NCBI RefSeq assembly: GCF_029760915.1
Contig: NZ_CP121685.1
Coordinates: 2,877,001 to 2,941,000, forward strand
From: Olleya sp. YS
GTDB lineage: Bacteria > Bacteroidota > Bacteroidia > Flavobacteriales > Flavobacteriaceae
Length of the DNA stretch: 64,000 bases
Reading direction: 5' to 3'
A program made the position numbers and the translations under genes. The notes beneath the pieces were generated by a model. The model saw only the letters and a list, made by a program, of their open reading frames with translations, was not told the origin of the DNA and ran no database searches. Shown here in pieces: positions 1-64,000 of this stretch. Numbering within the stretch: the stretch's first letter is position 1; each line of letters opens with the position of its first letter.

Positions 1-528
1 GAATTAACAAACATCTTTCTTAAAATAAAATTAAGTGAAGATTTTAAAATCGTGTTAATCTTTATTTTATTTATAATAGCAATGCCAATTGGTGGACTTA
101 TATCAGCAATTAGTTATTATTTTTTCGGCTGGATTGAAGTTTTACTTCTTAAAATTATCGTTAGGTTTAATTTGTTTTTGACAATACTGCCTAAACGAGC
201 ATATGATTACAATAAAATAAAAAACAATTATGATTTAAATTCAAATAATTTTCTAAATAAAGGCTATAAAATCCAAAGAAAGAATGAGGTTTTAAACAAT
301 AAAATAAGTAAAATTGGAATAAAAGCCAATAGAACTTTTGCTAGGAATCTGATTTTTGTTTTTGTATACTTTTTTCTTTTACTATCAATTAACCTTTCAG
401 GACTTAATTTACTATTATCTAGTATCCTAATTTTATTAATAGTTGTTTTTTTAGGCTTAATATGTGCATTAGAATTATTTGTAAGCCATCTGAATATTTT
501 TTTAGCCGATTATAATTCTAATAAATAA
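1..528 (+). CDS. Hypothetical membrane protein, 5' end outside window
   Basis: The reading frame is open from base 1, so the protein probably begins upstream; the first start inside the window is a GTG at 52. It shows a hydrophobic segment near the start, a basic, Asn/Lys-rich middle part, and two closely spaced hydrophobic helices near the C-terminus ending in an Asn/Lys tail. This looks like a small inner-membrane protein with a cytoplasmic loop. I do not recognise the family and no function can be given. Confidence 0.6.
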   Translation, partial: ELTNIFLKIKLSEDFKIVLIFILFIIAMPIGGLISAISYYFFGWIEVLLLKIIVRFNLFLTILPKRAYDYNKIKNNYDLNSNNFLNKGYKIQRKNEVLNNKISKIGIKANRTFARNLIFVFVYFFLLLSINLSGLNLLLSSILILLIVVFLGLICALELFVSHLNIFLADYNSNK

Positions 529-562
529 ATACTACACACAAAATCCACATACTACAAATTAA

Positions 563-594
563 AAAGAGACCCTACTTAAAAATAGGGTCTCTTT
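563..594. terminator. Bidirectional hairpin terminator
   Basis: A perfect 12-bp stem (AAAGAGACCCTA at 563-574 and its complement at 583-594) with an 8-nt loop, A-rich on one side and T-rich on the other. It sits between the converging membrane gene and katG and can serve both. Confidence 0.85.
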
Positions 595-615
595 AGTTAT
601 ATTATAATGTATTAT

Positions 616-2856
<2,241 letters not shown>

Positions 2857-2932
2857 TTAGATTAATTGTTTCTAAAATTAATCAATTATTGCATTCCATT
2901 TACATTCAAAAATTGATTGTCATTATAAATTG

Positions 2933-2947
2933 ATAGTTTTTAGTTAT
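2933..2947. promoter_or_regulatory. Weak OxyR-like half-site between katG and tpx
   Basis: ATAGTTTTTAGTTAT resembles one half of an OxyR site (ATAG, then T and A at the expected places, then CTAT), with one mismatch. It lies in the divergent katG-tpx region. AT-rich sequence gives such matches by chance, so this is only a candidate. Confidence 0.2.
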
Positions 2948-3062
2948 GTAAAAATTACTTTTTCATCATTTTATGCTATTCTAACAATAAAAATTATAGA
3001 AATCTTAAGTTTTATTCTTTTTATAATGTCTATTTTTATGTTTCAATTTAAAAACTAAAATA

Positions 3063-3569
3063 ATGGCTAAAATAACATTAGGTGGTACTCCAGTCGAAAC
3101 GTGTGGAACACTTCCAAAAATAGGCACTAAAGCGCCAAATTTCACTTTAACAGTCAGTGATTTATCCACTCAAAAATTATCAGATTTTGAAGGACATAAA
3201 GTGGTGTTAAACATCTTCCCAAGTGTGGATACTGGTGTTTGTGCTGCATCAATAAGAGCCTACAATAAAGAAGCTGCAGAAATGAAAAACACTAAAGTAT
3301 TATGTATTTCTAGAGATTTACCATTTGCACAAGCACGTTTTTGTGGTGCAGAAGGTATTGAGAATGTCATGATGCTTTCCGATTTTAAAACTGGTCAATT
3401 TGGTAAGGATTATGGTTTAGAATTTTCAACTGGTGCTTTTGAAGGATTACACTCTAGAGTAGTGATTGTGTTAGATGAAAATGGTATTGTAAAATACACA
3501 GAGCAAGTACCAGAAATTGGCGAAGAGCCTAATTATAAAGCATCGCTTTATGCCTTATTAGATGAATAA
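3063..3569 (+). CDS. tpx: Thiol peroxidase (atypical 2-Cys peroxiredoxin Tpx)
   Basis: Reduces hydrogen peroxide and organic peroxides using thioredoxin. The 168-aa length is typical. The peroxidatic cysteine is Cys60 in the motif TGVCAASI and the resolving cysteine is Cys94 (RFCGAEG), the arrangement of Tpx. Its last 8 bases overlap the start of dgkA, so the two are probably translated from one mRNA. It lies divergently from katG, giving a two-peroxidase locus. Confidence 0.97.
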   Translation: MAKITLGGTPVETCGTLPKIGTKAPNFTLTVSDLSTQKLSDFEGHKVVLNIFPSVDTGVCAASIRAYNKEAAEMKNTKVLCISRDLPFAQARFCGAEGIENVMMLSDFKTGQFGKDYGLEFSTGAFEGLHSRVVIVLDENGIVKYTEQVPEIGEEPNYKASLYALLDE

Positions 3570-3930
3570 AAAAGACTCTTTTTTGGTTAACCGTTTAAAA
3601 AGTGTTGGGTATGCCTTTAAAGGTATGCTTATACTTTTAAGGACGGAAGCCAGTATAAAAATTCAATTTGTCATTGCAATTATTGTTACCATTTTAGGAT
3701 TCTATTTACAGATTTCTACCACAGAATGGATTTTACAGTGTTTTGCAATTGGATTAGTTATGAGTATAGAAGGCGTTAATACTGCTATTGAAGCTATTGC
3801 AGATTTTGTGCATCCAGAATATCATGAAAAAATTGGATTTATCAAGGATGTGGCTGCAGGAGCAGTATTTATTGCCTCAATAGCTGCTTCAATTATTGGA
3901 TTAATTATTTATCTTCCTAAGCTATTTTAA
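3562..3930 (+). CDS. dgkA: Diacylglycerol kinase family protein
   Basis: Small integral membrane kinase of the DgkA/undecaprenol kinase family, which phosphorylates a membrane lipid alcohol with ATP. The family signature ExxNTAIE appears as EGVNTAIEAIADFV, and there are three hydrophobic helices. The length of 122 aa is normal. The ATG overlaps the tpx stop by 8 bases. Substrate (diacylglycerol or undecaprenol) cannot be decided from sequence. Confidence 0.92.
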   Translation: MNKKDSFLVNRLKSVGYAFKGMLILLRTEASIKIQFVIAIIVTILGFYLQISTTEWILQCFAIGLVMSIEGVNTAIEAIADFVHPEYHEKIGFIKDVAAGAVFIASIAASIIGLIIYLPKLF

Positions 3931-3991
3931 ACAATTATCCATTAGGATAAACGTTAAGTATTTGTATTTTTACGCAAACTAAAAACCAGTA

Positions 3992-6394
3992 ATGGCGAAA
4001 GCAAAAAAACAAACTAAAACTAAAAAGACAATTAGCCTCAAAACACCTAATTTAAAACTGAATAGTCAGCAAAAATTAGTACTTGGAAGCTTTTTAATTA
4101 TTTTAGGCGTCCTGTTTTTTATTGCTTTTTTATCGTTTTTATTTACTGGACAAGCCGATCAAAGCACACTCACAGAATTTACCTCAAGAGACGTCGATAC
4201 TAAAAACTGGTTGAGCAAATTAGGTGCTTGGATTAGCGACCTGTTTATCCAACGTGGTTTTGGAATTGCCTCATTTATATTTTCTGGATTAATCTTTTTA
4301 TCTGGAATTTATGTGTTAATGGACTTAAACAAAGTAAAACTCCGTAAACATTGGTTTTGGGGAATTTTAGTTGTGATATGGTTATCCGTATTTTTTGGTT
4401 TTTTCACCCATAAAAACGATAGCTTAAGTGGTGTTATTGGCTTTGAAATGAATAGCTTTTTTCAAGATTATATCGGAAAAATTGGAACTGTATTCTTACT
4501 GGCATTTGCCTTTATTAGCTATTTGGCAATTCGATTTAAATTTACACCTCAACGTATTGCTTCATTATTTAAAAGAGCTAAGAAAGAAATTAAGGATGAT
4601 TTTAATGATGAGTTTGTCCCAATAGACAACACACATTCTGAAGAAGCTGAAGCTATAAAATCTGCTTTTGAAGTCGATAAAGACATACAACCAACCATTT
4701 CTAACCATTCTAAATTAGATACGTCTACCGAATTGAATATTGAGGTTGAAGAGCCTAAAATTAAAGCTGAAATAGTTACTCCTAAAATAGAAATTGAAGA
4801 ACCTAAAGTAGAAATTGAAGTAGAAGCTTTAAAAGAGGAACTCTCTGAAACAGACAATTTAGCTAACAAATTAGTGGAAGATTTTGGGCAATTTGATCCT
4901 ACTTTAGAATTGGGGAATTACAAATTTCCGCCTTTAGATTTATTGAAAAAGTATGATAATGAAGGAGTTACCATTAATCAAGAAGAGCTTGAAGAAAACA
5001 AGAATAAAATTGTAGAAACCTTAAATAACTACAAAATTGGTATTGCTAGTATTAAAGCAACCATTGGACCTACTGTTACATTATATGAAATAGTGCCAGA
5101 AGCTGGAATCCGTATTTCTAAAATTAAAAATTTAGAAGATGATATAGCGTTGTCTTTATCTGCTTTAGGTATTAGGATTATTGCACCAATTCCTGGAAAA
5201 GGAACTATTGGTATTGAAGTCCCAAATAAAAATGCGACCATCGTATCTATGCGTTCTGTTATTGCGTCACAAAAATTTCAGAAAACCGAAATGCATTTAC
5301 CAATTGCAATTGGTAAAACCATTAGTAATGAGACTTTAGTTATTGATTTAGCTAAAATGCCTCACTTATTAATGGCTGGTGCTACTGGACAGGGTAAATC
5401 TGTAGGATTGAATGCTGTATTGACATCACTATTATATAAGAAGCATCCAGCTGAAGTTAAGTTTGTTTTGGTAGATCCTAAAAAGGTAGAATTAACGTTA
5501 TTTAATAAAATAGAAAGACACTATTTAGCCAAATTACCAGACGAAGCGGAAGCAATTATAACAGATAATACCAAGGTTATCCACACATTAAATTCGTTGT
5601 GTATCGAGATGGACAACCGTTACGAAATGCTTAAAAACGCCTTGTGTAGAAATATTGTTGAGTATAACAAAAAGTTTAAAAACCGTAAGTTAAATCCAAA
5701 CGAAGGTCATGCGTATCTGCCTTACATTGTTTTGGTAGTGGATGAGTTTGCCGATTTAATCATGACCGCAGGAAAAGAAGTTGAAACACCTGTTGCACGA
5801 TTAGCACAATTAGCACGTGCTATTGGTATCCATTTAATTATAGCGACGCAACGACCATCTGTAAATGTTATTACTGGTATTATTAAAGCTAACTTCCCAG
5901 CACGTATTGCTTTTAGAGTGTCTAGTAAAATAGACTCGCGTACTATTTTAGATGCTGGTGGAGCCGACCAGCTAATAGGTCGAGGAGACATGTTATACAC
6001 GCAAGGAAATGATATGACACGTATCCAATGTGCATTTGTAGACACACCAGAAGTAGAAAAAATAGTAGACTTTATTGGTGCGCAAAAAGCCTATCCAGAC
6101 GCTTATTTACTACCAGAGTATGTTGGAGAAGAGAATGGCACAAGTCTTGATATAGATATATCAGACAGAGATGCTCTGTTTAAAGACGCAGCCGAAATTA
6201 TAGTAACAGCACAACAAGGATCGGCTTCTTTATTACAACGTAAATTAAAATTAGGTTACAATCGTGCAGGTCGAATTATAGACCAATTAGAAGCAGCAGG
6301 AATTGTAGGTGGTTTTGAGGGTAGTAAAGCAAGACAAGTGTTAGTACCAGATTTGGTAGCTCTTGAAGAACTATTAGAAAACGAAAGACAATAA
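3992..6394 (+). CDS. ftsK: DNA translocase FtsK/SpoIIIE
   Basis: Hexameric DNA pump that clears chromosomes from the division septum and activates dimer resolution. The N-terminal ~180 residues hold four hydrophobic segments, followed by a Glu/Lys-rich linker containing repeated EEPK-type units, then the motor domain with Walker A GATGQGKS near residue 465 and Walker B VLVVDEFAD, and a C-terminal winged-helix gamma domain (about residues 735-800) that reads KOPS-type sites. The length of 800 aa is typical for Bacteroidota. It is followed after 12 bases by lolA. Confidence 0.95.
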   Translation: MAKAKKQTKTKKTISLKTPNLKLNSQQKLVLGSFLIILGVLFFIAFLSFLFTGQADQSTLTEFTSRDVDTKNWLSKLGAWISDLFIQRGFGIASFIFSGLIFLSGIYVLMDLNKVKLRKHWFWGILVVIWLSVFFGFFTHKNDSLSGVIGFEMNSFFQDYIGKIGTVFLLAFAFISYLAIRFKFTPQRIASLFKRAKKEIKDDFNDEFVPIDNTHSEEAEAIKSAFEVDKDIQPTISNHSKLDTSTELNIEVEEPKIKAEIVTPKIEIEEPKVEIEVEALKEELSETDNLANKLVEDFGQFDPTLELGNYKFPPLDLLKKYDNEGVTINQEELEENKNKIVETLNNYKIGIASIKATIGPTVTLYEIVPEAGIRISKIKNLEDDIALSLSALGIRIIAPIPGKGTIGIEVPNKNATIVSMRSVIASQKFQKTEMHLPIAIGKTISNETLVIDLAKMPHLLMAGATGQGKSVGLNAVLTSLLYKKHPAEVKFVLVDPKKVELTLFNKIERHYLAKLPDEAEAIITDNTKVIHTLNSLCIEMDNRYEMLKNALCRNIVEYNKKFKNRKLNPNEGHAYLPYIVLVVDEFADLIMTAGKEVETPVARLAQLARAIGIHLIIATQRPSVNVITGIIKANFPARIAFRVSSKIDSRTILDAGGADQLIGRGDMLYTQGNDMTRIQCAFVDTPEVEKIVDFIGAQKAYPDAYLLPEYVGEENGTSLDIDISDRDALFKDAAEIIVTAQQGSASLLQRKLKLGYNRAGRIIDQLEAAGIVGGFEGSKARQVLVPDLVALEELLENERQ

Positions 6395-6406
6395 ATTAAA
6401 TTTAAA

Positions 6407-7042
6407 ATGAAAAAATTACTTGTATTATTTTTATTAGCAACCACTTCTATTTTTGCTCAAGATAAAGAAGCAAAACAACTATTAGATGACGTGTCTGCAA
6501 AAGCTAAAAGCTATAATAATATCTCTATTGATTTTAAATATGTTTTAGAAAATACTGAAGAAAACATCAAACAAGAAACCAAAGGTGATGTTGTTATGGA
6601 AGGGGAAAAATACCGCTTAAACATTTTAGGTATTACCCGAATCTACGATGGTAAAAATGTGTATAGCATTAGCCCAGAAGACGAAGAAGTAACCGTATCT
6701 AAAGGAAGTGACGAGGACGAAAACACCATTACACCTAGTAAAATGTTATCGTTTTATCAAGAAGGATTTACTTATAAAATGGATATAGTTCAGGATGTAA
6801 GTGGTAGAAAAATTCAGTATGTAAAATTAACTCCTATAGACTCAAACTCTCAAATTAAGTATGTTTTATTAGGTATTGATATTAAAACAAAGCACATCTA
6901 CAGATTAATTGAAACCGGTAAAAGTGGTACCAAAACAACTTTAACTGTTAATTCTTTTAAAACTAATGAGCCTTTATCAAAATCCTTATTTACCTTTGAC
7001 GAGAATAAATACAAAGATTATTACATCAATAAACTGGATTAA
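6407..7042 (+). CDS. lolA: Outer-membrane lipoprotein carrier LolA-like protein
   Basis: Periplasmic chaperone that carries lipoproteins from the inner to the outer membrane. It has an N-terminal signal peptide ending near FAQD and a LolA-type beta fold pattern with GDVVMEGEKYRL, the usual 211 aa. It lies 12 bases after ftsK and 6 bases before an LptF/G permease, so three envelope/division genes form one likely operon. A close paralogue function cannot be excluded because several LolA-like proteins exist in the phylum. Confidence 0.85.
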   Translation: MKKLLVLFLLATTSIFAQDKEAKQLLDDVSAKAKSYNNISIDFKYVLENTEENIKQETKGDVVMEGEKYRLNILGITRIYDGKNVYSISPEDEEVTVSKGSDEDENTITPSKMLSFYQEGFTYKMDIVQDVSGRKIQYVKLTPIDSNSQIKYVLLGIDIKTKHIYRLIETGKSGTKTTLTVNSFKTNEPLSKSLFTFDENKYKDYYINKLD

Positions 7043-7048
7043 TTCTAA

Positions 7049-8827
7049 GTGAAAATATTAGATAGGTACATATTAACTACATATCTTAAAACTTTTATCA
7101 GCGTGTTTGTTATACTCATGCTGATTTTTGTTTTACAAGCTATATGGTTATACATTAAAGAACTAGCAGGTAAAGATCTTGACTTAGTGACTGTACTTAA
7201 GTTTTTAATGTACATTACACCTACTCTAATCCCATTAATTTTACCCCTTACTATCCTATTAGCCTCCATTATGGTTTTTGGGAATTTTGCTGAAAACTAC
7301 GAGTTTGCAGCAATGAAATCCACAGGGATTTCCTTGCAACGTGCGATGTCTGGCTTAGGCATTTTTATTGTTGGATTATCTATTCTAACGTTCTTTTTTA
7401 GTAATAACGTCATCCCTTGGGCAGAATATAATAGCTATAATTTAAGAAAAAATATTGCTAAAGTAAAACCTGCTATGGCTATAGCAGAAGGTCAATTTAA
7501 TGATATAGGCGAAACTTTTAATATTAAAGTTGAAGAAAAAAGTGGTGAAAATGGTAAGCTGCTAAAAGGTGTGACAATTCATAAAAAAAACAATAATCGA
7601 TTTTCTGGTAATAACGTTACCATTATTGCAAAACGAGGTGAATTGGCAAGTAAGGAAGACTCCAACGTTTTAAAATTAATTTTATATGATGGCTACTATT
7701 ATGACGACACACCTCCAAAAAAAATGTCAGATCGTAATAAAAATCCATTTGTTAAAAGCGAGTTTAAAAAACATGTCATGAATATTGATTTGTCCGAGTT
7801 AAATAATATTGATTTAGACGAAAAAAATATTGATAATAAATACACCATGCTTAATGTAGCAGAGTTAAACTATACTATAGATTCACTTAAAACCCAAAGG
7901 GACAATGTGGTTAAAGAGTTTTCTAAATCTTTATATAGTCGTACTAATTTAGAAACTTTAAACTTAACCATAAAACCTAAAAAAGACTCTGTCTACAATG
8001 GAGAAATATTAGACATCTTTGAAAACAAACGTAAAATTCAAGTATTGGATTATGCTGTAAATAGCATTTCTAGTACACAACAAATTATTAAATCTAAAGC
8101 TGCAAACCTAAAAGCAAGTAGTTCATGGATTTTTAAACATGGTATCCAGTTACACAAAAAATTTGCTTTAGCGGTTGCTTGTATTATCTTGTTTTTTGTT
8201 GGTGCACCATTAGGAGCTTTAATAAGAAAAGGTGGTTTAGGTTTACCAATGGTTATTGCAATTGTATTGTTTTTAACCTATCACTTTATTGGTCTTTTTG
8301 CAGAAAATAGTGCTAAAAACGGAAATCTACATCCTGCGCTATCGGCTTGGTTTTCTACTTTAATTATGTTACCATTAAGTATATTTTTAACCAAACGTGC
8401 CACACAAGATCGAGGGTTATTTGAATTTGATCACATTACAGTACCCATTAAAAATTGGTACAATAAAAAATTTGGATCTTCAACTAAGATTATTGATACT
8501 GAAGCGCAACTTCCAGCTTCAGTACAACTATCAGAATCTGTAAAGCAAAGTTATACTATGCTGTCTAAAATCAATATGGTTAGTTTTAGCATAGCATTAG
8601 TATTATTCATTTTGTATTTTGTATTTAAGAATAACAAACTACCACAAGTAGCATTAGCTGGGATACAAATTAGTGCTGTATCATATATCGTTTTTCTTTA
8701 TAATTACGTAAAATCATATATAGTTTTCACTAAAAATATTGCTAAAGAAAACATCTTGTTTACTGTAATTGGTTTGATATTATATCCTATTACTCATTTT
8801 TTAAGAGGCCAAAAAATCAAGTCTTAG
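7049..8827 (+). CDS. LptF/LptG-family permease
   Basis: Transmembrane subunit of the LPS export ABC transporter (YjgP/YjgQ family). It begins with GTG at 7049, matching the conserved family start MKILDRYILTTYLKTF. Three helices come first, then a large periplasmic domain (about residues 140-380), then three helices with the GAPLGALIRKGG signature. The C-terminus (residues about 440-592) adds an extra soluble stretch and two or three more helices beyond the common ~360-aa E. coli proteins, a feature of Bacteroidota homologues. Whether it acts as F, G or both is not shown. Confidence 0.9.
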   Translation: MKILDRYILTTYLKTFISVFVILMLIFVLQAIWLYIKELAGKDLDLVTVLKFLMYITPTLIPLILPLTILLASIMVFGNFAENYEFAAMKSTGISLQRAMSGLGIFIVGLSILTFFFSNNVIPWAEYNSYNLRKNIAKVKPAMAIAEGQFNDIGETFNIKVEEKSGENGKLLKGVTIHKKNNNRFSGNNVTIIAKRGELASKEDSNVLKLILYDGYYYDDTPPKKMSDRNKNPFVKSEFKKHVMNIDLSELNNIDLDEKNIDNKYTMLNVAELNYTIDSLKTQRDNVVKEFSKSLYSRTNLETLNLTIKPKKDSVYNGEILDIFENKRKIQVLDYAVNSISSTQQIIKSKAANLKASSSWIFKHGIQLHKKFALAVACIILFFVGAPLGALIRKGGLGLPMVIAIVLFLTYHFIGLFAENSAKNGNLHPALSAWFSTLIMLPLSIFLTKRATQDRGLFEFDHITVPIKNWYNKKFGSSTKIIDTEAQLPASVQLSESVKQSYTMLSKINMVSFSIALVLFILYFVFKNNKLPQVALAGIQISAVSYIVFLYNYVKSYIVFTKNIAKENILFTVIGLILYPITHFLRGQKIKS

Positions 8828-8851
8828 TTTTCTGCTACTAATAAAATGCAA

Positions 8852-8859
8852 TATCTTTG
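8852..8859 (+). promoter_or_regulatory. Bacteroidota -7 promoter element upstream of ribB
   Basis: TATCTTTG matches the Bacteroidota -7 consensus TAnnTTTG and lies 17 bases before the ribB ATG. This indicates that ribB has its own promoter after the lptF/G stop. Confidence 0.65.
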
Positions 8860-8876
8860 CATAACAATATCTTACT

Positions 8877-10031
8877 ATGATTACTACAAAAACAGCGCGA
8901 CAAACTACATTTAAGTTAAATACCATAGAAGAAGCTATCCAAGATATTAAAGCTGGAAAGGTAATTATTGTGGTTGATGATGAAGACAGAGAAAATGAAG
9001 GTGATTTTCTAGCTGCAGCAGAATTAGTGACACCAGAAATGATAAACTTTATGGCAACTCATGGTCGTGGTTTAATTTGTACACCACTAACAGAACAAAG
9101 ATGTGAGGAGCTAGATTTGCATATGATGGTGACCAATAACACAGACCATATGGAAACTGCCTTTACAGTATCTGTAGATTTAAAAGGTCATGGTGTAACT
9201 ACTGGTATATCTGCAGCAGATAGAGCAAAAACAGTACAAGCATTAATACAACCAGACACTAGACCTTTTGATTTGGCTAGACCCGGACATATCTTTCCTT
9301 TAGTTGCAAAAGAAGGTGGCGTGTTAAGACGTACTGGTCATACAGAAGCTGCTATAGATTTTGCTAGATTAGCTGGTTTACAGCCTGCTGGTGTCATTGT
9401 AGAAATTATGAACGAGGATGGAACTATGGCGCGTTTACCTCAGCTCATAGAAGTCGCAAAAAAGTTTGATTTAAAGCTTGTTTCTATTGAAGATTTGGTA
9501 GCCTATAGAATGGATCACGATTCATTAATAGTTAAAAAAGAAGATTTTGATATTGGAACTAGATTTGGAAGTTTTAGATTAAGAGCATATCAGCAAACCA
9601 CTAATAATCAGGTGCATATAGCTTTAACTAAAGGCGATTGGACTAGTAACGATACAGTTTTAACACGAGTAAATTCTACTTTAGTAAATAACGACATATT
9701 AGGTACACTAACTAACAATGCAGACAAGAAATTGGATGATATGTTTAAGGTTATAAACGAAGAAGGTAAAGGTGCTATCTTGTTTATTAACCAACAAGCT
9801 GCATCAATGAATTTGTTACAACGCTTATCTGTACTTAAAAAAGAACAAAAACCAAATACCATAGTAAAAGCTCCAGCAATTGCAATGGATAGTAAAGATT
9901 TTGGTATTGGTGCGCAAATCTTACACGATTTAAATATTCATAAATTAAAACTAATCTCAAACTCGCAACAAACTAAACGCGTTGGAATGATTGGATATGG
10001 ATTAGAAATAGTAGACTACGTAAACTACTAA
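8877..10031 (+). CDS. ribB: 3,4-dihydroxy-2-butanone-4-phosphate synthase with degenerate GTP cyclohydrolase II domain
   Basis: Riboflavin biosynthesis: converts ribulose 5-phosphate to the four-carbon precursor of lumazine. The N-terminal domain (about residues 15-215) has the acidic DDEDRENEGD loop, THGRGLICTPL and RTGHTEAAIDFARLAG, so it should be active. The C-terminal domain (about 220-384) follows the RibA fold and ends in the conserved RVGMIGYGLEIV. However, the zinc cysteines of the RibA motif RCDCG are replaced (TNNAD) and the catalytic RQEGRGIGL loop reads NQQAASMNL. GTP cyclohydrolase II activity is therefore unlikely and should come from another gene. Confidence 0.9.
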   Translation: MITTKTARQTTFKLNTIEEAIQDIKAGKVIIVVDDEDRENEGDFLAAAELVTPEMINFMATHGRGLICTPLTEQRCEELDLHMMVTNNTDHMETAFTVSVDLKGHGVTTGISAADRAKTVQALIQPDTRPFDLARPGHIFPLVAKEGGVLRRTGHTEAAIDFARLAGLQPAGVIVEIMNEDGTMARLPQLIEVAKKFDLKLVSIEDLVAYRMDHDSLIVKKEDFDIGTRFGSFRLRAYQQTTNNQVHIALTKGDWTSNDTVLTRVNSTLVNNDILGTLTNNADKKLDDMFKVINEEGKGAILFINQQAASMNLLQRLSVLKKEQKPNTIVKAPAIAMDSKDFGIGAQILHDLNIHKLKLISNSQQTKRVGMIGYGLEIVDYVNY

Positions 10032-10054
10032 TTTTTATAAAGTTTACACTAAAT

Positions 10055-10090
10055 AAAAAAGCTCCAATTTTAAATAATTGGAGCTTTTTT
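10055..10090. terminator. Bidirectional hairpin terminator
   Basis: A perfect 15-bp stem (arms 10055-10069 and 10076-10090, core GCTCCAATT) with flanking A and T runs. It separates converging ribB and the DUF3857 gene and can stop both. Confidence 0.9.
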
Positions 10091-10107
10091 TAATTGTTAA
10101 TAGTTAA

Positions 10108-13100
10108 TTATTTATAACCTATAAACGCTTCCTGTGCATCTAATACATTTTGCACATAACCTTTAAACCCTGCATAATCAGAAGCTTTAATTCGGTTAAT
10201 AGATGGTGTGGATTTTATAACTACTTGTAATTGGTTGTCTTTAACTTTAGTATAAGTAATACTGTAAGAGTGACCTTTAAAAGTAAGACTAACATTTTCA
10301 GGGATTTCTGTAAATTGTTGTCCTTCTTCTATGTTAATGGTGTAATCTACTTCATATACGTCCATGTTTTCATATAACATATAATCTATTTCATGCTCTC
10401 GTGTTTCAAGACTCACAATACTACTTGTGTAAGGGTTTGAAACAATTGGTAATTGCAATACACTGGTAGACCCAATTTTATTAATCTTTTTATTTAGGGT
10501 CATGTCTGATGTATATTTAATTAACATATCATCATTTACACGTTCGATATTACTCACACTATTTAAAACAAAATCATCATCTAATCTGTTATCATAATCA
10601 TCATAAATAGTTTTTTTAACGACTTCTGCATTAGGTTCTGAAAACACACTTGAATAATAAGAGTTGATATGACCTGTATATTCAGAATCTATAACCATTC
10701 CTATTTTATCTTTTTTAAGATTAAGTGTCACGCTATTTTTAGAAATAGCTGTTTCTCTGGACAAGTTTTCTAATCTAAATAAATCATAGGTTTTAGTATC
10801 ATTTCTGTCTAAAGGAATTTCTAAACCAGTTGCACCTCTTAATGAGGTTGGTAATGATTTATACGGTAAATACTTATCGGTCAATTCTAAAAATTGGTCT
10901 TTACCATCAATTTTAACTTTAGCAATACAGTGATTAAAGTCAGTACTTGGTAATACTAAGCTATTGTAACCGTAATCTGAAGTTAAAACAAGCACCAAAT
11001 TAGCCTCTAATTCTGCTTTCTTAGCTAGTGTTACAAATAAGGTAGAAAAGTCCTTACAGTCTCCTAAATTAGTTTTTATGGTTTTAGATGGTTTTTGCGG
11101 TACAAATCCACTTTGTCTAAAACTTACATAACTATAAGTGAAGTTATTACGAATGTAATTATAGATTATTTTTGCGCGATCGTCTTCAGATAATTGCTTG
11201 TATCCATTAGGAAATAATGTATTAAACGTCTCTTCTACAGTAGAATTAACTTCCATAACACTTCTAACTAAATCTGAATACCAAATAGAAATCTCATTCC
11301 AGTTATCTATAGTACTTAAATGGATATACTCTGCAATATCACTGTCACTTGGCATATAATCTTCACCCTGAGGTAATCCAGGATTGTCTAAAATGGTCCA
11401 CTCGTATAACTTAGAGTCTCCTTTGCTAGAGATTTTTGGTTGTGTATTTCCGTTTACACTTTTATAATTTAATTTATAATCTTTAGGTGTAATAATTTTT
11501 ATTGAAGACGATAATGTTGGATGAAACGATCCTAACATAAAACGATCTGAATATGTTTTATAAAAACGTCCCGTTTTTGAAAACGAATATTCGTAATCTA
11601 AATAAATCACATCGCCTACTGACAAACCATTAAAGACAAAACTAGATCCGCTTTTATCTGCAGGAACTATGCTTTTATCTTTTTTTACAATTTCAGACTT
11701 GTTGATATTGTAATTACCACTTAACCCTAAATCGTATTCTTTAAAACGCTCTACTCCATTGTCTGAGGTAATTTCATAGATAAATACATATCTGTAATTT
11801 CCACCACCTTCACTATACAACTCGACAGTACTATTATCGTGTAAAATATTAAACCCATAGTTATTGGTTGTAATGTTTCCGCGTCTTTCGTTAATCAAAT
11901 CATAAGCATCTTCAATAACTAAATCTTTTAACACGTTATTTTCATTGTTTAAGTCTTTTAGCTTTTTTCTTAATGATTTATCGTTACTATTATGAGATAA
12001 AGACGCTTCATAAGCTACAATAGCTTCTTTCTTTTTGTTTAACTGAAGTAACGCATCTCCTTTTAGCTCTTGAAATACAAACGAGTCTGGGAAATTTTCT
12101 AATCCTTGATCTATGTATTTTATTGATTCTTTATACTTTTGATATTTGTGAAGCTTGTTAATTATAGATCTTAAATAATAGTTGTCATTTCCAAGATACT
12201 CAATCTCATTAGACAAAATCTTTATAACCTTATCTTTTTGATTGCGTCTATCATAGTACGTTACTAGTTTTCTTACTATAGATAAATCAAATTTCTCATT
12301 CGCTAAATCTTCTAGTATTTTAATGGTCTTATCATCCTCTTCAAACAATGAAGCATAGAGTCCAGAATAACGTAAAATAAGCTTAACATTACCATCAGCC
12401 ATTTTCATTAAATTGTCTAAGTTTTTTCTAACCTTAGCTTTATCTTCTTTTCTAGCATTATAGATAAAATCTGCGGTTTCATGCATCATTTCTAAATCTA
12501 TAGCCTTTTTTAGTTTTTCCAAATATTCTTCTAAATCGGATAAACTCATGCGTGTTAACTCGTCAAACACTATTACCTTCATTAGGATTGGAAGATAATA
12601 ATCTTCATCATCAAGTTCCATATTGGTATTAATCTCTTGGATACTTGTGTAGTCTTCTTCTAGAGAATAGACAGAAATCATCATTTTTCTAATTAAAGAG
12701 CTTTTTGGATATTTAGCATAAAAAGGTGCTAAAACTTTTTTTGCATCTTCATATTTAGAATTTCTTAAATAGGTTCTAGTTAAACAATAAGCATTAAAAA
12801 AGTCATTAGGATTCTGTTCTAATTTAGTCTTAAAAAAAGCTTCAAAATCATTAACTACAGGTTCTGCGTTTAACTGATCAGCTGTACTTGTGTTGTATGC
12901 AGTATAGGTTGCACTGTCTTTTAAACTGTTATTGTGTGTCCCATCAGGATTCATGGCACTAACAATAAAGTAACTACCGTAATCGCTTTCTGCTGTTTTT
13001 ATTAACAATCTATTGTTACCTTTTGGTATAGTTACTTTAACTTGATAGGCATTTAACTCTGTAATAACATCTTGATTATTTTCTAAAATCAACACATCAT

Positions 13101-13854
13101 TTAACCATAATTTAAAAGCAGAACCACTACCTATACGTAGTATAACTGTTTCATCTTTATCGGCAGTTAAAAAGGTTTGCGCATAATTAACACCTCTTCC
13201 GTATTCTTCGTGATTAGTGAAAAATTGGTAAGCTTCATCATTATTTTTAGCAGTATACCAATTTACAAATCCATTGCTTTCTGCATCAAATGGCTGACTA
13301 CTTACAGCATTAGTTTCTGGACCGTAAACACGATCTAATCCACTTTTATTTAAGTTTTCAAACACACCACAATATTGCCAATTTTTAATAGACTGTATAT
13401 CATCCATTTTAGCGTTACAGGTTTTCCAGTTACCATTATCTCTAGCCAATACGGACTCTAAATAAATAATAGCATCTTTAATAGTACTATGAGTAGGATT
13501 TGCATCTGCTACTTCTCGTATAGCTGCAATATTTTTATTATTAAAACCAGTATCTAAATAGGTGTTAAACAGGTAATTTTCATTCCAAAGTGCATATAAA
13601 TAGTATTGGTAATTGTCTTGTTTTAAAAACGCTGGCAAAAATTTATCGTTGGTATTAAAACGTCCATTTTCTACTCGCATCAGCTCGTTGCTAACGAGGT
13701 TTTCAATAGTGTTTGTAGGTTTAATTTTTTTTAATGTTTTTTCTGCTGAAGCTCTATCATTAGCCAATAATTGTTCCCAAAATTGGCTATAATTATCTTG
13801 GGCTATAGCCGAATAAAAGCAAAGCGAAATACAGATTAGAAATAGTTTTTTCAT
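10108..13854 (-). CDS. Secreted DUF3857 / transglutaminase-like TPR protein
   Basis: Very large (1248 aa) exported protein with an N-terminal signal peptide. The first half is helical with TPR-like repeats (about residues 330-650). A DUF3857 beta domain follows (about 660-880), then a transglutaminase-like core (about 900-1010) with the catalytic Cys in LGDCKDFSTL, and a C-terminal beta-rich DUF-type domain. In this family the exact substrate is not established; the transglutaminase fold suggests peptide or amide chemistry in the periplasm. It is 23 bases downstream of the DegT gene on the same strand. Confidence 0.85.
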   Translation of the reverse strand: MKKLFLICISLCFYSAIAQDNYSQFWEQLLANDRASAEKTLKKIKPTNTIENLVSNELMRVENGRFNTNDKFLPAFLKQDNYQYYLYALWNENYLFNTYLDTGFNNKNIAAIREVADANPTHSTIKDAIIYLESVLARDNGNWKTCNAKMDDIQSIKNWQYCGVFENLNKSGLDRVYGPETNAVSSQPFDAESNGFVNWYTAKNNDEAYQFFTNHEEYGRGVNYAQTFLTADKDETVILRIGSGSAFKLWLNDVLILENNQDVITELNAYQVKVTIPKGNNRLLIKTAESDYGSYFIVSAMNPDGTHNNSLKDSATYTAYNTSTADQLNAEPVVNDFEAFFKTKLEQNPNDFFNAYCLTRTYLRNSKYEDAKKVLAPFYAKYPKSSLIRKMMISVYSLEEDYTSIQEINTNMELDDEDYYLPILMKVIVFDELTRMSLSDLEEYLEKLKKAIDLEMMHETADFIYNARKEDKAKVRKNLDNLMKMADGNVKLILRYSGLYASLFEEDDKTIKILEDLANEKFDLSIVRKLVTYYDRRNQKDKVIKILSNEIEYLGNDNYYLRSIINKLHKYQKYKESIKYIDQGLENFPDSFVFQELKGDALLQLNKKKEAIVAYEASLSHNSNDKSLRKKLKDLNNENNVLKDLVIEDAYDLINERRGNITTNNYGFNILHDNSTVELYSEGGGNYRYVFIYEITSDNGVERFKEYDLGLSGNYNINKSEIVKKDKSIVPADKSGSSFVFNGLSVGDVIYLDYEYSFSKTGRFYKTYSDRFMLGSFHPTLSSSIKIITPKDYKLNYKSVNGNTQPKISSKGDSKLYEWTILDNPGLPQGEDYMPSDSDIAEYIHLSTIDNWNEISIWYSDLVRSVMEVNSTVEETFNTLFPNGYKQLSEDDRAKIIYNYIRNNFTYSYVSFRQSGFVPQKPSKTIKTNLGDCKDFSTLFVTLAKKAELEANLVLVLTSDYGYNSLVLPSTDFNHCIAKVKIDGKDQFLELTDKYLPYKSLPTSLRGATGLEIPLDRNDTKTYDLFRLENLSRETAISKNSVTLNLKKDKIGMVIDSEYTGHINSYYSSVFSEPNAEVVKKTIYDDYDNRLDDDFVLNSVSNIERVNDDMLIKYTSDMTLNKKINKIGSTSVLQLPIVSNPYTSSIVSLETREHEIDYMLYENMDVYEVDYTINIEEGQQFTEIPENVSLTFKGHSYSITYTKVKDNQLQVVIKSTPSINRIKASDYAGFKGYVQNVLDAQEAFIGYK

Positions 13855-13877
13855 TAAAGGGGTATTTAAATTAATAA

Positions 13878-15071
13878 TTAAAGCGAACGTTTTATAGCGT
13901 CAACCATAAGTTGAGCGCGTTGTTTGACTTGGTCTTCTGTCCAAGACAATTTGATTAAGCAAGATATATTACGACCAATGTAATAATCTGAATTTGTAAA
14001 AGTTTTAGTTTTAAGGTAGGACAGACCTTCTTTAACTTCTTTTGAGACTGGATAAAGCGATTTTATGTTAGCTAAATGTTCCCATTTTCTAACATAATGC
14101 CAATTGTTGTCGTAATAATGAAAACAGGCATCAACACCTTTTTCTTTGAATAATGCAGCTACTTTTCTAGTCGTCTCCAAATCAGGAAGAAAAAAGTTTA
14201 AAAATGCGTAGCTTTCTTCACCACCTTCTGGTACCCTTCTAAAAGTCACCTCTGGAATAGAAGATAAAGCATCTCTTAATATAGTATAGTGTTTTTTCTG
14301 TAGAGTAATAAAATCTTTTAATCGTCTAACTTGTGCTAATCCTACAGCAGCACTTAATTCAGAAATTCTAAAATTATATCCTAAATAAGGATGTGACTCT
14401 GCACCTCTATCTTGACCTATATGATCGTGTCCATGATCTGTAAACTGGTCGGCTAATACAGCATAATCTGAGTTGTTGGTCACTACTGCTCCACCTTCTC
14501 CACAAGTAATGGTTTTTACAAAATCAAAACTAAAACAGCCTAAATCTCCATAAGTCCCTAAGTATTTTCCTTTATAAGTCCCTCCTATTGCTTGGCAGGC
14601 ATCTTCTACAAGTATTAAATTATTAACAGTACAAATAGCTTTCAAAGCATCTAAATCTGCCATACTTCCACACATATGGACAGGCATAACAGCTTTAGTT
14701 TTGTTTGTGATAGCTTGCTTTACAGCTTCTGGGTTAAGTGTTAGTGTATCATCAATGTCAACTAAAACAGGAATAGCGCCTAGCATCATTACTGCTTCAA
14801 AACTAGCTACAAATGTAAAACAAGGTATAATCACCTCATCACCTGCTCCAACACCAGCTAATGCTAACGCAACAGACACTGCAGCAGTACCATTAGTGAC
14901 TAATTGTGCGTGTTTAACTTCTAAAGTCTGTTGTAATTCTTTTTCTAAAGATTGGGCTTTATAATGTCCATTGCGCATGGCATCAAACCCATAACGCATT
15001 AAAACACCATTGTCTAATACATCTTCTACTTCTTTTCGCTCTAGTTCTCCAAAGCGTTCAAATCCTGGCAT
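13878..15071 (-). CDS. DegT/DnrJ/EryC1/StrS-family aminotransferase
   Basis: PLP enzyme that usually aminates keto-sugars for surface polysaccharides or small molecules. PLP-binding residues are visible: Asp157 in VEDACQA and the Schiff-base Lys186 in FDFVKTITCGEGG. The 397-aa length is typical. No sugar-biosynthesis genes are adjacent, so the substrate cannot be given; it may belong to a scattered pathway. Confidence 0.9.
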   Translation of the reverse strand: MPGFERFGELERKEVEDVLDNGVLMRYGFDAMRNGHYKAQSLEKELQQTLEVKHAQLVTNGTAAVSVALALAGVGAGDEVIIPCFTFVASFEAVMMLGAIPVLVDIDDTLTLNPEAVKQAITNKTKAVMPVHMCGSMADLDALKAICTVNNLILVEDACQAIGGTYKGKYLGTYGDLGCFSFDFVKTITCGEGGAVVTNNSDYAVLADQFTDHGHDHIGQDRGAESHPYLGYNFRISELSAAVGLAQVRRLKDFITLQKKHYTILRDALSSIPEVTFRRVPEGGEESYAFLNFFLPDLETTRKVAALFKEKGVDACFHYYDNNWHYVRKWEHLANIKSLYPVSKEVKEGLSYLKTKTFTNSDYYIGRNISCLIKLSWTEDQVKQRAQLMVDAIKRSL

Positions 15072-15120
15072 TTATTAAAAATTGGTTAAAAATCAAATCT
15101 AATAGAAATAAAGCAATAAA

Positions 15121-15152
15121 AAAAACGTCTAAAAATAATTTTAGACGTTTTT
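15121..15152 (-). terminator. Terminator of the thioredoxin-like gene
   Basis: A 14-bp perfect stem (arms 15121-15134 and 15139-15152, core ACGTCTAAAA) lies just past the stop of the thioredoxin-like gene on the minus strand, with flanking A/T runs. Confidence 0.8.
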
Positions 15153-15173
15153 GATTATCGTGACTAAATACAA

Positions 15174-15641
15174 TTAGTAATTTTCTAAAATTGAATCTAT
15201 AAAGGCAAAATGCCTATCGGTTTCACGCAAAAACGTATAACCAGATAATTCGCCTATAATATTAAGTTTATCGTTTAACGCTACTAAGTTAGGATACCCT
15301 CCAGAAGCATTATATTTACTAACTACTTTTATATTTTTTTCTTTTTGCTCTTTTGTAATAATGTCAGTACGTCTAGGCATATCAATCATCAATAAAACAA
15401 ATTGTTTTGCTTTTTCTTCAAACTCAACTGAATTAAAAAAATCTGTTTTTAACATTTTACATGGTGCACACCAGTCGCTTCCTGTAAAGTAAATAAGAAT
15501 TGGCTTTTTAGAGGTTACTGACTCTGCTTTCGCTTCATTTAAATCTGTTAACCAATTTAGATTTGAGTTAAACTCCTCGTCCTCTTGTGCATTAATAGAA
15601 AATGAAACACACAGAACAAGAAGAAGTAGTAAATTTTTCAT
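15174..15641 (-). CDS. Secreted thioredoxin-family protein
   Basis: A 155-aa protein with a signal peptide (SFSINAQ) and one thioredoxin fold of the DUF255/thioredoxin_7 type, active site CAPC in GSDWCAPCKML. It probably works as a periplasmic thiol oxidoreductase. The usual cis-Pro loop is present as GGYPNLV. Partner proteins are not apparent nearby. Confidence 0.85.
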   Translation of the reverse strand: MKNLLLLLVLCVSFSINAQEDEEFNSNLNWLTDLNEAKAESVTSKKPILIYFTGSDWCAPCKMLKTDFFNSVEFEEKAKQFVLLMIDMPRRTDIITKEQKEKNIKVVSKYNASGGYPNLVALNDKLNIIGELSGYTFLRETDRHFAFIDSILENY

Positions 15642-15712
15642 TTTAAAGGATTTAAAGCTTTACAAAAGTATTATTTTTTTTAAAATAACAATAATCTTGC
15701 CATATTATTGTG

Positions 15713-16342
15713 TTACCACATAATTACGCTTTCTTCTATTGGTTTCCTAACTTTTTTAAGATTTGCCATAAAATCATTTTCAGCGCGATAGCCAATAGGC
15801 ATTACTAATACAGATTTAAGTTTCTTATTTTTTAAATTTAAAACACGGTCATAATCTTCTGGATTAAAACCCTCCATTGGGCATGCATCTATATTTAGCA
15901 AAGCACACGTCGTCAATAAATTACCCATTGTTAAATAAGCCTGCTTAGTTGCCCAATTCTCTTTTTCTAATTGGGTTTTAGATTTAAAATCTTCGATTAA
16001 AAAAGTTTTAAACGGACTTAAAATATCTTCTGGTGTGCCACGAATAGCCTTTACCCTATCAAAATAATCAATGATAAATCTTGAGTTCATTTCTGTTTCG
16101 ATACAAAAAATCAAAAGATGAGACGCTTCTCCTACTTGTTTTTGATTAAATGAGTATGGAATTAATTCTGACTGTAAAGCTTTATCCTTTATAATAAGCA
16201 ATTTAAGTGGTTGCAAACCATAGGATGTCGCTGTTAAGTTAAAAGCTTCAGAAAGAATATTAACGTCTTTATCTGAAATAATCTTATTGGCATCAAAACT
16301 TTTAGTTGCATAGCGCCAATTAAGCTGTTTTATTATATCCAT
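15713..16342 (-). CDS. NAD(P)H-dependent nitroreductase-family oxidoreductase
   Basis: FMN-dependent reductase of the NfsB/NfnB type, 209 aa. Recognisable features are the N-terminal WRYATKSFD, the middle SYGLQPLK, the LLTTCALLNIDACPMEGF region and the C-terminal GYRAENDFMANLKKVR, all typical of this family. It reduces nitro compounds or quinones in vitro; the natural substrate is unknown. It is the last chromosomal gene before the tRNA-Ser integration site. Confidence 0.9.
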   Translation of the reverse strand: MDIIKQLNWRYATKSFDANKIISDKDVNILSEAFNLTATSYGLQPLKLLIIKDKALQSELIPYSFNQKQVGEASHLLIFCIETEMNSRFIIDYFDRVKAIRGTPEDILSPFKTFLIEDFKSKTQLEKENWATKQAYLTMGNLLTTCALLNIDACPMEGFNPEDYDRVLNLKNKKLKSVLVMPIGYRAENDFMANLKKVRKPIEESVIMW

Positions 16343-16471
16343 AGTTTAATTTTGGGTAAAAATAAAACTTAAGTTGTCAATATTAATTATAAGACAAATA
16401 GATTTATATTATAATACTATTAAAGTTTTAAAAAGTTAGTTTCAATTTTTTTAAAAAAATCACATTTTTTA

Positions 16472-16503
16472 TTTGAATAGAACTAAAAACCTATCTATAT
16501 TTG
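16472..16503 (+). promoter_or_regulatory. Promoter of tRNA-Ser
   Basis: A -33 TTTG at 16472-16475 and a -7 TATATTTG at 16496-16503 are separated by 20 bases, matching the Bacteroidota housekeeping promoter. The tRNA begins 36 bases downstream of the -7 box. Confidence 0.7.
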
Positions 16504-16539
16504 CACTCGCATTTGGAGAATATCCAATGAGGCACTCAA

Positions 16540-16627
16540 GGAGAAATGGCAGAGTGGTCGAATGCGGCAGTCTTGAAAACTGTTGAGGGTCACACCTCCG
16601 GGGGTTCGAATCCCTCTTTCTCCGCCA
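16540..16627 (+). tRNA. tRNA-Ser(UGA)
   Basis: An 88-nt class II tRNA with a long variable arm. The acceptor stem GGAGAAA pairs with TTTCTCC, the anticodon loop is CTTGAAA with anticodon TGA, the T loop is GGTTCGAATCC, and CCA is encoded at 16625-16627. The 3' half (16603-16625) is the integration target of the two adjoining mobile elements and remains intact, so the gene should be functional. Confidence 0.97.
16603..16625 (+). other. attL: integration site in the tRNA-Ser 3' end
   Basis: This stretch contains the 13-bp core CCTCTTTCTCCGC (16613-16625), repeated exactly at 39140-39152 and 47272-47284; all three copies are also preceded by GGTTC ten bases upstream. It marks the left end of the tandem elements. 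Confidence 0.88.
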
Positions 16628-16647
16628 AGATTTATTCAAAATCGAGC

Positions 16648-16682
16648 AAAGTCCTGTAAACACTATGTTTACGGGACTTTTT
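16648..16682 (+). terminator. Element-borne hairpin terminator after tRNA-Ser
   Basis: Arms GTCCTGTAAAC (16651-16661) and GTTTACGGGAC (16667-16677), one G-T wobble, are flanked by AAA and TTTTT. It sits 21 bases after the tRNA, inside element 1, and likely replaces the tRNA terminator displaced by integration. Confidence 0.75.
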
Positions 16683-16726
16683 AGTTTCTACAAAACAGCA
16701 GAAAGTGTATTAAAAACCATTCTGTT

Positions 16727-16770
16727 GGTGACCTTTTGGGTGACCTTTTTAAAACCTTTTTTAGGTCACC
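16727..16770. repeat. Arm-type repeats, left end of element 1
   Basis: GGTGACCT at 16727-16734 and 16739-16746 (12-bp period) plus the inverted copy AGGTCACC at 16763-16770; another inverted copy at 16854-16861 abuts the integrase start. The same direct pair with the same 12-bp period recurs at the right end (39061-39080). Probable integrase arm-binding sites and possible autoregulation of int. Confidence 0.7.
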
Positions 16771-16864
16771 TATTTGTTAATAACTACTTACAAATCAATT
16801 AGTTAAACACAAAATAAGACCTAATTATTTCGTAAATTAATGTATAATTTTAAAGGTCACCAGA

Positions 16865-18115
16865 ATGAACAAAACATTTGGATTATTATTCTACTTGAAG
16901 AAAAGTAAGGTAGATGCACAGGGCAAATGCCCTATTTATCTTCGTATTACCATAGATGGTAAACGTACAGAAATCAGTACAAAACGCAGTATTGAAGTTA
17001 ATAAATGGAACAGTCAAGGCAATAAAGCAATTGGAAGAACTGAAGACATAAGAGAGCTTAACGCTTATTTAGATTCCCTTACTACAAAAGTATATCAAAG
17101 TCAAAGAGACCTAATTCAAGACAATAAAGAGGTCACTACAGAAACCCTAAAGAATAAGTTTTTAGGTATTGAAGAAAAAGAGCGTACACTCATAACCATT
17201 TTTGAAAACCATAATACACAAGTAAAAAAGTTAGTTGGTAGAGAATTTTCAGCAGGTACTTTAGAGCGCTACAAAACCGTATGCAAGCATCTTAAAGAAT
17301 TTATGCAGCATCAGTATAAAGTAAGCGATATAAGTATTAAGCGAGTAAACCACCAATTTATAACAGACTTTGAGTTTTACTTAAAAACCGTTAGAAACTG
17401 CGGACACAACAGCACCATTAAATACATAAAGAATTTCAAAAAAATAGTGCGTATTGCTCTGGCTAATGGTTGGATAGCAAAAGACCCATTTTTAAATTAC
17501 AAAGTACGTTTAAAAGAAGTCGAGCGTCAATTCCTTTCAGAAGAAGAAATACAAACAATGCTCGAAAAAGAATTACACACCAATCGATTAGAGCAAGTAA
17601 GAGACATTTTCATTTTCTGTTGCTTTACTGGTTTAGCCTATAGCGACGTTAAGAAGCTCTCAAAAGATAATTTGGTATTTGGTATTGATGGCGATAAATG
17701 GATTAAAACAAAACGTACTAAAACCGATACACGCAGTAATATTCCACTTCTTCCAACAGCTTTAGAGATTATAAAGAAATACGAGAACCATCCAGAGGCA
17801 GTAACAAAAGGTGTTTTACTTCCTGTTTTAAGCAATCAAAAGTCCAATGCCTATTTAAAAGAGATAGCAGACTTGTGTGGTATTCATAAAAACTTAACCA
17901 CCCATTTAGCTCGACACACCTTTGCAACTACGGTAACATTATCTAATGGTGTTCCAATGGAATCAGTAAGTAAAATGTTAGGTCATAAATCACTAAAAAC
18001 GACACAACATTATGCTAAAATATTGGATAGAAAAGTAAGCGATGATATGGCAATTTTAAAACAAAAATTTGCTAACAAAACTAATACTGACGCTTCAAAA
18101 AGGATTGCAAACTAA
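16865..18115 (+). CDS. int: Tyrosine-type site-specific integrase, element 1
   Basis: Recombinase that would insert and excise element 1 at tRNA-Ser. The 416-aa protein has an N-terminal Arm-DNA-binding domain (FYLKKSKVDAQGKCPIYLRI), a core-binding SAM-like domain (about residues 110-210), and a catalytic domain with HLARHTFAT, LGHKSLKTTQHY and nucleophile Tyr383. This is the common Bacteroidota integrase type. An arm-like repeat ends 3 bases before its ATG, which suggests that Int can limit its own expression. Confidence 0.93.
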   Translation: MNKTFGLLFYLKKSKVDAQGKCPIYLRITIDGKRTEISTKRSIEVNKWNSQGNKAIGRTEDIRELNAYLDSLTTKVYQSQRDLIQDNKEVTTETLKNKFLGIEEKERTLITIFENHNTQVKKLVGREFSAGTLERYKTVCKHLKEFMQHQYKVSDISIKRVNHQFITDFEFYLKTVRNCGHNSTIKYIKNFKKIVRIALANGWIAKDPFLNYKVRLKEVERQFLSEEEIQTMLEKELHTNRLEQVRDIFIFCCFTGLAYSDVKKLSKDNLVFGIDGDKWIKTKRTKTDTRSNIPLLPTALEIIKKYENHPEAVTKGVLLPVLSNQKSNAYLKEIADLCGIHKNLTTHLARHTFATTVTLSNGVPMESVSKMLGHKSLKTTQHYAKILDRKVSDDMAILKQKFANKTNTDASKRIAN

Positions 18116-18160
18116 CACTTATACACAATAGCGTTAAGCAAATTTCTTAAAAAACACTCT

Positions 18161-18190
18161 AAACCCTTGAATTTACAAGGGTTTTACTGT
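18161..18190 (+). terminator. Terminator after int
   Basis: Arms AAACCCTTG (18161-18169) and CAAGGGTTT (18176-18184) with a short loop; a T-rich stretch follows. It separates int from the HTH-polymerase transcription unit. Confidence 0.7.
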
Positions 18191-18277
18191 TTTTTATTGC
18201 CATAAATTAGTTAATAACTGTTAATAAGTTTGTTTTATGTAAAGCTCAAAATATCGTAAATTAACACAATATAAATC

Positions 18278-18291
18278 AGGTGTTTACACCT
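18278..18291. promoter_or_regulatory. 14-bp palindrome upstream of the HTH gene
   Basis: AGGTGTTTACACCT is a 14-bp inverted repeat (6-bp arms) 21 bases before the HTH start codon. It is a candidate operator for the HTH protein; its half AGGTGT resembles the arm repeats of element 2. Confidence 0.4.
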
Positions 18292-18312
18292 TTTAATACA
18301 TTTTAATATAGA

Positions 18313-18576
18313 ATGACATTTGAAGTAATTACAAAGGATGATTTAAAGACTCTAAAACAAGAAATCATCACAGAACTTAAGACAATTTTAGGAAGCCAAA
18401 CAGAGCAAAAAAAGTGGTTAAAATCAGCAGACGTTAGAGAGATGCTTAACATCTCACCAGGTACACTGCAAAACTTACGTGTGAATGGTACTCTACCCTA
18501 CACAAAAATGGGTAAAACAATGTACTATGAGTATGACGATGTAATTAAAATTTTAACCCAAAACAAGAGTGCTTAA
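18313..18576 (+). CDS. HTH_17 / excisionase-like DNA-binding protein
   Basis: An 87-aa protein with an N-terminal amphipathic helix and a MerR-like winged helix (about residues 35-85, WLKSADVREMLNISPGTLQ then LPYTKMGKTMYY). Such proteins in Bacteroidota elements act as excisionases or regulators. Its TAA overlaps the next ATG by one base (TAATG), so it is translationally coupled to the polymerase-like gene. Confidence 0.85.
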   Translation: MTFEVITKDDLKTLKQEIITELKTILGSQTEQKKWLKSADVREMLNISPGTLQNLRVNGTLPYTKMGKTMYYEYDDVIKILTQNKSA

Positions 18577-20105
18577 TGAGATTATACATACCAGAGAATT
18601 TAGACATAGACCAAATTGTCTATGATTACCCACCTAATTTTAAGAAATACAAACACAAAAGAGATAAACTATTATATGTCATTCACTTAATAAATGCGCT
18701 TACACTCTACAACAAAGATTTAATGTATGATGACTTTGTATCTATAAGTGCAAAAATCTTACAGGACAAAATATCTAATTACAAAGAGTACTTAAATTAC
18801 CTAATCAACGTTGCAAAAATTATAGAGACGGATAATCAATACTTTGTTGGCTCAAAATCAAAAGGGTTTAGACTTACTGAAAAATACAGATGCGAAGTAG
18901 CTATTCATTCTATTAGCGACCAAACATTTCACAGGAAGCTAAAAGTTGAGCGTAACAATAGAGTGGTTTCAGTAAAACACCTAAACTATCTAACAAAATG
19001 GTTTGATGAAAAATTAGAAATTGATATTGATTACGTCAACAAGTTTTTAGCAGAAGAATATGCATTAAAGAAAGACAACAAATCTTTGTGGCAATCCAAA
19101 AAGGTTAATAATTATGGGAAAGTCCAAGTCAAATATAAAAGACCGATTGACCAATTAAACCACGCAAAAATTAGTGCGGAAAAAATAAGTCGTCAAGATT
19201 ATTATTTGTTACACGATGATAATGTGTATCGCTTTCATTCCAACCTTACTAATATGAGGAGCGTTATCAGAAATGCAGTAACGTATGATGGTCAAAAATT
19301 AATTTCGATTGATATTAAAAATAGTCAACCTTATTTAAGCACCATATTGTTGAGTCGTTCGTTCTGGATTGAGCAAAAAAATGAGCCAAATGCACAAAAA
19401 GAGTTGTCAATCACGTTTGACGAGCCCAAAAATCGACCTTTTTATTCTTTTAATAGTATAAATGATAATATTTATAAGGTTAATGGTAATATTAATGATA
19501 GAATGAATATATCACATATCAAAGTACACGATACTGATTCTTACATTATGTTAGGAGATATTGATAAAACCCTTATGAATAGTGAGTTTAGTCAGTATAT
19601 AAATCTTGTGGTGAGTGGAACACTTTATGAGTTTTTAGAAGAACGCTTTTCAATCCTTTTAGGTGAAACCTTTGCTAACCGCAAAGAGGTTAAAACAGCA
19701 GTATTCCAAGTGCTATTTACAGATAATAGGTTTTTGGGGCAAGAGGATGCAAAACCAAAGAAGATGTTTAAGGAGATGTTCCCAAACGTATATGATGTGT
19801 TTAGACAGATTAAGAGTAAAGACAAATCACTACTTCCAAGATTGTTGCAGAGTATTGAGAGCTACTTAATGATAGATGTTATAGCAAAGCGTATATCAGC
19901 AGAATATCCAGATGCACCAATATATACAATACACGATAGTATTTCTACAACAGAAGAATACATAGACGTGGTTGAGGCTATAATGAAAGAGGAGTTATCT
20001 AAAGCCATAGGTCACGCACCTAAATTAGCTCGTGAGGAATGGTGTAAGAGCAATATGGTAAAGTATCTCGAAACCTTAAAGGAGAAAGCAAAGGTTGTGG
20101 CATAA
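18576..20105 (+). CDS. Putative PolA-fold nucleic-acid polymerase of the element (unannotated family)
   Basis: A 509-aa protein without an obvious family name, but the C-terminal 300 residues show the order of motifs of family A polymerases. Arg219 in VYRFHSNLTNM sits where Pol I has its GRLSS-PNLQN loop. Motif A follows as ISIDIKNSQPYL with Asp246. Motif B is R369-x3-K373-x3-F377-x3-F381, the O-helix spacing. Motif C is IHDS with His453-Asp454, as in T7 RNA polymerase. The first 210 residues show no exonuclease motifs. It may copy or prime the excised element. Catalysis (DNA or RNA) is inferred, not shown. Coupled to the HTH gene. Confidence 0.62.
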   Translation: MRLYIPENLDIDQIVYDYPPNFKKYKHKRDKLLYVIHLINALTLYNKDLMYDDFVSISAKILQDKISNYKEYLNYLINVAKIIETDNQYFVGSKSKGFRLTEKYRCEVAIHSISDQTFHRKLKVERNNRVVSVKHLNYLTKWFDEKLEIDIDYVNKFLAEEYALKKDNKSLWQSKKVNNYGKVQVKYKRPIDQLNHAKISAEKISRQDYYLLHDDNVYRFHSNLTNMRSVIRNAVTYDGQKLISIDIKNSQPYLSTILLSRSFWIEQKNEPNAQKELSITFDEPKNRPFYSFNSINDNIYKVNGNINDRMNISHIKVHDTDSYIMLGDIDKTLMNSEFSQYINLVVSGTLYEFLEERFSILLGETFANRKEVKTAVFQVLFTDNRFLGQEDAKPKKMFKEMFPNVYDVFRQIKSKDKSLLPRLLQSIESYLMIDVIAKRISAEYPDAPIYTIHDSISTTEEYIDVVEAIMKEELSKAIGHAPKLAREEWCKSNMVKYLETLKEKAKVVA

Positions 20106-20125
20106 ATAATCCAAGATAATCCAAG
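20106..20125 (+). repeat. Two tandem decamers
   Basis: ATAATCCAAG occurs twice back to back directly after the polymerase-like stop codon. Only two copies are present, so an iteron role is possible but unsupported. Confidence 0.35.
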
Positions 20126-20168
20126 ACAGCTAAAGTAGGTTGTATTAAGTTCGTACATTAAAAAACAG

Positions 20169-21971
20169 ATGAGTATAGAAGATTTAAGATTGAGAGCAAA
20201 CGGTGAATATGAAATCAAAATATTTCAAATTGATACTACGCATAGAGATATTAAAGGCTTAACTAATCATCAAATAGTCAATACCCTTGTAAAACACCAC
20301 AAAACAAGAATTGATGAAACAGAATCTATAAATGTAGAATTATTACCCAAGGTAATAGATGGTGTTCACTATTACACATACGTCTACAACGAAAAAGAAA
20401 AAAAAGCACATTGGGATAGTTTTTTACCTACCACATTATCAGAGAACCTTGACTTCACAGTTCTAAAAATATCATTTGTGTTGTTTGCTTGTATAGACAA
20501 TAAAATATTTGCTGTTATTGGAGGAGGTGGTACAATGGTTATAAAGGCATTTCAAAATCATCGTTTTGGATTGGAGTTTTATGAATATCTAACAACTCTT
20601 GATGAAGAAATTGTCTCACTTACAACAAGAGGTATTTCTGGGACATTAACCCAAAGTAATAGAATTTTTAAAGAAGGCCAACGATTAAGTGATGTTCTAA
20701 ATTTTGTAAATATTCCTACGAGTATTAATTTAATTTTAAAAGATGCTATTAGAGATACATATTTTGATTTTATAGATTTTGGAGATAAAAATGTACAATT
20801 AGAAATTGCTTCATATTTTCACATAAAACATAGAATCTCATTTGCAGAATTGCATTTACTATTTAAGAGAATTAATGAAATTATAGATACCCAAACAAGA
20901 AGACCTTTAACATCATTTGTAGAAATTAAAGAAAGAGGTTTAACAGATAATGAATTTGTAAAAATCTTAATGATTGAGCTTCGTGATGATATGTTAAATA
21001 GATTTTCTCAAACAAGAGGGCAAAACCCTAAAAAAGCCGATATAGATTTTGTTCATCCATCTAAAATAAAGCAGTTCTATGAGTGCGATAGATTTGAGAT
21101 AAAGATGAAAGGGCAACGCAAAGACTTTTTAGAAGTTAAGGATAGAAATAAAATTTATGAGGATGGTCTAAAATATATTTTTAATCAACTTGATTTAAAT
21201 GCAAGCCAAGTAGATTTTAACAAACTAATGTGGGGATTAAAAGTTGAAGGATTTAAGGGAAATCAAAAAAAGAAATATGTATGGGCAAACTTTTGGCATT
21301 ATGTGACCTGTGAACTACAATATGAAAATAAGCCTATATTTCATATAGATTCTAAATGGTATTTTGTAAAAGATGATTTTACAGACTCTATGAATCAATT
21401 ATGTAGTCAAATGATTAATAGACATCATTCTCAAAGAAATATTTTATTTAACCCTTGGATTTCAAGTAGTGAAGATGCCTATAATTCTCTTTACAGAAAT
21501 GAGCCTAATTATTGGGTTTTTGATAAAGCGTTAGGGCAGAATATTGAGCTATGCGATATTATGTATGAAAGTGATGATACAATTTATCTTATTCATATTA
21601 AAACAGGTTTTGATGCTAAAATTCGTGATTTATGTAACCAAATAGTTATTTCGGCCAATAGGTTTATGATTTCTCGTAATTCTGGAGATAATGCATTTGT
21701 CAATGATGTTATAGATAGCTATAATAGAAGAGCTGATAATGTTGGTTATGAGATTGCAGATAAGGATTCATTTATTCAAAAATTTGCTACAGGAGGTAAA
21801 GAAATAGTGTTTGTAATGGCATTTAAGTCAGATACACAACGTGTTCCTGTCATTAGAAATAATGTCGAAAAGTTAGAGTCTAATATTGCTAAATTCTCTT
21901 TAATTCAATGTATCAGGGAAATGAGCACTTTTAATTATCCCATTGAGATAATAGAAATAAGTAATTCTTAA
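20169..21971 (+). CDS. DUF6119/TIGR04141-like protein, candidate defence nuclease
   Basis: A 600-aa cytoplasmic protein. Residues 95-165 match my memory of DUF6119: a W-x-x-F, then KIFAVIGGGGTMVIKAF and FGLEFY. Residues 450-500 carry IELCDIMYESDDTIYLIHIK followed by NQIVISANRF, close to the ELCDL/HVK/Q-VSA pattern of that family. E460, D463 and K478 could form a PD-(D/E)xK-like site. DUF6119 members are sporadic and often lie in defence islands; their activity is not settled. It sits between replication and metal genes as likely cargo. The family call is from memory and should be tested by profile search. Confidence 0.5.
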   Translation: MSIEDLRLRANGEYEIKIFQIDTTHRDIKGLTNHQIVNTLVKHHKTRIDETESINVELLPKVIDGVHYYTYVYNEKEKKAHWDSFLPTTLSENLDFTVLKISFVLFACIDNKIFAVIGGGGTMVIKAFQNHRFGLEFYEYLTTLDEEIVSLTTRGISGTLTQSNRIFKEGQRLSDVLNFVNIPTSINLILKDAIRDTYFDFIDFGDKNVQLEIASYFHIKHRISFAELHLLFKRINEIIDTQTRRPLTSFVEIKERGLTDNEFVKILMIELRDDMLNRFSQTRGQNPKKADIDFVHPSKIKQFYECDRFEIKMKGQRKDFLEVKDRNKIYEDGLKYIFNQLDLNASQVDFNKLMWGLKVEGFKGNQKKKYVWANFWHYVTCELQYENKPIFHIDSKWYFVKDDFTDSMNQLCSQMINRHHSQRNILFNPWISSSEDAYNSLYRNEPNYWVFDKALGQNIELCDIMYESDDTIYLIHIKTGFDAKIRDLCNQIVISANRFMISRNSGDNAFVNDVIDSYNRRADNVGYEIADKDSFIQKFATGGKEIVFVMAFKSDTQRVPVIRNNVEKLESNIAKFSLIQCIREMSTFNYPIEIIEISNS

Positions 21972-22034
21972 TATGTATATGGTACTAAAAGACTTAATAA
22001 AGAGAAAACTAAAGCTGTAGCTTAAATAAAATAT

Positions 22035-22070
22035 TTGCACAACCATTGCATCTCTAAATTTTTATCTTTG
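22035..22070 (+). promoter_or_regulatory. Operator-promoter of the metal island
   Basis: TTGCAC-AA-CCATTGCA at 22035-22050 is followed 12 bases later by the -7 box TATCTTTG (22063-22070). A near-identical operator, 13 bases before a -7-like box, lies at 25049-25085. The site is a candidate for the Fur-family regulator encoded at 24632. The GTG of the next gene is only 5 bases past the -7 box, implying a leaderless mRNA. Confidence 0.6.
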
Positions 22071-22075
22071 TAACT

Positions 22076-22393
22076 GTGAAATTTGTAACAATCATATTAT
22101 CCTTAATAATACTATTGCTTTCGGCAAAACCTTGTTCTGATGGTCAAAACATAGAAGACCAACATCAAGACGAGATAAGTGTTAATCACAACCATCAAGA
22201 AGATAGTGACGATTCTTGTCCTGTCACTTGTATTTGTAATTGTTGTGGTATGTCTATTACTTACGAACCAATCAAGACATTTAATTTAAAACTCAATATT
22301 GAAATCTCATCGGAGTTAATTTCTACATATCAACCTATTTATAGGTTTAACTTCCTTTCCAATATTTGGCAACCGCCACAAGTAATAAGCTAA
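22076..22393 (+). CDS. DUF6660-like secreted Cys/His-rich protein
   Basis: A 105-aa protein with an N-terminal signal segment followed by a His/Asp-rich stretch (QHQDEISVNHNHQ) and CPVTCICNCCG, a likely metal-binding patch. Small proteins like this precede metal TonB receptors in Bacteroidota and may buffer metal in the periplasm; that role is inferred. The only start that keeps the signal peptide is GTG at 22076, almost at the predicted transcription start. First gene of the metal island. Confidence 0.7.
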   Translation: MKFVTIILSLIILLLSAKPCSDGQNIEDQHQDEISVNHNHQEDSDDSCPVTCICNCCGMSITYEPIKTFNLKLNIEISSELISTYQPIYRFNFLSNIWQPPQVIS

Positions 22394-22442
22394 AACGTTT
22401 CGATTTTAAATCAATTATTTAGTTAATTACAATTATAATTCA

Positions 22443-24629
22443 ATGAATAAATACCTATTGAGCCTAAAGCTCATATTAATACTTTGCCTATCGTTAAAGG
22501 CACAAACATCAGACATACAAATTAAAGTCATAACAGAGGCAGATAACGAACCTTTAATGGGTGCTACGGTTTACTTTGAGGCATTAGAAAAAGGTGCAGT
22601 TACCAATTTTGATGGTGTCGCAGAATTTACAGAAATACCAGAAGGCGAACATCAAATAGTAATTTCCTTTTTAGGTTTTGAAACATTAGAAACCACAATT
22701 CAAATTCCAAGTAATACAGAATTAGTGTTTAAGCTAAAAGAAGGTGGTAACGAATTGGATGCTGTCGTATTACAATCTACAAGAAGTACAAGAACAGTAA
22801 GAAAAATACCTACACGTATAGAGTTTATTGGTGCAGAAGAATTGGGAGAAAAAGCAATAATGAATCCTACCAATATTTCTATGGTGCTTCGTGAAAGTAC
22901 AGGAATACAGATGCAACAAACGTCATTAAGTAGTGGTAGCACTAATATTAGGATTCAAGGATTAGATGGTAGATATACCCAACTATTAAGAGATGGGTTT
23001 CCATTATATGGTGGTTTTTCAAGTGGTTTAAGTATTTTACAAATACCACCTTTAGACTTACAACAATTTGAGATAATCAAAGGAAGTTCTTCAACACTTT
23101 ATGGCGGTGGTGCAATAGCAGGATTGGTTAATATGGTTTCTAAAACACCAGATGAAGAACCTGCTTTGGACATTATGCTTACACAAACACAAGCATTAGG
23201 AAGTACTGCAAATGTGTTTTACAGCAAACGAAATGAAAAGTTTGGTGTTTCACTCTACGGCTCTGGTCACTATCAAAAAGCATTTGACCCAGAAGATGAT
23301 GGCTTTAGTAATCTGCCAAAAACAACATCAATTTCTTTCAACCCTAAATTGTTTTATTATCCATCGGATAAAACAACACTTTGGTTTGGATTAAACGGAA
23401 CATATGATGATAGAATTGGTGGTGATATTACTAAAATTGAAAATGGTGAAGATGGAATTCATCAGTACACAGAAGAAAACAATTCAAAACGATTAAGCAG
23501 TCAATTTGTATATGAGACCCAATTAGATTCTGTTAGCTCATTTCAATTTAAAAACAGTGTCTCTTTTTTTGATAGGAATTTAACTGTTCCTGATTTTAAT
23601 TTTGACGGTCAGCAAACAAACACTTTTACTGAAATCTCATATAATACAGCATCAGAAAAAATGGATTGGATATTAGGAGCTAATTTATATACTTCAAATT
23701 TTGATGAAAATGATGACGCACCATTACAACGAGACCAAAAAGATGTAACCTTTGGGGCATTTGCAAATAATATCTATGACATATCGGATAATTGGATATT
23801 GGAAACAGGATTAAGAGCAGATTACAATACTGATTTCGGTTTCTTTCCATTGCCACGAGTTTCATTGCTCTATAAAAATAATAGTGGGTTTTCAAGTAGA
23901 ATTGGTGGAGGTTTAGGGTATAAAATCCCAGACATTTTTACAGAAGAAGCAGAGTATATCAATTTTGAAAATGTACTTGCAATAGATAAATCTACAGTAG
24001 ATGCAGAACGTTCTTATGGTGTTAATTTTGATTTAAACTATCAAACCCGTTTATCTGATGAGATTGGTTTTTCTGTGAATCAATTATTCTATGTGACTGC
24101 AATAAATGATGGATTGCTTTTAAATTCAACAGATAACGGATTATTTCAGTTTGAAAATGCACCAGATGAAATCTTTAGTAAAGGAGCAGAAACAAATATA
24201 AAATTTACATACAAAGACTTTAGATGGTTTTTAAACTATGCGCTTATTGATACCAAACTAAATTATTTGCCTGGTAATCCACAGAAGCCATTAACCGCAA
24301 AGCATAATGCAGGTAGTGTATTAATGTATGAGTCTGAAAAGTGGCGTATAGGTTATGAAACCTACTATACAGGAAAACAATTCTTATCCAATGGTACAGA
24401 AACTACAGACTTTGTAACTATGGGTTTATTGGTGATGCGTAACTTTAAATTAGGTAGTGTATTTGTGAACTTTGAAAACTTTACAGATAGAAGACAAAGC
24501 AGATTTTCACCTTTGGTTTTACCACCACACGAAAATCCAGTTTTTCCTGAAATTTACGCACCTACAGATGGTTTTATTTTTAGTGTAGGGCTAATTATTA
24601 AACCATTTGGTAACGAAGACCACGATTAA
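22443..24629 (+). CDS. TonB-dependent receptor, probably metal-linked
   Basis: Outer-membrane gated channel of 728 aa. A signal peptide (LSLKAQ) is followed by a carboxypeptidase-like beta domain (about residues 22-105), a plug domain (about 115-230, with VVLQSTRSTRTVRKIPTRIE and GLDGRYTQLLRDGFP) and a C-terminal beta barrel ending in VGLIIKPF. It is preceded by the DUF6660-like gene and followed after 2 bases by a Fur-family regulator, so the substrate is probably a metal ion or complex. Confidence 0.9.
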   Translation: MNKYLLSLKLILILCLSLKAQTSDIQIKVITEADNEPLMGATVYFEALEKGAVTNFDGVAEFTEIPEGEHQIVISFLGFETLETTIQIPSNTELVFKLKEGGNELDAVVLQSTRSTRTVRKIPTRIEFIGAEELGEKAIMNPTNISMVLRESTGIQMQQTSLSSGSTNIRIQGLDGRYTQLLRDGFPLYGGFSSGLSILQIPPLDLQQFEIIKGSSSTLYGGGAIAGLVNMVSKTPDEEPALDIMLTQTQALGSTANVFYSKRNEKFGVSLYGSGHYQKAFDPEDDGFSNLPKTTSISFNPKLFYYPSDKTTLWFGLNGTYDDRIGGDITKIENGEDGIHQYTEENNSKRLSSQFVYETQLDSVSSFQFKNSVSFFDRNLTVPDFNFDGQQTNTFTEISYNTASEKMDWILGANLYTSNFDENDDAPLQRDQKDVTFGAFANNIYDISDNWILETGLRADYNTDFGFFPLPRVSLLYKNNSGFSSRIGGGLGYKIPDIFTEEAEYINFENVLAIDKSTVDAERSYGVNFDLNYQTRLSDEIGFSVNQLFYVTAINDGLLLNSTDNGLFQFENAPDEIFSKGAETNIKFTYKDFRWFLNYALIDTKLNYLPGNPQKPLTAKHNAGSVLMYESEKWRIGYETYYTGKQFLSNGTETTDFVTMGLLVMRNFKLGSVFVNFENFTDRRQSRFSPLVLPPHENPVFPEIYAPTDGFIFSVGLIIKPFGNEDHD

Positions 24630-24631
24630 TT

Positions 24632-25045
24632 ATGGAAACAATAGAACAAGTATTAGAATCAAAACAAGTACGTGTTACAGCAATGCGTTTGTTAATTTAT
24701 AAGTTTCTTGCTGAAAAAGAAATTGCGGTAACATTAAGTGATATTGAAAATGCTTTTGAAAAAGCAGATAGAACTACGCTTTACAGAACTATTAAAACTT
24801 TTGAAGAAAAGGATATTGTACACCAAATAGACGATGGTACAGGTATTACAAAATACGCATTATGTGAACAAGGTTGCAATTGTGAAATTGAAACCGATTT
24901 ACATCTTCATTTCCATTGTAATAATTGTAATGAAACCATTTGTTTAACAGACCATAAAATACCTCAAATTAAAGTACCTGATGGATTTGTTTCAGAAAAC
25001 GTAAACTTGGTTGTAAAAGGTATATGTGATAAGTGTAGTGGCTAA
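24632..25045 (+). CDS. Fur-family transcriptional regulator
   Basis: Metal-sensing repressor of 137 aa: winged helix (RVTAMRLLIYKFL, RTTLYRTIKTFEEKDIV) and a dimerisation domain with HLHFHCNNC and a C-terminal CDKC, giving two CxxC pairs for structural zinc. The extra Cys in EQGCNCEIETDLHLHFH is typical of Bacteroidota Zur-like or metal-stress members. Two TTGCA-type operators flank it, before the DUF6660-like gene and just after its stop, so it probably controls both transcription units. Its metal cannot be decided. Confidence 0.88.
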   Translation: METIEQVLESKQVRVTAMRLLIYKFLAEKEIAVTLSDIENAFEKADRTTLYRTIKTFEEKDIVHQIDDGTGITKYALCEQGCNCEIETDLHLHFHCNNCNETICLTDHKIPQIKVPDGFVSENVNLVVKGICDKCSG

Positions 25046-25048
25046 TAA

Positions 25049-25085
25049 TTGCACTTCCATTGCACTTACTATTAAAGTACATTTA
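25049..25085 (+). promoter_or_regulatory. Second operator-promoter of the metal island
   Basis: TTGCAC-TT-CCATTGCA at 25049-25064 differs from the 22035 site only in the two middle bases. A -7-like TACATTTA (25078-25085) follows 13 bases later. It probably drives DUF3703, merTP and the ATPase. Confidence 0.55.
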
Positions 25086-25101
25086 TCCAAAATTAGTGAA
25101 T

Positions 25102-25464
25102 ATGAAGTTTAATACTAAAATACCTAAACATATCAAACAGGCTTATATCGAAGAATTAAAACAATACAGTTTCTGTTTAGAAAATAAGCGGTTTGGTAAT
25201 GCTTGGTTTCATTTAGAACGCAGTCATATAATAGGACAGTCTTATCCTATAGAACATACCTATTCACATTGGCTAATGCTAAAGTTTGGATTTAGACAAA
25301 AAGATACTAAAGAAGTATTCGGTCAAATTATTAGATTGCTTGTTGGTGGTTGGAAATCATTTATAAATCACGTTCCTCTTGGTAATACAGGTGGCGCAAA
25401 CGTACCACCATTAAAACGTATGCCTATTCCAAATGACATTGAAAAAGTATTAGATATAGAATGA
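25102..25464 (+). CDS. DUF3703 family protein
   Basis: A 120-aa soluble protein matching DUF3703, with the conserved AWFHLERSHIIGQSYPIEHTYSH histidine-rich helix region and GNTGGANVPPLKRMPIP near the end. The family travels with metal-resistance genes but its function is unknown. I chose the ATG at 25102 rather than an upstream TTG, because the upstream bases overlap the promoter and the family starts near this point. Its stop overlaps the merTP start by 4 bases. Confidence 0.8.
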   Translation: MKFNTKIPKHIKQAYIEELKQYSFCLENKRFGNAWFHLERSHIIGQSYPIEHTYSHWLMLKFGFRQKDTKEVFGQIIRLLVGGWKSFINHVPLGNTGGANVPPLKRMPIPNDIEKVLDIE

Positions 25465-26048
25465 AAAATAAATTAGCGGTTACAAGTATCCTAACAGCAA
25501 TCACAGCTTCATTGTGTTGCATCACACCAGTTTTGGCATTAATTGCAGGAACAAGTGGTGTAGCTTCAACTTTTTCTTGGATAGAACCATTTAGACCTTA
25601 CTTAATAGGGCTAACTATATTAGTTCTTCTCTTTGCTTGGTATCAAAAATTAAAACCAGAAAAAGAAATCGACTGTGAATGTGAAACGGATAAAAAACCA
25701 AAATTTATTCAGTCAAAAACCTTTTTAGGAGTTGTAACAGTATTCGCAATAGTGATGTTGGCATTTCCATACTACTCAAGTATGTTTTATCCAAATTCAG
25801 AGAAACAAATTGTTGTCGTTGATAAATCAAATATCAAAACAACAGAGTATAAAATAAGTGGAATGACTTGTCCCAGTTGTGAAGCTCACGTAAACCACGA
25901 AGTAAATAAACTTAACGGAATTGTGAACTCAAAAACATCATACAAGAATGGTAACGCAATCATTGAGTATGACCAAACTAAAACTAATGAATTAGAAATT
26001 GAGAAAGCAATTAATTCTACAGGTTATAAAGTAACTGATAAAAATTAA
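25461..26048 (+). CDS. merTP: Mercuric transport protein MerTP (MerT-MerP fusion)
   Basis: Inner-membrane metal importer of 195 aa. The MerT part has a Cys pair in the first helix (SLCCITP) and further helices, with a cytoplasmic CECE loop near residue 71. The C-terminal domain (about 130-195) is a MerP-like HMA fold with GMTCPSC. In the family it brings Hg(II) into the cell for MerA, but no mercuric reductase or MerR is present here, so this copy may act on another soft metal or feed the adjacent ATPase. Confidence 0.88.
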   Translation: MKNKLAVTSILTAITASLCCITPVLALIAGTSGVASTFSWIEPFRPYLIGLTILVLLFAWYQKLKPEKEIDCECETDKKPKFIQSKTFLGVVTVFAIVMLAFPYYSSMFYPNSEKQIVVVDKSNIKTTEYKISGMTCPSCEAHVNHEVNKLNGIVNSKTSYKNGNAIIEYDQTKTNELEIEKAINSTGYKVTDKN

Positions 26049-26053
26049 AATTG

Positions 26054-26260
26054 ATGCAAACTATATTAAAATCTGAAATCACTTGCCCAACCTGTGGTCA
26101 TAAAAAGGAAGAAGATATGCCAACAAATGCCTGTCAATTCTTTTATGAATGTGAGAAATGTAAAACAGTTTTAAAACCAAACAAAGGAGATTGTTGTGTG
26201 TATTGTTCTTATGGTACAGTTCCTTGTCCACCAATTCAACAAAACAAAAGTTGTTGTTAA
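26054..26260 (+). CDS. Small Cys-rich protein of the GDCCVYCSYG family
   Basis: A 68-aa protein with CPTCGHKKEEDMP, then CEKCKT, then GDCCVYCSYGTVPCPP and a CC end. The eleven cysteines and CxxC pairs suggest a zinc- or thiol-metal binding protein. Homologues follow merTP in many Bacteroidota, from memory, without a known role. The ATG at 26054 is preferred to the adjacent TTG. It is in the same run as merTP and the ATPase. Confidence 0.75.
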   Translation: MQTILKSEITCPTCGHKKEEDMPTNACQFFYECEKCKTVLKPNKGDCCVYCSYGTVPCPPIQQNKSCC

Positions 26261-26270
26261 AACTAACTTG

Positions 26271-28223
26271 ATGAAAAAAAAGAAAATCAATTTAAAAGAT
26301 TTAAAACCAAATTCAGAAGCACAACATTCTCACGATGATGGTCATAATCACGGTAATGGAAGTGCATTCAAAACATACATTCCTGCTATCATAAGTTTTG
26401 TTATGTTAATGGTAGGTATCGCTGTAGATTATTTTGATGCGATTCCTCAATTTCAAGGATTGATTCGAGTAGTTTGGTACACTTTAGCATATATTCCAGT
26501 TGGATTTCCTGTAATTAAAGAAGGATGGAAAAGTCTTATAAAAGGCGATGTTTTTACCGAGTTCTTTTTAATGTCTATTGCCACCATTGGTGCGTTTATC
26601 ATTGGTGAATATCCTGAAGGTGTGGCAGTAATGCTATTTTATGCAGTAGGAGAATTATTTCAAAACGCAGCAGTTAATAGAGCAAAAGGAAATATTAAAG
26701 CCTTATTAGATGTTCGACCAAAAGAAGCCAATGTATTTCGTGATGGTGATTATGTTAGTGTGTCGCCAGAAGCTGTAAATATTGGTGAAAAAATACAAAT
26801 TCGAGTAGGTGAGAAAATACCGTTAGATGGGATTTTATTATCCGAAAAAGCATCTCTAAACACCGCAGCGTTAACAGGCGAGAGCAAACCAGATTCCATT
26901 CAGAAAGAAGCAAAGGTTTACGCAGGTAGTATCAATTTAGAAAGCGTTATTGAAGTTGAGGTAACTAATAAGTTTGAAGACAGTTCTATTGCGAGAATAT
27001 TAGATTTGGTTCAAAATGCTACAGCTCGTAAGTCTAAAACAGAACTATTTATTAGACAGTTTGCTCGTATCTACACACCAATTGTTGTGTTTTTAGCTAT
27101 TGGTGTTACTTTTATACCTTACTTTTTTGTAGATGATTATGTGTTTAGAGATTGGTTATACAGAGCATTAATTTTCTTGGTAATATCTTGTCCTTGTGCC
27201 TTAGTGATTTCAATTCCATTAGGATATTTCGGTGGATTGGGAGCAGCTTCAAAAAATGGAATATTATTTAAAGGTGCTTCATTTTTAGATGCTATGACCA
27301 AAATAAATACTTTGGTAATGGACAAAACAGGAACCGTTACCAAAGGTGTTTTTAAAATCAAAGAAGTAAAAGCAATTGGTTGGAATGAAACCGAATTTAT
27401 GCAATACTTAATGGCGTTGGAAGAACAATCCACGCATCCAATTGCTAAAGCCATTTTAGAGTACAAAGCTGAAGGAGAAGATTTTGAAGCACAAGACGTT
27501 TCTGAAATTGCAGGTAAAGGTTTAAAAGGCGTTGTTAATGGTAAAACAGTTTTAGTAGGAAATAAAGCCTTAATGACTGCGAATAATATAAATGTTCCAT
27601 CTGAAACGGAATCTATTGTAGAATCGATAGTATTAGTTGCAATCGATAATCAATTTGCAGGTTATGTAGTCATAGCAGATGAATTAAAGGAAGATGCAAA
27701 AGAAACTATTACAGCATTACACAAAGTAGGCATTAAAAATATTATGATGCTTTCCGGTGATAAAGATTCCATCACGCAACAAGTCGCTAAAGAGTTGAAT
27801 ATCGAAAATGCTAAAGGTGGTTTACTTCCAGAAGATAAATTAAACGAAGTTGAAATTTTAAAGAAAAATCCTGAAAACAAAATAGCCTTTATAGGTGATG
27901 GTATTAACGATGCACCTGTTTTAGCAGCAAGTAACGTTGGTATTGCAATGGGTGGTTTAGGTAGTGATGTAGCTATTGAAACAGCAGACGTTATCATTCA
28001 AACCGACCAGCCTTCAAAAGTAGTTAGAGCCATTAAAATAAGTCGTTCTACAAGAAAAATTGTTTGGCAAAATATCATTTTAGCGTTTGGAGTTAAAGTT
28101 ATTGTCTTGATATTAGGAGCAGGTGGTTTAGCCACAATGTGGGAAGCTGTTTTTGCAGATGTAGGAGTAGCATTATTAGCAATTTTAAATGCAGTTCGAT
28201 TGCAGAAAATGAAATGGGATTAA
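26271..28223 (+). CDS. Heavy-metal P1B-type ATPase (Zn/Cd type)
   Basis: Membrane pump that exports metal ions with ATP, about 650 aa. Motifs: actuator TGES, the metal-binding CPCAL in the sixth helix, phosphorylation DKTGTVTKG, STHP of the nucleotide domain, and GDGINDAPVLA. The N-terminus has a His-rich HSHDDGHNHG stretch instead of an HMA domain; a separate HMA is supplied by MerTP. CPC with this context suggests P1B-2 (Zn/Cd/Pb). The ATG at 26271 was chosen because the upstream extension lies in the previous gene. Confidence 0.92.
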   Translation: MKKKKINLKDLKPNSEAQHSHDDGHNHGNGSAFKTYIPAIISFVMLMVGIAVDYFDAIPQFQGLIRVVWYTLAYIPVGFPVIKEGWKSLIKGDVFTEFFLMSIATIGAFIIGEYPEGVAVMLFYAVGELFQNAAVNRAKGNIKALLDVRPKEANVFRDGDYVSVSPEAVNIGEKIQIRVGEKIPLDGILLSEKASLNTAALTGESKPDSIQKEAKVYAGSINLESVIEVEVTNKFEDSSIARILDLVQNATARKSKTELFIRQFARIYTPIVVFLAIGVTFIPYFFVDDYVFRDWLYRALIFLVISCPCALVISIPLGYFGGLGAASKNGILFKGASFLDAMTKINTLVMDKTGTVTKGVFKIKEVKAIGWNETEFMQYLMALEEQSTHPIAKAILEYKAEGEDFEAQDVSEIAGKGLKGVVNGKTVLVGNKALMTANNINVPSETESIVESIVLVAIDNQFAGYVVIADELKEDAKETITALHKVGIKNIMMLSGDKDSITQQVAKELNIENAKGGLLPEDKLNEVEILKKNPENKIAFIGDGINDAPVLAASNVGIAMGGLGSDVAIETADVIIQTDQPSKVVRAIKISRSTRKIVWQNIILAFGVKVIVLILGAGGLATMWEAVFADVGVALLAILNAVRLQKMKWD

Positions 28224-28294
28224 GCAGATTAATCAATTAAACTTCTGTTAAACAAAATCAATAGTTGTTAAAATTTCGTAACTTCGCAATCAAT

Positions 28295-28708
28295 ATGAAG
28301 CAGATTTTCCATAAAATAATGTCTTTAGCAATGACTTTTGTAGTGTTATTCTCTACAATGTCATTTACTGTGAATATGCATTATTGTGGAGATACTTTAG
28401 TAGAATCTGCTATCTTTCAAAAAGCCAAAGGTTGCGGAATGGAAATGGAAAAGCCTTCAACCGAAGAATGTTCTATTACCAAGAAAAATTGTTGTGATGA
28501 TAAACAATTAGCAATTGAAGGTCAAGACGAATTACAATTGCAAGTTGACAAAATCACGTTTGAGCAACAAGTATTCATCGCTTCATTTGTTTATACTTAC
28601 ATTAACCTTTTTGAAGGTTTAGACAGTAATGTATCTACCTACGAAGAATACAAACCACCACTCGTCATAAGGCAACTCTACAAGATTGACGAGACATACT
28701 TAATTTGA
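28295..28708 (+). CDS. HYC_CC_PP family protein
   Basis: A 137-aa protein with an N-terminal membrane/signal segment and the family hallmarks: MHYCGD, the NCCDD pair and KPPLVIRQ near the C-terminus. The family is found beside metal exporters in Bacteroidota; a periplasmic metal-handling role is inferred. The ATG at 28295 fits the signal peptide better than the upstream TTG. It precedes the Cus-type RND genes. Confidence 0.85.
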   Translation: MKQIFHKIMSLAMTFVVLFSTMSFTVNMHYCGDTLVESAIFQKAKGCGMEMEKPSTEECSITKKNCCDDKQLAIEGQDELQLQVDKITFEQQVFIASFVYTYINLFEGLDSNVSTYEEYKPPLVIRQLYKIDETYLI

Positions 28709-28815
28709 TTTTTAAACAATAGACTCTTTTATCCTATGACTGCAATGTCGTAAGGATAATTTACTGTATTCGGTGTTTTTACAACACTATTGTCTAATTG
28801 TTTAAAATCAATCAT

Positions 28816-31800
28816 ATGCTAAATAAAAGCATCAAATTTTTAATAGAAAACAAACTCGTTGCAGTTTTACTACTTGTCCTTTTCGTAGGATGGGGAACTG
28901 TTAATGCACCATTTAATTGGGATACAGGTTTTTTACCAAGTAATCCTGTAGCTGTAGATGCAATTCCAGATATAGGTGAAAACCAACAAATTGTATTTAC
29001 GAAATGGGACGGTCGTTCACCACAAGATATTGAAGATCAAATTACTTATCCATTAACCACATCATTGTTGGGTATTCCTGGAGTAAAAACCATACGCAGC
29101 TCGTCTATGTTTGGCTTTTCAAGTATCTATATCATTTTTGAAGAAGACATAGAGTTTTACTGGAGTAGAAGTCGTATTCTCGAAAAACTCAATTCATTAC
29201 CAAGTGGTTTATTGCCTGAAGGTGTTAATCCTGCATTGGGTCCAGATGCTACAGGATTAGGTCAAATATTTTGGTACACTCTTGAAGGTCGTGACGAAAA
29301 CGGAAACGTTACTGGCGGATGGGATTTACACGAATTACGAAGCATTCAAGATTACTATGTAAAATATGCATTATCCTCTGCTAGTGGTGTGTCTGAAGTT
29401 GCATCCATTGGTGGTTATGTACAGGAATACCAAGTGGATGTAAACCCAGAATTAATGCGTCAATATAATATTGGTTTGCACCATATTGTTAAAGCAGTTA
29501 AAGAAAGTAACCGAGATATTGGAGCACAAACATTAGAAATCAATCAAGTCGAATATTTAGTACGTGGTTTGGGTTATGTGAAATCCATAGCAGACATCGA
29601 AAATGCAGTTATAACTTCAGAAGATTACACAGCTATCAAAATTAAAGATGTGGCAAAAGTGTCTTTAGGTCCTGCAACAAGACGTGGTATTTTAGATAAA
29701 GAAGGTGCAGAAGTGGTTGGTGGTGTTGTAGTAGCACGTTATGGTGCTAACCCAATGGAAGTGATTAATAATGTAAAAGCCAAAATAAACGAATTAAGCG
29801 CAGGACTACCTACAAAAACATTAGCAGATGGTAGAACATCACAAGTAACAATAGTACCATTTTACGACCGTACAGAATTGATTCAAGAAACATTAGGTAC
29901 ACTAAATGAGGCCTTAACATTAGAGATACTCATTACCATTTTGGTCATTATCATTATGGTATTCAATCTTCGTGCTTCCGTATTAATCTCTGGTTTATTA
30001 CCTGTAGCAGTTTTAATGGTATTTATAGCAATGAAACTATTTGGTGTAGATGCTAATATTGTAGCACTATCGGGTATTGCTATTGCAATTGGTACAATGG
30101 TAGATGTTGGTGTCATACTTTCAGAAAACATCATAAGACATTTAGACGAAAACGAAAACAAATTACCAATAAACACAATCGTTTACAACGCAACAGCAGA
30201 AGTATCTGGTGCAATCGTAACCGCAGTAATGACAACCATTATCAGTTTTATTCCTGTATTTACTATGATTGGTGCTGAAGGAAAATTATTTAGACCATTA
30301 GCATTCACAAAAACCTTTGCATTAACAGCTTCGATAATTGTAGCCTTATTTTTAATTCCACCGTTTGCAGCCTTTTTATTCCGAAAAAAGAGCATTCATA
30401 AACATTTTAAATATGCTTTAAACGGTGTTTTAATAGTATTAGGAATAGCAGCAATAATTTATGGATATTGGTTAGGAATCATACTCATCGCTTTTGGTGT
30501 CACAGCTTTATTAAATCTTCAAAACAAGATTTCAGATAAACAAGCAAACTTTGCCAACATCATCATTTCTGCTTCGGCAATCGTATTCTTATTAGCAGAA
30601 TATTGGCGACCGTTAGGAGTAAACGAAAGCATTTTCTTAAACCTCATTTTTGTAGCCATTATTTGTTTTGGCTTGTTAGCTGTGTTTTCATTATTCATTA
30701 AATTTTACACACGTATTTTAAGATGGTGTTTAGACAATAAATTATTATTTCTTTTCATACCTACAGCAATTGTCATTGCAGGATTTTTCATAATGAAAAA
30801 TACAGGTAAAGAGTTTATGCCATCATTAAACGAGGGTTCTTTTCTATTAATGCCTACCTCTATGCCTCATTCAGGTGTGGAAGAAAACAAACGTGTTTTG
30901 CAGCAATTGGATATGGCTGTTGCCAGTATTCCAGAAATTAAAACCGTTGTAGGTAAGGCAGGTAGAACGGAATCTGCTTTAGATCCTGCACCATTATCAA
31001 TGTATGAAAATATCATTCAATACAAACCTGAATATATGCTGAATGATAAAGGAGAACGTCAGTGTTTCAAAGTCAATGAAGATGGATTATATCAATTAAA
31101 AGATGGTCGTTTAATTCACAATGAAAATATAGCTGTCAGTTCGGGCGCAGTCGAGAACAATGCGTTTATAAAGTCAACTTTATTAAATATAGAAAGGTCT
31201 CAATTAATCCCAGACGATGATGGCGAGTTTTACCGAAACTGGCGACCAGAAATACAATCACCAGACGACATTTGGAACGAAATCGTTAAAGTCACTAAAA
31301 TACCAGGTGTCACAACAGCACCAAAACTACAACCTATTGAAACCCGATTGGTAATGCTACAAACAGGTATGCGAGCACCAATGGGAATCAAAATAAAAGG
31401 ACAAGATTTAAAAGAAATCGAAGCTTTTGGAATGCAGTTAGAAACCATTTTAAAAGAAGCTGAAGGAGTAAAGGATGAAGCCGTTTTTGCAGACCGTATT
31501 GTAGGTAAACCGTATTTGCTAATCGATATTGACAGAGAAAAGATTGCACGTTATGGTGTAAGTATTGAAGAGGTGCAAAACGTATTAAAAGTAGCTGTTG
31601 GTGGCATGTCATTAACCCAAACCGTTGAAGGTCGTGAGCGTTATGGTGTACGTGTGCGTTACCCAAGAGAATTACGAGCAAATCCAACAGACTTACAACA
31701 GATTTATGTGCCAGTTGAAAAAGGCAGCCCTGTTCCATTAAGCGAATTGGCAACTATTCGTTACGAACAAGGTCCACAAGTGATAAAAAGTGAAGATACC

Positions 31801-32556
31801 TTTTTAGTAGGCTATGTGTTGTTTGATAAACAAGATGGCCATGCAGAAGTCAATGTAGTTGAAAATGCGCAGGCAATTATTCAAAGTAAAATTGATTCAG
31901 GTGAATTAGTAGTCCCAAAAGGCATTAATTATCAATTTACAGGAACTTACGAAAATCAATTACGTGCCGAAAAAACCTTATCGGTTGTTGTGCCTTTAGC
32001 ATTGGCTATTATCTTTTTAATTCTGTACTTCCAATTCCGTTCGGTGGGTACATCATTAATGGTTTTTACAGGGATTGCAGTAGCTTTTGCAGGTGGCTTT
32101 TTAATGATATGGTTATACGGACAATCGTGGTTTTTAAACTTCAGTGTCTTTGGTGAAAATCTGCGTGATTTATTCCAAATGCACACCATTAATTTAAGTG
32201 TAGCTGTTTGGGTAGGCTTTATTGCGCTTTTTGGAATTGCAACGGATGATGGTGTGGTTATGGCAACCTACTTAACACAAACATTCGATAGAAATTCACC
32301 AGAAACTAAAAAGGAAATTAGAGCATCTATTGTAGAAGCAGGTGAAAAACGTATTAGACCGTGTTTAATGACTACAGCAACAACCATTTTAGCACTCTTG
32401 CCAGTACTAACATCAACAGGACGAGGTAGCGATATTATGATTCCTATGGCAATACCTAGTTTCGGTGGAATGTTAATCGCTTTAATCACCTTATTTGTTG
32501 TGCCAGTTTTATATAGCTGGAAAGCCGAAGTTCAACTTAAAAGAGTATCAAAATGA
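28816..32556 (+). CDS. cusA: CusA/CzcA-family heavy-metal RND efflux pump
   Basis: Inner-membrane proton-driven pump that sends metal through the CusCBA trench, 1246 aa. The fourth-helix motif reads GTMVDVGVILSEN, closest to CusA (GAMVDAAIVMIEN) rather than CzcA, which supports monovalent Cu/Ag. It is longer than the usual ~1040 aa because of an extra hydrophobic insert (about residues 530-610) and a longer periplasmic loop. The next gene overlaps it by 4 bases. ATG at 28816 chosen over an upstream TTG. Confidence 0.9.
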   Translation: MLNKSIKFLIENKLVAVLLLVLFVGWGTVNAPFNWDTGFLPSNPVAVDAIPDIGENQQIVFTKWDGRSPQDIEDQITYPLTTSLLGIPGVKTIRSSSMFGFSSIYIIFEEDIEFYWSRSRILEKLNSLPSGLLPEGVNPALGPDATGLGQIFWYTLEGRDENGNVTGGWDLHELRSIQDYYVKYALSSASGVSEVASIGGYVQEYQVDVNPELMRQYNIGLHHIVKAVKESNRDIGAQTLEINQVEYLVRGLGYVKSIADIENAVITSEDYTAIKIKDVAKVSLGPATRRGILDKEGAEVVGGVVVARYGANPMEVINNVKAKINELSAGLPTKTLADGRTSQVTIVPFYDRTELIQETLGTLNEALTLEILITILVIIIMVFNLRASVLISGLLPVAVLMVFIAMKLFGVDANIVALSGIAIAIGTMVDVGVILSENIIRHLDENENKLPINTIVYNATAEVSGAIVTAVMTTIISFIPVFTMIGAEGKLFRPLAFTKTFALTASIIVALFLIPPFAAFLFRKKSIHKHFKYALNGVLIVLGIAAIIYGYWLGIILIAFGVTALLNLQNKISDKQANFANIIISASAIVFLLAEYWRPLGVNESIFLNLIFVAIICFGLLAVFSLFIKFYTRILRWCLDNKLLFLFIPTAIVIAGFFIMKNTGKEFMPSLNEGSFLLMPTSMPHSGVEENKRVLQQLDMAVASIPEIKTVVGKAGRTESALDPAPLSMYENIIQYKPEYMLNDKGERQCFKVNEDGLYQLKDGRLIHNENIAVSSGAVENNAFIKSTLLNIERSQLIPDDDGEFYRNWRPEIQSPDDIWNEIVKVTKIPGVTTAPKLQPIETRLVMLQTGMRAPMGIKIKGQDLKEIEAFGMQLETILKEAEGVKDEAVFADRIVGKPYLLIDIDREKIARYGVSIEEVQNVLKVAVGGMSLTQTVEGRERYGVRVRYPRELRANPTDLQQIYVPVEKGSPVPLSELATIRYEQGPQVIKSEDTFLVGYVLFDKQDGHAEVNVVENAQAIIQSKIDSGELVVPKGINYQFTGTYENQLRAEKTLSVVVPLALAIIFLILYFQFRSVGTSLMVFTGIAVAFAGGFLMIWLYGQSWFLNFSVFGENLRDLFQMHTINLSVAVWVGFIALFGIATDDGVVMATYLTQTFDRNSPETKKEIRASIVEAGEKRIRPCLMTTATTILALLPVLTSTGRGSDIMIPMAIPSFGGMLIALITLFVVPVLYSWKAEVQLKRVSK

Positions 32557-33776
32557 AATATATAAAAACAATCTTTTTTCTTTTTTCTTTTCTCTTTTGT
32601 CTCAAAGGAAACGCTCAACAATTAGAAACATTAATTGATGAAGCGTTGGAAAACAATCCCGAAATTCAAAAATTCGAGTTACAATACAAAAGAGTTTCAG
32701 AAAAAGTAAATGAAGTCAACACCATTCCAAACACCGAATTTGGTGTCGGTTATTTTGTAAGTGAACCAGAAACACGAACAGGAGCACAGCGGTTTAAAGT
32801 ATCAGCAAAGCAAATGTTACCTTGGTTTGGTACAATTACCTCTCGTGAAGATTATGTAACCGCATTGGCTGATGCGAAATATGAAGACATCGTCATTACC
32901 AAACGTAAACTAATGGCTTCGGTATCTCAATCCTATTACAACCTGTATGCAAACCAAGCAAAACAGCAAGTGTTGAGTGATAATATCAAATTGTTGGAAA
33001 CCTACGAAACAATGGCATTGACTTCTGTTGAGGTTGGTAAAGCATCAGCAGTAGATGTATTGCGTTTGCAAATGCGACAAAACGATTTGCAACAGTTGAA
33101 AGATGTATTGCAACAACAGTTTTTAGCAGAACAAACGAATCTAAATAACCTTTTGAACAGGGAAAATAATGTTGCTGTTACAGTAGCTGATAGCTTAATG
33201 ATACCTTCAGAGGACTTTGAAATCAATACTAAAAATCTATCTGTACATCCTGAATTGTTGAAGTATGATAAACTATATCAATCCATAGAACAATCCGAAT
33301 TGTTAAACCAAAAAGAAAGTAGCCCTATGATTGGTTTTGGATTAGACTATATCAATGTGTCTGAAAGACCAGATATGAATTTCTCGGATAACGGTAAGGA
33401 TATTGTAATGCCTATGGTATCGGTATCAATCCCAATTTTCAATAAGAAATACAAGTCTATTTCCAAACAAAACGAATTGGAACAGCAAGAAATCAATTAT
33501 CAAAAACAAGAGCGTTTAAACAGTTTAAAAACGGTATTAGATAAAGCTATAAACGACCGAATTTCAGCAAGAATAAGTCATAAAACAGCAACAAAGAACA
33601 TCAAGCAAGCTAAAGATGCGGAACAAATTCTTGTCAAAAGTTATGAAACTGGCACTATTGATTTTAACGATGTTTTAGATATTCAAGAGTTACAATTAAA
33701 GTTTCAAATGAGCCAAATAGAAGCGGTTAAGGGTTATTATTTACAGAGTACTATTATTAATTATCTAATTCAATAA
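32553..33776 (+). CDS. TolC-family outer-membrane factor of the Cus system
   Basis: Outer-membrane channel of the three-part efflux complex, 407 aa. It has a signal peptide (GNAQQ) and two long coiled-coil OEP repeats (about residues 25-200 and 225-400) with little loop structure. ATG overlaps the cusA stop by 4 bases. The family and position fit CusC/CzcC. Confidence 0.88.
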   Translation: MKYIKTIFFLFSFLFCLKGNAQQLETLIDEALENNPEIQKFELQYKRVSEKVNEVNTIPNTEFGVGYFVSEPETRTGAQRFKVSAKQMLPWFGTITSREDYVTALADAKYEDIVITKRKLMASVSQSYYNLYANQAKQQVLSDNIKLLETYETMALTSVEVGKASAVDVLRLQMRQNDLQQLKDVLQQQFLAEQTNLNNLLNRENNVAVTVADSLMIPSEDFEINTKNLSVHPELLKYDKLYQSIEQSELLNQKESSPMIGFGLDYINVSERPDMNFSDNGKDIVMPMVSVSIPIFNKKYKSISKQNELEQQEINYQKQERLNSLKTVLDKAINDRISARISHKTATKNIKQAKDAEQILVKSYETGTIDFNDVLDIQELQLKFQMSQIEAVKGYYLQSTIINYLIQ

Positions 33777-33779
33777 AAA

Positions 33780-34511
33780 ATGACACATACATATAAAATA
33801 ACAGGAATGACCTGTGGCAGTTGCAAAGCTTCTGTAGAAAAAAGTTTAGAAAGCATTGACAATGTGACTAATGTTGAAGTTAATCTCGAAAAAGGAGAAG
33901 CTGAAGTTACAATGAGTAGCCACGTTGCTACAGAAACACTGAAAAAAGCGTTATCTGAAAAATATACACTATCTGAAAAGAAAGAAAAGAATGTGTTTGC
34001 TTCTTCAAGTATGTCGGCAATGCCAATGGAAGAAGAAAAAAGCAAACTACAGCAATTAAAGCCCTTACTACTAATCATCTTTTATATAGCAACCGCAAGT
34101 GTATTATTGCATTATAAAGATTGGAGTTGGAGTGCTTTTATGCTCGATTTTATGGGCTTATTCTACATCGTGTTTAGCTTTTTCAAAATGTTAGATTTAA
34201 AAGGCTTTCCAGAATCATTTAAAATGTACGACCCATTAGCAAAACGAGTCCCTGCTTATGGTTGGGTATATCCTTTTATCGAAACAGCTTTAGGATTAAT
34301 GTTTTTAATGCGCTTTAAAGTAGAAATTGCTTTAATAATAACACTTGTTGTTTTAGGTATTACAACTGTTGGAGTTACTAAAACATTATTGGATAAAAAA
34401 TCGATTAGATGTGCTTGTTTAGGTACAGCTCTGAAACTTCCTATGACAGAAGCCACTTTTATTGAGAATGCCATTATGATTGTAATGGCAGTATTAATGC
34501 TAATAAATTAA
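33780..34511 (+). CDS. HMA domain fused to a MauE/DoxX-like membrane protein
   Basis: A 243-aa protein with an N-terminal HMA metallochaperone fold (GMTCGSCKASVEKS, residues 1-70) followed by about four hydrophobic helices of the MauE/DoxX redox-associated type, including FPESFKMYDPLAKRVPAYGW and a Cys-containing IRCACLGTALKLP. It may pass copper or electrons at the inner membrane. Fusions like this occur in Bacteroidota copper clusters. It follows the TolC gene after 3 bases. Confidence 0.82.
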   Translation: MTHTYKITGMTCGSCKASVEKSLESIDNVTNVEVNLEKGEAEVTMSSHVATETLKKALSEKYTLSEKKEKNVFASSSMSAMPMEEEKSKLQQLKPLLLIIFYIATASVLLHYKDWSWSAFMLDFMGLFYIVFSFFKMLDLKGFPESFKMYDPLAKRVPAYGWVYPFIETALGLMFLMRFKVEIALIITLVVLGITTVGVTKTLLDKKSIRCACLGTALKLPMTEATFIENAIMIVMAVLMLIN

Positions 34512-34537
34512 ATAATAACCACTAAAATTTTAAAAAT

Positions 34538-35029
34538 ATGAACACGCAAGAACACAAAAACAACGAAAATGGAATGAGTAATTACACGAAGTTTTTTTTA
34601 ATGTTAGGCTCATCATTCATAGCAATGTATATCACAATGTATTTAAACACCTATGAATTTGACCACGTATGGTTTAGTCTCACACGTTTTTATATGGTTT
34701 GTTTGGGTATTGCCACAATGGCTTTGATTATGTTCTTTTTTATGAAAAATATGTACAAGAATAAAAAGAAAAATATGGGTATAGTCATAGGTAGTATTGC
34801 ACTATTTGCAATTGCTTTAGGATTAGTACGTGACCAAAAATCAACTGTTGGAGATGTTCTATGGATGAAAGCTATGATACCACATCATTCCATAGCAATA
34901 TTAACAAGTGAAAGAGCAGACATAAAAGACCCAGAAGTCAAGAAGTTGGCAGAGGATATTATTAAAGCACAGAAGAAGGAGATAGAAGAAATGAAAGTAA
35001 TGATAAATCGTTTACAGAATGAAAAATAA
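34538..35029 (+). CDS. DUF305 domain protein
   Basis: A 163-aa membrane protein with three hydrophobic segments and a soluble end holding the DUF305 signature MIPHHSIAILTSERADI, a likely His-based metal site. DUF305 proteins are periplasmic four-helix proteins often linked to copper resistance. The gene overlaps cusB by 11 bases, so it belongs to the same transcript. Confidence 0.82.
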   Translation: MNTQEHKNNENGMSNYTKFFLMLGSSFIAMYITMYLNTYEFDHVWFSLTRFYMVCLGIATMALIMFFFMKNMYKNKKKNMGIVIGSIALFAIALGLVRDQKSTVGDVLWMKAMIPHHSIAILTSERADIKDPEVKKLAEDIIKAQKKEIEEMKVMINRLQNEK

Positions 35030-36791
35030 TAAAACAGTCATATACATAGGATTACTCGCAGTAGGTTTGCTTTTGGGTTGGTTACTTTTTGGTAGTTCAT
35101 CAAACGAAGAGACAGAACATAATCACAATGAAGTTTCAGAAACCAATCAAATGTGGACCTGTTCAATGCATCCACAAATTATGCAACCAGAACCAGGTGA
35201 TTGTCCTATTTGTGGAATGGATTTAATTCCTGCCGAAAGTGGAAGTGATGGCCTGTTAGCAGACCAATTCAAATTAACCGAAAATGCGATGGCTTTAGCC
35301 AATATTCAAACAACTGTTGTAGGCAAAGGAAATGTTGATGGCAACACCCTTAAATTATCTGGTAAAATTGCTGAAAACGAAGAAGCTAATGCAGTACAAG
35401 TCAGTTATTTTTCGGGTAGAATAGAACGTTTGAATATCAGTTTTACAGGAGAAGAAGTCCGTAAAGGTCAATTACTAGCAACCATTTATTCGCCAGAATT
35501 GTATGCAGCACAACAAGAGTTAATTACAGCATCGTCTTTAAAGGAATCTCAACCTGCATTGTACAAAGCGGTTCGTAATAAATTGAAGTTATGGAAGCTA
35601 TCTGAACATCAAATCAATCAGATTGAAGAAACTCAAAAAATAAAAGAAAACTTTCCAGTTTATGCAACCGTTTCAGGTACAGTTACCGAAAAATTAGTAG
35701 AACAAGGCGACTACATCAAACAAGGTCAACCATTGCTTAAAATTGCAAATCTCAATACGGTTTGGGCAAACTTTGATGTATATGAAAATCAAATCGATTT
35801 ATTTAAAAAGGGACAAGAAGTTTTAGTGACTACAAACGCTTATGCTAATAAGGAATTTAAAGGGAAAGTAGATTTCATTGAACCAATATTAAATACCAAA
35901 ACAAGAACAGTAAGCTTACGTGTGGTGCTTAATAATAAAAACGATGTATTTAAACCAGGAATGTTTGTAACCGCCAATATTGAACGAGTTTCAAGAAGTA
36001 ATGATGAGGTATTAACAATCCCAGCATCTGCTGTACTTTGGACAGGTGAACGTTCTGTTGTCTATTTAAAAACCAATCCAGACCAAACCGTTTTTGAAAT
36101 GCGTGAAGTTGTTTTAGGGAATCAAATTGGTAATGAATATGAAGTTTTAGAAGGATTATTTGTTGGAAATGAAATCGTAACTAACGGAACATTTACTGTA
36201 GATGCTGCTGCACAACTACAGGGCAAAAAATCAATGATGAATAAGCAAGATGGTAAAACTATGACAGGTCACGAAGGACATTTAGGTATGGATAATAATT
36301 CAAAAAATGAAAGCGACCATACTTATATGAATGAACGCTTAAAAGTGTCAGGGAAATTTCAAGAGCAATTAAAAGAGGTATACTATGATTACATCAATTT
36401 AAAAGATGCTTTAGTAAAAGAAGACTCAAAAGGTAGTTCAAAAAATGCAACTACTTTACTATCAAATTTGGGTAAGATAGATATGAAATTGCTTAAAGAT
36501 GAAGCACACAATCATTGGATGTCATTAATAGATGAGATGAAATCTTCTACAACTTCAATAGCCGGTTCACAAGACATTAAAACCCAAAGAAATCACTTTA
36601 AACACTTGTCTTTACATTTAATAAAAGCGGTTCAAATATTTGGTGTTAAAGAAAAGGTATATGTAGAATTTTGCCCTATGGCAGATAACAATAACGGAGC
36701 CTATTGGTTAAGTAAAGAAGAACAAATCTTGAATCCATATTTTGGTGACGCAATGCTTAAATGTGGTGAGGTTAAACAAACAATAGAATAA
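35019..36791 (+). CDS. cusB: CusB-family periplasmic adaptor with extra metal-binding domains
   Basis: RND adaptor of 590 aa. After an N-terminal membrane anchor comes a heavy-metal-binding domain (CSMHPQI then CPICGMDLIP, about residues 48-72), then the hairpin, lipoyl and beta-barrel adaptor core (about 95-410), and a C-terminal DUF3347-type helical domain with FCPMADNNNGAYW. The extra domains can capture Cu(I)/Ag(I) and hand them to CusA. The order cusA, tolC, HMA, DUF305, cusB is unusual but is seen in Bacteroidota. Confidence 0.9.
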   Translation: MKNNKTVIYIGLLAVGLLLGWLLFGSSSNEETEHNHNEVSETNQMWTCSMHPQIMQPEPGDCPICGMDLIPAESGSDGLLADQFKLTENAMALANIQTTVVGKGNVDGNTLKLSGKIAENEEANAVQVSYFSGRIERLNISFTGEEVRKGQLLATIYSPELYAAQQELITASSLKESQPALYKAVRNKLKLWKLSEHQINQIEETQKIKENFPVYATVSGTVTEKLVEQGDYIKQGQPLLKIANLNTVWANFDVYENQIDLFKKGQEVLVTTNAYANKEFKGKVDFIEPILNTKTRTVSLRVVLNNKNDVFKPGMFVTANIERVSRSNDEVLTIPASAVLWTGERSVVYLKTNPDQTVFEMREVVLGNQIGNEYEVLEGLFVGNEIVTNGTFTVDAAAQLQGKKSMMNKQDGKTMTGHEGHLGMDNNSKNESDHTYMNERLKVSGKFQEQLKEVYYDYINLKDALVKEDSKGSSKNATTLLSNLGKIDMKLLKDEAHNHWMSLIDEMKSSTTSIAGSQDIKTQRNHFKHLSLHLIKAVQIFGVKEKVYVEFCPMADNNNGAYWLSKEEQILNPYFGDAMLKCGEVKQTIE

Positions 36792-36822
36792 ATAAACACA
36801 GATAATAATTAAATTTTTAAAA

Positions 36823-37263
36823 ATGAAGAAAGTAATTTTAAGTGTAGCTGTAATAGTAGCTATGGGATTAACAAGTTGTAAAAACGAAACTAAAATAGTT
36901 GAAGAAACTATAACAACGGAAGTATCAAAAGAAATCGCAATGACAGATTTATCTTTTGGCGTAAGAGGTAATTGTGGTATGTGTAAAAACACCATTGAAA
37001 AAGCAGCCAATAGTGTTGAAGGTGTTACCGCTGCAAACTGGGATAAAGACAAAAAGAAAATAGATGTATCTTTCGATAGTTCTAAAACAGATGCAATGGC
37101 AATTCATAATGCAATCGCAGCTTCAGGGTATGATACTGAAAAAGTTGCAGGTAACGAAGAAGCATACGATGGTTTACCAGGTTGTTGTAAATATGACCAT
37201 AATATGGCTATGAATCAGTCTGGAGAAATAAAAGCTGATGACCATTCAAATCACGACCACTAA
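36823..37263 (+). CDS. HMA-domain lipoprotein
   Basis: A 146-aa probable lipoprotein (lipobox LTSC at residues 17-20) with an HMA fold whose metal motif is GNCGMCKNTIEKA. The C-terminus adds CCKYDHNMAM and a His/Asp-rich tail (DDHSNHDH). It should bind Cu(I) or a similar ion in the periplasm. It is the last gene of the metal run and is followed by a terminator. Confidence 0.85.
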   Translation: MKKVILSVAVIVAMGLTSCKNETKIVEETITTEVSKEIAMTDLSFGVRGNCGMCKNTIEKAANSVEGVTAANWDKDKKKIDVSFDSSKTDAMAIHNAIAASGYDTEKVAGNEEAYDGLPGCCKYDHNMAMNQSGEIKADDHSNHDH

Positions 37264-37271
37264 ATAACAGT

Positions 37272-37304
37272 AAAAGAGTCTTTTTCGGAAGGCTCTTTTT
37301 TTAT
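37272..37304 (+). terminator. Terminator of the metal island
   Basis: AAAAGAGTC pairs with GGCTCTTTT (one wobble), followed by a T run; it begins nine bases after the HMA lipoprotein stop. Confidence 0.75.
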
Positions 37305-37820
37305 TCCCCACAACCCAAAACCCAGTTTTTTCGTGCCTCAAAATCCTCTGTCTTTTGTATTGTTCCGCTCACCTAACAAGTTTAGCGTTTTTTTGTCTTT
37401 TAGGTAATAGCATATTACAGCTTTGGTTTTTCATAAAATCAAACCAAACAGCAATAAGCTATTCTGTTATTATTCTATCATAAAACCCTAAACTCACCCA
37501 AGCTATGTTACATAATGCGTAGTTATAGCAACTAAAAGCGCTATAACGGTCATTATGTAAAATATCCGCTATAGTCAACGCTCAATTTAGAACTTAAAAT
37601 CAAATTTAGAGCTATATTGAAACAGTAGTAAGATGAGGTAAGTTAAAATATTAGTTATCTCATTCATCTGCACAAAACCATCGTTAAGTCCAAGTATTCC
37701 TTATCTCAAGTCTTTGTTTGTTTCATTTCGTTAACAAATATCAAGTAACATACAGCTATAATTGAAAACCTTTAAATTGTGCTTAACTTGAAAATGCAGT
37801 ACATAATAAAATAATAGTAA
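37305..37820. other. Gene-free stretch between metal cargo and right-end genes
   Basis: About 0.5 kb without a supportable reading frame. It holds GTAATAGCATATTAC (37404-37418, 6-bp inverted arms) and the nested inverted repeat at 37508-37560. No promoter or RNA family was recognised. It could be remnant DNA at a cargo junction or a cis-acting site of element 1. Confidence 0.5.
37508..37560. repeat. Nested inverted repeat (possible hairpin or origin/transfer site)
   Basis: The outer arms TTACATAATG (37508-37517) and CATTATGTAA (37551-37560) are perfectly complementary. The inner arms GTTATAGC (37522-37529) and GCTATAAC (37540-37547) are too, giving a 53-nt two-part stem with small bulges. 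It is not followed by a T run, so it is not an ordinary terminator. Confidence 0.6.
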
Positions 37821-37855
37821 AAAGAAAAAGCCCTATGATACAAAACCATAGGACT
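37821..37855 (-). terminator. Terminator of the 249-aa gene
   Basis: On the minus strand CCTATGG-type arms (37832-37837 with 37847-37852) are followed by a run of Ts, 30 bases past the gene's stop. Confidence 0.6.
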
Positions 37856-37883
37856 CTTTCAGCTTCAAAGGTCAGAATGAAAC

Positions 37884-38633
37884 TTATGCTACTTCTACGA
37901 TATTTAAAACGTTATATGCGCCATTTTTAAGCGGATATTGAACACCGTTAATCTCTTGAAAGAACTCAACCAAAAGCAAGTAAATATCGTTTCCTGTACC
38001 TGTTGGCACACCTGCTGGAGTTAGTGTTTGCGATGCAGAAGTCGAATCAATTGCAATATTTACAGTCGGACTGTACTCAATCGCATTATCTGTAGTATCG
38101 AAGTCAACTTTTAGATAAGCCGATGTAAAACTAACGTGAGTCGCACCACTTGGATAAGCAATATCGTTTGTTGGTGTTAAATTTGGGATTGAAATTTCAC
38201 CTGTAGAACCATCAACACTAAAAGGAACAAATAAAACAGCACTTAAAATAGCTCTATTATTGAAATCAAAGCCTTTTAAAGCAGCTTTACCCTCTGGTGT
38301 TGCTAATCCTGTAGCTACATTTCTTTCGCCTCTTATAGAACTTGTATCAAAGTTCTTAATTTTTGTCATTACTTGCGTAACACGACTTGAAACACGATTA
38401 TCTTTTGCTTTAATCATTAAGTTTCTTGCAGAAGTTCTTAACAACTTACCAGAAGATGCAGAACTTCCAAATTCAGAACCATTTTCACGAGTACGCTCAA
38501 AAGCAGGATCGTTTTGAATACGCTCTTTTGAAACACCGCTTTTAGTCTTTACTAAATAGCCTTCTTTACCCTTGTAAAACGTCAAATTATCTAACGTTCC
38601 TTCGAGTTTAATAATACCTTTTAACTTTGCCAT
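37884..38633 (-). CDS. Conserved Bacteroidota hypothetical protein (249 aa)
   Basis: The N-terminal ~120 residues are basic and Ser-rich with LTFYKGKEGYLVKTKSGVS and ERTRENGSEFGSSA, a pattern I recall in many Flavobacteriia hypothetical proteins. The C-terminal half is predicted beta-rich, with no signal peptide or membrane segment. Function unknown. The shape (basic N-part plus Ig-like C-part) recalls small structural proteins of phages, but nothing else phage-like is near. It faces away from the 62-aa gene. Confidence 0.7.
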   Translation of the reverse strand: MAKLKGIIKLEGTLDNLTFYKGKEGYLVKTKSGVSKERIQNDPAFERTRENGSEFGSSASSGKLLRTSARNLMIKAKDNRVSSRVTQVMTKIKNFDTSSIRGERNVATGLATPEGKAALKGFDFNNRAILSAVLFVPFSVDGSTGEISIPNLTPTNDIAYPSGATHVSFTSAYLKVDFDTTDNAIEYSPTVNIAIDSTSASQTLTPAGVPTGTGNDIYLLLVEFFQEINGVQYPLKNGAYNVLNIVEVA

Positions 38634-38796
38634 AACAATACGTTTTTTAATGATGAATAATCAAATATACGTGCTATAAAGCATCAATGTTTATAAGCAC
38701 TTCCGTACTGTTTACAACTTGCCAAAACTTCCGAAATAGATAGTTTTTTCACTGCGATAATTGTCGTATATTGTATATAAGAGCTTTAGAGCTACG

Positions 38797-38829
38797 GTAT
38801 AGCTAAAGTATAGTTAGAGTATTAATTTT
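38797..38829 (+). repeat. 11-bp tandem repeats upstream of the 62-aa gene
   Basis: Three successive 11-base units starting with GTAT (GTATAGCTAAA, GTATAGTTAGA, then a weaker third) end 13 bases before the start codon. A possible protein-binding or promoter region. Confidence 0.4.
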
Positions 38830-38842
38830 AAATTTTGAGCCA

Positions 38843-39031
38843 ATGAGCAGAATCTGTATTTACCCTAAAGACGTTCAAATAGTAACAGGTAAAAGTGAGC
38901 GTTATGGTAGGTCAATTATCAAGAAGATAAAAGACCACCTAAACAAAGAAGCTCACCAATTAGTTACTATTGATGAATTTTGCGACTTTATGGGCTTTGA
39001 AATCAGTAAAGTACGAGGATTAATCAAGTAA
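38843..39031 (+). CDS. Small conserved hypothetical, probably DNA-binding (62 aa)
   Basis: A short basic protein with IYPKDVQIVTGKSERYGRS and an HQLVTIDEFCDFMGF segment, which I recall as a widespread Bacteroidota small protein. The helix-rich pattern could be a DNA-binding or phage-antirepressor-like fold. It lies just inside the right end of element 1, divergent from the 249-aa gene, and may be part of the element's own regulation. No function is known to me. Confidence 0.65.
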   Translation: MSRICIYPKDVQIVTGKSERYGRSIIKKIKDHLNKEAHQLVTIDEFCDFMGFEISKVRGLIK

Positions 39032-39060
39032 ATTTCGTATCTTTAAGACAAGGTTTTAAA

Positions 39061-39080
39061 GGTGACCTATTAGGTGACCT
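39061..39080. repeat. Arm-type repeats, right end of element 1
   Basis: GGTGACCT at 39061-39068 and 39073-39080, the same 12-bp period as at the left end (16727 and 16739). Probable integrase/Xis arm sites. Confidence 0.7.
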
Positions 39081-39129
39081 CATAATGGTACAGGACTGAA
39101 ACATCGATAAATAAAGACGCTGAGAAAGA

Positions 39130-39152
39130 GGTTCACTTACCTCTTTCTCCGC
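39130..39152 (+). other. Central att site (right end of element 1, left end of element 2)
   Basis: Contains the core CCTCTTTCTCCGC (39140-39152) of the tRNA-Ser end and the same GGTTC box upstream. Compared with the right site it shares ACCTCTTTCTCCGCAAAAA (19 bp). Confidence 0.85.
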
Positions 39153-39153
39153 A

Positions 39154-39194
39154 AAAAACCCTGTAAGCTCAATGTTTACGGGGTTTTGTTTTTT
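39154..39194 (+). terminator. Element-borne hairpin terminator, left end of element 2
   Basis: AACCCTGTAA (39157-39166) pairs with TTACGGGGTT (39176-39185) with one wobble and is followed by T runs. Its stem is related to the hairpin right after tRNA-Ser (16651-16677), as though both elements carry the same kind of replacement terminator. Confidence 0.7.
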
Positions 39195-39195
39195 T

Positions 39196-39236
39196 AGGTG
39201 TCAATATAGGTGTCAAAAGCCTCTTATTTAACACCT
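39196..39236. repeat. Arm-type repeats, left end of element 2
   Basis: AGGTGTCA at 39196-39203 and 39208-39215 (12-bp period) plus an inverted AACACCT at 39230-39236, the same layout as the left end of element 1 with a different sequence. Confidence 0.68.
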
Positions 39237-39323
39237 TTTTCACACTCAAATACCATATATAAAAAAATCTAAACTATTAATATATAGATGAGGTTCTTAC
39301 TACACTTTATAAGCTATTTGCTT

Positions 39324-42300
39324 TTAGCTGTTCTCTACTATTGCAATTTCTTCTGGTGTTAAGTCATATAATTTGTAGACCATTTGGTCTATTTCTTTTT
39401 CTAAAGTTGTCGTGTCACTATTTTGATTATCCGCCTTAGCCTTAGTTATTTTAGTTGTTAATAAAGTAAAAGGTAAAATAACCTCATCTGGAATTTTTTT
39501 TATCGGAATTTTTTCTAAAAAAGTTTTAGAAATATTTACTGTTAGATTTGAACGATTAGAAAACATTAAAGCATAATACCAATTTATTAATTTAGAGTTT
39601 AATAAGGCTAAATAAACTGAATATAAATGTTCTCTACCTTCTTTCAATATAAGATTGTTTACACTATTAAAAGTGTAAAATTGATTATCATCTAATACAG
39701 CAGTAAGCGGACTTAAACCACCACTAATTCTTTGAATTAAAATTTTCTTTTTAGCCAAAAATATTTCTTCATTTCTAGCTCTATTTAAAAGATTATTATC
39801 ATAAAGTATATAATTATTATTAAAGTCAATTCTATAATTTTTAAAATCTTTCCCAAATAAAAGAGGTTTATAATCTTCGTTAATTTTAGTATTAGCAATA
39901 TATTTTTCTTTATCTCCATCTATACCTGGTGAAATAAACAAAAAATCATCACCCATTGGATATGTAGATTCTTTAATTTTGTCAATTATTTTAACAGTTG
40001 AATTATCAATAAAATTATTAATAGTGTAACTAACATTTTGCAAGAAAAAAGATTGTTTAACTGAATTAATTACTGAATTGCTTTTTAATTTAATTTCAGA
40101 TTCGTCTAAGAAAGATTTATTTAATTCTAAGATTATTGTAGAAATTGTTACACCATCAAAAACCCCCTTGTCTAAATCGACAATTGAATAAATATTGGTT
40201 TTTTCTAATAAATATTTTCTTATTGCCTCCAAAGTAGTTGCTCTCAATAATCCATTAGGAATTATATAACTTAATTCTGCATTTTTATTCATTATATCTA
40301 ATCCCCTTACAACGAATAAACCGAAAAGATTTATTTTATTAGTCTGAATATTTAAACCTTTATTTTCAGTGCCAATTTTATGTTTTTTAATATAATTTGC
40401 TACATAATCTTTAAAGCCTTCTCCAAAATCACTATCTCTTGTAAAAACATAAGGTGGATTCCCAATAATAGCATCAAAGCCAATATAACTTCCATCATCG
40501 GCTAATACTTCTGGAAACTCAAAACGCCACTCGAAAGCATTATTATATATGGCATTGTTTACAATTTCTTCTTTTTCTAAATAGGTTGCTTCTGCTTTGT
40601 TTTTTAGTTTTTTAAGATTATCTTTTTCTGTTTTTTTAATCTTTTCACCAAAGGCTTTTAGGTTTTTAAGGCGTTCTTCTTCGTTTATATATTCACCTTG
40701 TGCTTTCTGAAATTTGCTTATAAAAGCATTATCTAAAGTGCTTTTAAAATTATTTTTAACCTCATCTATAATTTGTAAAACTTCTCGTTTTCTGTCTTTA
40801 CTATTGGTTTCTTTATATTCTGCTACGGCGTTTTTATAATCTGCAAAACTATAATTTACTTCTTTTCCTTTAAAAGCGTCTTTTAAATCATCCTCTAAAT
40901 GAAACCTACTAATTAAGGAGTTTCCGCATTTAATATTTATATCAATATTTGGTAAGGTTTGTAGTCTGTTCTCTTTAGTATAATATGCGTTTTTAAGTAA
41001 TTCAATCCATAAACGCAAACGACAAATTTTAACCGAATTTGGATTTATATCTACACCAAACAAACAGTTTTCTATTAAGGTTTGCTTTTCGTGAAATAAA
41101 GTGTGTTGTATGCGTGTGCTTTCTTTGTCTGTTGGATTATATTCAAACAACAAACCTTTGTCATCAATTACATAAAGCTCATCGTTTACAATTTCTATAT
41201 CACAACGTAATGGCAATCCTTTAGCATCTACTAAAATACCTAAGTCTTTTTTTATAACAATTAACTCGTTTAATGCACTTACTAAGAAGTGACCAGAACC
41301 AACCGCAGGGTCGCAAATTCTAAATCCATTAATAATAGTATTAAAGCGCTTTAAATCGTCTATTTTAAAGTGTTTACTGCAATAGGACTGTAAGTCTTCA
41401 AACGTTTCTATTTGATCGTTTTCCTGTTCCTTAAATTTTTGTATTACAGCACGTCTAAGCATTTCTTTACACATGTACATAGTAATATAAGCAGGCGTAT
41501 AAAATGAGCCTTCTTTGTAACCGTTTATTTTCTCGAAAATTAAACCTAATACCGAAGCATTAATTAATGATTTGGTTTCTTGACTGTCTTCAATACCTTC
41601 GTTTCCATCTGTTGCAAAATCATAAGCATCTAAAAACTGAAATAAATAATCTAATGTAGAAAGTTTGCCTTTTAAACGTTTTCCTTTAGTATCTTTTAAA
41701 ACCGTATTACTAAACACTTCTATAGCATCATTATTTAATGCTGAAATTTCAAAAGCTTCGTTTTCTAAAGTGTTTCGTTCAAATAGCGAACTGTTTAGAT
41801 AAGGAATATTTTTATACTTATCCTTATATTTTGGATGCCTTTCGTCTTCTTGTTTTGCTAATGCAGAAAAAAACAAATCGTTTAATTCATCAAATCCATT
41901 TATAAAACTAGAATTAAGAAATTTGTATTTACTATCCTGTTTATGGTATGCTAATAATTGAGATTCTAAGAGCTTTAAAAATAATATACGGTTAACCCAA
42001 GTCAAGCATAGCTCTAAACCAACATTAAATGCTTTCTCTGAACCGTTTTCAACGCTTTTAACATTAGCTAGATAATCTCTATCCTCTAATATTACAATCG
42101 TATTTTCTAGTAAAGAAGCATAATCTCTGCCTTTTTCGGATTTACGACTAATTATTTTTTTCCCTTTTTCTTTTATCTCTTCTAAACCTATAATATGCAG
42201 TAACTCATTATAAAAGGTTTTATTTAGTTGGTTGCTATCATTACCAAAAGAATGACCTAATAAGTGCACGTCTGAAAATATTTTATACAATGTATTTAGG

Positions 42301-42953
42301 TGCGCATCCTTTAGGCTTTCAAACTTTGTTTTTGAAAAATCTAAATGAACAAAAGGCAAGGTTTCTTGAACCTCATTAATATATTTTTTTGCAATTTCAT
42401 CATAAAAAAGCTCATTCTTAGTAGTATCTTTTAATCCATCTCTAAAAGATTTATACTCTTTTAGTAATGCTTTATTTTTATAGAAATAATTATAAAAATC
42501 CTCCGCTTTAAACAAAAACCATTCATAACCATTAGTAGCGATGAGGTGTTTTATATTATTATTTTCATTATCTACACGTTCACGTAAATAGTATAATAAT
42601 AACTCCTGTAATGCTTTACGATTTAGATTTTCTGTAGTTAGAAATTCTGCCTTGTTACTTGGTTTCTTAGCTTCAATAATTACTCCTACATCACTACTTG
42701 CTGTAGCATCAATATAAATAGCTAAATCAATTCTATCTTTAGTATTTATATAATTTTGACCATAAAACGTATTAGTAAAAAAATCTTTGAAATGTGATTT
42801 AATATGCTCTTCGCTTTCTCCATTATCATCACTTAGCTTTACAGCATCTATACAGACTTGTAACTGTTCTGTAAAATTATTTACTACCTTTCTTAAAGGC
42901 TTGTGTTTTCTGTATGCAGGATTAAGAGCTTTTCTAGTGCGAAGTTTATTCAT
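39324..42953 (-). CDS. Type IIG restriction-modification enzyme (single chain)
   Basis: A 1209-aa protein combining nuclease, adenine methyltransferase and target recognition. Near the N-terminus RIDLAIYI and IIEAKKP (Asp76, Glu94, Lys96) form a PD-(D/E)xK nuclease. The methylase has DPAVGSGHF (around residue 550) and NPPYV (around residue 830), both needed for N6-adenine methylation. Residues about 1000-1180 look like the target-recognition part. The overall type resembles Eco57I/BREX PglX enzymes, but no other BREX gene is near. It is likely the element's anti-phage and addiction cargo. Confidence 0.88.
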   Translation of the reverse strand: MNKLRTRKALNPAYRKHKPLRKVVNNFTEQLQVCIDAVKLSDDNGESEEHIKSHFKDFFTNTFYGQNYINTKDRIDLAIYIDATASSDVGVIIEAKKPSNKAEFLTTENLNRKALQELLLYYLRERVDNENNNIKHLIATNGYEWFLFKAEDFYNYFYKNKALLKEYKSFRDGLKDTTKNELFYDEIAKKYINEVQETLPFVHLDFSKTKFESLKDAHLNTLYKIFSDVHLLGHSFGNDSNQLNKTFYNELLHIIGLEEIKEKGKKIISRKSEKGRDYASLLENTIVILEDRDYLANVKSVENGSEKAFNVGLELCLTWVNRILFLKLLESQLLAYHKQDSKYKFLNSSFINGFDELNDLFFSALAKQEDERHPKYKDKYKNIPYLNSSLFERNTLENEAFEISALNNDAIEVFSNTVLKDTKGKRLKGKLSTLDYLFQFLDAYDFATDGNEGIEDSQETKSLINASVLGLIFEKINGYKEGSFYTPAYITMYMCKEMLRRAVIQKFKEQENDQIETFEDLQSYCSKHFKIDDLKRFNTIINGFRICDPAVGSGHFLVSALNELIVIKKDLGILVDAKGLPLRCDIEIVNDELYVIDDKGLLFEYNPTDKESTRIQHTLFHEKQTLIENCLFGVDINPNSVKICRLRLWIELLKNAYYTKENRLQTLPNIDINIKCGNSLISRFHLEDDLKDAFKGKEVNYSFADYKNAVAEYKETNSKDRKREVLQIIDEVKNNFKSTLDNAFISKFQKAQGEYINEEERLKNLKAFGEKIKKTEKDNLKKLKNKAEATYLEKEEIVNNAIYNNAFEWRFEFPEVLADDGSYIGFDAIIGNPPYVFTRDSDFGEGFKDYVANYIKKHKIGTENKGLNIQTNKINLFGLFVVRGLDIMNKNAELSYIIPNGLLRATTLEAIRKYLLEKTNIYSIVDLDKGVFDGVTISTIILELNKSFLDESEIKLKSNSVINSVKQSFFLQNVSYTINNFIDNSTVKIIDKIKESTYPMGDDFLFISPGIDGDKEKYIANTKINEDYKPLLFGKDFKNYRIDFNNNYILYDNNLLNRARNEEIFLAKKKILIQRISGGLSPLTAVLDDNQFYTFNSVNNLILKEGREHLYSVYLALLNSKLINWYYALMFSNRSNLTVNISKTFLEKIPIKKIPDEVILPFTLLTTKITKAKADNQNSDTTTLEKEIDQMVYKLYDLTPEEIAIVENS

Positions 42954-43099
42954 TTATGTAATTACTTTTCAATTAATAACTAACATTAAAAGTATAAATC
43001 TTTAGAGGATTATAAGCATTATTTTAAATCTAAGTTTATATTATTTTTAACTAATTTTATTTTTATTATTATTTCACAAATTAAAAAAAGACAAACTGA

Positions 43100-43381
43100 A
43101 TGGATTTAGAGTTATTACATATAATGTGCAAACAAGATACTCGCAATGGTTTTAATGAATTTAAAAGAGTAATAGATATAAATTTATTCACGTTTGATTT
43201 GAATGTTAAAGAAGACCTATTAAACCAACTTTCACAAGGTTTATGTAGTAGAACAGTGAAAGAGTTTGTAACAAATAACAATCTTTCAAATAAGCAATTA
43301 GAATATCTGAGTATTGTTATTGAATATTATAAAGCAATAGCTATAAAAACTGCGGAAAATTATAGTAGACGATTTTTATAA
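43100..43381 (+). CDS. Small hypothetical protein (93 aa)
   Basis: An all-helical-looking 93-aa protein rich in Leu, Asn and Lys with no signal or membrane segment and no motif I recognise. It lies between the divergent restriction-modification gene and the converging rep gene, whose stop is 2 bases away. A controller or anti-defence role is possible by position only. Start at 43100 has no strong alternative. Confidence 0.5.
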   Translation: MDLELLHIMCKQDTRNGFNEFKRVIDINLFTFDLNVKEDLLNQLSQGLCSRTVKEFVTNNNLSNKQLEYLSIVIEYYKAIAIKTAENYSRRFL

Positions 43382-43382
43382 T

Positions 43383-44411
43383 TTACTTTAAATCTATATT
43401 AATATTATGCTCTAGAAGAGCCTGTAAACTTGTAGGCAAGTTATAACCACTTAAAAATTCACCTGTTTCTATATTCTCCCAATCATTAGTTTTTGCATTA
43501 AATTTCCACTCATTAAAAGAACTTAATAATTTTGCTGAGGTATTTTTACACTCTGTCTCTTTTGGTGCATTAAAACCGAATCTATCAAAAATGCGTTTAC
43601 CTTTCATTGTTACTAAAATAGTATTTAAAGCATTAATATAAATTTGTGCTGTAGTAGTTTCTTTTGCTCTCTTTTTTAAGTCTGGTTCTGTAAATATTTT
43701 ACTGCCATATTTAATAATCTCTATTAAGCTTTTTTCTACATCACAAACTCTTTGAATGTCTTGACCTTGACGTAATGCAAATTTAGAAGTACACAACATT
43801 AACCAATCAGAAACAATTACCTCAGCCATTTCTTTATTTGCAGTTATTATGTGCAAATGTGGGTTATAGGTTTTTTTCTTTGGGTTGAAGTTACATTCTA
43901 AAGATTTTACACCTACTAGCTTTGCCCCTGTTCCTCTTTGGTGTCTTTTCCTATGCTTTGCATTTATTTTTTTAAAACCTCTTAATAAACCATCTATTCG
44001 GCTTTTTAGTTTATCCTCTTTTACTGCTTTTATAGTTATGGTTACAAAGTGAGGGTCTTCCCATTGTTTGATAATTGGATAATAGCGATTTATAATTTCT
44101 GCTTTTCGAATACTACAACATAATGTACAAAATCTATTTTTACAATATTTACCATACAATCTCCCATCTGCCGTAATTATCTTTTGTTGGCAATGGTATG
44201 TGTTCCAAAAGGCTTTTTGTAGTTCTGGTGTTTCGTTTTCTTTTGCTAAATCAATTAATTTAAGCATCATAGATTGTGTAATCGTTTTGCGCTTTGCTCT
44301 ACCTTGTAAAACTTCTTTTTTGCTGAGGTCTGAACCTTCTCCATTAACAATTACTTGTTTATGTCTCGCTTTATTTGTCTCGTTATCTGCTAATGTATAC
44401 ATAACACCCAT
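43383..44411 (-). CDS. Rolling-circle replication initiator (HUH Rep, Rep_1-like)
   Basis: A 342-aa protein with the features of plasmid rolling-circle initiators: a Cys cluster KYCKNRFCTLCC (Cys90-Cys99), motif 1 FVTITIKAV (about 122-130), the HUH metal motif PHLHII (His185, His187) and motif 3 IIKYGSK with candidate nucleophile Tyr235 and Lys238. It would nick a double-strand origin and let the excised element replicate. It follows the HTH gene after about 30 bases. A Rep in an integrase-carrying element suggests a replicating form after excision. Confidence 0.82.
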   Translation of the reverse strand: MGVMYTLADNETNKARHKQVIVNGEGSDLSKKEVLQGRAKRKTITQSMMLKLIDLAKENETPELQKAFWNTYHCQQKIITADGRLYGKYCKNRFCTLCCSIRKAEIINRYYPIIKQWEDPHFVTITIKAVKEDKLKSRIDGLLRGFKKINAKHRKRHQRGTGAKLVGVKSLECNFNPKKKTYNPHLHIITANKEMAEVIVSDWLMLCTSKFALRQGQDIQRVCDVEKSLIEIIKYGSKIFTEPDLKKRAKETTTAQIYINALNTILVTMKGKRIFDRFGFNAPKETECKNTSAKLLSSFNEWKFNAKTNDWENIETGEFLSGYNLPTSLQALLEHNINIDLK

Positions 44412-44443
44412 TTTAGGAAGCTATAAACCACAAACAAAAAAGG

Positions 44444-44719
44444 CTAAGCCCTTTTGTATTTAAGTGACTTAACCTCTGTTAATGCATTATCTAAATCAGT
44501 TCTTTTTATAAGTAAAATTCTACCTAATTTTTGAGCTGAAATAAACCCTTTTTTTATATAATTATGTACTGACTGTTCTGAAACCTTTAGAAGTTCTGCG
44601 GTTTCTTTTACTGTTAAATTCTCAGATTTCTCTTCTTCTATTGGCTTATATTTAAGCTCTAATAAAAGATTTTCAATGTTTTCTAACCTCTGGTTTAGGT
44701 TCTCAAATGGATTACTCAT
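44444..44719 (-). CDS. HTH_17 / excisionase-like DNA-binding protein, element 2
   Basis: A 91-aa protein with an N-terminal coiled region (ENLNQRLENIENLLLELK) and a winged helix (LTVKETAELLKVSEQSVHN, FISAQKLGRILLIKR). It resembles the HTH gene of element 1 in layout but not closely in sequence. Probably Xis or a regulator. An inverted repeat lies just upstream (44767-44803). Confidence 0.82.
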   Translation of the reverse strand: MSNPFENLNQRLENIENLLLELKYKPIEEEKSENLTVKETAELLKVSEQSVHNYIKKGFISAQKLGRILLIKRTDLDNALTEVKSLKYKRA

Positions 44720-44766
44720 AACAAATCATTTTATAATTTGCCATAAATGTATATACAGGTTGAGAT

Positions 44767-44803
44767 GGTAACTATAATGTAACCATTACCTCTTATAGTT
44801 ACC
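44767..44803. repeat. Inverted repeat upstream of the HTH gene
   Basis: GGTAACTATAA (44767-44777) and its perfect complement TTATAGTTACC (44793-44803), with further GTAACC/ATTACC-like units in the 15-nt loop. It overlaps the last codons of the 346-aa gene. Candidate operator, or an origin site for the Rep. Confidence 0.5.
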
Positions 44804-45839
44804 TACTCTTTATTTTTGCTTGTTGTAGCTCTAAAAGGGCTATTTCTTTAGCTTTTGGGTAATCTTTAAGCATTGTATTAGCCACATAACTAATATTAGC
44901 TTCTTCTTTTTTTGCTATTCTGTTAGTATGATAATTTGTTAATCTATTATAAACTATCTGAAAGTACTTTGCGGTAGTCTTAATATTATCTTTTTTTATT
45001 AATTCTTTAATAGCAATCCATTTTCCCTCCGGATGGTTTTCAAAATACCCAAAATCCTTACTTTGTTGTAAATAATGATAATACAAAGCATAATGCACAA
45101 CTGTAGGTTCTTTTTTCTTATTTCTACTTAAGCCTTTTATAGCAACCCCTTCTCTCTCTTCAATAAATATTTCATCTTTATAAAAACGTCTCTTATTCTC
45201 AAAAAACATCTTTTGTAAATCTAAATAATTTTCATCCTCGATTTTATTAATTTTATTACTTAAATCTTTTTCTTCGATGTCATTCAAAGTTGAGTTTATT
45301 ATTTTAAGATTTGTTAAGGTATCTGAACTAGAGAACATTTTAGTTATAGTCAAAAAACCAGACTCTAATGTAAACCTGCATAGCCTATCTAAATCTAAAT
45401 ACATTTTTCCTTCTCCCTTTATAAACCTAAAACAATCATAAAACTTAACCGTTAGTTTTTTAAGATTGGGCTTATCATTATAAATATGTTTATTTTTAGA
45501 TATTATACGAATAAACTCATTCGAAGCTAACATAAAAGTAACTTCCATTTGCAAGTAATATTTACTACAATTTTTATCTCCTACATCATTACTTTCTCCT
45601 TTGCACCACTTACAACCATCCTCAACATTATCAGGCAAGGACATTTTAACAGCTTCATTCAAAGCATTATTAACAATGTCATAATCTTTTTTTGTAACTA
45701 AAAACTGCTTTAAATAATACGTGTGATTTTTCTCAAAATCCTTATCAAAACGTTTTTTCAGTCTCTTATCAAATTTTAACTCAACTATTTTTTGCCCTTC
45801 TTTTAGATTTAACTCAAATCCAATATTCCTTTTTGCCAT
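44799..45839 (-). CDS. Conserved hypothetical of Bacteroidota elements (346 aa)
   Basis: A 346-aa cytoplasmic protein with a Cys-rich GCKWCKGESNDVGDKNCSK segment near residue 75, a long basic middle and a C-terminal region with HYALYYHYLQQ. Its start directly abuts the integrase stop (1 base). I do not recognise a family with known function. The location between int and the HTH gene suggests a role in excision or maintenance. Similar genes are, from memory, often next to integrases in this phylum. Confidence 0.6.
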   Translation of the reverse strand: MAKRNIGFELNLKEGQKIVELKFDKRLKKRFDKDFEKNHTYYLKQFLVTKKDYDIVNNALNEAVKMSLPDNVEDGCKWCKGESNDVGDKNCSKYYLQMEVTFMLASNEFIRIISKNKHIYNDKPNLKKLTVKFYDCFRFIKGEGKMYLDLDRLCRFTLESGFLTITKMFSSSDTLTNLKIINSTLNDIEEKDLSNKINKIEDENYLDLQKMFFENKRRFYKDEIFIEEREGVAIKGLSRNKKKEPTVVHYALYYHYLQQSKDFGYFENHPEGKWIAIKELIKKDNIKTTAKYFQIVYNRLTNYHTNRIAKKEEANISYVANTMLKDYPKAKEIALLELQQAKIKSR

Positions 45840-47120
45840 CTAATTTACTTTTTTTAGTGGTGCTTCATCCATTTTCCAAACTGTATGCATAAAATCTTTC
45901 CTTTCTTCATTATTAGGCTTATAATACTTATTGAATACTTCTAAGCTTTTGTGTCCTGTATAACTCATTATTATTTTGTCTGGAATCTTTTTATTTTTCA
46001 TTATCGTAATGAAACTTCTTCTTGCTGTATGCGATGAAATACGCTCAAACATTGGGTTAATTTCTTCTATTATTTCTTTACCTAACTTTATTGTTTTTTT
46101 TACTTCTTCATTGTAACCAAGTAACTTAAATACTTCTTTTATATAATCATTAAATCTTTGATTTGATATTCTTGGCAACTTGTAATCATACTTTTTTAGT
46201 ACATATATAGAAAAATCATTTAGCGGAACTTCTAAAGATTTATCTGTGTTTTTCTTATCTCTTACTTTTATAATACCGTTTTGAATATCCTTTTTAGCTA
46301 CTTTAGAATAATTACTATAACGCATTCCTGTAGCACAACCAAAAACAAACAAATCTCTAACTTTTTCTAATCGTTCATTTTTACTTAAATCAAAATCAAA
46401 AACTTCCTGCACTTGTTTTAGAGTTAAGGCAATTTCATCTGTTTGCTGAGACTTTGGAGCTTTAAACTTTTGAAAATCTGTTTTGTATGTATAATTATTT
46501 TCTAAAGCCCAATAAAGAAAGGTTTTCATTAAACCTACATTTCTGCGAAGTGTATTTGCTGAGTGTGGTTTAACTCTGTCATTAATACAGTAATTAACAA
46601 ATGAATTATAAAATACCTTATTAATTTGATTGAAGTGTAAACGTTTATTTCTAAACTCTTGAAATTCGAAAAGCAATTTTTTATTATACTCATAACGTTT
46701 AATAGTAGTTGGTGAATTACCTTCTTCTGTAAAATCATTTCTTTTCTCTTCTAAGAAAATATCATAAACCTCAAAAAACTTACTAGAAATGGATTTCGTT
46801 CTTTTAAATTCAATATCAAAATCATCTTTTACATCAGAAATAATTATCTCTCTTTTGGATAACTTGTAATTCTGTATGGTATCTTGGAAAAATAAAGAAT
46901 AACGGTCTAACTGTCTTTTAATAGCTCTATGCGTTTCGGCTATTTTATTCCTTCCGTTGAGGTTATTAGGTTGTTTATTTTCATAATCCCATTCTTCTGG
47001 AGTAATATGTTCTCCTGTAGAATATACAAATCGACGCCCTTCATCTTTAAAATAGGCTTTTAAATAAATTAATGATAATCCAGCTTTATTAGGCTTTTTC
47101 AAATTAAAAGTACATTTCAT
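45840..47120 (-). CDS. int: Tyrosine-type site-specific integrase, element 2
   Basis: A 426-aa tyrosine recombinase. N-terminal arm-binding domain (MKCTFNLKKPNKAGLSLIYL), core-binding domain, and catalytic domain with HTARRSFITI and GHKSLEVFNKYY. The ATG at 47120 is chosen over the one at 47141, because Bacteroidota integrases start with this conserved segment and the longer start lies in the arm repeats. It differs clearly from the element 1 integrase while using the same tRNA target. Confidence 0.92.
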   Translation of the reverse strand: MKCTFNLKKPNKAGLSLIYLKAYFKDEGRRFVYSTGEHITPEEWDYENKQPNNLNGRNKIAETHRAIKRQLDRYSLFFQDTIQNYKLSKREIIISDVKDDFDIEFKRTKSISSKFFEVYDIFLEEKRNDFTEEGNSPTTIKRYEYNKKLLFEFQEFRNKRLHFNQINKVFYNSFVNYCINDRVKPHSANTLRRNVGLMKTFLYWALENNYTYKTDFQKFKAPKSQQTDEIALTLKQVQEVFDFDLSKNERLEKVRDLFVFGCATGMRYSNYSKVAKKDIQNGIIKVRDKKNTDKSLEVPLNDFSIYVLKKYDYKLPRISNQRFNDYIKEVFKLLGYNEEVKKTIKLGKEIIEEINPMFERISSHTARRSFITIMKNKKIPDKIIMSYTGHKSLEVFNKYYKPNNEERKDFMHTVWKMDEAPLKKVN

Positions 47121-47132
47121 AACAAAAATATT

Positions 47133-47152
47133 AGGTGTCATTATAGGTGTCA
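47133..47152. repeat. Arm-type repeats, right end of element 2
   Basis: AGGTGTCA at 47133-47140 and 47145-47152, again with 12-bp period, upstream of int. Pairs with the left-end repeats at 39196-39215. Confidence 0.7.
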
Positions 47153-47261
47153 GTAAATATACTATTTATTATACTTTTAGAACTATAACAAAGTATACAG
47201 TTATCAACAAAGTGTTGATTATGTTAGGTTTAACTAAAATAAGCTCTAAGTAAATATACAA

Positions 47262-47284
47262 GGTTCAAATACCTCTTTCTCCGC
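47262..47284 (+). other. attR: right end of element 2
   Basis: Contains GGTTC then the core CCTCTTTCTCCGC (47272-47284) of the tRNA-Ser end; ends at the border with chromosomal DNA. Confidence 0.86.
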
Positions 47285-47293
47285 AAAAACACT

Positions 47294-47324
47294 AAAATCA
47301 CAACGAAAGTTGTGATTTTTTTTT
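47294..47324 (+). terminator. Displaced host terminator of tRNA-Ser
   Basis: AAAATCACAAC (47294-47304) and its complement (47309-47319), loop GAAA, then a T run. It lies 10 bases after attR. It probably ended the tRNA-Ser transcript before the elements inserted. Confidence 0.75.
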
Positions 47325-47412
47325 ATCTTATATTTTAATTAATCGATGTAATTTTTGCTTTTCTTTGGTATAATTATTGTGCGATTTAACAGACTAATCC
47401 AACAAACTAATT

Positions 47413-49782
47413 ATGAAAAAACTATTAATTTTTTGTTTTATAATATTCTTATATTCTTCTCAATCTTTTTCGCAAAATTTAGATAGTTTATATATAAATT
47501 ATTTTCAGGATACAAGGGAGCTGCCTTTTTTACATTTAAATAAAACTACCTTTTTAAAAGGTGAAGATTTATGGTTTCAAGCTTATGTTTTAGAACAAAA
47601 CTCAAACCAATTACATCCCACAACTTCAAACCTTTATGTATCTATTTTTGATGAGTCTGGTAATCAAAAAGAACAGCATCTAATACATGTAAAAAATGGA
47701 GTTGGATATGCTAACCTACCTATAGATTCCACATTTTCTAATGGTAATTATTACATTAAAGCTTCTACTAATTGGATGCGGAATTTTAATGAAGATCATT
47801 CATTTACGCAAAAAATTTCAATTTTATCTGACAAAAAAAATAAAAGTAAATCCCTTACTAATGAAGACTTCTTTGAATTTGAACTTTTTCCTGAAGGTGG
47901 TCATCTTCTTGCCAATACCATTAATAATATTGGTATCTTAATTAAAGATGCTAATAATGAAGGGGTTAAAATTAAGGAAGGTAAAATCAAAAATAAATCT
48001 GGAGACACAATTGGAGAATTTACAACCAACTCATTAGGTTTTTCAAGCATTAATTTACTAGTAAATAGTAATGAAATATATACTTTCGAGGCTACGTTGT
48101 CCAGCGGAACTATTTTGACAGAAAAAACAGGTTTACCAAAAAATAAAGGGATTACAATCAATACTATACCTCAAGAAGATGCTTTTGTATTAAATATTTT
48201 GACTAACAAAGCCTCTTTAAATCAACTTGCAGGTAAAAAATATCGCGTTTTAATACATAATACTAGAAGTTTTAAAAATATATTTTTTGATTTTAATCGC
48301 AATGATTTGACCTATGCATTAGTATTACAAAAAAGTGAGCTTTCTAAAGGCATTAACATAATTACCATTTTTAATGACCAAAATGTACCTTTACTAGAGC
48401 GACTAATTTTTAACGAGTATGAAGAATTTGATAATCCATTATTGATTTTAGATTCTAAAGCTAAAAACGATTCGATTACCACAATACTTACAAATATTTC
48501 AAACGAAAAAATAGTGCTAAGCGCTTCTTTTTTACCTGCTGAAACAAAAGCGTATAAGCCACAGAATAATATTAAATCTCAATTTCTTCTTAATCCTTTT
48601 ATAAAAGGAGTTATTGAAAACCCACAATATTATTTTAACAACAACTATAAAGATTTAGACTTACTATTATTAACTCAAGGTTGGAGTAAATACAGTTGGG
48701 ATAATGTTTTTAATAATCCTCCAAAAACTAATTACAGTTTTGAAAATGGTATAGATGTAACTGCAACATTTAATAAAAAGATAAAATCTAACCAATCCGT
48801 TTTAATGTTTTCAAAAGAAAACAATTTAATTAGAGAAGTTAAAAACACCCAAACTCCTTTGGTATTAGAAAATACCTTTATTAAAAAAAATAGTACTATA
48901 GATTTTGGGCTAAGAACAAACGATAATATATTTAAAATATCACCATCCATCTCTTACGGTAACAGTTACATTAATGACACTTTTAATACAGAAAACATTA
49001 TTGAAGAGAAGACTATCGAACTAGAAGTTGCTGATTTTGAAAGTATTTTTGAAGAGTACACATTATTAGACGAAGTGATTTTAAGCTCTAATAAGCGAGT
49101 ATTAGATAATAATCCCTATGGAGCAGTGTCAATGTTAAGAAGTGCCAAAATGGAAAATATAATTATTCCTTCGGGCGAAACTATCATCGATTTTTTGAAA
49201 TTTAAAGGCTACGGATATTCAATTGATACTGGATTTACACCAAGAGGTATTGATGAAAGTGAAAGAGATATTAACACATTTAGTATAGAAGGTGAACTTA
49301 CTGGAACAACTTCTGCTAGAGGAAACAATAGTGAAGAAGGATTTAAACGTCCTAAGGTTAGAGTCTTTCTTGATGATAAAGAAGTAACGTTTAATCTTTG
49401 GGTTATTGAAAATTTAAACACAAATGCTGTTAAAGAAGTGTTTTATGGTAGAGATCCTGGTCAACTTGGAGAAGTCATTTATATATACACATTACTACCT
49501 CAAGAATACTCTTCAAATAGTACAAATTTCTCGACTATTAATTTCCCTGTCGGATTTATTACAGAAAAAGAATACTATACGCCTAAATATCCATCTTATG
49601 CTAACTCTACTTTTAGAGAGTTTGGTGCCATATATTGGAACCCTAACTTGGTAATTGAAGCTAATACATCCAAAAAGGTCACGATTCCTATTTACTATCA
49701 AAATGAAATTAAAGTATTTATAGAAGGTGTTTCTGAGTCTGGAGGTTTGATTTCAGAAACACAGCTATTTGTCATAGACTAA
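47413..49782 (+). CDS. Secreted MG2/plug-like surface protein, paralogue 1
   Basis: A 789-aa exported protein with a signal peptide (QSFSQN). The N-terminal region has the MG2-like beta pattern LHLNKTTFLKGEDLWFQAYV and NLYVSIFDESG. The later part (about residues 560-700) resembles a TonB receptor plug, VRVFLDDKEVTFNLWV then EVFYGRDPGQLGEVIYIYT, but there is no beta barrel. The family is probably a periplasmic partner in an outer-membrane system; the exact role is unknown. It shares long stretches with the next gene. Confidence 0.75.
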   Translation: MKKLLIFCFIIFLYSSQSFSQNLDSLYINYFQDTRELPFLHLNKTTFLKGEDLWFQAYVLEQNSNQLHPTTSNLYVSIFDESGNQKEQHLIHVKNGVGYANLPIDSTFSNGNYYIKASTNWMRNFNEDHSFTQKISILSDKKNKSKSLTNEDFFEFELFPEGGHLLANTINNIGILIKDANNEGVKIKEGKIKNKSGDTIGEFTTNSLGFSSINLLVNSNEIYTFEATLSSGTILTEKTGLPKNKGITINTIPQEDAFVLNILTNKASLNQLAGKKYRVLIHNTRSFKNIFFDFNRNDLTYALVLQKSELSKGINIITIFNDQNVPLLERLIFNEYEEFDNPLLILDSKAKNDSITTILTNISNEKIVLSASFLPAETKAYKPQNNIKSQFLLNPFIKGVIENPQYYFNNNYKDLDLLLLTQGWSKYSWDNVFNNPPKTNYSFENGIDVTATFNKKIKSNQSVLMFSKENNLIREVKNTQTPLVLENTFIKKNSTIDFGLRTNDNIFKISPSISYGNSYINDTFNTENIIEEKTIELEVADFESIFEEYTLLDEVILSSNKRVLDNNPYGAVSMLRSAKMENIIIPSGETIIDFLKFKGYGYSIDTGFTPRGIDESERDINTFSIEGELTGTTSARGNNSEEGFKRPKVRVFLDDKEVTFNLWVIENLNTNAVKEVFYGRDPGQLGEVIYIYTLLPQEYSSNSTNFSTINFPVGFITEKEYYTPKYPSYANSTFREFGAIYWNPNLVIEANTSKKVTIPIYYQNEIKVFIEGVSESGGLISETQLFVID

Positions 49783-49789
49783 TGCCAAA

Positions 49790-49812
49790 AAATACAACAT
49801 AAGTTGTGATTT
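49790..49812 (+). terminator. Degenerate terminator copy after paralogue 1
   Basis: AATACAAC pairs with GTTGTGATT (one mismatch) and is related to the hairpins at 47294 and 52179. Confidence 0.5.
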
Positions 49813-49905
49813 TATAATATTTCTATTTAAAGCAAATAAAGATTTTAAATGTATACATATAAAAATTATTAGTGCGTTTATGAAGTAGGTTTAAAATATC
49901 TAATA

Positions 49906-52167
49906 ATGAAAAAAATATTGTTTTTCTGTTTAATTACCGCATTGTTTTCTGTACAATCTTTCACGCAAAACATAGATAGTCTTTATACTAACTATTTTCA
50001 AGACACAAGAGAAATAACATATTTACACTTAAATAAAACCACATTTTTAAAAGGAGAAGAACTGTGGTTTCAAGCTTATGTTATCGAGCAAAATACTAAT
50101 CAATTACATCCTACTACTTCTAATCTTTATGTTTCTATTTTTGATGATCTAGGCCTTCAAAAAGAGCAACATTTAATTCATATTAAAAATGGAATTGGAT
50201 ATGCAAACATACCTGTAGACTCTACATTTATAAAAAAAGATTACTACATCAAAGCATCAACACAATGGATGCGCAATTTTAATGAAGACCACGCTTTTAC
50301 TCAAAAAATCTCAATACTATCTGACAAAAAAAGTAGCGATAATACATCATTATCCATAGATAAATTTTATGAGTTTAAACTTTTTCCTGAAGGAGGTCAC
50401 ATACTTGCAAATACAATTAACAACATTGGCATCTTAATTAAAGACAGCAACAACAAAGGTGTAAAAATAAGCAATGGAAAAATTAAAGATGAAACAGGAA
50501 CACTAATAGGGATATTTAGTACTAATATTCTAGGGTTTGCTGATGCAAACATACCTATTAAAAATAATGAGATTTACTCTTTTGAAGCTACGCTTCCAGA
50601 CGGAACTATTTTAATTGAAAAAACCACACTACCGGAAAAAACAGGAATAACGCTAAACACTAAAATATTAGACGATGGTTTTGTACTAAATATTTTAACC
50701 AATAATAAATCTTTAAAACAACTTAATGGTAAAAAATACAGAATGCTTGTACATAACACCAGAAATTTTAAAAATATATTTTTTGATTTTAATGATACTA
50801 ATAAAACCTATGCCTTAATTCTACAAAAAAAAGAGTTGCCATACGGAGTAAACATTGTTACTGTATTTGATGACAATAACGTACCAATAATTGAGAGACT
50901 AATTTTTAATGACTTTGAAGATTTTTCAAATCAAATACAAATCTCTTCTAATTATAAATTAAAAAACGATTCCATTGAGGCAGTATTTACCAATAACACA
51001 AAAGAAAAGATATTTTTAAGCGCTTCTTTTTTACCCTCTGAAACAAAAGCATACAAACCGGATAATAGTATTAAATCTCAAATCATATTTAAACCTTACA
51101 TAAAAGGTTTTATAGAAAATCCAGAATACTATTTTAAAAATAACTACAAAGATTTAGACTTATTATTATTAACACAAGGCTGGAGCAAGTACAATTGGGA
51201 TAATATTTTTAATAAAGCTCCAAAAAATAAATTCAATTTTGAAATAGGTATAGATGTTAAAATCCATTTAAACACACCCTTAGAAAAAAAACAATCTATC
51301 CTAGTTTATTCGCCAACAAATAATATTGTAGACGAAATTTTACCTAAAAATAATCCTCATATTATTGAAAATTCGTTTTTAAAAAAATATTCTGAATTTG
51401 AATTTTCGTTAATGAAAAACGACAATCCACTTAAAGTGACACCTATTATATCATACTCAAATAGTAAGATTTCAGATTATTTAAATTCTGAATATTTAAA
51501 TATTAAAAACAAAGAATTTGAAACGCAGAAACATACCGTTTATAATATTGACGATTTTTTTAATGAAACTGAAATGTTAGATGAAGTTACTATAGTTGGT
51601 AAAACAAAATTTGATAATGAAGCTAAGGGTTTAACCAAAGCGTTTAGAAAGCTCGACCATGAAGATATGATATATACTGGTAGAAGTTTGTTTGATTTTG
51701 TAAGACCAATATATTTAAAATACTACTACTCAAAATATAGCTTGAAAGCAATTTACTTAAATGACAAGGTAGTAAGAAATGCAAGAGACTTATATCATGT
51801 ACCTATGGAACAAGTTAGAGAAGTAAGAATGGGTACTGTCATGTTTGGGATTGGTAGGGAAATGCATGTGTATACATACTCTAATAAAGAATTTTTTAAT
51901 TTAAAGAAAAATACACTTAAAATAAAAGCACCTGTAGGTTTTATTACAGAAAAACAATACTATTCACCTAGATACCCTTCTTATGACAATACAACATTTA
52001 AAGAGTATGGTGCTGTGTTTTGGAAACCAAACTTAATTATTGAGGCTAATTCTTCAGTTAACTTGAATGTACCAACATACTTCCAAAAAGAGATTAAGGT
52101 GTTTATTGAAGGTGTGTCTGAATCTGGAGATTTAATTTCTAAAACACAACTATTAAGCATAAATTAA
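49906..52167 (+). CDS. Secreted MG2/plug-like surface protein, paralogue 2
   Basis: A 753-aa exported protein, the tandem duplicate of the preceding gene. The N-terminal ~540 residues are closely alike (LHLNKTTFLKGEELWFQAYV) and the last ~80 too (VGFITEKQYY..RYPSY). The stretch between (about 545-670) differs sharply and is shorter. Domain order is signal peptide, MG2-like beta domains, then a plug-like segment with AIYLNDKVVRNARDLYHVPM. Function unknown, as for the partner. Confidence 0.75.
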   Translation: MKKILFFCLITALFSVQSFTQNIDSLYTNYFQDTREITYLHLNKTTFLKGEELWFQAYVIEQNTNQLHPTTSNLYVSIFDDLGLQKEQHLIHIKNGIGYANIPVDSTFIKKDYYIKASTQWMRNFNEDHAFTQKISILSDKKSSDNTSLSIDKFYEFKLFPEGGHILANTINNIGILIKDSNNKGVKISNGKIKDETGTLIGIFSTNILGFADANIPIKNNEIYSFEATLPDGTILIEKTTLPEKTGITLNTKILDDGFVLNILTNNKSLKQLNGKKYRMLVHNTRNFKNIFFDFNDTNKTYALILQKKELPYGVNIVTVFDDNNVPIIERLIFNDFEDFSNQIQISSNYKLKNDSIEAVFTNNTKEKIFLSASFLPSETKAYKPDNSIKSQIIFKPYIKGFIENPEYYFKNNYKDLDLLLLTQGWSKYNWDNIFNKAPKNKFNFEIGIDVKIHLNTPLEKKQSILVYSPTNNIVDEILPKNNPHIIENSFLKKYSEFEFSLMKNDNPLKVTPIISYSNSKISDYLNSEYLNIKNKEFETQKHTVYNIDDFFNETEMLDEVTIVGKTKFDNEAKGLTKAFRKLDHEDMIYTGRSLFDFVRPIYLKYYYSKYSLKAIYLNDKVVRNARDLYHVPMEQVREVRMGTVMFGIGREMHVYTYSNKEFFNLKKNTLKIKAPVGFITEKQYYSPRYPSYDNTTFKEYGAVFWKPNLIIEANSSVNLNVPTYFQKEIKVFIEGVSESGDLISKTQLLSIN

Positions 52168-52178
52168 TGTCAAAAAAA

Positions 52179-52205
52179 AATCACAACATCAGTTGTGATT
52201 TTTTT
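52179..52205. terminator. Hairpin terminator between paralogue 2 and the sugar porter
   Basis: AATCACAAC (52179-52187) and GTTGTGATT (52192-52200), A and T runs on both sides. Works in both directions and shares its stem with 47294-47319. Confidence 0.8.
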
Positions 52206-52221
52206 GTTTAAAATTGTTCTA

Positions 52222-53598
52222 TTATTTCCAAAACCCCTCAATTTCTTCAAGAGATTTACCTTTTGTTTCTGGAATAAATTTATAGGTTACAAATACAATT
52301 ATTAATATAAAAGCTATAAATATAAAGTAAGGTAATGACCCATTCCATGGAGCACTATTATTGGTTTCACTTCCCATGACCATAGGAAACGATTGTGATA
52401 CCACATAGTTTGCAGCCCACTGTGCTGCTACTGCTACAGACATAGCCACACTTCTAATTTTATTAGGAAACATTTCTGATAACAATACCCAAACTACTGG
52501 TCCCATAGACAATGCAAAAGACGCTATAAATAACAATACACCTATTAAAGAAATCATACCTACATTTTGTTGTTGCAAGGATACACCTAATAACAAAAAT
52601 CCAACAATCATACCAATAGACCCAATGTAGAGTAATGGTTTTCTACCAAATTTATCTACTGTAAACATGGCTACAAAAGTGAATACCAAATTCACAAATG
52701 CTAACAGTATTTGTTGTGCCAATACATCTTCTTTACCAAAACCTAATGCTTTTTCAAAAATATCTGCTCCATAATATAATACTGCATTAATACCTGTAAA
52801 TTGTTGTAACATAGACAACACTGTACCAATAGCAATAATTACTAAAATAGCTTTTGAGAAATAACTCACTTTTATTCCATCATTTGATTGGTCTAAAGAA
52901 TCTTTAATTTGCTTCATTTCTAATTCAGCCTCAGTTGCTCCATTAATTTTATTTAAAACAGCTAATGCTTCATCATCATGTCCTTTTAATGCTAACCATC
53001 TTGGACTTTTAGGAACAAAAAATAAGAGTATTAAAAATAATCCACTAGGTATTAATTCTGACCAAAACATACGACGCCATCCAAATTCAATATTTTCTGC
53101 TTGTGTTAAATTATTTCCTATATAATACGTTGCTAAAAACACAACAAAAAAACCAATTACAATTGCTAATTGGTAATACGTTACCATACGTCCTCTAATG
53201 TTAGATGGTGCGATTTCTGCAATATACATAGGTGCATTCATTGAGGCTATACCAATACCTAATCCTCCTAAAATTCTAAAAAACACAAGCATACTTACCG
53301 ATTGCGGAAATAGTTCTGGTAATCCTGAGCCATAAGCTGATAGTGTAAAAAATACAGCCGATATAATTAAGGACCACTTTCTACCAATTTTAATACTTAA
53401 AGGTCCAGCAACTATTGCTCCAACAAAACATCCTAATAATGCACTACCAACAACCCAGCCTTTTAAGCCATCACTTAAACTAAAATGCTCTGTTAAAAAA
53501 AATTGTGCGCCATTTATGACACCTGTATCATATCCAAATAATAAGCCTCCCAAAGCAGAGACTGCAGCAATTAGAAGTAAAAAAACACCTTTATTCAT
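52222..53598 (-). CDS. Sugar porter (MFS, XylE/GLUT type)
   Basis: A 458-aa transporter with 12 helices for sugar uptake by proton symport. Family motifs: GYDTGVINGAQ in the first helix, GRKWSL after helix 2, PKSPRWL before the central loop, FGRKPLL after helix 8, and the C-terminal PETKGKSLEEIE. No metabolic gene is adjacent, so the sugar is unknown. Confidence 0.93.
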   Translation of the reverse strand: MNKGVFLLLIAAVSALGGLLFGYDTGVINGAQFFLTEHFSLSDGLKGWVVGSALLGCFVGAIVAGPLSIKIGRKWSLIISAVFFTLSAYGSGLPELFPQSVSMLVFFRILGGLGIGIASMNAPMYIAEIAPSNIRGRMVTYYQLAIVIGFFVVFLATYYIGNNLTQAENIEFGWRRMFWSELIPSGLFLILLFFVPKSPRWLALKGHDDEALAVLNKINGATEAELEMKQIKDSLDQSNDGIKVSYFSKAILVIIAIGTVLSMLQQFTGINAVLYYGADIFEKALGFGKEDVLAQQILLAFVNLVFTFVAMFTVDKFGRKPLLYIGSIGMIVGFLLLGVSLQQQNVGMISLIGVLLFIASFALSMGPVVWVLLSEMFPNKIRSVAMSVAVAAQWAANYVVSQSFPMVMGSETNNSAPWNGSLPYFIFIAFILIIVFVTYKFIPETKGKSLEEIEGFWK

Positions 53599-53737
53599 TT
53601 AATTAATTTTTAAAGTTAGTGTTTCAATATACTATTAAAACCTATTAAAATGTATTAAAAATATAAGATGTATGGTTTTTGTATAGGTGTCTTATGCAAT
53701 CATGCTTAACTAAAAAGTTCTACTATCGCAATAACAC

Positions 53738-54193
53738 TCAGGTGTTCCTTTTTTTACCAGTAATTTCTTCAATGTGTATTAAAAAAACTGCTGGAATGTT
53801 ATCGTCATGTTTTTTGCTTGAAAACTCGTCTATAAAACTTGCTTTTTTATGTTCTTTTCCTAGAATAATGTCTTTAACTCCTAACGAAAACTTGTGCAAG
53901 TAAGATTTAGCATCACTACCAAACTTTTGCTCAAAAACACCATGCACTAAAACAGATTTCCAATTAGTAACATTATCAATAGTATTAATTTGTAAACATA
54001 CATCTGGTTTAATTCGTAACGCATGCATTTTATGTCCATCTGCAGAGTAACATATTATGGCCTTTATATCCTGATCATAAAAAAACGTAATTGGTACAAC
54101 AAATGGTCTATTTTGGTAAACATATCCCATGTGGCCTATATAATTATTTTCAAGGATATATTTAATTTCTTTTTCTTCTAAATTTTTAAACAT
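53738..54193 (-). CDS. Pyridoxamine 5'-phosphate oxidase-family protein
   Basis: A 151-aa split-barrel flavin-binding protein of the PNPOx/NimA type (GHMGYVYQNRPFVVPITFFYD, SADGHKMHALRIKPDVC). These act as FMN-dependent reductases or haem-binding proteins; the substrate is unknown. The next gene upstream is a TerB-like protein 22 bases away on the same strand, so they may be one operon. Confidence 0.85.
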   Translation of the reverse strand: MFKNLEEKEIKYILENNYIGHMGYVYQNRPFVVPITFFYDQDIKAIICYSADGHKMHALRIKPDVCLQINTIDNVTNWKSVLVHGVFEQKFGSDAKSYLHKFSLGVKDIILGKEHKKASFIDEFSSKKHDDNIPAVFLIHIEEITGKKRNT

Positions 54194-54215
54194 CTCTATT
54201 CTATTTATATTTTAA

Positions 54216-54596
54216 TTATTGTAAATTCAACTCTATTTCTAGTTTAGCCAATAGTAGTAATTCTGACTTATTTGTTTTTGAAAAACTAGAGGCTATAGCA
54301 ATTGCAGTATCTTTAACTTTCTTTTTTATCTCATCTGTAAACAAGGTTGGGTTTGCCTTTTTATATTGTATAAAGCTTTTAAAACATTGTTCTGCACTAT
54401 ATTCCCTATCGTTATTAAGCCAATTAAATACATCAACTATTAATGATGCATCTTTAGTATTCCATTGATTACTAATGGCATCGTTTAAAGCTATAACTTC
54501 TGAAGTCTCAATTACTCCATCAGACATGGCAATAGCATAAAATAGCTTACCAAGATTTTGATAAAACTGATTCTGAATATTTTTGTTATTAGACAT
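54216..54596 (-). CDS. TerB-like helical protein
   Basis: A 126-aa all-helical protein whose FYAIAMSDGVIETSEVIALNDAI segment fits the TerB (tellurite-resistance) domain pattern with acidic residues after the first helices. No tellurite gene set is present nearby, so its function is uncertain. Promoter region is shared with the divergent patatin gene. Confidence 0.5.
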   Translation of the reverse strand: MSNNKNIQNQFYQNLGKLFYAIAMSDGVIETSEVIALNDAISNQWNTKDASLIVDVFNWLNNDREYSAEQCFKSFIQYKKANPTLFTDEIKKKVKDTAIAIASSFSKTNKSELLLLAKLEIELNLQ

Positions 54597-54716
54597 AGAC
54601 TACAAATTAACTACTTAAAGTTAATCTTTTTATATTCAACTATTTATGACATAAATCAGTATTTAAGCATAATTCAAAACAAATTTGTTAGCTTTATAAT
54701 ATAAATAATACATTTT

Positions 54717-56231
54717 ATGAGTCCTGTTTTTAAGGCGATTGCATTATGCTTTTCCGGAGGAGGTTACAGAGCTTCTTGCTATACTTTTGGGTGTTTGTCG
54801 TTTTTAGAGAAAATTAATCTTTTAGAACACGTCAAAGCACTATCTACAGTATCTGGAGGAACAATAACTGGTGGAAAGTATGTACAATCTTTAATCGAAC
54901 ACCAATCGTTTGACCAATTCTACTTAGAATATTACAACTGGTTAAAAGAGGATACACTTACTGAAAATGTTATAAAACATATTAAAAGTTATAAAGTTTG
55001 GAAACAACCAGAAAACAAACACAAGCATAAAAATCCAATTAATGCATTAGCCATAGAGTATAACAAACTAACCAACAACCGTACTTTAGGACATTTTCAA
55101 AACCACAAGACACATTTAGAGCGTATTAGCTTTAATACAACCGATTTTACTTATGCTACACAATTTAGGTTTCAGAATATCGATAAATCTGGTCGTGTTT
55201 TTGGACATAAATTTTTAAAACCTGAATACAGAAACTTAGAAGATCAAATTAAAATTGGCGATTGTATTGCTGCCTCATCAGCTTTTCCTGGTGGTTTTGA
55301 ACCCATTGCTTTTCCTTCAGATTTTGTACCTAACACCAACCATATAGAAACTATTGGCTTAATGGATGGTGGCATTGTAGATAATCAAGGTGCTTCAGTC
55401 TTTTTGACAACAAAGGAAGATGCCAATCCCTACAGTTTATTTTTTATAAACGATGTGTCTTCTCCTTATGTCAATAAGGACAAAAACGAAACGTTTAAGT
55501 TTGCTGAAACCTCAAAACTCTCTAAAGTATTAACCATATTGTCCAATCCAATACTATTAGTTGGTTTTATTTTGCTTAGTATTTTTGCTTTTATAAAAAA
55601 CTGGTGGCTACTCTACTCTATTTTTCTAATTATTTCTACATTTCAATTAGTGATACAACTTGGCTTGTTAATGTTAAGTATTAAAATTGGGAAACTAACA
55701 AATCTTACTGAAACTTTTAAAGTCGCGCCACATCGACTTGGAAAATATCTCATCAACAGGCTTAATAGTCTTTTAATCATGTCTGGTGTGGTTATGCTAA
55801 AAAATGACAGGCGACAAAACGCAAGTAAATTATATAATTCTTATAACGAAATTGCTATTACTTCTGCTATTTATGAACTAAGATGTAAAGACAGTGATAA
55901 ACCTGAATTTGCTTTAGAATGGGAAAAGATAAAACCCTACACTAATGATATTTCTGAAAACATTAAAACCATAGCAAATCGCTGTGCTTCTTTTGGGACA
56001 AATCTTTGGTTTGACCGTAAAGCAAAAAGTAATAATATGTTGGATCAATTAATTGCTTGTGGTGAGTTTACTACTTGCTATAATTTGATAGCTTATTTGG
56101 TCCGTTTTCACGAGGATAAAATAAAAGGAAAAGATGCAGAATTAACAGCAATTTTTAATCTGCTATTAGAATACTGGGAACAATTTCAGGCTAACCCTTT
56201 ATGGTTAGTAAAAGAGAGGTATACAAATTAA
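54717..56231 (+). CDS. Patatin-like phospholipase with membrane segments
   Basis: A 504-aa protein with a patatin lipase domain: oxyanion hole FSGGGYRA, nucleophile Ser in STVSGGT, and catalytic Asp in MDGGIVDNQG. The domain is followed by two or three hydrophobic helices (about residues 275-330) and a C-terminal soluble part. It may hydrolyse membrane lipids from the membrane face. The stop overlaps the converging 214-aa gene by 4 bases. Confidence 0.88.
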   Translation: MSPVFKAIALCFSGGGYRASCYTFGCLSFLEKINLLEHVKALSTVSGGTITGGKYVQSLIEHQSFDQFYLEYYNWLKEDTLTENVIKHIKSYKVWKQPENKHKHKNPINALAIEYNKLTNNRTLGHFQNHKTHLERISFNTTDFTYATQFRFQNIDKSGRVFGHKFLKPEYRNLEDQIKIGDCIAASSAFPGGFEPIAFPSDFVPNTNHIETIGLMDGGIVDNQGASVFLTTKEDANPYSLFFINDVSSPYVNKDKNETFKFAETSKLSKVLTILSNPILLVGFILLSIFAFIKNWWLLYSIFLIISTFQLVIQLGLLMLSIKIGKLTNLTETFKVAPHRLGKYLINRLNSLLIMSGVVMLKNDRRQNASKLYNSYNEIAITSAIYELRCKDSDKPEFALEWEKIKPYTNDISENIKTIANRCASFGTNLWFDRKAKSNNMLDQLIACGEFTTCYNLIAYLVRFHEDKIKGKDAELTAIFNLLLEYWEQFQANPLWLVKERYTN

Positions 56232-56872
56232 TAATCATCAAACTCTTCAAGACTGTCTTCAAATTGTGACGCTTTTTGTGCTATATCTTTAACTCGTTTT
56301 GAATGACCAGTAGTCTGCCAAATTGCAAAAGTTAAGAACAATACAAATCCTATTATATGAAAAAGCAACCATTGCGGTTTATCTGTTCCAGAAGGTTTAA
56401 CCACAGCTAAAAAACAAGCTCCTGCATAAACCGAAGCATATAAAATGGCATTTAGTAAAGAGACTAAATTATTTTTTAACATCAATCGCATACCTATATG
56501 TCCATAGCTAATTAAGTTTTGTCCAACTAATTTGTTTATGGCTTGTTCTAAATATTGCTTATAACCTTGTAAACCAACAGTTCTTTGGTATTGGTATAAA
56601 ACTCCTGAAAGTATAAGCAACACAAAAAATGGCAAAAATTGAAGATAAAATTTAGTATCTGTTTTAGTGTTTATTGCCTTATCAATTGCGCTTACTCCCT
56701 CAATTAAAAAAAAGACATATCCACCTGTTAATACTAATGCACCTTGAGTAAACAAAAACTGATTACCTACAAATTTTTCAATCTTAGTATTTGTTAATTC
56801 GTAATCTTTTAATAGAACGTCTAATTTACTTTGCTCTAAATCTGAGATGGTGTTTTTATTTGGCTTGTGCAT
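56228..56872 (-). CDS. Hypothetical four-helix membrane protein
   Basis: A 214-aa protein with two pairs of hydrophobic helices (about residues 44-95 and 140-195) and charged ends; the C-terminus has a run of Asp/Glu. I do not recognise the family. It converges on the patatin gene with a 4-base overlap, which suggests fine control or simple compaction. Confidence 0.6.
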   Translation of the reverse strand: MHKPNKNTISDLEQSKLDVLLKDYELTNTKIEKFVGNQFLFTQGALVLTGGYVFFLIEGVSAIDKAINTKTDTKFYLQFLPFFVLLILSGVLYQYQRTVGLQGYKQYLEQAINKLVGQNLISYGHIGMRLMLKNNLVSLLNAILYASVYAGACFLAVVKPSGTDKPQWLLFHIIGFVLFLTFAIWQTTGHSKRVKDIAQKASQFEDSLEEFDDY

Positions 56873-56972
56873 TTTTTAGTTAGATTAATTAGTGTTGTTA
56901 GACTCTAAAAATAGTCAAACATATTGAAAACGTAAAAGAAATATCTTACAAAAACTAAACACATCTATTGCG

Positions 56973-56980
56973 TATCTTTG
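56973..56980 (+). promoter_or_regulatory. -7 promoter element of selO
   Basis: TATCTTTG lies 21 bases before the selO ATG and matches the Bacteroidota -7 consensus. Confidence 0.65.
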
Positions 56981-57001
56981 TTATCAAGACAATCCTAAAA
57001 C

Positions 57002-58564
57002 ATGATTATACATCCTAAACATACCTTTACCAATAGCTTACCAGCAGATTCAATCGTAGACAATTCAAGACGTCAAGTCACTAAAGCTTGCTATAGTTAT
57101 GTTACACCTAAAAAAACGTCAAATCCTAAGTTATTACATGTCTCACCAGAGATGCTTAAAAAATTAGGGCTATCAGAAAACGATGCCAAAACCAAAATGT
57201 TTTTAAACATTTTTACAGGTAATACTGTTTTAGAAAACACTAAACCCTATTCCATGTGTTATGGTGGTCACCAATTTGGTCATTGGGCTGGACAATTAGG
57301 TGATGGTCGTGCTATTAATTTATTTGAAATCGAACACGACAAACAAAACTGGAAACTTCAACTAAAAGGTGCTGGAGAAACACCATATTCCAGAACCGCA
57401 GACGGATTAGCAGTATTAAGAAGCTCTATTAGAGAATATTTATGTAGCGAAGCCATGCACCACTTAGGTGTACCAACCACACGTGCATTAAGTCTTGCAT
57501 TGTCTGGTGATCAAGTACTACGTGATGTCATGTATAATGGGAATCCAGACTACGAAAAAGGCGCTATAGTCTGTCGTGTGTCACCAAGCTTTTTACGCTT
57601 TGGAAGCTTTGAGATTTTTGCAGCTAGAAACGATATAAAAACCCTAAAAACACTTGTAGATTATACAATAAATACTCACTTTAAACATCTAGGAAAACCA
57701 AATAATCAAGCTTATCTTTCATTTTTTAACGACGTAGCAATACGCAATTTAGATATGGTAATCCATTGGCAACGTGTTGGTTTTACTCATGGTGTGATGA
57801 ATACTGATAATCTATCTATTTTAGGGCTAACCATAGATTATGGACCTTACGGTTGGTTAGAAGGTTATGAGCCTAGTTGGACACCAAATACTACAGATAG
57901 TCAACATAAGCGCTACAGGTTTGGTGCACAACCAGATATTGTGCATTGGAATTTATACCAATTAGCAAACGCGTTATATCCTTTAATTGAAGAGGCTGAA
58001 GGATTGGAAGCAGTTTTAGCAAATTTTGCTATTCAAAAAGAAGCTAAATACCTTCAAATGATGCGAAGTAAAATCGGTTTGTCAACCGAAGAACCTAAAG
58101 ATGCCAACCTGATTCAAGAATTAGAAGATTGCTTACAATTAACAGAAACTGATATGACAATCTTTTTTAGAAATCTAGCCGATTTTGATAGCTCGATACC
58201 TACTAATGGATTACAAATAATTCGTGAGTCGTTTTATGAGATTAAAACGGTAACCGAAGCTGTAAAAAACAGATGGAATTTATGGTTTGATAGCTATGCA
58301 GACCGATTGAAACGCGACCCAATTTCAGCGAAAGCGAAAAAAGAAAACATGAATAGCGTCAACCCAAAATATGTCTTACGCAATTATATGGCACAATTGG
58401 CAATAGATGATGCTAATAAAGGGGACTACAAATTAATTGACGAGTTGTTTAACCTTTTAAAACAACCTTATGAAGAGCAACCAAAACATGAAAAATGGTT
58501 TGCAAAACGTCCAGAATGGGCAAGGCATAAAGTTGGTTGTTCCATGTTGTCTTGTAGCTCTTAA
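57002..58564 (+). CDS. selO: Protein adenylyltransferase SelO (YdiU)
   Basis: Pseudokinase-fold enzyme that AMPylates proteins and takes part in redox balance. At 520 aa it is normal length. The YGGHQFGHWAGQLGDGRA segment and the Lys of LQLKGAGETPYSR are the family hallmarks, with NTDNLS and DYGP for metal binding. The C-terminus ends GCSMLSCSS, with Cys where eukaryotic SelO has selenocysteine. It is 3 bases upstream of msrA, linking it to oxidative damage repair. Confidence 0.95.
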   Translation: MIIHPKHTFTNSLPADSIVDNSRRQVTKACYSYVTPKKTSNPKLLHVSPEMLKKLGLSENDAKTKMFLNIFTGNTVLENTKPYSMCYGGHQFGHWAGQLGDGRAINLFEIEHDKQNWKLQLKGAGETPYSRTADGLAVLRSSIREYLCSEAMHHLGVPTTRALSLALSGDQVLRDVMYNGNPDYEKGAIVCRVSPSFLRFGSFEIFAARNDIKTLKTLVDYTINTHFKHLGKPNNQAYLSFFNDVAIRNLDMVIHWQRVGFTHGVMNTDNLSILGLTIDYGPYGWLEGYEPSWTPNTTDSQHKRYRFGAQPDIVHWNLYQLANALYPLIEEAEGLEAVLANFAIQKEAKYLQMMRSKIGLSTEEPKDANLIQELEDCLQLTETDMTIFFRNLADFDSSIPTNGLQIIRESFYEIKTVTEAVKNRWNLWFDSYADRLKRDPISAKAKKENMNSVNPKYVLRNYMAQLAIDDANKGDYKLIDELFNLLKQPYEEQPKHEKWFAKRPEWARHKVGCSMLSCSS

Positions 58565-58567
58565 ATT

Positions 58568-59053
58568 ATGGACAAAATAGCATTTGGTGGTGGTTGTCAT
58601 TGGTGTACAGAAGCAGTGTTTCAAGCATTGAAAGGTGTACTAAAAGTAGAGCAAGGTTTTGTGGCTTCAACTAATTATGATTCAAGTTATTCGGAAGCAG
58701 TTATAGTTCATTTCAATTTAAAAGACATTGCATTAAGTGACTTAATACAAATTCACCTTTACACACACAAAAGCACTTCTAACCACTCTATGCGTATTAA
58801 ATATAGATCTGCTATTTACTATTTTTCTGAAGCTCAACAAACGCAAATCCAATTACTTTTATCTCAATTTCAAGTTGATTTTGACAATAAATTAATAACC
58901 AAAATTATTCCCTTTGTCCAATTTAAAGCATCAGACATTCAGTTTCAAAATTACTACAAAAATAATCCTAATAAGCCATTCTGTGAGACTTACATACATC
59001 CTAAACTAAAATTACTTCAAGAAAAATTTAGTAAACATTTAACGGATAACTAA
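58568..59053 (+). CDS. msrA: Peptide-methionine (S)-S-oxide reductase family protein
   Basis: A 161-aa MsrA family member that reduces oxidised methionine. The active-site motif reads GGCHWCTEAVF: catalytic Cys10 is kept, but His replaces the usual Phe of GCFWC. The EAVIVHF and YRSAIYY segments also fit. It is in an operon with selO, 3 bases apart. The His change may alter activity or tuning. Confidence 0.85.
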   Translation: MDKIAFGGGCHWCTEAVFQALKGVLKVEQGFVASTNYDSSYSEAVIVHFNLKDIALSDLIQIHLYTHKSTSNHSMRIKYRSAIYYFSEAQQTQIQLLLSQFQVDFDNKLITKIIPFVQFKASDIQFQNYYKNNPNKPFCETYIHPKLKLLQEKFSKHLTDN

Positions 59054-59085
59054 GCGCTAAAAGCCAACAACAAAAAGCTATTTAG

Positions 59086-59093
59086 TATCTTTG
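59086..59093 (+). promoter_or_regulatory. -7 promoter element of the DUF2452 gene
   Basis: TATCTTTG lies 16 bases before the DUF2452 ATG. Confidence 0.6.
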
Positions 59094-59109
59094 TTAAAAA
59101 AGAAAAAGC

Positions 59110-59535
59110 ATGTCAGATACTAAAAAACCTGATAATATTGTCTTTAATGAAGATACACAAAAATATGACGCAGCATTAAAACCTTATGCAACTAATGTTG
59201 GTGCTCCTGCTATACAAGTTACCGAAAATGTCACTTGGAAAAACAAAAACGTACACAAAGCCAATCAGCAGATAAAAGCTAAGTATTTAGAGCTAAAAGC
59301 AGAATATGAAAAAATGATGGCAGAGCTTGAATATAACAATTTGGTTTATAACGCTAAATTTAGCTTTCAGCCTATAATTGGAGACACTTACCATTTATAC
59401 AGAGATAAAAATGGACAACCTTTTTTATCTATTATTGCACCAGACCAATGCAATTTTGATTTTATAGGAAGCTTTTACCTAAACTCTGAGCACATCTGGA
59501 AACGGATTGATAACGAAATAATAGATGACGAGTAA
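59110..59535 (+). CDS. DUF2452 domain protein
   Basis: A 141-aa cytoplasmic protein matching DUF2452 (PYATNVGAPAIQ, FQPIIGDTYHLY, FLSIIAPDQC). Found in Bacteroidota and in proteobacteria; function unknown. Its end overlaps the start of the following broken membrane gene by 11 bases (59525-59535). Confidence 0.85.
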   Translation: MSDTKKPDNIVFNEDTQKYDAALKPYATNVGAPAIQVTENVTWKNKNVHKANQQIKAKYLELKAEYEKMMAELEYNNLVYNAKFSFQPIIGDTYHLYRDKNGQPFLSIIAPDQCNFDFIGSFYLNSEHIWKRIDNEIIDDE

Positions 59536-59944
59536 GCTTCAAGTATTAAGTCTTGTCTTAGATTTTGGATTAGTGGTATTAATTTAGATAGTTCAACTTA
59601 TTATTTATCCAAACTTTAAATATCATAATCAAGAGTCACTATTAAAATGGCATAGTAAATACACCGCTAGATTAGCAGTTATTGTAATACCCTTAATGTT
59701 TAGTCAATTATTACTTTATGTGTATTTAGTAGTCACGCAGCCTAATACTTCAATTTACATCAGAACAGCTTTGGTGTTTAGCGTTTGGATAATTACCTTT
59801 TTAGTATTTGTACCGTTACACAACAATATAAACAAAGTAAACACCACAAATATTATTCTCAGTAATTTGATTTCAAAAAACTGGATAAGGACTATAATCT
59901 GGTCATTACTGTTTATATTAAATACGATTACATTTATATACTAA
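59525..59944 (+). pseudogene. Membrane protein gene interrupted by an in-frame TAG
   Basis: Starting at ATG 59525, a hydrophobic reading frame meets TAG at 59585-59587 after 20 codons, then continues in the same frame without further stops to 59944. A tryptophan (TGG) at that codon would restore a 139-aa protein with four hydrophobic helices. The downstream half alone (from ATG 59696) lacks the first helices. Likely a recent nonsense mutation or a sequencing error; function unknown. Confidence 0.7.
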
Positions 59945-59979
59945 CAAAAAAATCCCAAGCAAAAGCTTGGGATTCTTTG
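59945..59979. terminator. Bidirectional hairpin terminator
   Basis: AATCCCAAGC (59951-59960) pairs perfectly with GCTTGGGATT (59965-59974). Sits between the broken membrane gene and the converging transaldolase. Confidence 0.85.
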
Positions 59980-60040
59980 TATTTAATAGAAAATGTAAAC
60001 TTAAAACTGTTTACTTTATACTAATTACTTTTTACTGCAA

Positions 60041-60694
60041 TTAGTTTCCTTTTTTATAATCTGCTAAAAACTTAGCCAATCCAATATCTGTTAAAGGGTG
60101 TTTTAATAATCCTTCAATAGAGCTTAATGGACCAGTCATTACATCTGCACCTAGTTTAGCACAATCAATAACATGCATGGTATGGCGTACAGAAGCTGCA
60201 AGTATTTCTGTTTCAAAAGCGTAGTTATCATAGATATGTCTAATTTCTGCAATTAGGTTTAATCCGTCTGTAGAGATGTCATCCAAACGTCCAATAAACG
60301 GACTGACGTAAGTCGCACCAGCTTTAGCAGCTAATAACGCTTGACCTGGAGAAAACACTAAAGTGACATTAGTTTTAATTCCTTTATCACTAAAATATTT
60401 ACAAGCCTTTACACCATCTTTAATCATTGGTAATTTAACCACGATTTGGTCATGTAATTCAGCTAAAGCTTCACCTTCTTTAACCATACCTTCAAAGTCA
60501 GTCGAAATCACCTCTGCACTCACATCACCATCCACTATGTTACAAATAGCAACATAATGTTTCATGATATTATCATGACCAGTAATACCTTCTTTAGCCA
60601 TTAAAGATGGATTTGTTGTCACACCATCTAAAATACCCATGTCTTGGGCGTCTCTAATTTGGTCTAAATTGGCAGTATCAATAAAAAATTTCAT
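60041..60694 (-). CDS. Transaldolase/fructose-6-phosphate aldolase (TalC/FSA type)
   Basis: Small transaldolase of 217 aa: [13 protein letters not shown] at the start, the Schiff-base Lys in QIVVKLPM, and [11 protein letters not shown]. Acts in the pentose phosphate pathway, or as an aldolase forming fructose 6-phosphate. Typical length. A repeat-like sequence lies upstream. Confidence 0.93.
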
Positions 60695-60727
60695 TTAAAA
60701 TATATTTAAGTTGTGTTTAATAATTAT

Positions 60728-60823
60728 TTGGGCGTTTTAACAGGCTGTCACTACTCGCTCTCTTAGAAGATCTCAAACAGAAAGCCTTTACTGAGCAAAG
60801 ACAAAGTATTACATCCTTAACGC
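60728..60823. repeat. Possible remnant of a flavobacterial intergenic repeat
   Basis: The stretch starts TTGGGCGTT and ends ATCCTTAACGC, the end pattern I recall for a repeated structured element of Flavobacteriia (ends TTGGGCGTT and ATCCCTAACGC). The middle is shortened and altered. Resemblance is from memory only. Confidence 0.3.
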
Positions 60824-60883
60824 ACTACAAAGTTACAATTTAACTTAAGGGACAAAAAAAATGATATGAAATGATATTAACAT

Positions 60884-61315
60884 TTAATCAAAAAAATGAA
60901 ATGTACGCTTACAATCCAGCTTTTGTTGGTAATAATTCATTTTAAAATCATCATGATTCCATTGTAATCTCCAATCAAAAAGGGTTAACTCAAAATATAT
61001 AACCCATAAAGAAAACAAACATAAAGTTATCAATATAACTCTTCTAACAATTATAAAAACTCTATGTTTAAGTAAATTTAAAAGCCTAATTATAACATAA
61101 AAAAGTAATCCCCAAAAAATCACATTTCCAATAAATCCTGATATAAAAAATTTGCCAGACATAGAAAACACCCAACTTCTATCTGTATTTTGTACAAACG
61201 GAAACCCATAAAAATCAGGCCAACGCTCGTCAGTAGCGCAAACAAACTTATAGGATATAAAATTTGGAAGTGTAAATCCTATTGCAAGACATAACGAGGC
61301 TAGGATTTTTTTCAT
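60884..61315 (-). CDS. Hypothetical membrane protein (143 aa)
   Basis: A small protein with an N-terminal hydrophobic segment and two further hydrophobic helices. No family recognised. It is one base from the SDR gene on the same strand, so the two are probably co-transcribed. Confidence 0.55.
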   Translation of the reverse strand: MKKILASLCLAIGFTLPNFISYKFVCATDERWPDFYGFPFVQNTDRSWVFSMSGKFFISGFIGNVIFWGLLFYVIIRLLNLLKHRVFIIVRRVILITLCLFSLWVIYFELTLFDWRLQWNHDDFKMNYYQQKLDCKRTFHFFD

Positions 61316-61316
61316 A

Positions 61317-62117
61317 TTACAACTTATAATGCTTTATTAACATCTTTTCATACACCTTATCTGGTAACAAAAATTTTAATACTATTGAAAATTTTTGCAT
61401 AAAAGCACCAACCTTGTAATGTATTTTTGGGTTTTTCGTAATGATAACTTGATATACTTTTTTTGCTACTGCAATTGGTGAACTACTATTATCTACATGG
61501 TCGTCAATATCTTTTAACACACTTGGGTACTCAGTATATGGAGAGTCTTTTAAAACTGGTGCATGATAACGTCCTGCAGCAATATTGGTGGCAAAATCAC
61601 CAGGAGCAATGTTGGTGAATTGTACACCAAAATCTTTAGTTTCTATACGTAAGGCTTCAGTAACAATCTCCAATGCGCCTTTACTTGCACTATAAATTCC
61701 TCTGTAGGGTAATCCCATGTATCCAGCAATAGAAGTAATGTTAATGACTAAACCAGACTGTTGTTGTCGCATGTGTGGCAAAACTGCCTTAATCACATTA
61801 ATAGGTCCAAAAAAATTGGTATTAAAATTATGTTGTATTTGCTCTTGCGGAATTTCCTCGACAGCACCATTTATCCCAACACCAGCATTATTAACTAATA
61901 CATCCAACTTACCTTCTGCTTCAATAACGGTTTGTACAGCGTTTGCAATAGTGGTAATATCGTTAACATCTAAAGCCACTAGTTTAAATTTGCTATTAGT
62001 ATAATTAGAAGGGTTTCGGCTAGTACCATAAACAGTAAACCTTTTATCTGTTAAATACTCACCTATAGATTTGCCTATTCCTGAAGATCCTCCAGTAATT
62101 AATACGACTTTGGACAT
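61317..62117 (-). CDS. SDR-family oxidoreductase
   Basis: Short-chain dehydrogenase of 266 aa. It has the nucleotide-binding TGGSSGIG motif, NNAG, the catalytic Ser in SIAGYMG and YSASKGALE with Tyr and Lys. Substrate unknown. The ATG at 62117 (MSKVVLITGG) is preferred to 62123 because it matches the family start. Its upstream neighbour is the SRP RNA gene. Confidence 0.9.
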   Translation of the reverse strand: MSKVVLITGGSSGIGKSIGEYLTDKRFTVYGTSRNPSNYTNSKFKLVALDVNDITTIANAVQTVIEAEGKLDVLVNNAGVGINGAVEEIPQEQIQHNFNTNFFGPINVIKAVLPHMRQQQSGLVINITSIAGYMGLPYRGIYSASKGALEIVTEALRIETKDFGVQFTNIAPGDFATNIAAGRYHAPVLKDSPYTEYPSVLKDIDDHVDNSSSPIAVAKKVYQVIITKNPKIHYKVGAFMQKFSIVLKFLLPDKVYEKMLIKHYKL

Positions 62118-62225
62118 GTACATTAATTTAAAAGTTAAAAGTAAAAAAGTTGAAAGAGTAAAACTAATAACTCACCAAATATCTTGAAGATGCTTCAAAA
62201 ATCTAAATTTTGGGTACAAAAAAAA

Positions 62226-62319
62226 GGCAAGCTACCTACATCACACCGCTACGACCGCGTACCTTTGCTTCGTTCCCGACCTGGAGGATTCAGCAGGAGC
62301 TGGTTGTGTAGGACTTGCC
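62226..62319 (-). ncRNA. ffs: Small bacterial signal recognition particle RNA (4.5S-type)
   Basis: On the minus strand a ~94-nt RNA folds into one long rod: its ends GGCAAG and CTTGCC pair. The domain IV apical part reads CAGGTCGGGAACGAAGCAAAGG, the tetraloop and internal-loop pattern recognised by Ffh, and the 3' part GTGTGATGTAGGTAGC resembles the E. coli 4.5S end. It acts with Ffh in co-translational export. Sits between the SDR gene and the glutaminyl cyclase gene. Confidence 0.85.
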
Positions 62320-62408
62320 AGCTGCAAAGATACATACTTTTAAATTTTTCACAATGATTTTTTAAAATGAATTTTAATAAATAACTTGCTCTCAAATAAG
62401 TTTACAAC

Positions 62409-63446
62409 ATGAAAGTATTTAAACACCTCACCATCATATTTTTAGCACTAGTGCTTGTGTCTTGCGGAGCAAATTTAGAACAGCAAAAAAAGAGTTTTTC
62501 TATAACAACTAATGCTAAAAACGGAACGATTAGTATCGACAAAACACTAGAATTGGCTCTTAAAAATCCTAAAAATCTTGACGTCTCTTCTATTGTTTAT
62601 GAATTGGATGGTAAAACTATTAATACTAAACAACCACTTTCTGATTTTAAATTAGGCGAGCACAATTTAAAAGCAACCATTAATTTTAACGGAGAAACTG
62701 CAATTGTTAACCAGCAATTAACCCTATTAAATGATAAAGACCCAAAAATACTGTCTTTAGAAATTGTGAATGTGTTTCCTCATGACAAGACGTCTTTCAC
62801 ACAAGGTTTAGAGTTTCATAAAGGTGTTTTGTATGAAAGTACTGGGCAACGAGGCGAATCTAAAATTAGAAAAATAGACTACAAAACGGGAGACGTTATT
62901 GCAGAAGTTGCGATTCCAGACAATTATTTTGGAGAAGGTATGACTGTGCTTAACAATACCATTTACCACTTGACTTGGCAAGCTAAAAAAGGATTTACTT
63001 ATGATGCTGAAACTTTAGAGAAAAAAGGAAGCTTTAATTACGGAAAAAGTCAAGAAGGTTGGGGTTTTGCAAATGATGGTAACAAATTATATAAAAGTGA
63101 TGGTACCAGTTTAATATGGACCTTAAATCCAGATACTTTAACTGAAGAGGATTATATCCAAGTGTATTCTACCAAAGGAAAAATTGGGCGTTTAAATGAA
63201 ATTGAATGGGCTAACAACAAATTATATGCTAATATTTGGGAAAAAAACGGAATAGCAATTATAAATCCTAAAAATGGAGCTGAAGAAGCAGTTATTAACT
63301 GCATTCCACTAACGAAACAAATTTCTAATTTTTCTTTAAACGAAAATTGCCTTAACGGAATTGCTTACAATCCAGACACGCAGACGTTTTTCTTAACAGG
63401 AAAACGTTGGGACAAATTGTTTGAGGTTAAGATTGTTGAAAATTAG
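62409..63446 (+). CDS. Glutaminyl-peptide cyclotransferase lipoprotein
   Basis: A 345-aa lipoprotein (LVSCGAN lipobox) of the plant-type glutaminyl cyclase family, which forms N-terminal pyroglutamate. FPHDKTSFTQGLEF, GEGMTVLNNTIYHLTW and GWGFANDGNKLYKSDGT are the family signatures of this five-bladed propeller. An N-terminal domain of about 110 residues precedes the propeller. Likely acts in the periplasm on exported proteins. Confidence 0.9.
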   Translation: MKVFKHLTIIFLALVLVSCGANLEQQKKSFSITTNAKNGTISIDKTLELALKNPKNLDVSSIVYELDGKTINTKQPLSDFKLGEHNLKATINFNGETAIVNQQLTLLNDKDPKILSLEIVNVFPHDKTSFTQGLEFHKGVLYESTGQRGESKIRKIDYKTGDVIAEVAIPDNYFGEGMTVLNNTIYHLTWQAKKGFTYDAETLEKKGSFNYGKSQEGWGFANDGNKLYKSDGTSLIWTLNPDTLTEEDYIQVYSTKGKIGRLNEIEWANNKLYANIWEKNGIAIINPKNGAEEAVINCIPLTKQISNFSLNENCLNGIAYNPDTQTFFLTGKRWDKLFEVKIVEN

Positions 63447-63534
63447 TATTCACTCACCCAAAAGTACCATACACTCATTACAGGTTTTAAAACTCTTATA
63501 TCTTTTAGTTATTTGATGTAATAATCAAACCACC

Positions 63535-64000
63535 ATGAGAACTGAAATTAGAGTAACCATTCCAGAACCTTGTCATGAAGACTGGAACACCATGACACCA
63601 AAAGACCGAGGTCGTTATTGCAAAGTTTGCGAAAAAACAGTCGTAGATTTCACTAATAAAACAGATGAGTACATCGTTAAAACCTATGAAAAAGAAGGAA
63701 AACTGTGTGGTCGTTTTAAACAACAACAATTAGATAGACCTTTAGCATACAGCAGAAAAGATAGTACTAATTATTTAGCAGTTGCTAGCACAGCTGTACT
63801 TGCCTACTTGTCTTTTGGTAATACTAATGCTTACGCACAACAAGAACCAAAAACAGATACGACTTCTGTAAATACAACAAATCACATTAAAGGAAAAATT
63901 GCACAATCTATATTAAAAACTAAGATCATTTCTGGACGTGTCATTGGTAATAATAACAAACCGTTACCAAATGTTTTAATATCAGAAAAGGGTACTAACA
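63535..64000 (+). CDS. Carboxypeptidase-like regulatory domain protein, 3' end outside window
   Basis: Open from ATG 63535 to the window end (155 codons). It starts with IRVTIPEPCHEDWNTMTP and RYCKVCEKTVVDFT, a Cys-rich N-terminal motif common in Bacteroidota, then a membrane segment around residues 80-100, and a C-terminal SGRVIGNNNKPLPNVLI, the start of a carboxypeptidase regulatory-like beta domain. The full length and role are not visible. Confidence 0.8.
   Translation, partial: MRTEIRVTIPEPCHEDWNTMTPKDRGRYCKVCEKTVVDFTNKTDEYIVKTYEKEGKLCGRFKQQQLDRPLAYSRKDSTNYLAVASTAVLAYLSFGNTNAYAQQEPKTDTTSVNTTNHIKGKIAQSILKTKIISGRVIGNNNKPLPNVLISEKGTN

Follow-up and report, generated by a model that had tools for sequence, protein, structure and literature searches.

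A divergent family A-like polymerase in the conserved core of a tRNA-Ser island of Olleya sp. YS

To our knowledge, nearly all known primases adopt one of two folds, DnaG and AEP, CcPol-MP, from islands of Bacillota, is the sole case in which a family A polymerase has been demonstrated to act as a primase, and the wider prediction for TV-Pol has hardly been tested. Iyer, Abhiman and Aravind (2008, PMC2579912) predicted TV-Pol as a primase-polymerase family carried by mobile elements; among the hosts they list are Polaribacter dokdonensis, a Flavobacteriales bacterium and Cytophaga hutchinsonii. Experiments have shown priming of DNA synthesis by CcPol-MP of SCCmec, the polymerase of which is of family A (PMC7581432), and Caudoviricetes encode divPolA1 and divPolA2, divergent exonuclease-less PolA proteins of 400-450 aa that stand beside a regular polymerase (PMC11348598). 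An exonuclease-less polymerase type of superfamily A (PolA-like) was already predicted in 2008, and what is new in the locus described here is the front part of the protein.

The window, by which we mean the whole analysed stretch of 64,000 nucleotides from Olleya sp. YS, contains the gene pol (18576..20105, + strand) for a 509-aa family A-like polymerase without an exonuclease domain. The integration target is a tRNA-Ser(TGA) gene (16540..16627, +, ARAGORN). The 13 bases that precede its discriminator region, CCTCTTTCTCCGC, form the attL core at the 3' end of the tRNA gene (16613..16625, +) and recur at 39140-39152 and 47272-47284; the three copies therefore delimit two tandem islands, the pol island at 16613-39152 (22.5 kb) and a second one ending at 47284, with the copy at 39140..39152 (+) acting both as the attR core of the pol island and as the junction between the two. 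The pol island is ordered int, xis, pol, the DUF6119 gene, metal cargo, two right-end genes and att. The integrase gene int (16865..18115, +) encodes a tyrosine recombinase with the Pfam domains Arm-DNA-bind_5, Phage_int_SAM_5 and Phage_integrase, and xis (18313..18576, +) encodes an excisionase-like HTH_17 protein of 87 aa, the stop codon of which shares one base with the start codon of pol; the placement of pol next to int and Xis-like genes within a mobile element, proposed in an earlier sequence-only reading, is thereby supported. GGTGACC/GGTCACC repeats at the left end (16727..16861, +), to which a AGGTGACCT pair at 39060-39080 corresponds, are probable integrase arm sites.

Directly after pol comes a cargo gene for a DUF6119/TIGR04141 protein of ~600 aa (20169..21971, +), which is absent from all other close islands and on which a literature search for DUF6119/TIGR04141 found nothing relevant. 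It is followed by metal-handling cargo (22076..37263, +), comprising DUF6660, a TonB receptor, a regulator, DUF3703, a P-type ATPase, RND efflux genes and others; apart from DUF6660 and DUF3703, these names are putative and were given by recognition of the sequences. The right end of the island holds a 249-aa gene without a Pfam match (37884..38633, -) and a 62-aa gene (MSRICIYPKDVQ..., 38843..39031, +), each of which occupies the same place in the related islands L004 and L011. Reading of the ORFs revealed no recognisable helicase or ssDNA-binding partner in the pol island, and around pol neither an iteron array nor an origin is clearly apparent, the repeats there being confined to one of 2 x 10 bp past the stop codon and to the integrase-like arm repeats. 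The second island (39140-47284) uses the same tRNA-Ser site and contains an integrase (45840-47141, -), an unknown 346-aa gene (44799-45839), a Rep_1 rolling-circle initiator (43383-44411) and an Eco57I/TaqI_C-type methylase-endonuclease (39324-42953); in it a Rep gene lies near int, in the place that pol takes in the first island.

Close relatives of the island are present in Polaribacter, Winogradskyella, Maribacter, Lutibacter and others. The order int-xis-pol recurs in 11 close islands, with xis and pol overlapping by one base or abutting (the exception is L010, where 1.1 kb separates them), and a tRNA-Ser gene lies next to int in 10 of the 11, whereas the region downstream of pol is cargo that differs between islands. 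The same 13-base repeat also delimits two of these islands, L004 and L011, at 13.4 and 11.2 kb, and both keep int, xis, pol and the two right-end genes; their cargo, as we read it from the sequence, presumably consists of restriction-modification-like genes in L004 and metal genes in L011. Because the window, L004 and L011 share these five genes around unrelated cargo, pol belongs to the mobility/maintenance core. An empty site was sought and none was demonstrated, since in the sole relative that has the right-flank gene tRNA-Ser is missing from that place.

The pol ORF is intact, with an ATG start and zero internal stops, and its dN/dS against close relatives is 0.09-0.19, which shows that the protein is under purifying selection. 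The motifs named in the sequence-only reading, i.e. R219 in YRFHS (19230-19232), D246 in SIDIKNSQP (19311-19313), R369-x3-K373-x3-F377-x3-F381 (R369-K373 at 19680-19694) and D454 in IHDS (19935-19937), are all found where that reading had placed them. Their conservation was counted over 89 members of the pol family, reduced to <80% identity: R219, D246, S250, K373, E428 and D454 are each invariant (89/89), the two palm Asp residues D246 and D454 among them, and Q251 (87/89), P252 (84/89), Q425 (87/89; codon 19848-19850), H453 (88/89) and S455 (83/89) are nearly so. Position 369 is R in 62 members and K in 25 (87/89 together), position 381 is F in 75 and Y in 13, and at position 377 Y (49) and F (24) predominate. 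With six residues invariant, the motifs are kept among homologues, and the contrary outcome, non-conserved motifs, was not seen. The order of elements in pol (R219-FHSNLTN, D246-IKNSQ, R369xxxK373, Q425 and H453-D454-S455) fits that of Pol I, where they read RLSS...NLQN, DYSQIE, RxxxK, Q849 and HDE. Q425 corresponds to Gln849 of Pol I and not to His784 of T7 RNA polymerase; the T7-like trait of pol is its motif C, HDS instead of HDE.

Several members of the family depart from this layout. In the 686-aa member of L022 (1471-3531, +) homology is interrupted between window residues 267 and 301, and NUMOD1/GIY-YIG matches occur in one of 29 aligned members; judged from sequence, the L022 protein probably carries an in-frame homing-endonuclease insertion within the variable fingers insert. 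The loci L012 and L013 (9893-10660 in both) each contain a 5'-truncated pol copy of 255 aa, and in each a second, full-length distant pol homologue lies a few kb off on the opposite strand.

Searches of Pfam, NCBIfam, PHROGs and PADLOC with the pol protein returned no significant family, and a search of PDB sequences, single and profile, gave no match. A match to GABP-alpha (0.0031) and matches to PHROGs were rejected as below the cut-off and not common to the members. The Pfam search finds neither an exonuclease domain, in agreement with the absence of exonuclease motifs claimed earlier, nor any fused nuclease domain. PF00476 does not match the window protein at E <= 10, nor does it figure in the list of 24 families that 29 family members yield at E <= 1. 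The polymerase domain of pol reaches a profile-profile score of 27.2 against the PolA of the host, compared with a mean of 14.4 (sd 2.7, max 21.8) for a control of 60 column-shuffled decoys; the one-shot profile-profile alignment of the two is weak (E 0.041) and useful only alongside the shuffled controls. Kinship of pol with PolA thus appears faint at the level of sequence.

An AlphaFold2 model of pol, computed from 69 sequences of the window and the fetched loci, has pLDDT 80 and pTM 0.79, with residues 265-333 not modelled confidently. Foldseek reports 58 PDB matches at E <= 0.001, and the best 50 of the 58 are all family A DNA polymerases; the matches include Bst, Taq, mycobacterial Pol I and Pol theta (probability 0.98-1.00) and the apicoplast polymerase, the best one having E 7.9e-5 and probability 1.00. 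Identity in these fold alignments is 12% at best. TM-scores over the whole chain are low (0.26-0.37), hence the fold claim rests on the local fold, the motif order and the probability and not on global superposition. The best matches of pol among BFVD models are A0A516L5C2 (4e-24) and, from an uncultured marine phage, a 'putative DNA polymerase I' (9e-20); the replication protein of the Zamilon virophage ranks lower (E 5.5e-4). In the pol model, strands 212-214 and 219-221 supply the hairpin with R219 before motif A, and helices 116-132, 134-140, 151-165 and 190-205 stand ahead of the palm. A palm/fingers fold is predicted, and the opposite outcome, a model lacking these domains, was not seen; that pol has a polymerase fold is, from this model, near certain. 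The sequence-only reading had proposed a fit to both family A polymerases and T7-type RNA polymerases, and the former part stands, whereas the latter is weaker: no RNA polymerase occurs among the 50 best PDB matches. T7-type RNA polymerase was rejected as an identity for pol also with regard to Pfam, where there is no match, and to the profile hits, which do not include T7 RNAP.

The N-terminus, described earlier as new, is indeed unfamiliar. Residues 1-115, modelled separately (pLDDT 85), form a helix, a strand, two helices and a two-strand wing, and residues 28-100 (18657..18875, +) make up the winged-helix-like domain. Winged-helix (wHTH) proteins are abundant among the Foldseek matches of residues 1-115, all at a non-significant E > 0.1, and the top TM-scores (0.47-0.51) belong to plasmid initiators of the RepA_N type (entries titled initiator, Rep-DNA complex); in its predicted structure, the N-terminus looks like a winged helix. 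An allelic exchange block (18426..19175, +) extends from the 3' part of xis through pol residue 200 and exists in two allele classes: over residues 35-200 of pol in the close islands, identity is 93-98% and 87-98% within the classes and 61-64% between them, compared with 81-94% across both classes in the catalytic part. Synonymous divergence is 2.2 in the block versus 0.45-0.58 in the catalytic segments that flank the variable insert, and the block has therefore been exchanged by recombination; L009, the most diverged elsewhere, has a class B block. Upstream of pol no non-coding segment tracks the two classes, which only the end of xis does. A swapped, putatively DNA-binding half over a constant catalytic core is what would be expected for a replication-specificity domain.

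Sampling of 395 genomes from the class turned up the pol family in 21 of them. In the divergent loci L194, L202 and L205 (22-39% identity) a xis-like gene overlaps or touches pol, in L197, L203 and L211 such a gene lies just upstream, and altogether an HTH_17 gene is found directly upstream of pol in 6 of 20 divergent loci. A tyrosine-integrase profile matches within about 7 kb of pol in 14 of the 20, strongly (E <= 1e-40) in 10; the background of three integrases in the 3.0 Mb of the window's genome (one Pfam search), two of them in the window, is a yardstick from a single genome and not a matched null. One Hymenobacter plasmid carries a pol homologue together with its own Rep_3 initiator, and a plasmid Rep role for pol, argued from this plasmid, was rejected as no proof since Rep_3 is present. 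The neighbour of that pol homologue, at 407-1180 (-) of L050 (NZ_CP060788) and annotated as 'nucleotide-binding protein', was considered as a ParA and rejected, as by Pfam it is a CAP12/Pycsar-type TIR effector.

Relatives of pol are also found in viral contigs: 123 in one IMG/VR scan (contigs to 597 kb) and 63 loci in another. A deeper viral scan yielded none. A search of 50,697 phage records gives distant homologues in six, each with a length of 595-735 kb. Al-Shayeb et al. assign the largest of their genomes, up to 735 kb, to the Mahaphage clade, with predicted Bacteroidetes hosts (PMC7162821), and from their sizes we infer that the six records are of this clade. In L017, L051 and L052 (LR756511 and two related contigs) the pol homologue either overlaps a polymerase gene that matches PF00476 or abuts it; in L200 and L201, two genomes of one genus, it is arranged tail-to-tail with a large PolA-type gene. 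The PolA of L201 (606 aa searched) has polymerase and exonuclease domains; the 635-aa ORF of L200, where a DUF5906 gene adjoins the pol homologue, is assigned as the corresponding PolA from gene order and the count of two matches. Location beside a PF00476 gene or a PolA suggests that the pol homologue is a second PolA-like enzyme with another job. DnaB-like genes were detected in 4 of 4 huge phages tested, and DnaG-like signals only in LR756511 and the contig of L051. In nine huge viral contigs (L054, L057, L059, L063, L106, L111, L114, L120 and L163) a conserved unknown trio is centred on the pol homologue, with a 436-450-aa gene directly upstream on the same strand (no Pfam match in the three tested) and, in most of the nine, a 170-190-aa gene directly downstream, also on the same strand.

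We consider it fairly probable that pol is an element-encoded primase/polymerase, close to the TV-Pol class and with a winged-helix-like N-terminal domain, that starts the copying of the excised circle. Int and Xis would excise the island as a circle, and Xis and Pol, the genes of which overlap, may be made from one transcript upon excision. The N-terminal domain would then bind the island's own DNA, as its predicted fold and the allele exchange suggest, and the predicted palm/fingers would lay a DNA primer or a short DNA stretch on the circle; host replication proteins would extend this primer, so that the circle is not lost and its copy number is raised. All the context found is consistent with the role of replicase or primer maker, as the sequence-only reading had suggested, and priming in particular is suggested by analogy, from the prediction for TV-Pol (PMC2579912), the biochemistry of CcPol-MP (PMC7581432) and the PolA partner in huge phages and genus-level contexts. 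Several findings count against a primase: the Rep_3 gene of the Hymenobacter plasmid, because of which the pol homologue is not the only replication protein there; the DnaG-like gene in two huge-phage genomes that have a pol homologue; the lack in the island of a CcPol-style helicase/ssDNA-binding partner and of a clear iteron/origin; the non-significant winged-helix Foldseek E-value; and the low whole-chain TM to Pol I (0.26-0.37). It is tempting to go further and to regard pol as a one-protein replication starter, in which an origin-recognising winged helix is fused to a primer-making PolA palm without a helicase or SSB of its own, the recognition half being swapped so that related islands can share a cell without interference, and the family furnishing the second polymerase of the largest phages; this extended version is speculative and, in our estimate, unlikely to hold as a whole.

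Other functions can be envisaged for a protein of this fold. Family A polymerases without proofreading are often engaged in repair or bypass, and a primer-dependent enzyme that fills gaps, repairs or bypasses lesions for the island, the main alternative, would agree with the coexistence of the pol homologue and DnaG-like genes in two huge phages. However, tyrosine recombinases carry out site-specific recombination without leaving a gap that would need filling, and such a function would explain neither the tight linkage of xis and pol across lineages nor the retention of pol in the minimal core, which makes it a rather unlikely solution. A T7-like single-subunit RNA polymerase, transcribing the genes of the island or making RNA primers, appears still less probable. 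It would account for HDS in motif C, as in T7 RNA polymerase, and for Gln (Q251) where Pol I has the steric gate Glu, and in Pfam one family member touches RNA_pol (E 0.18), while a PHROG RNA polymerase is matched by one at 0.016; on the other hand, the 50 best fold matches in the PDB comprise DNA polymerases only, Q425 fits Gln849 of Pol I and not His784 of T7, and no conserved promoter-like repeats were seen.

Two further options are the least probable. A role of pol in defence or conflict, as an enzyme that belongs to the cargo, is very doubtful, for the cargo changes while pol stays, PADLOC gives no match for pol, and among known defence layouts we know of none with a bare polymerase linked to xis, even if restriction-modification genes do ride on such islands (L004 and the second island of the window) and the neighbouring DUF6119 gene is a sporadic accessory. 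Equally far-fetched is an excision-control factor, i.e. an active or inactive protein of polymerase fold that acts with Xis on att DNA: the one-base overlap of xis and pol and the exchange block, which spans the 3' part of xis jointly with the N-terminus of pol, would be in line with it, but every catalytic residue is kept under purifying selection and the huge-phage homologues occur without xis.

The island offers a compact, clearly bounded Bacteroidota system, in which int, xis and pol are joined by only two small genes. The family is large and conserved, the allele swaps that have arisen naturally indicate which domain probably confers specificity, and the largest phages described contain relatives. 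The system bears on helicase-free priming by TV-Pol-like enzymes and on the means by which small integrated islands devoid of conjugation genes maintain and copy the excised form.

Among the described systems, Klenow-type DNA polymerase I shares with pol the palm/fingers fold and the order of A, B (RxxxK), a Q849-like Gln and C, but pol lacks the exonuclease domains, has HDS and not HDE, and carries Gln at the steric-gate position. The divPolA proteins are likewise exonuclease-less and divergent, and divPolA2 phages are among the BFVD fold matches of pol; they differ from it, however, in motif C, motif A and hosts. Identity of pol with divPolA1 or divPolA2 was rejected, as the scores (4.3 and 4.5 bits, the latter like that of shuffled sequences) do not rise above the controls. 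As a separate observation, 266 phage records, that of Vibrio phage ICP1 among them, contain a relative of the divPolA2 protein (PMC11348598) under the annotation hypothetical protein. The PolA-SSB primases of SCCmec and Bacillota islands (PMC7581432, PMC10061031) resemble pol in being family A polymerases of genomic islands, near a site-specific recombinase, with CcPol-type priming predicted or shown (PMC7581432, PMC10061031). However, CcPol is close in sequence to housekeeping Pol I, while the pol family has no PF00476 match; CcPol is accompanied by an OB-fold partner and by a helicase of the same operon, whereas reading of the ORFs of the pol island recognised neither; and the recombinase is a serine enzyme there and a tyrosine enzyme in the pol island. 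A strict PolA-SSB primase identity was accordingly rejected, pol having neither a PF00476 match nor a recognised helicase partner.

The closest described counterpart is TV-Pol, several described features of which (PMC2579912) recur in pol, so that the statement of the sequence-only reading that the system cannot be placed in a described family was too strong. Like TV-Pol, pol falls within 400-600 aa and has no fused nuclease, a beta-hairpin with an invariant Arg before motif A (R219 here), two palm Asp residues, RxxxK in the fingers, an N-terminal extra domain (present in a subset of TV-Pol) and, out of the integrase, resolvase, transposase and D5-like helicase neighbours described for TV-Pol, an integrase, with int beside pol in the window and an integrase profile near 14 of 20 divergent loci. 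TV-Pol is further described as having a conserved Asp in the fingers and a thumb of two antiparallel helices (PMC2579912), for which the helices ahead of the palm of pol are candidates. A search for a TV-Pol relative of pol in phage Ma-LMM01, run without a positive control, gave no match. Two traits differ: the N-terminal domain of TV-Pol is described as all-helical, whereas that of pol is predicted to be winged-helix-like with strands, and TV-Pol has a D5-like helicase partner, of which none was recognised in the pol island. We conclude that pol, by these described features, probably belongs with TV-Pol.
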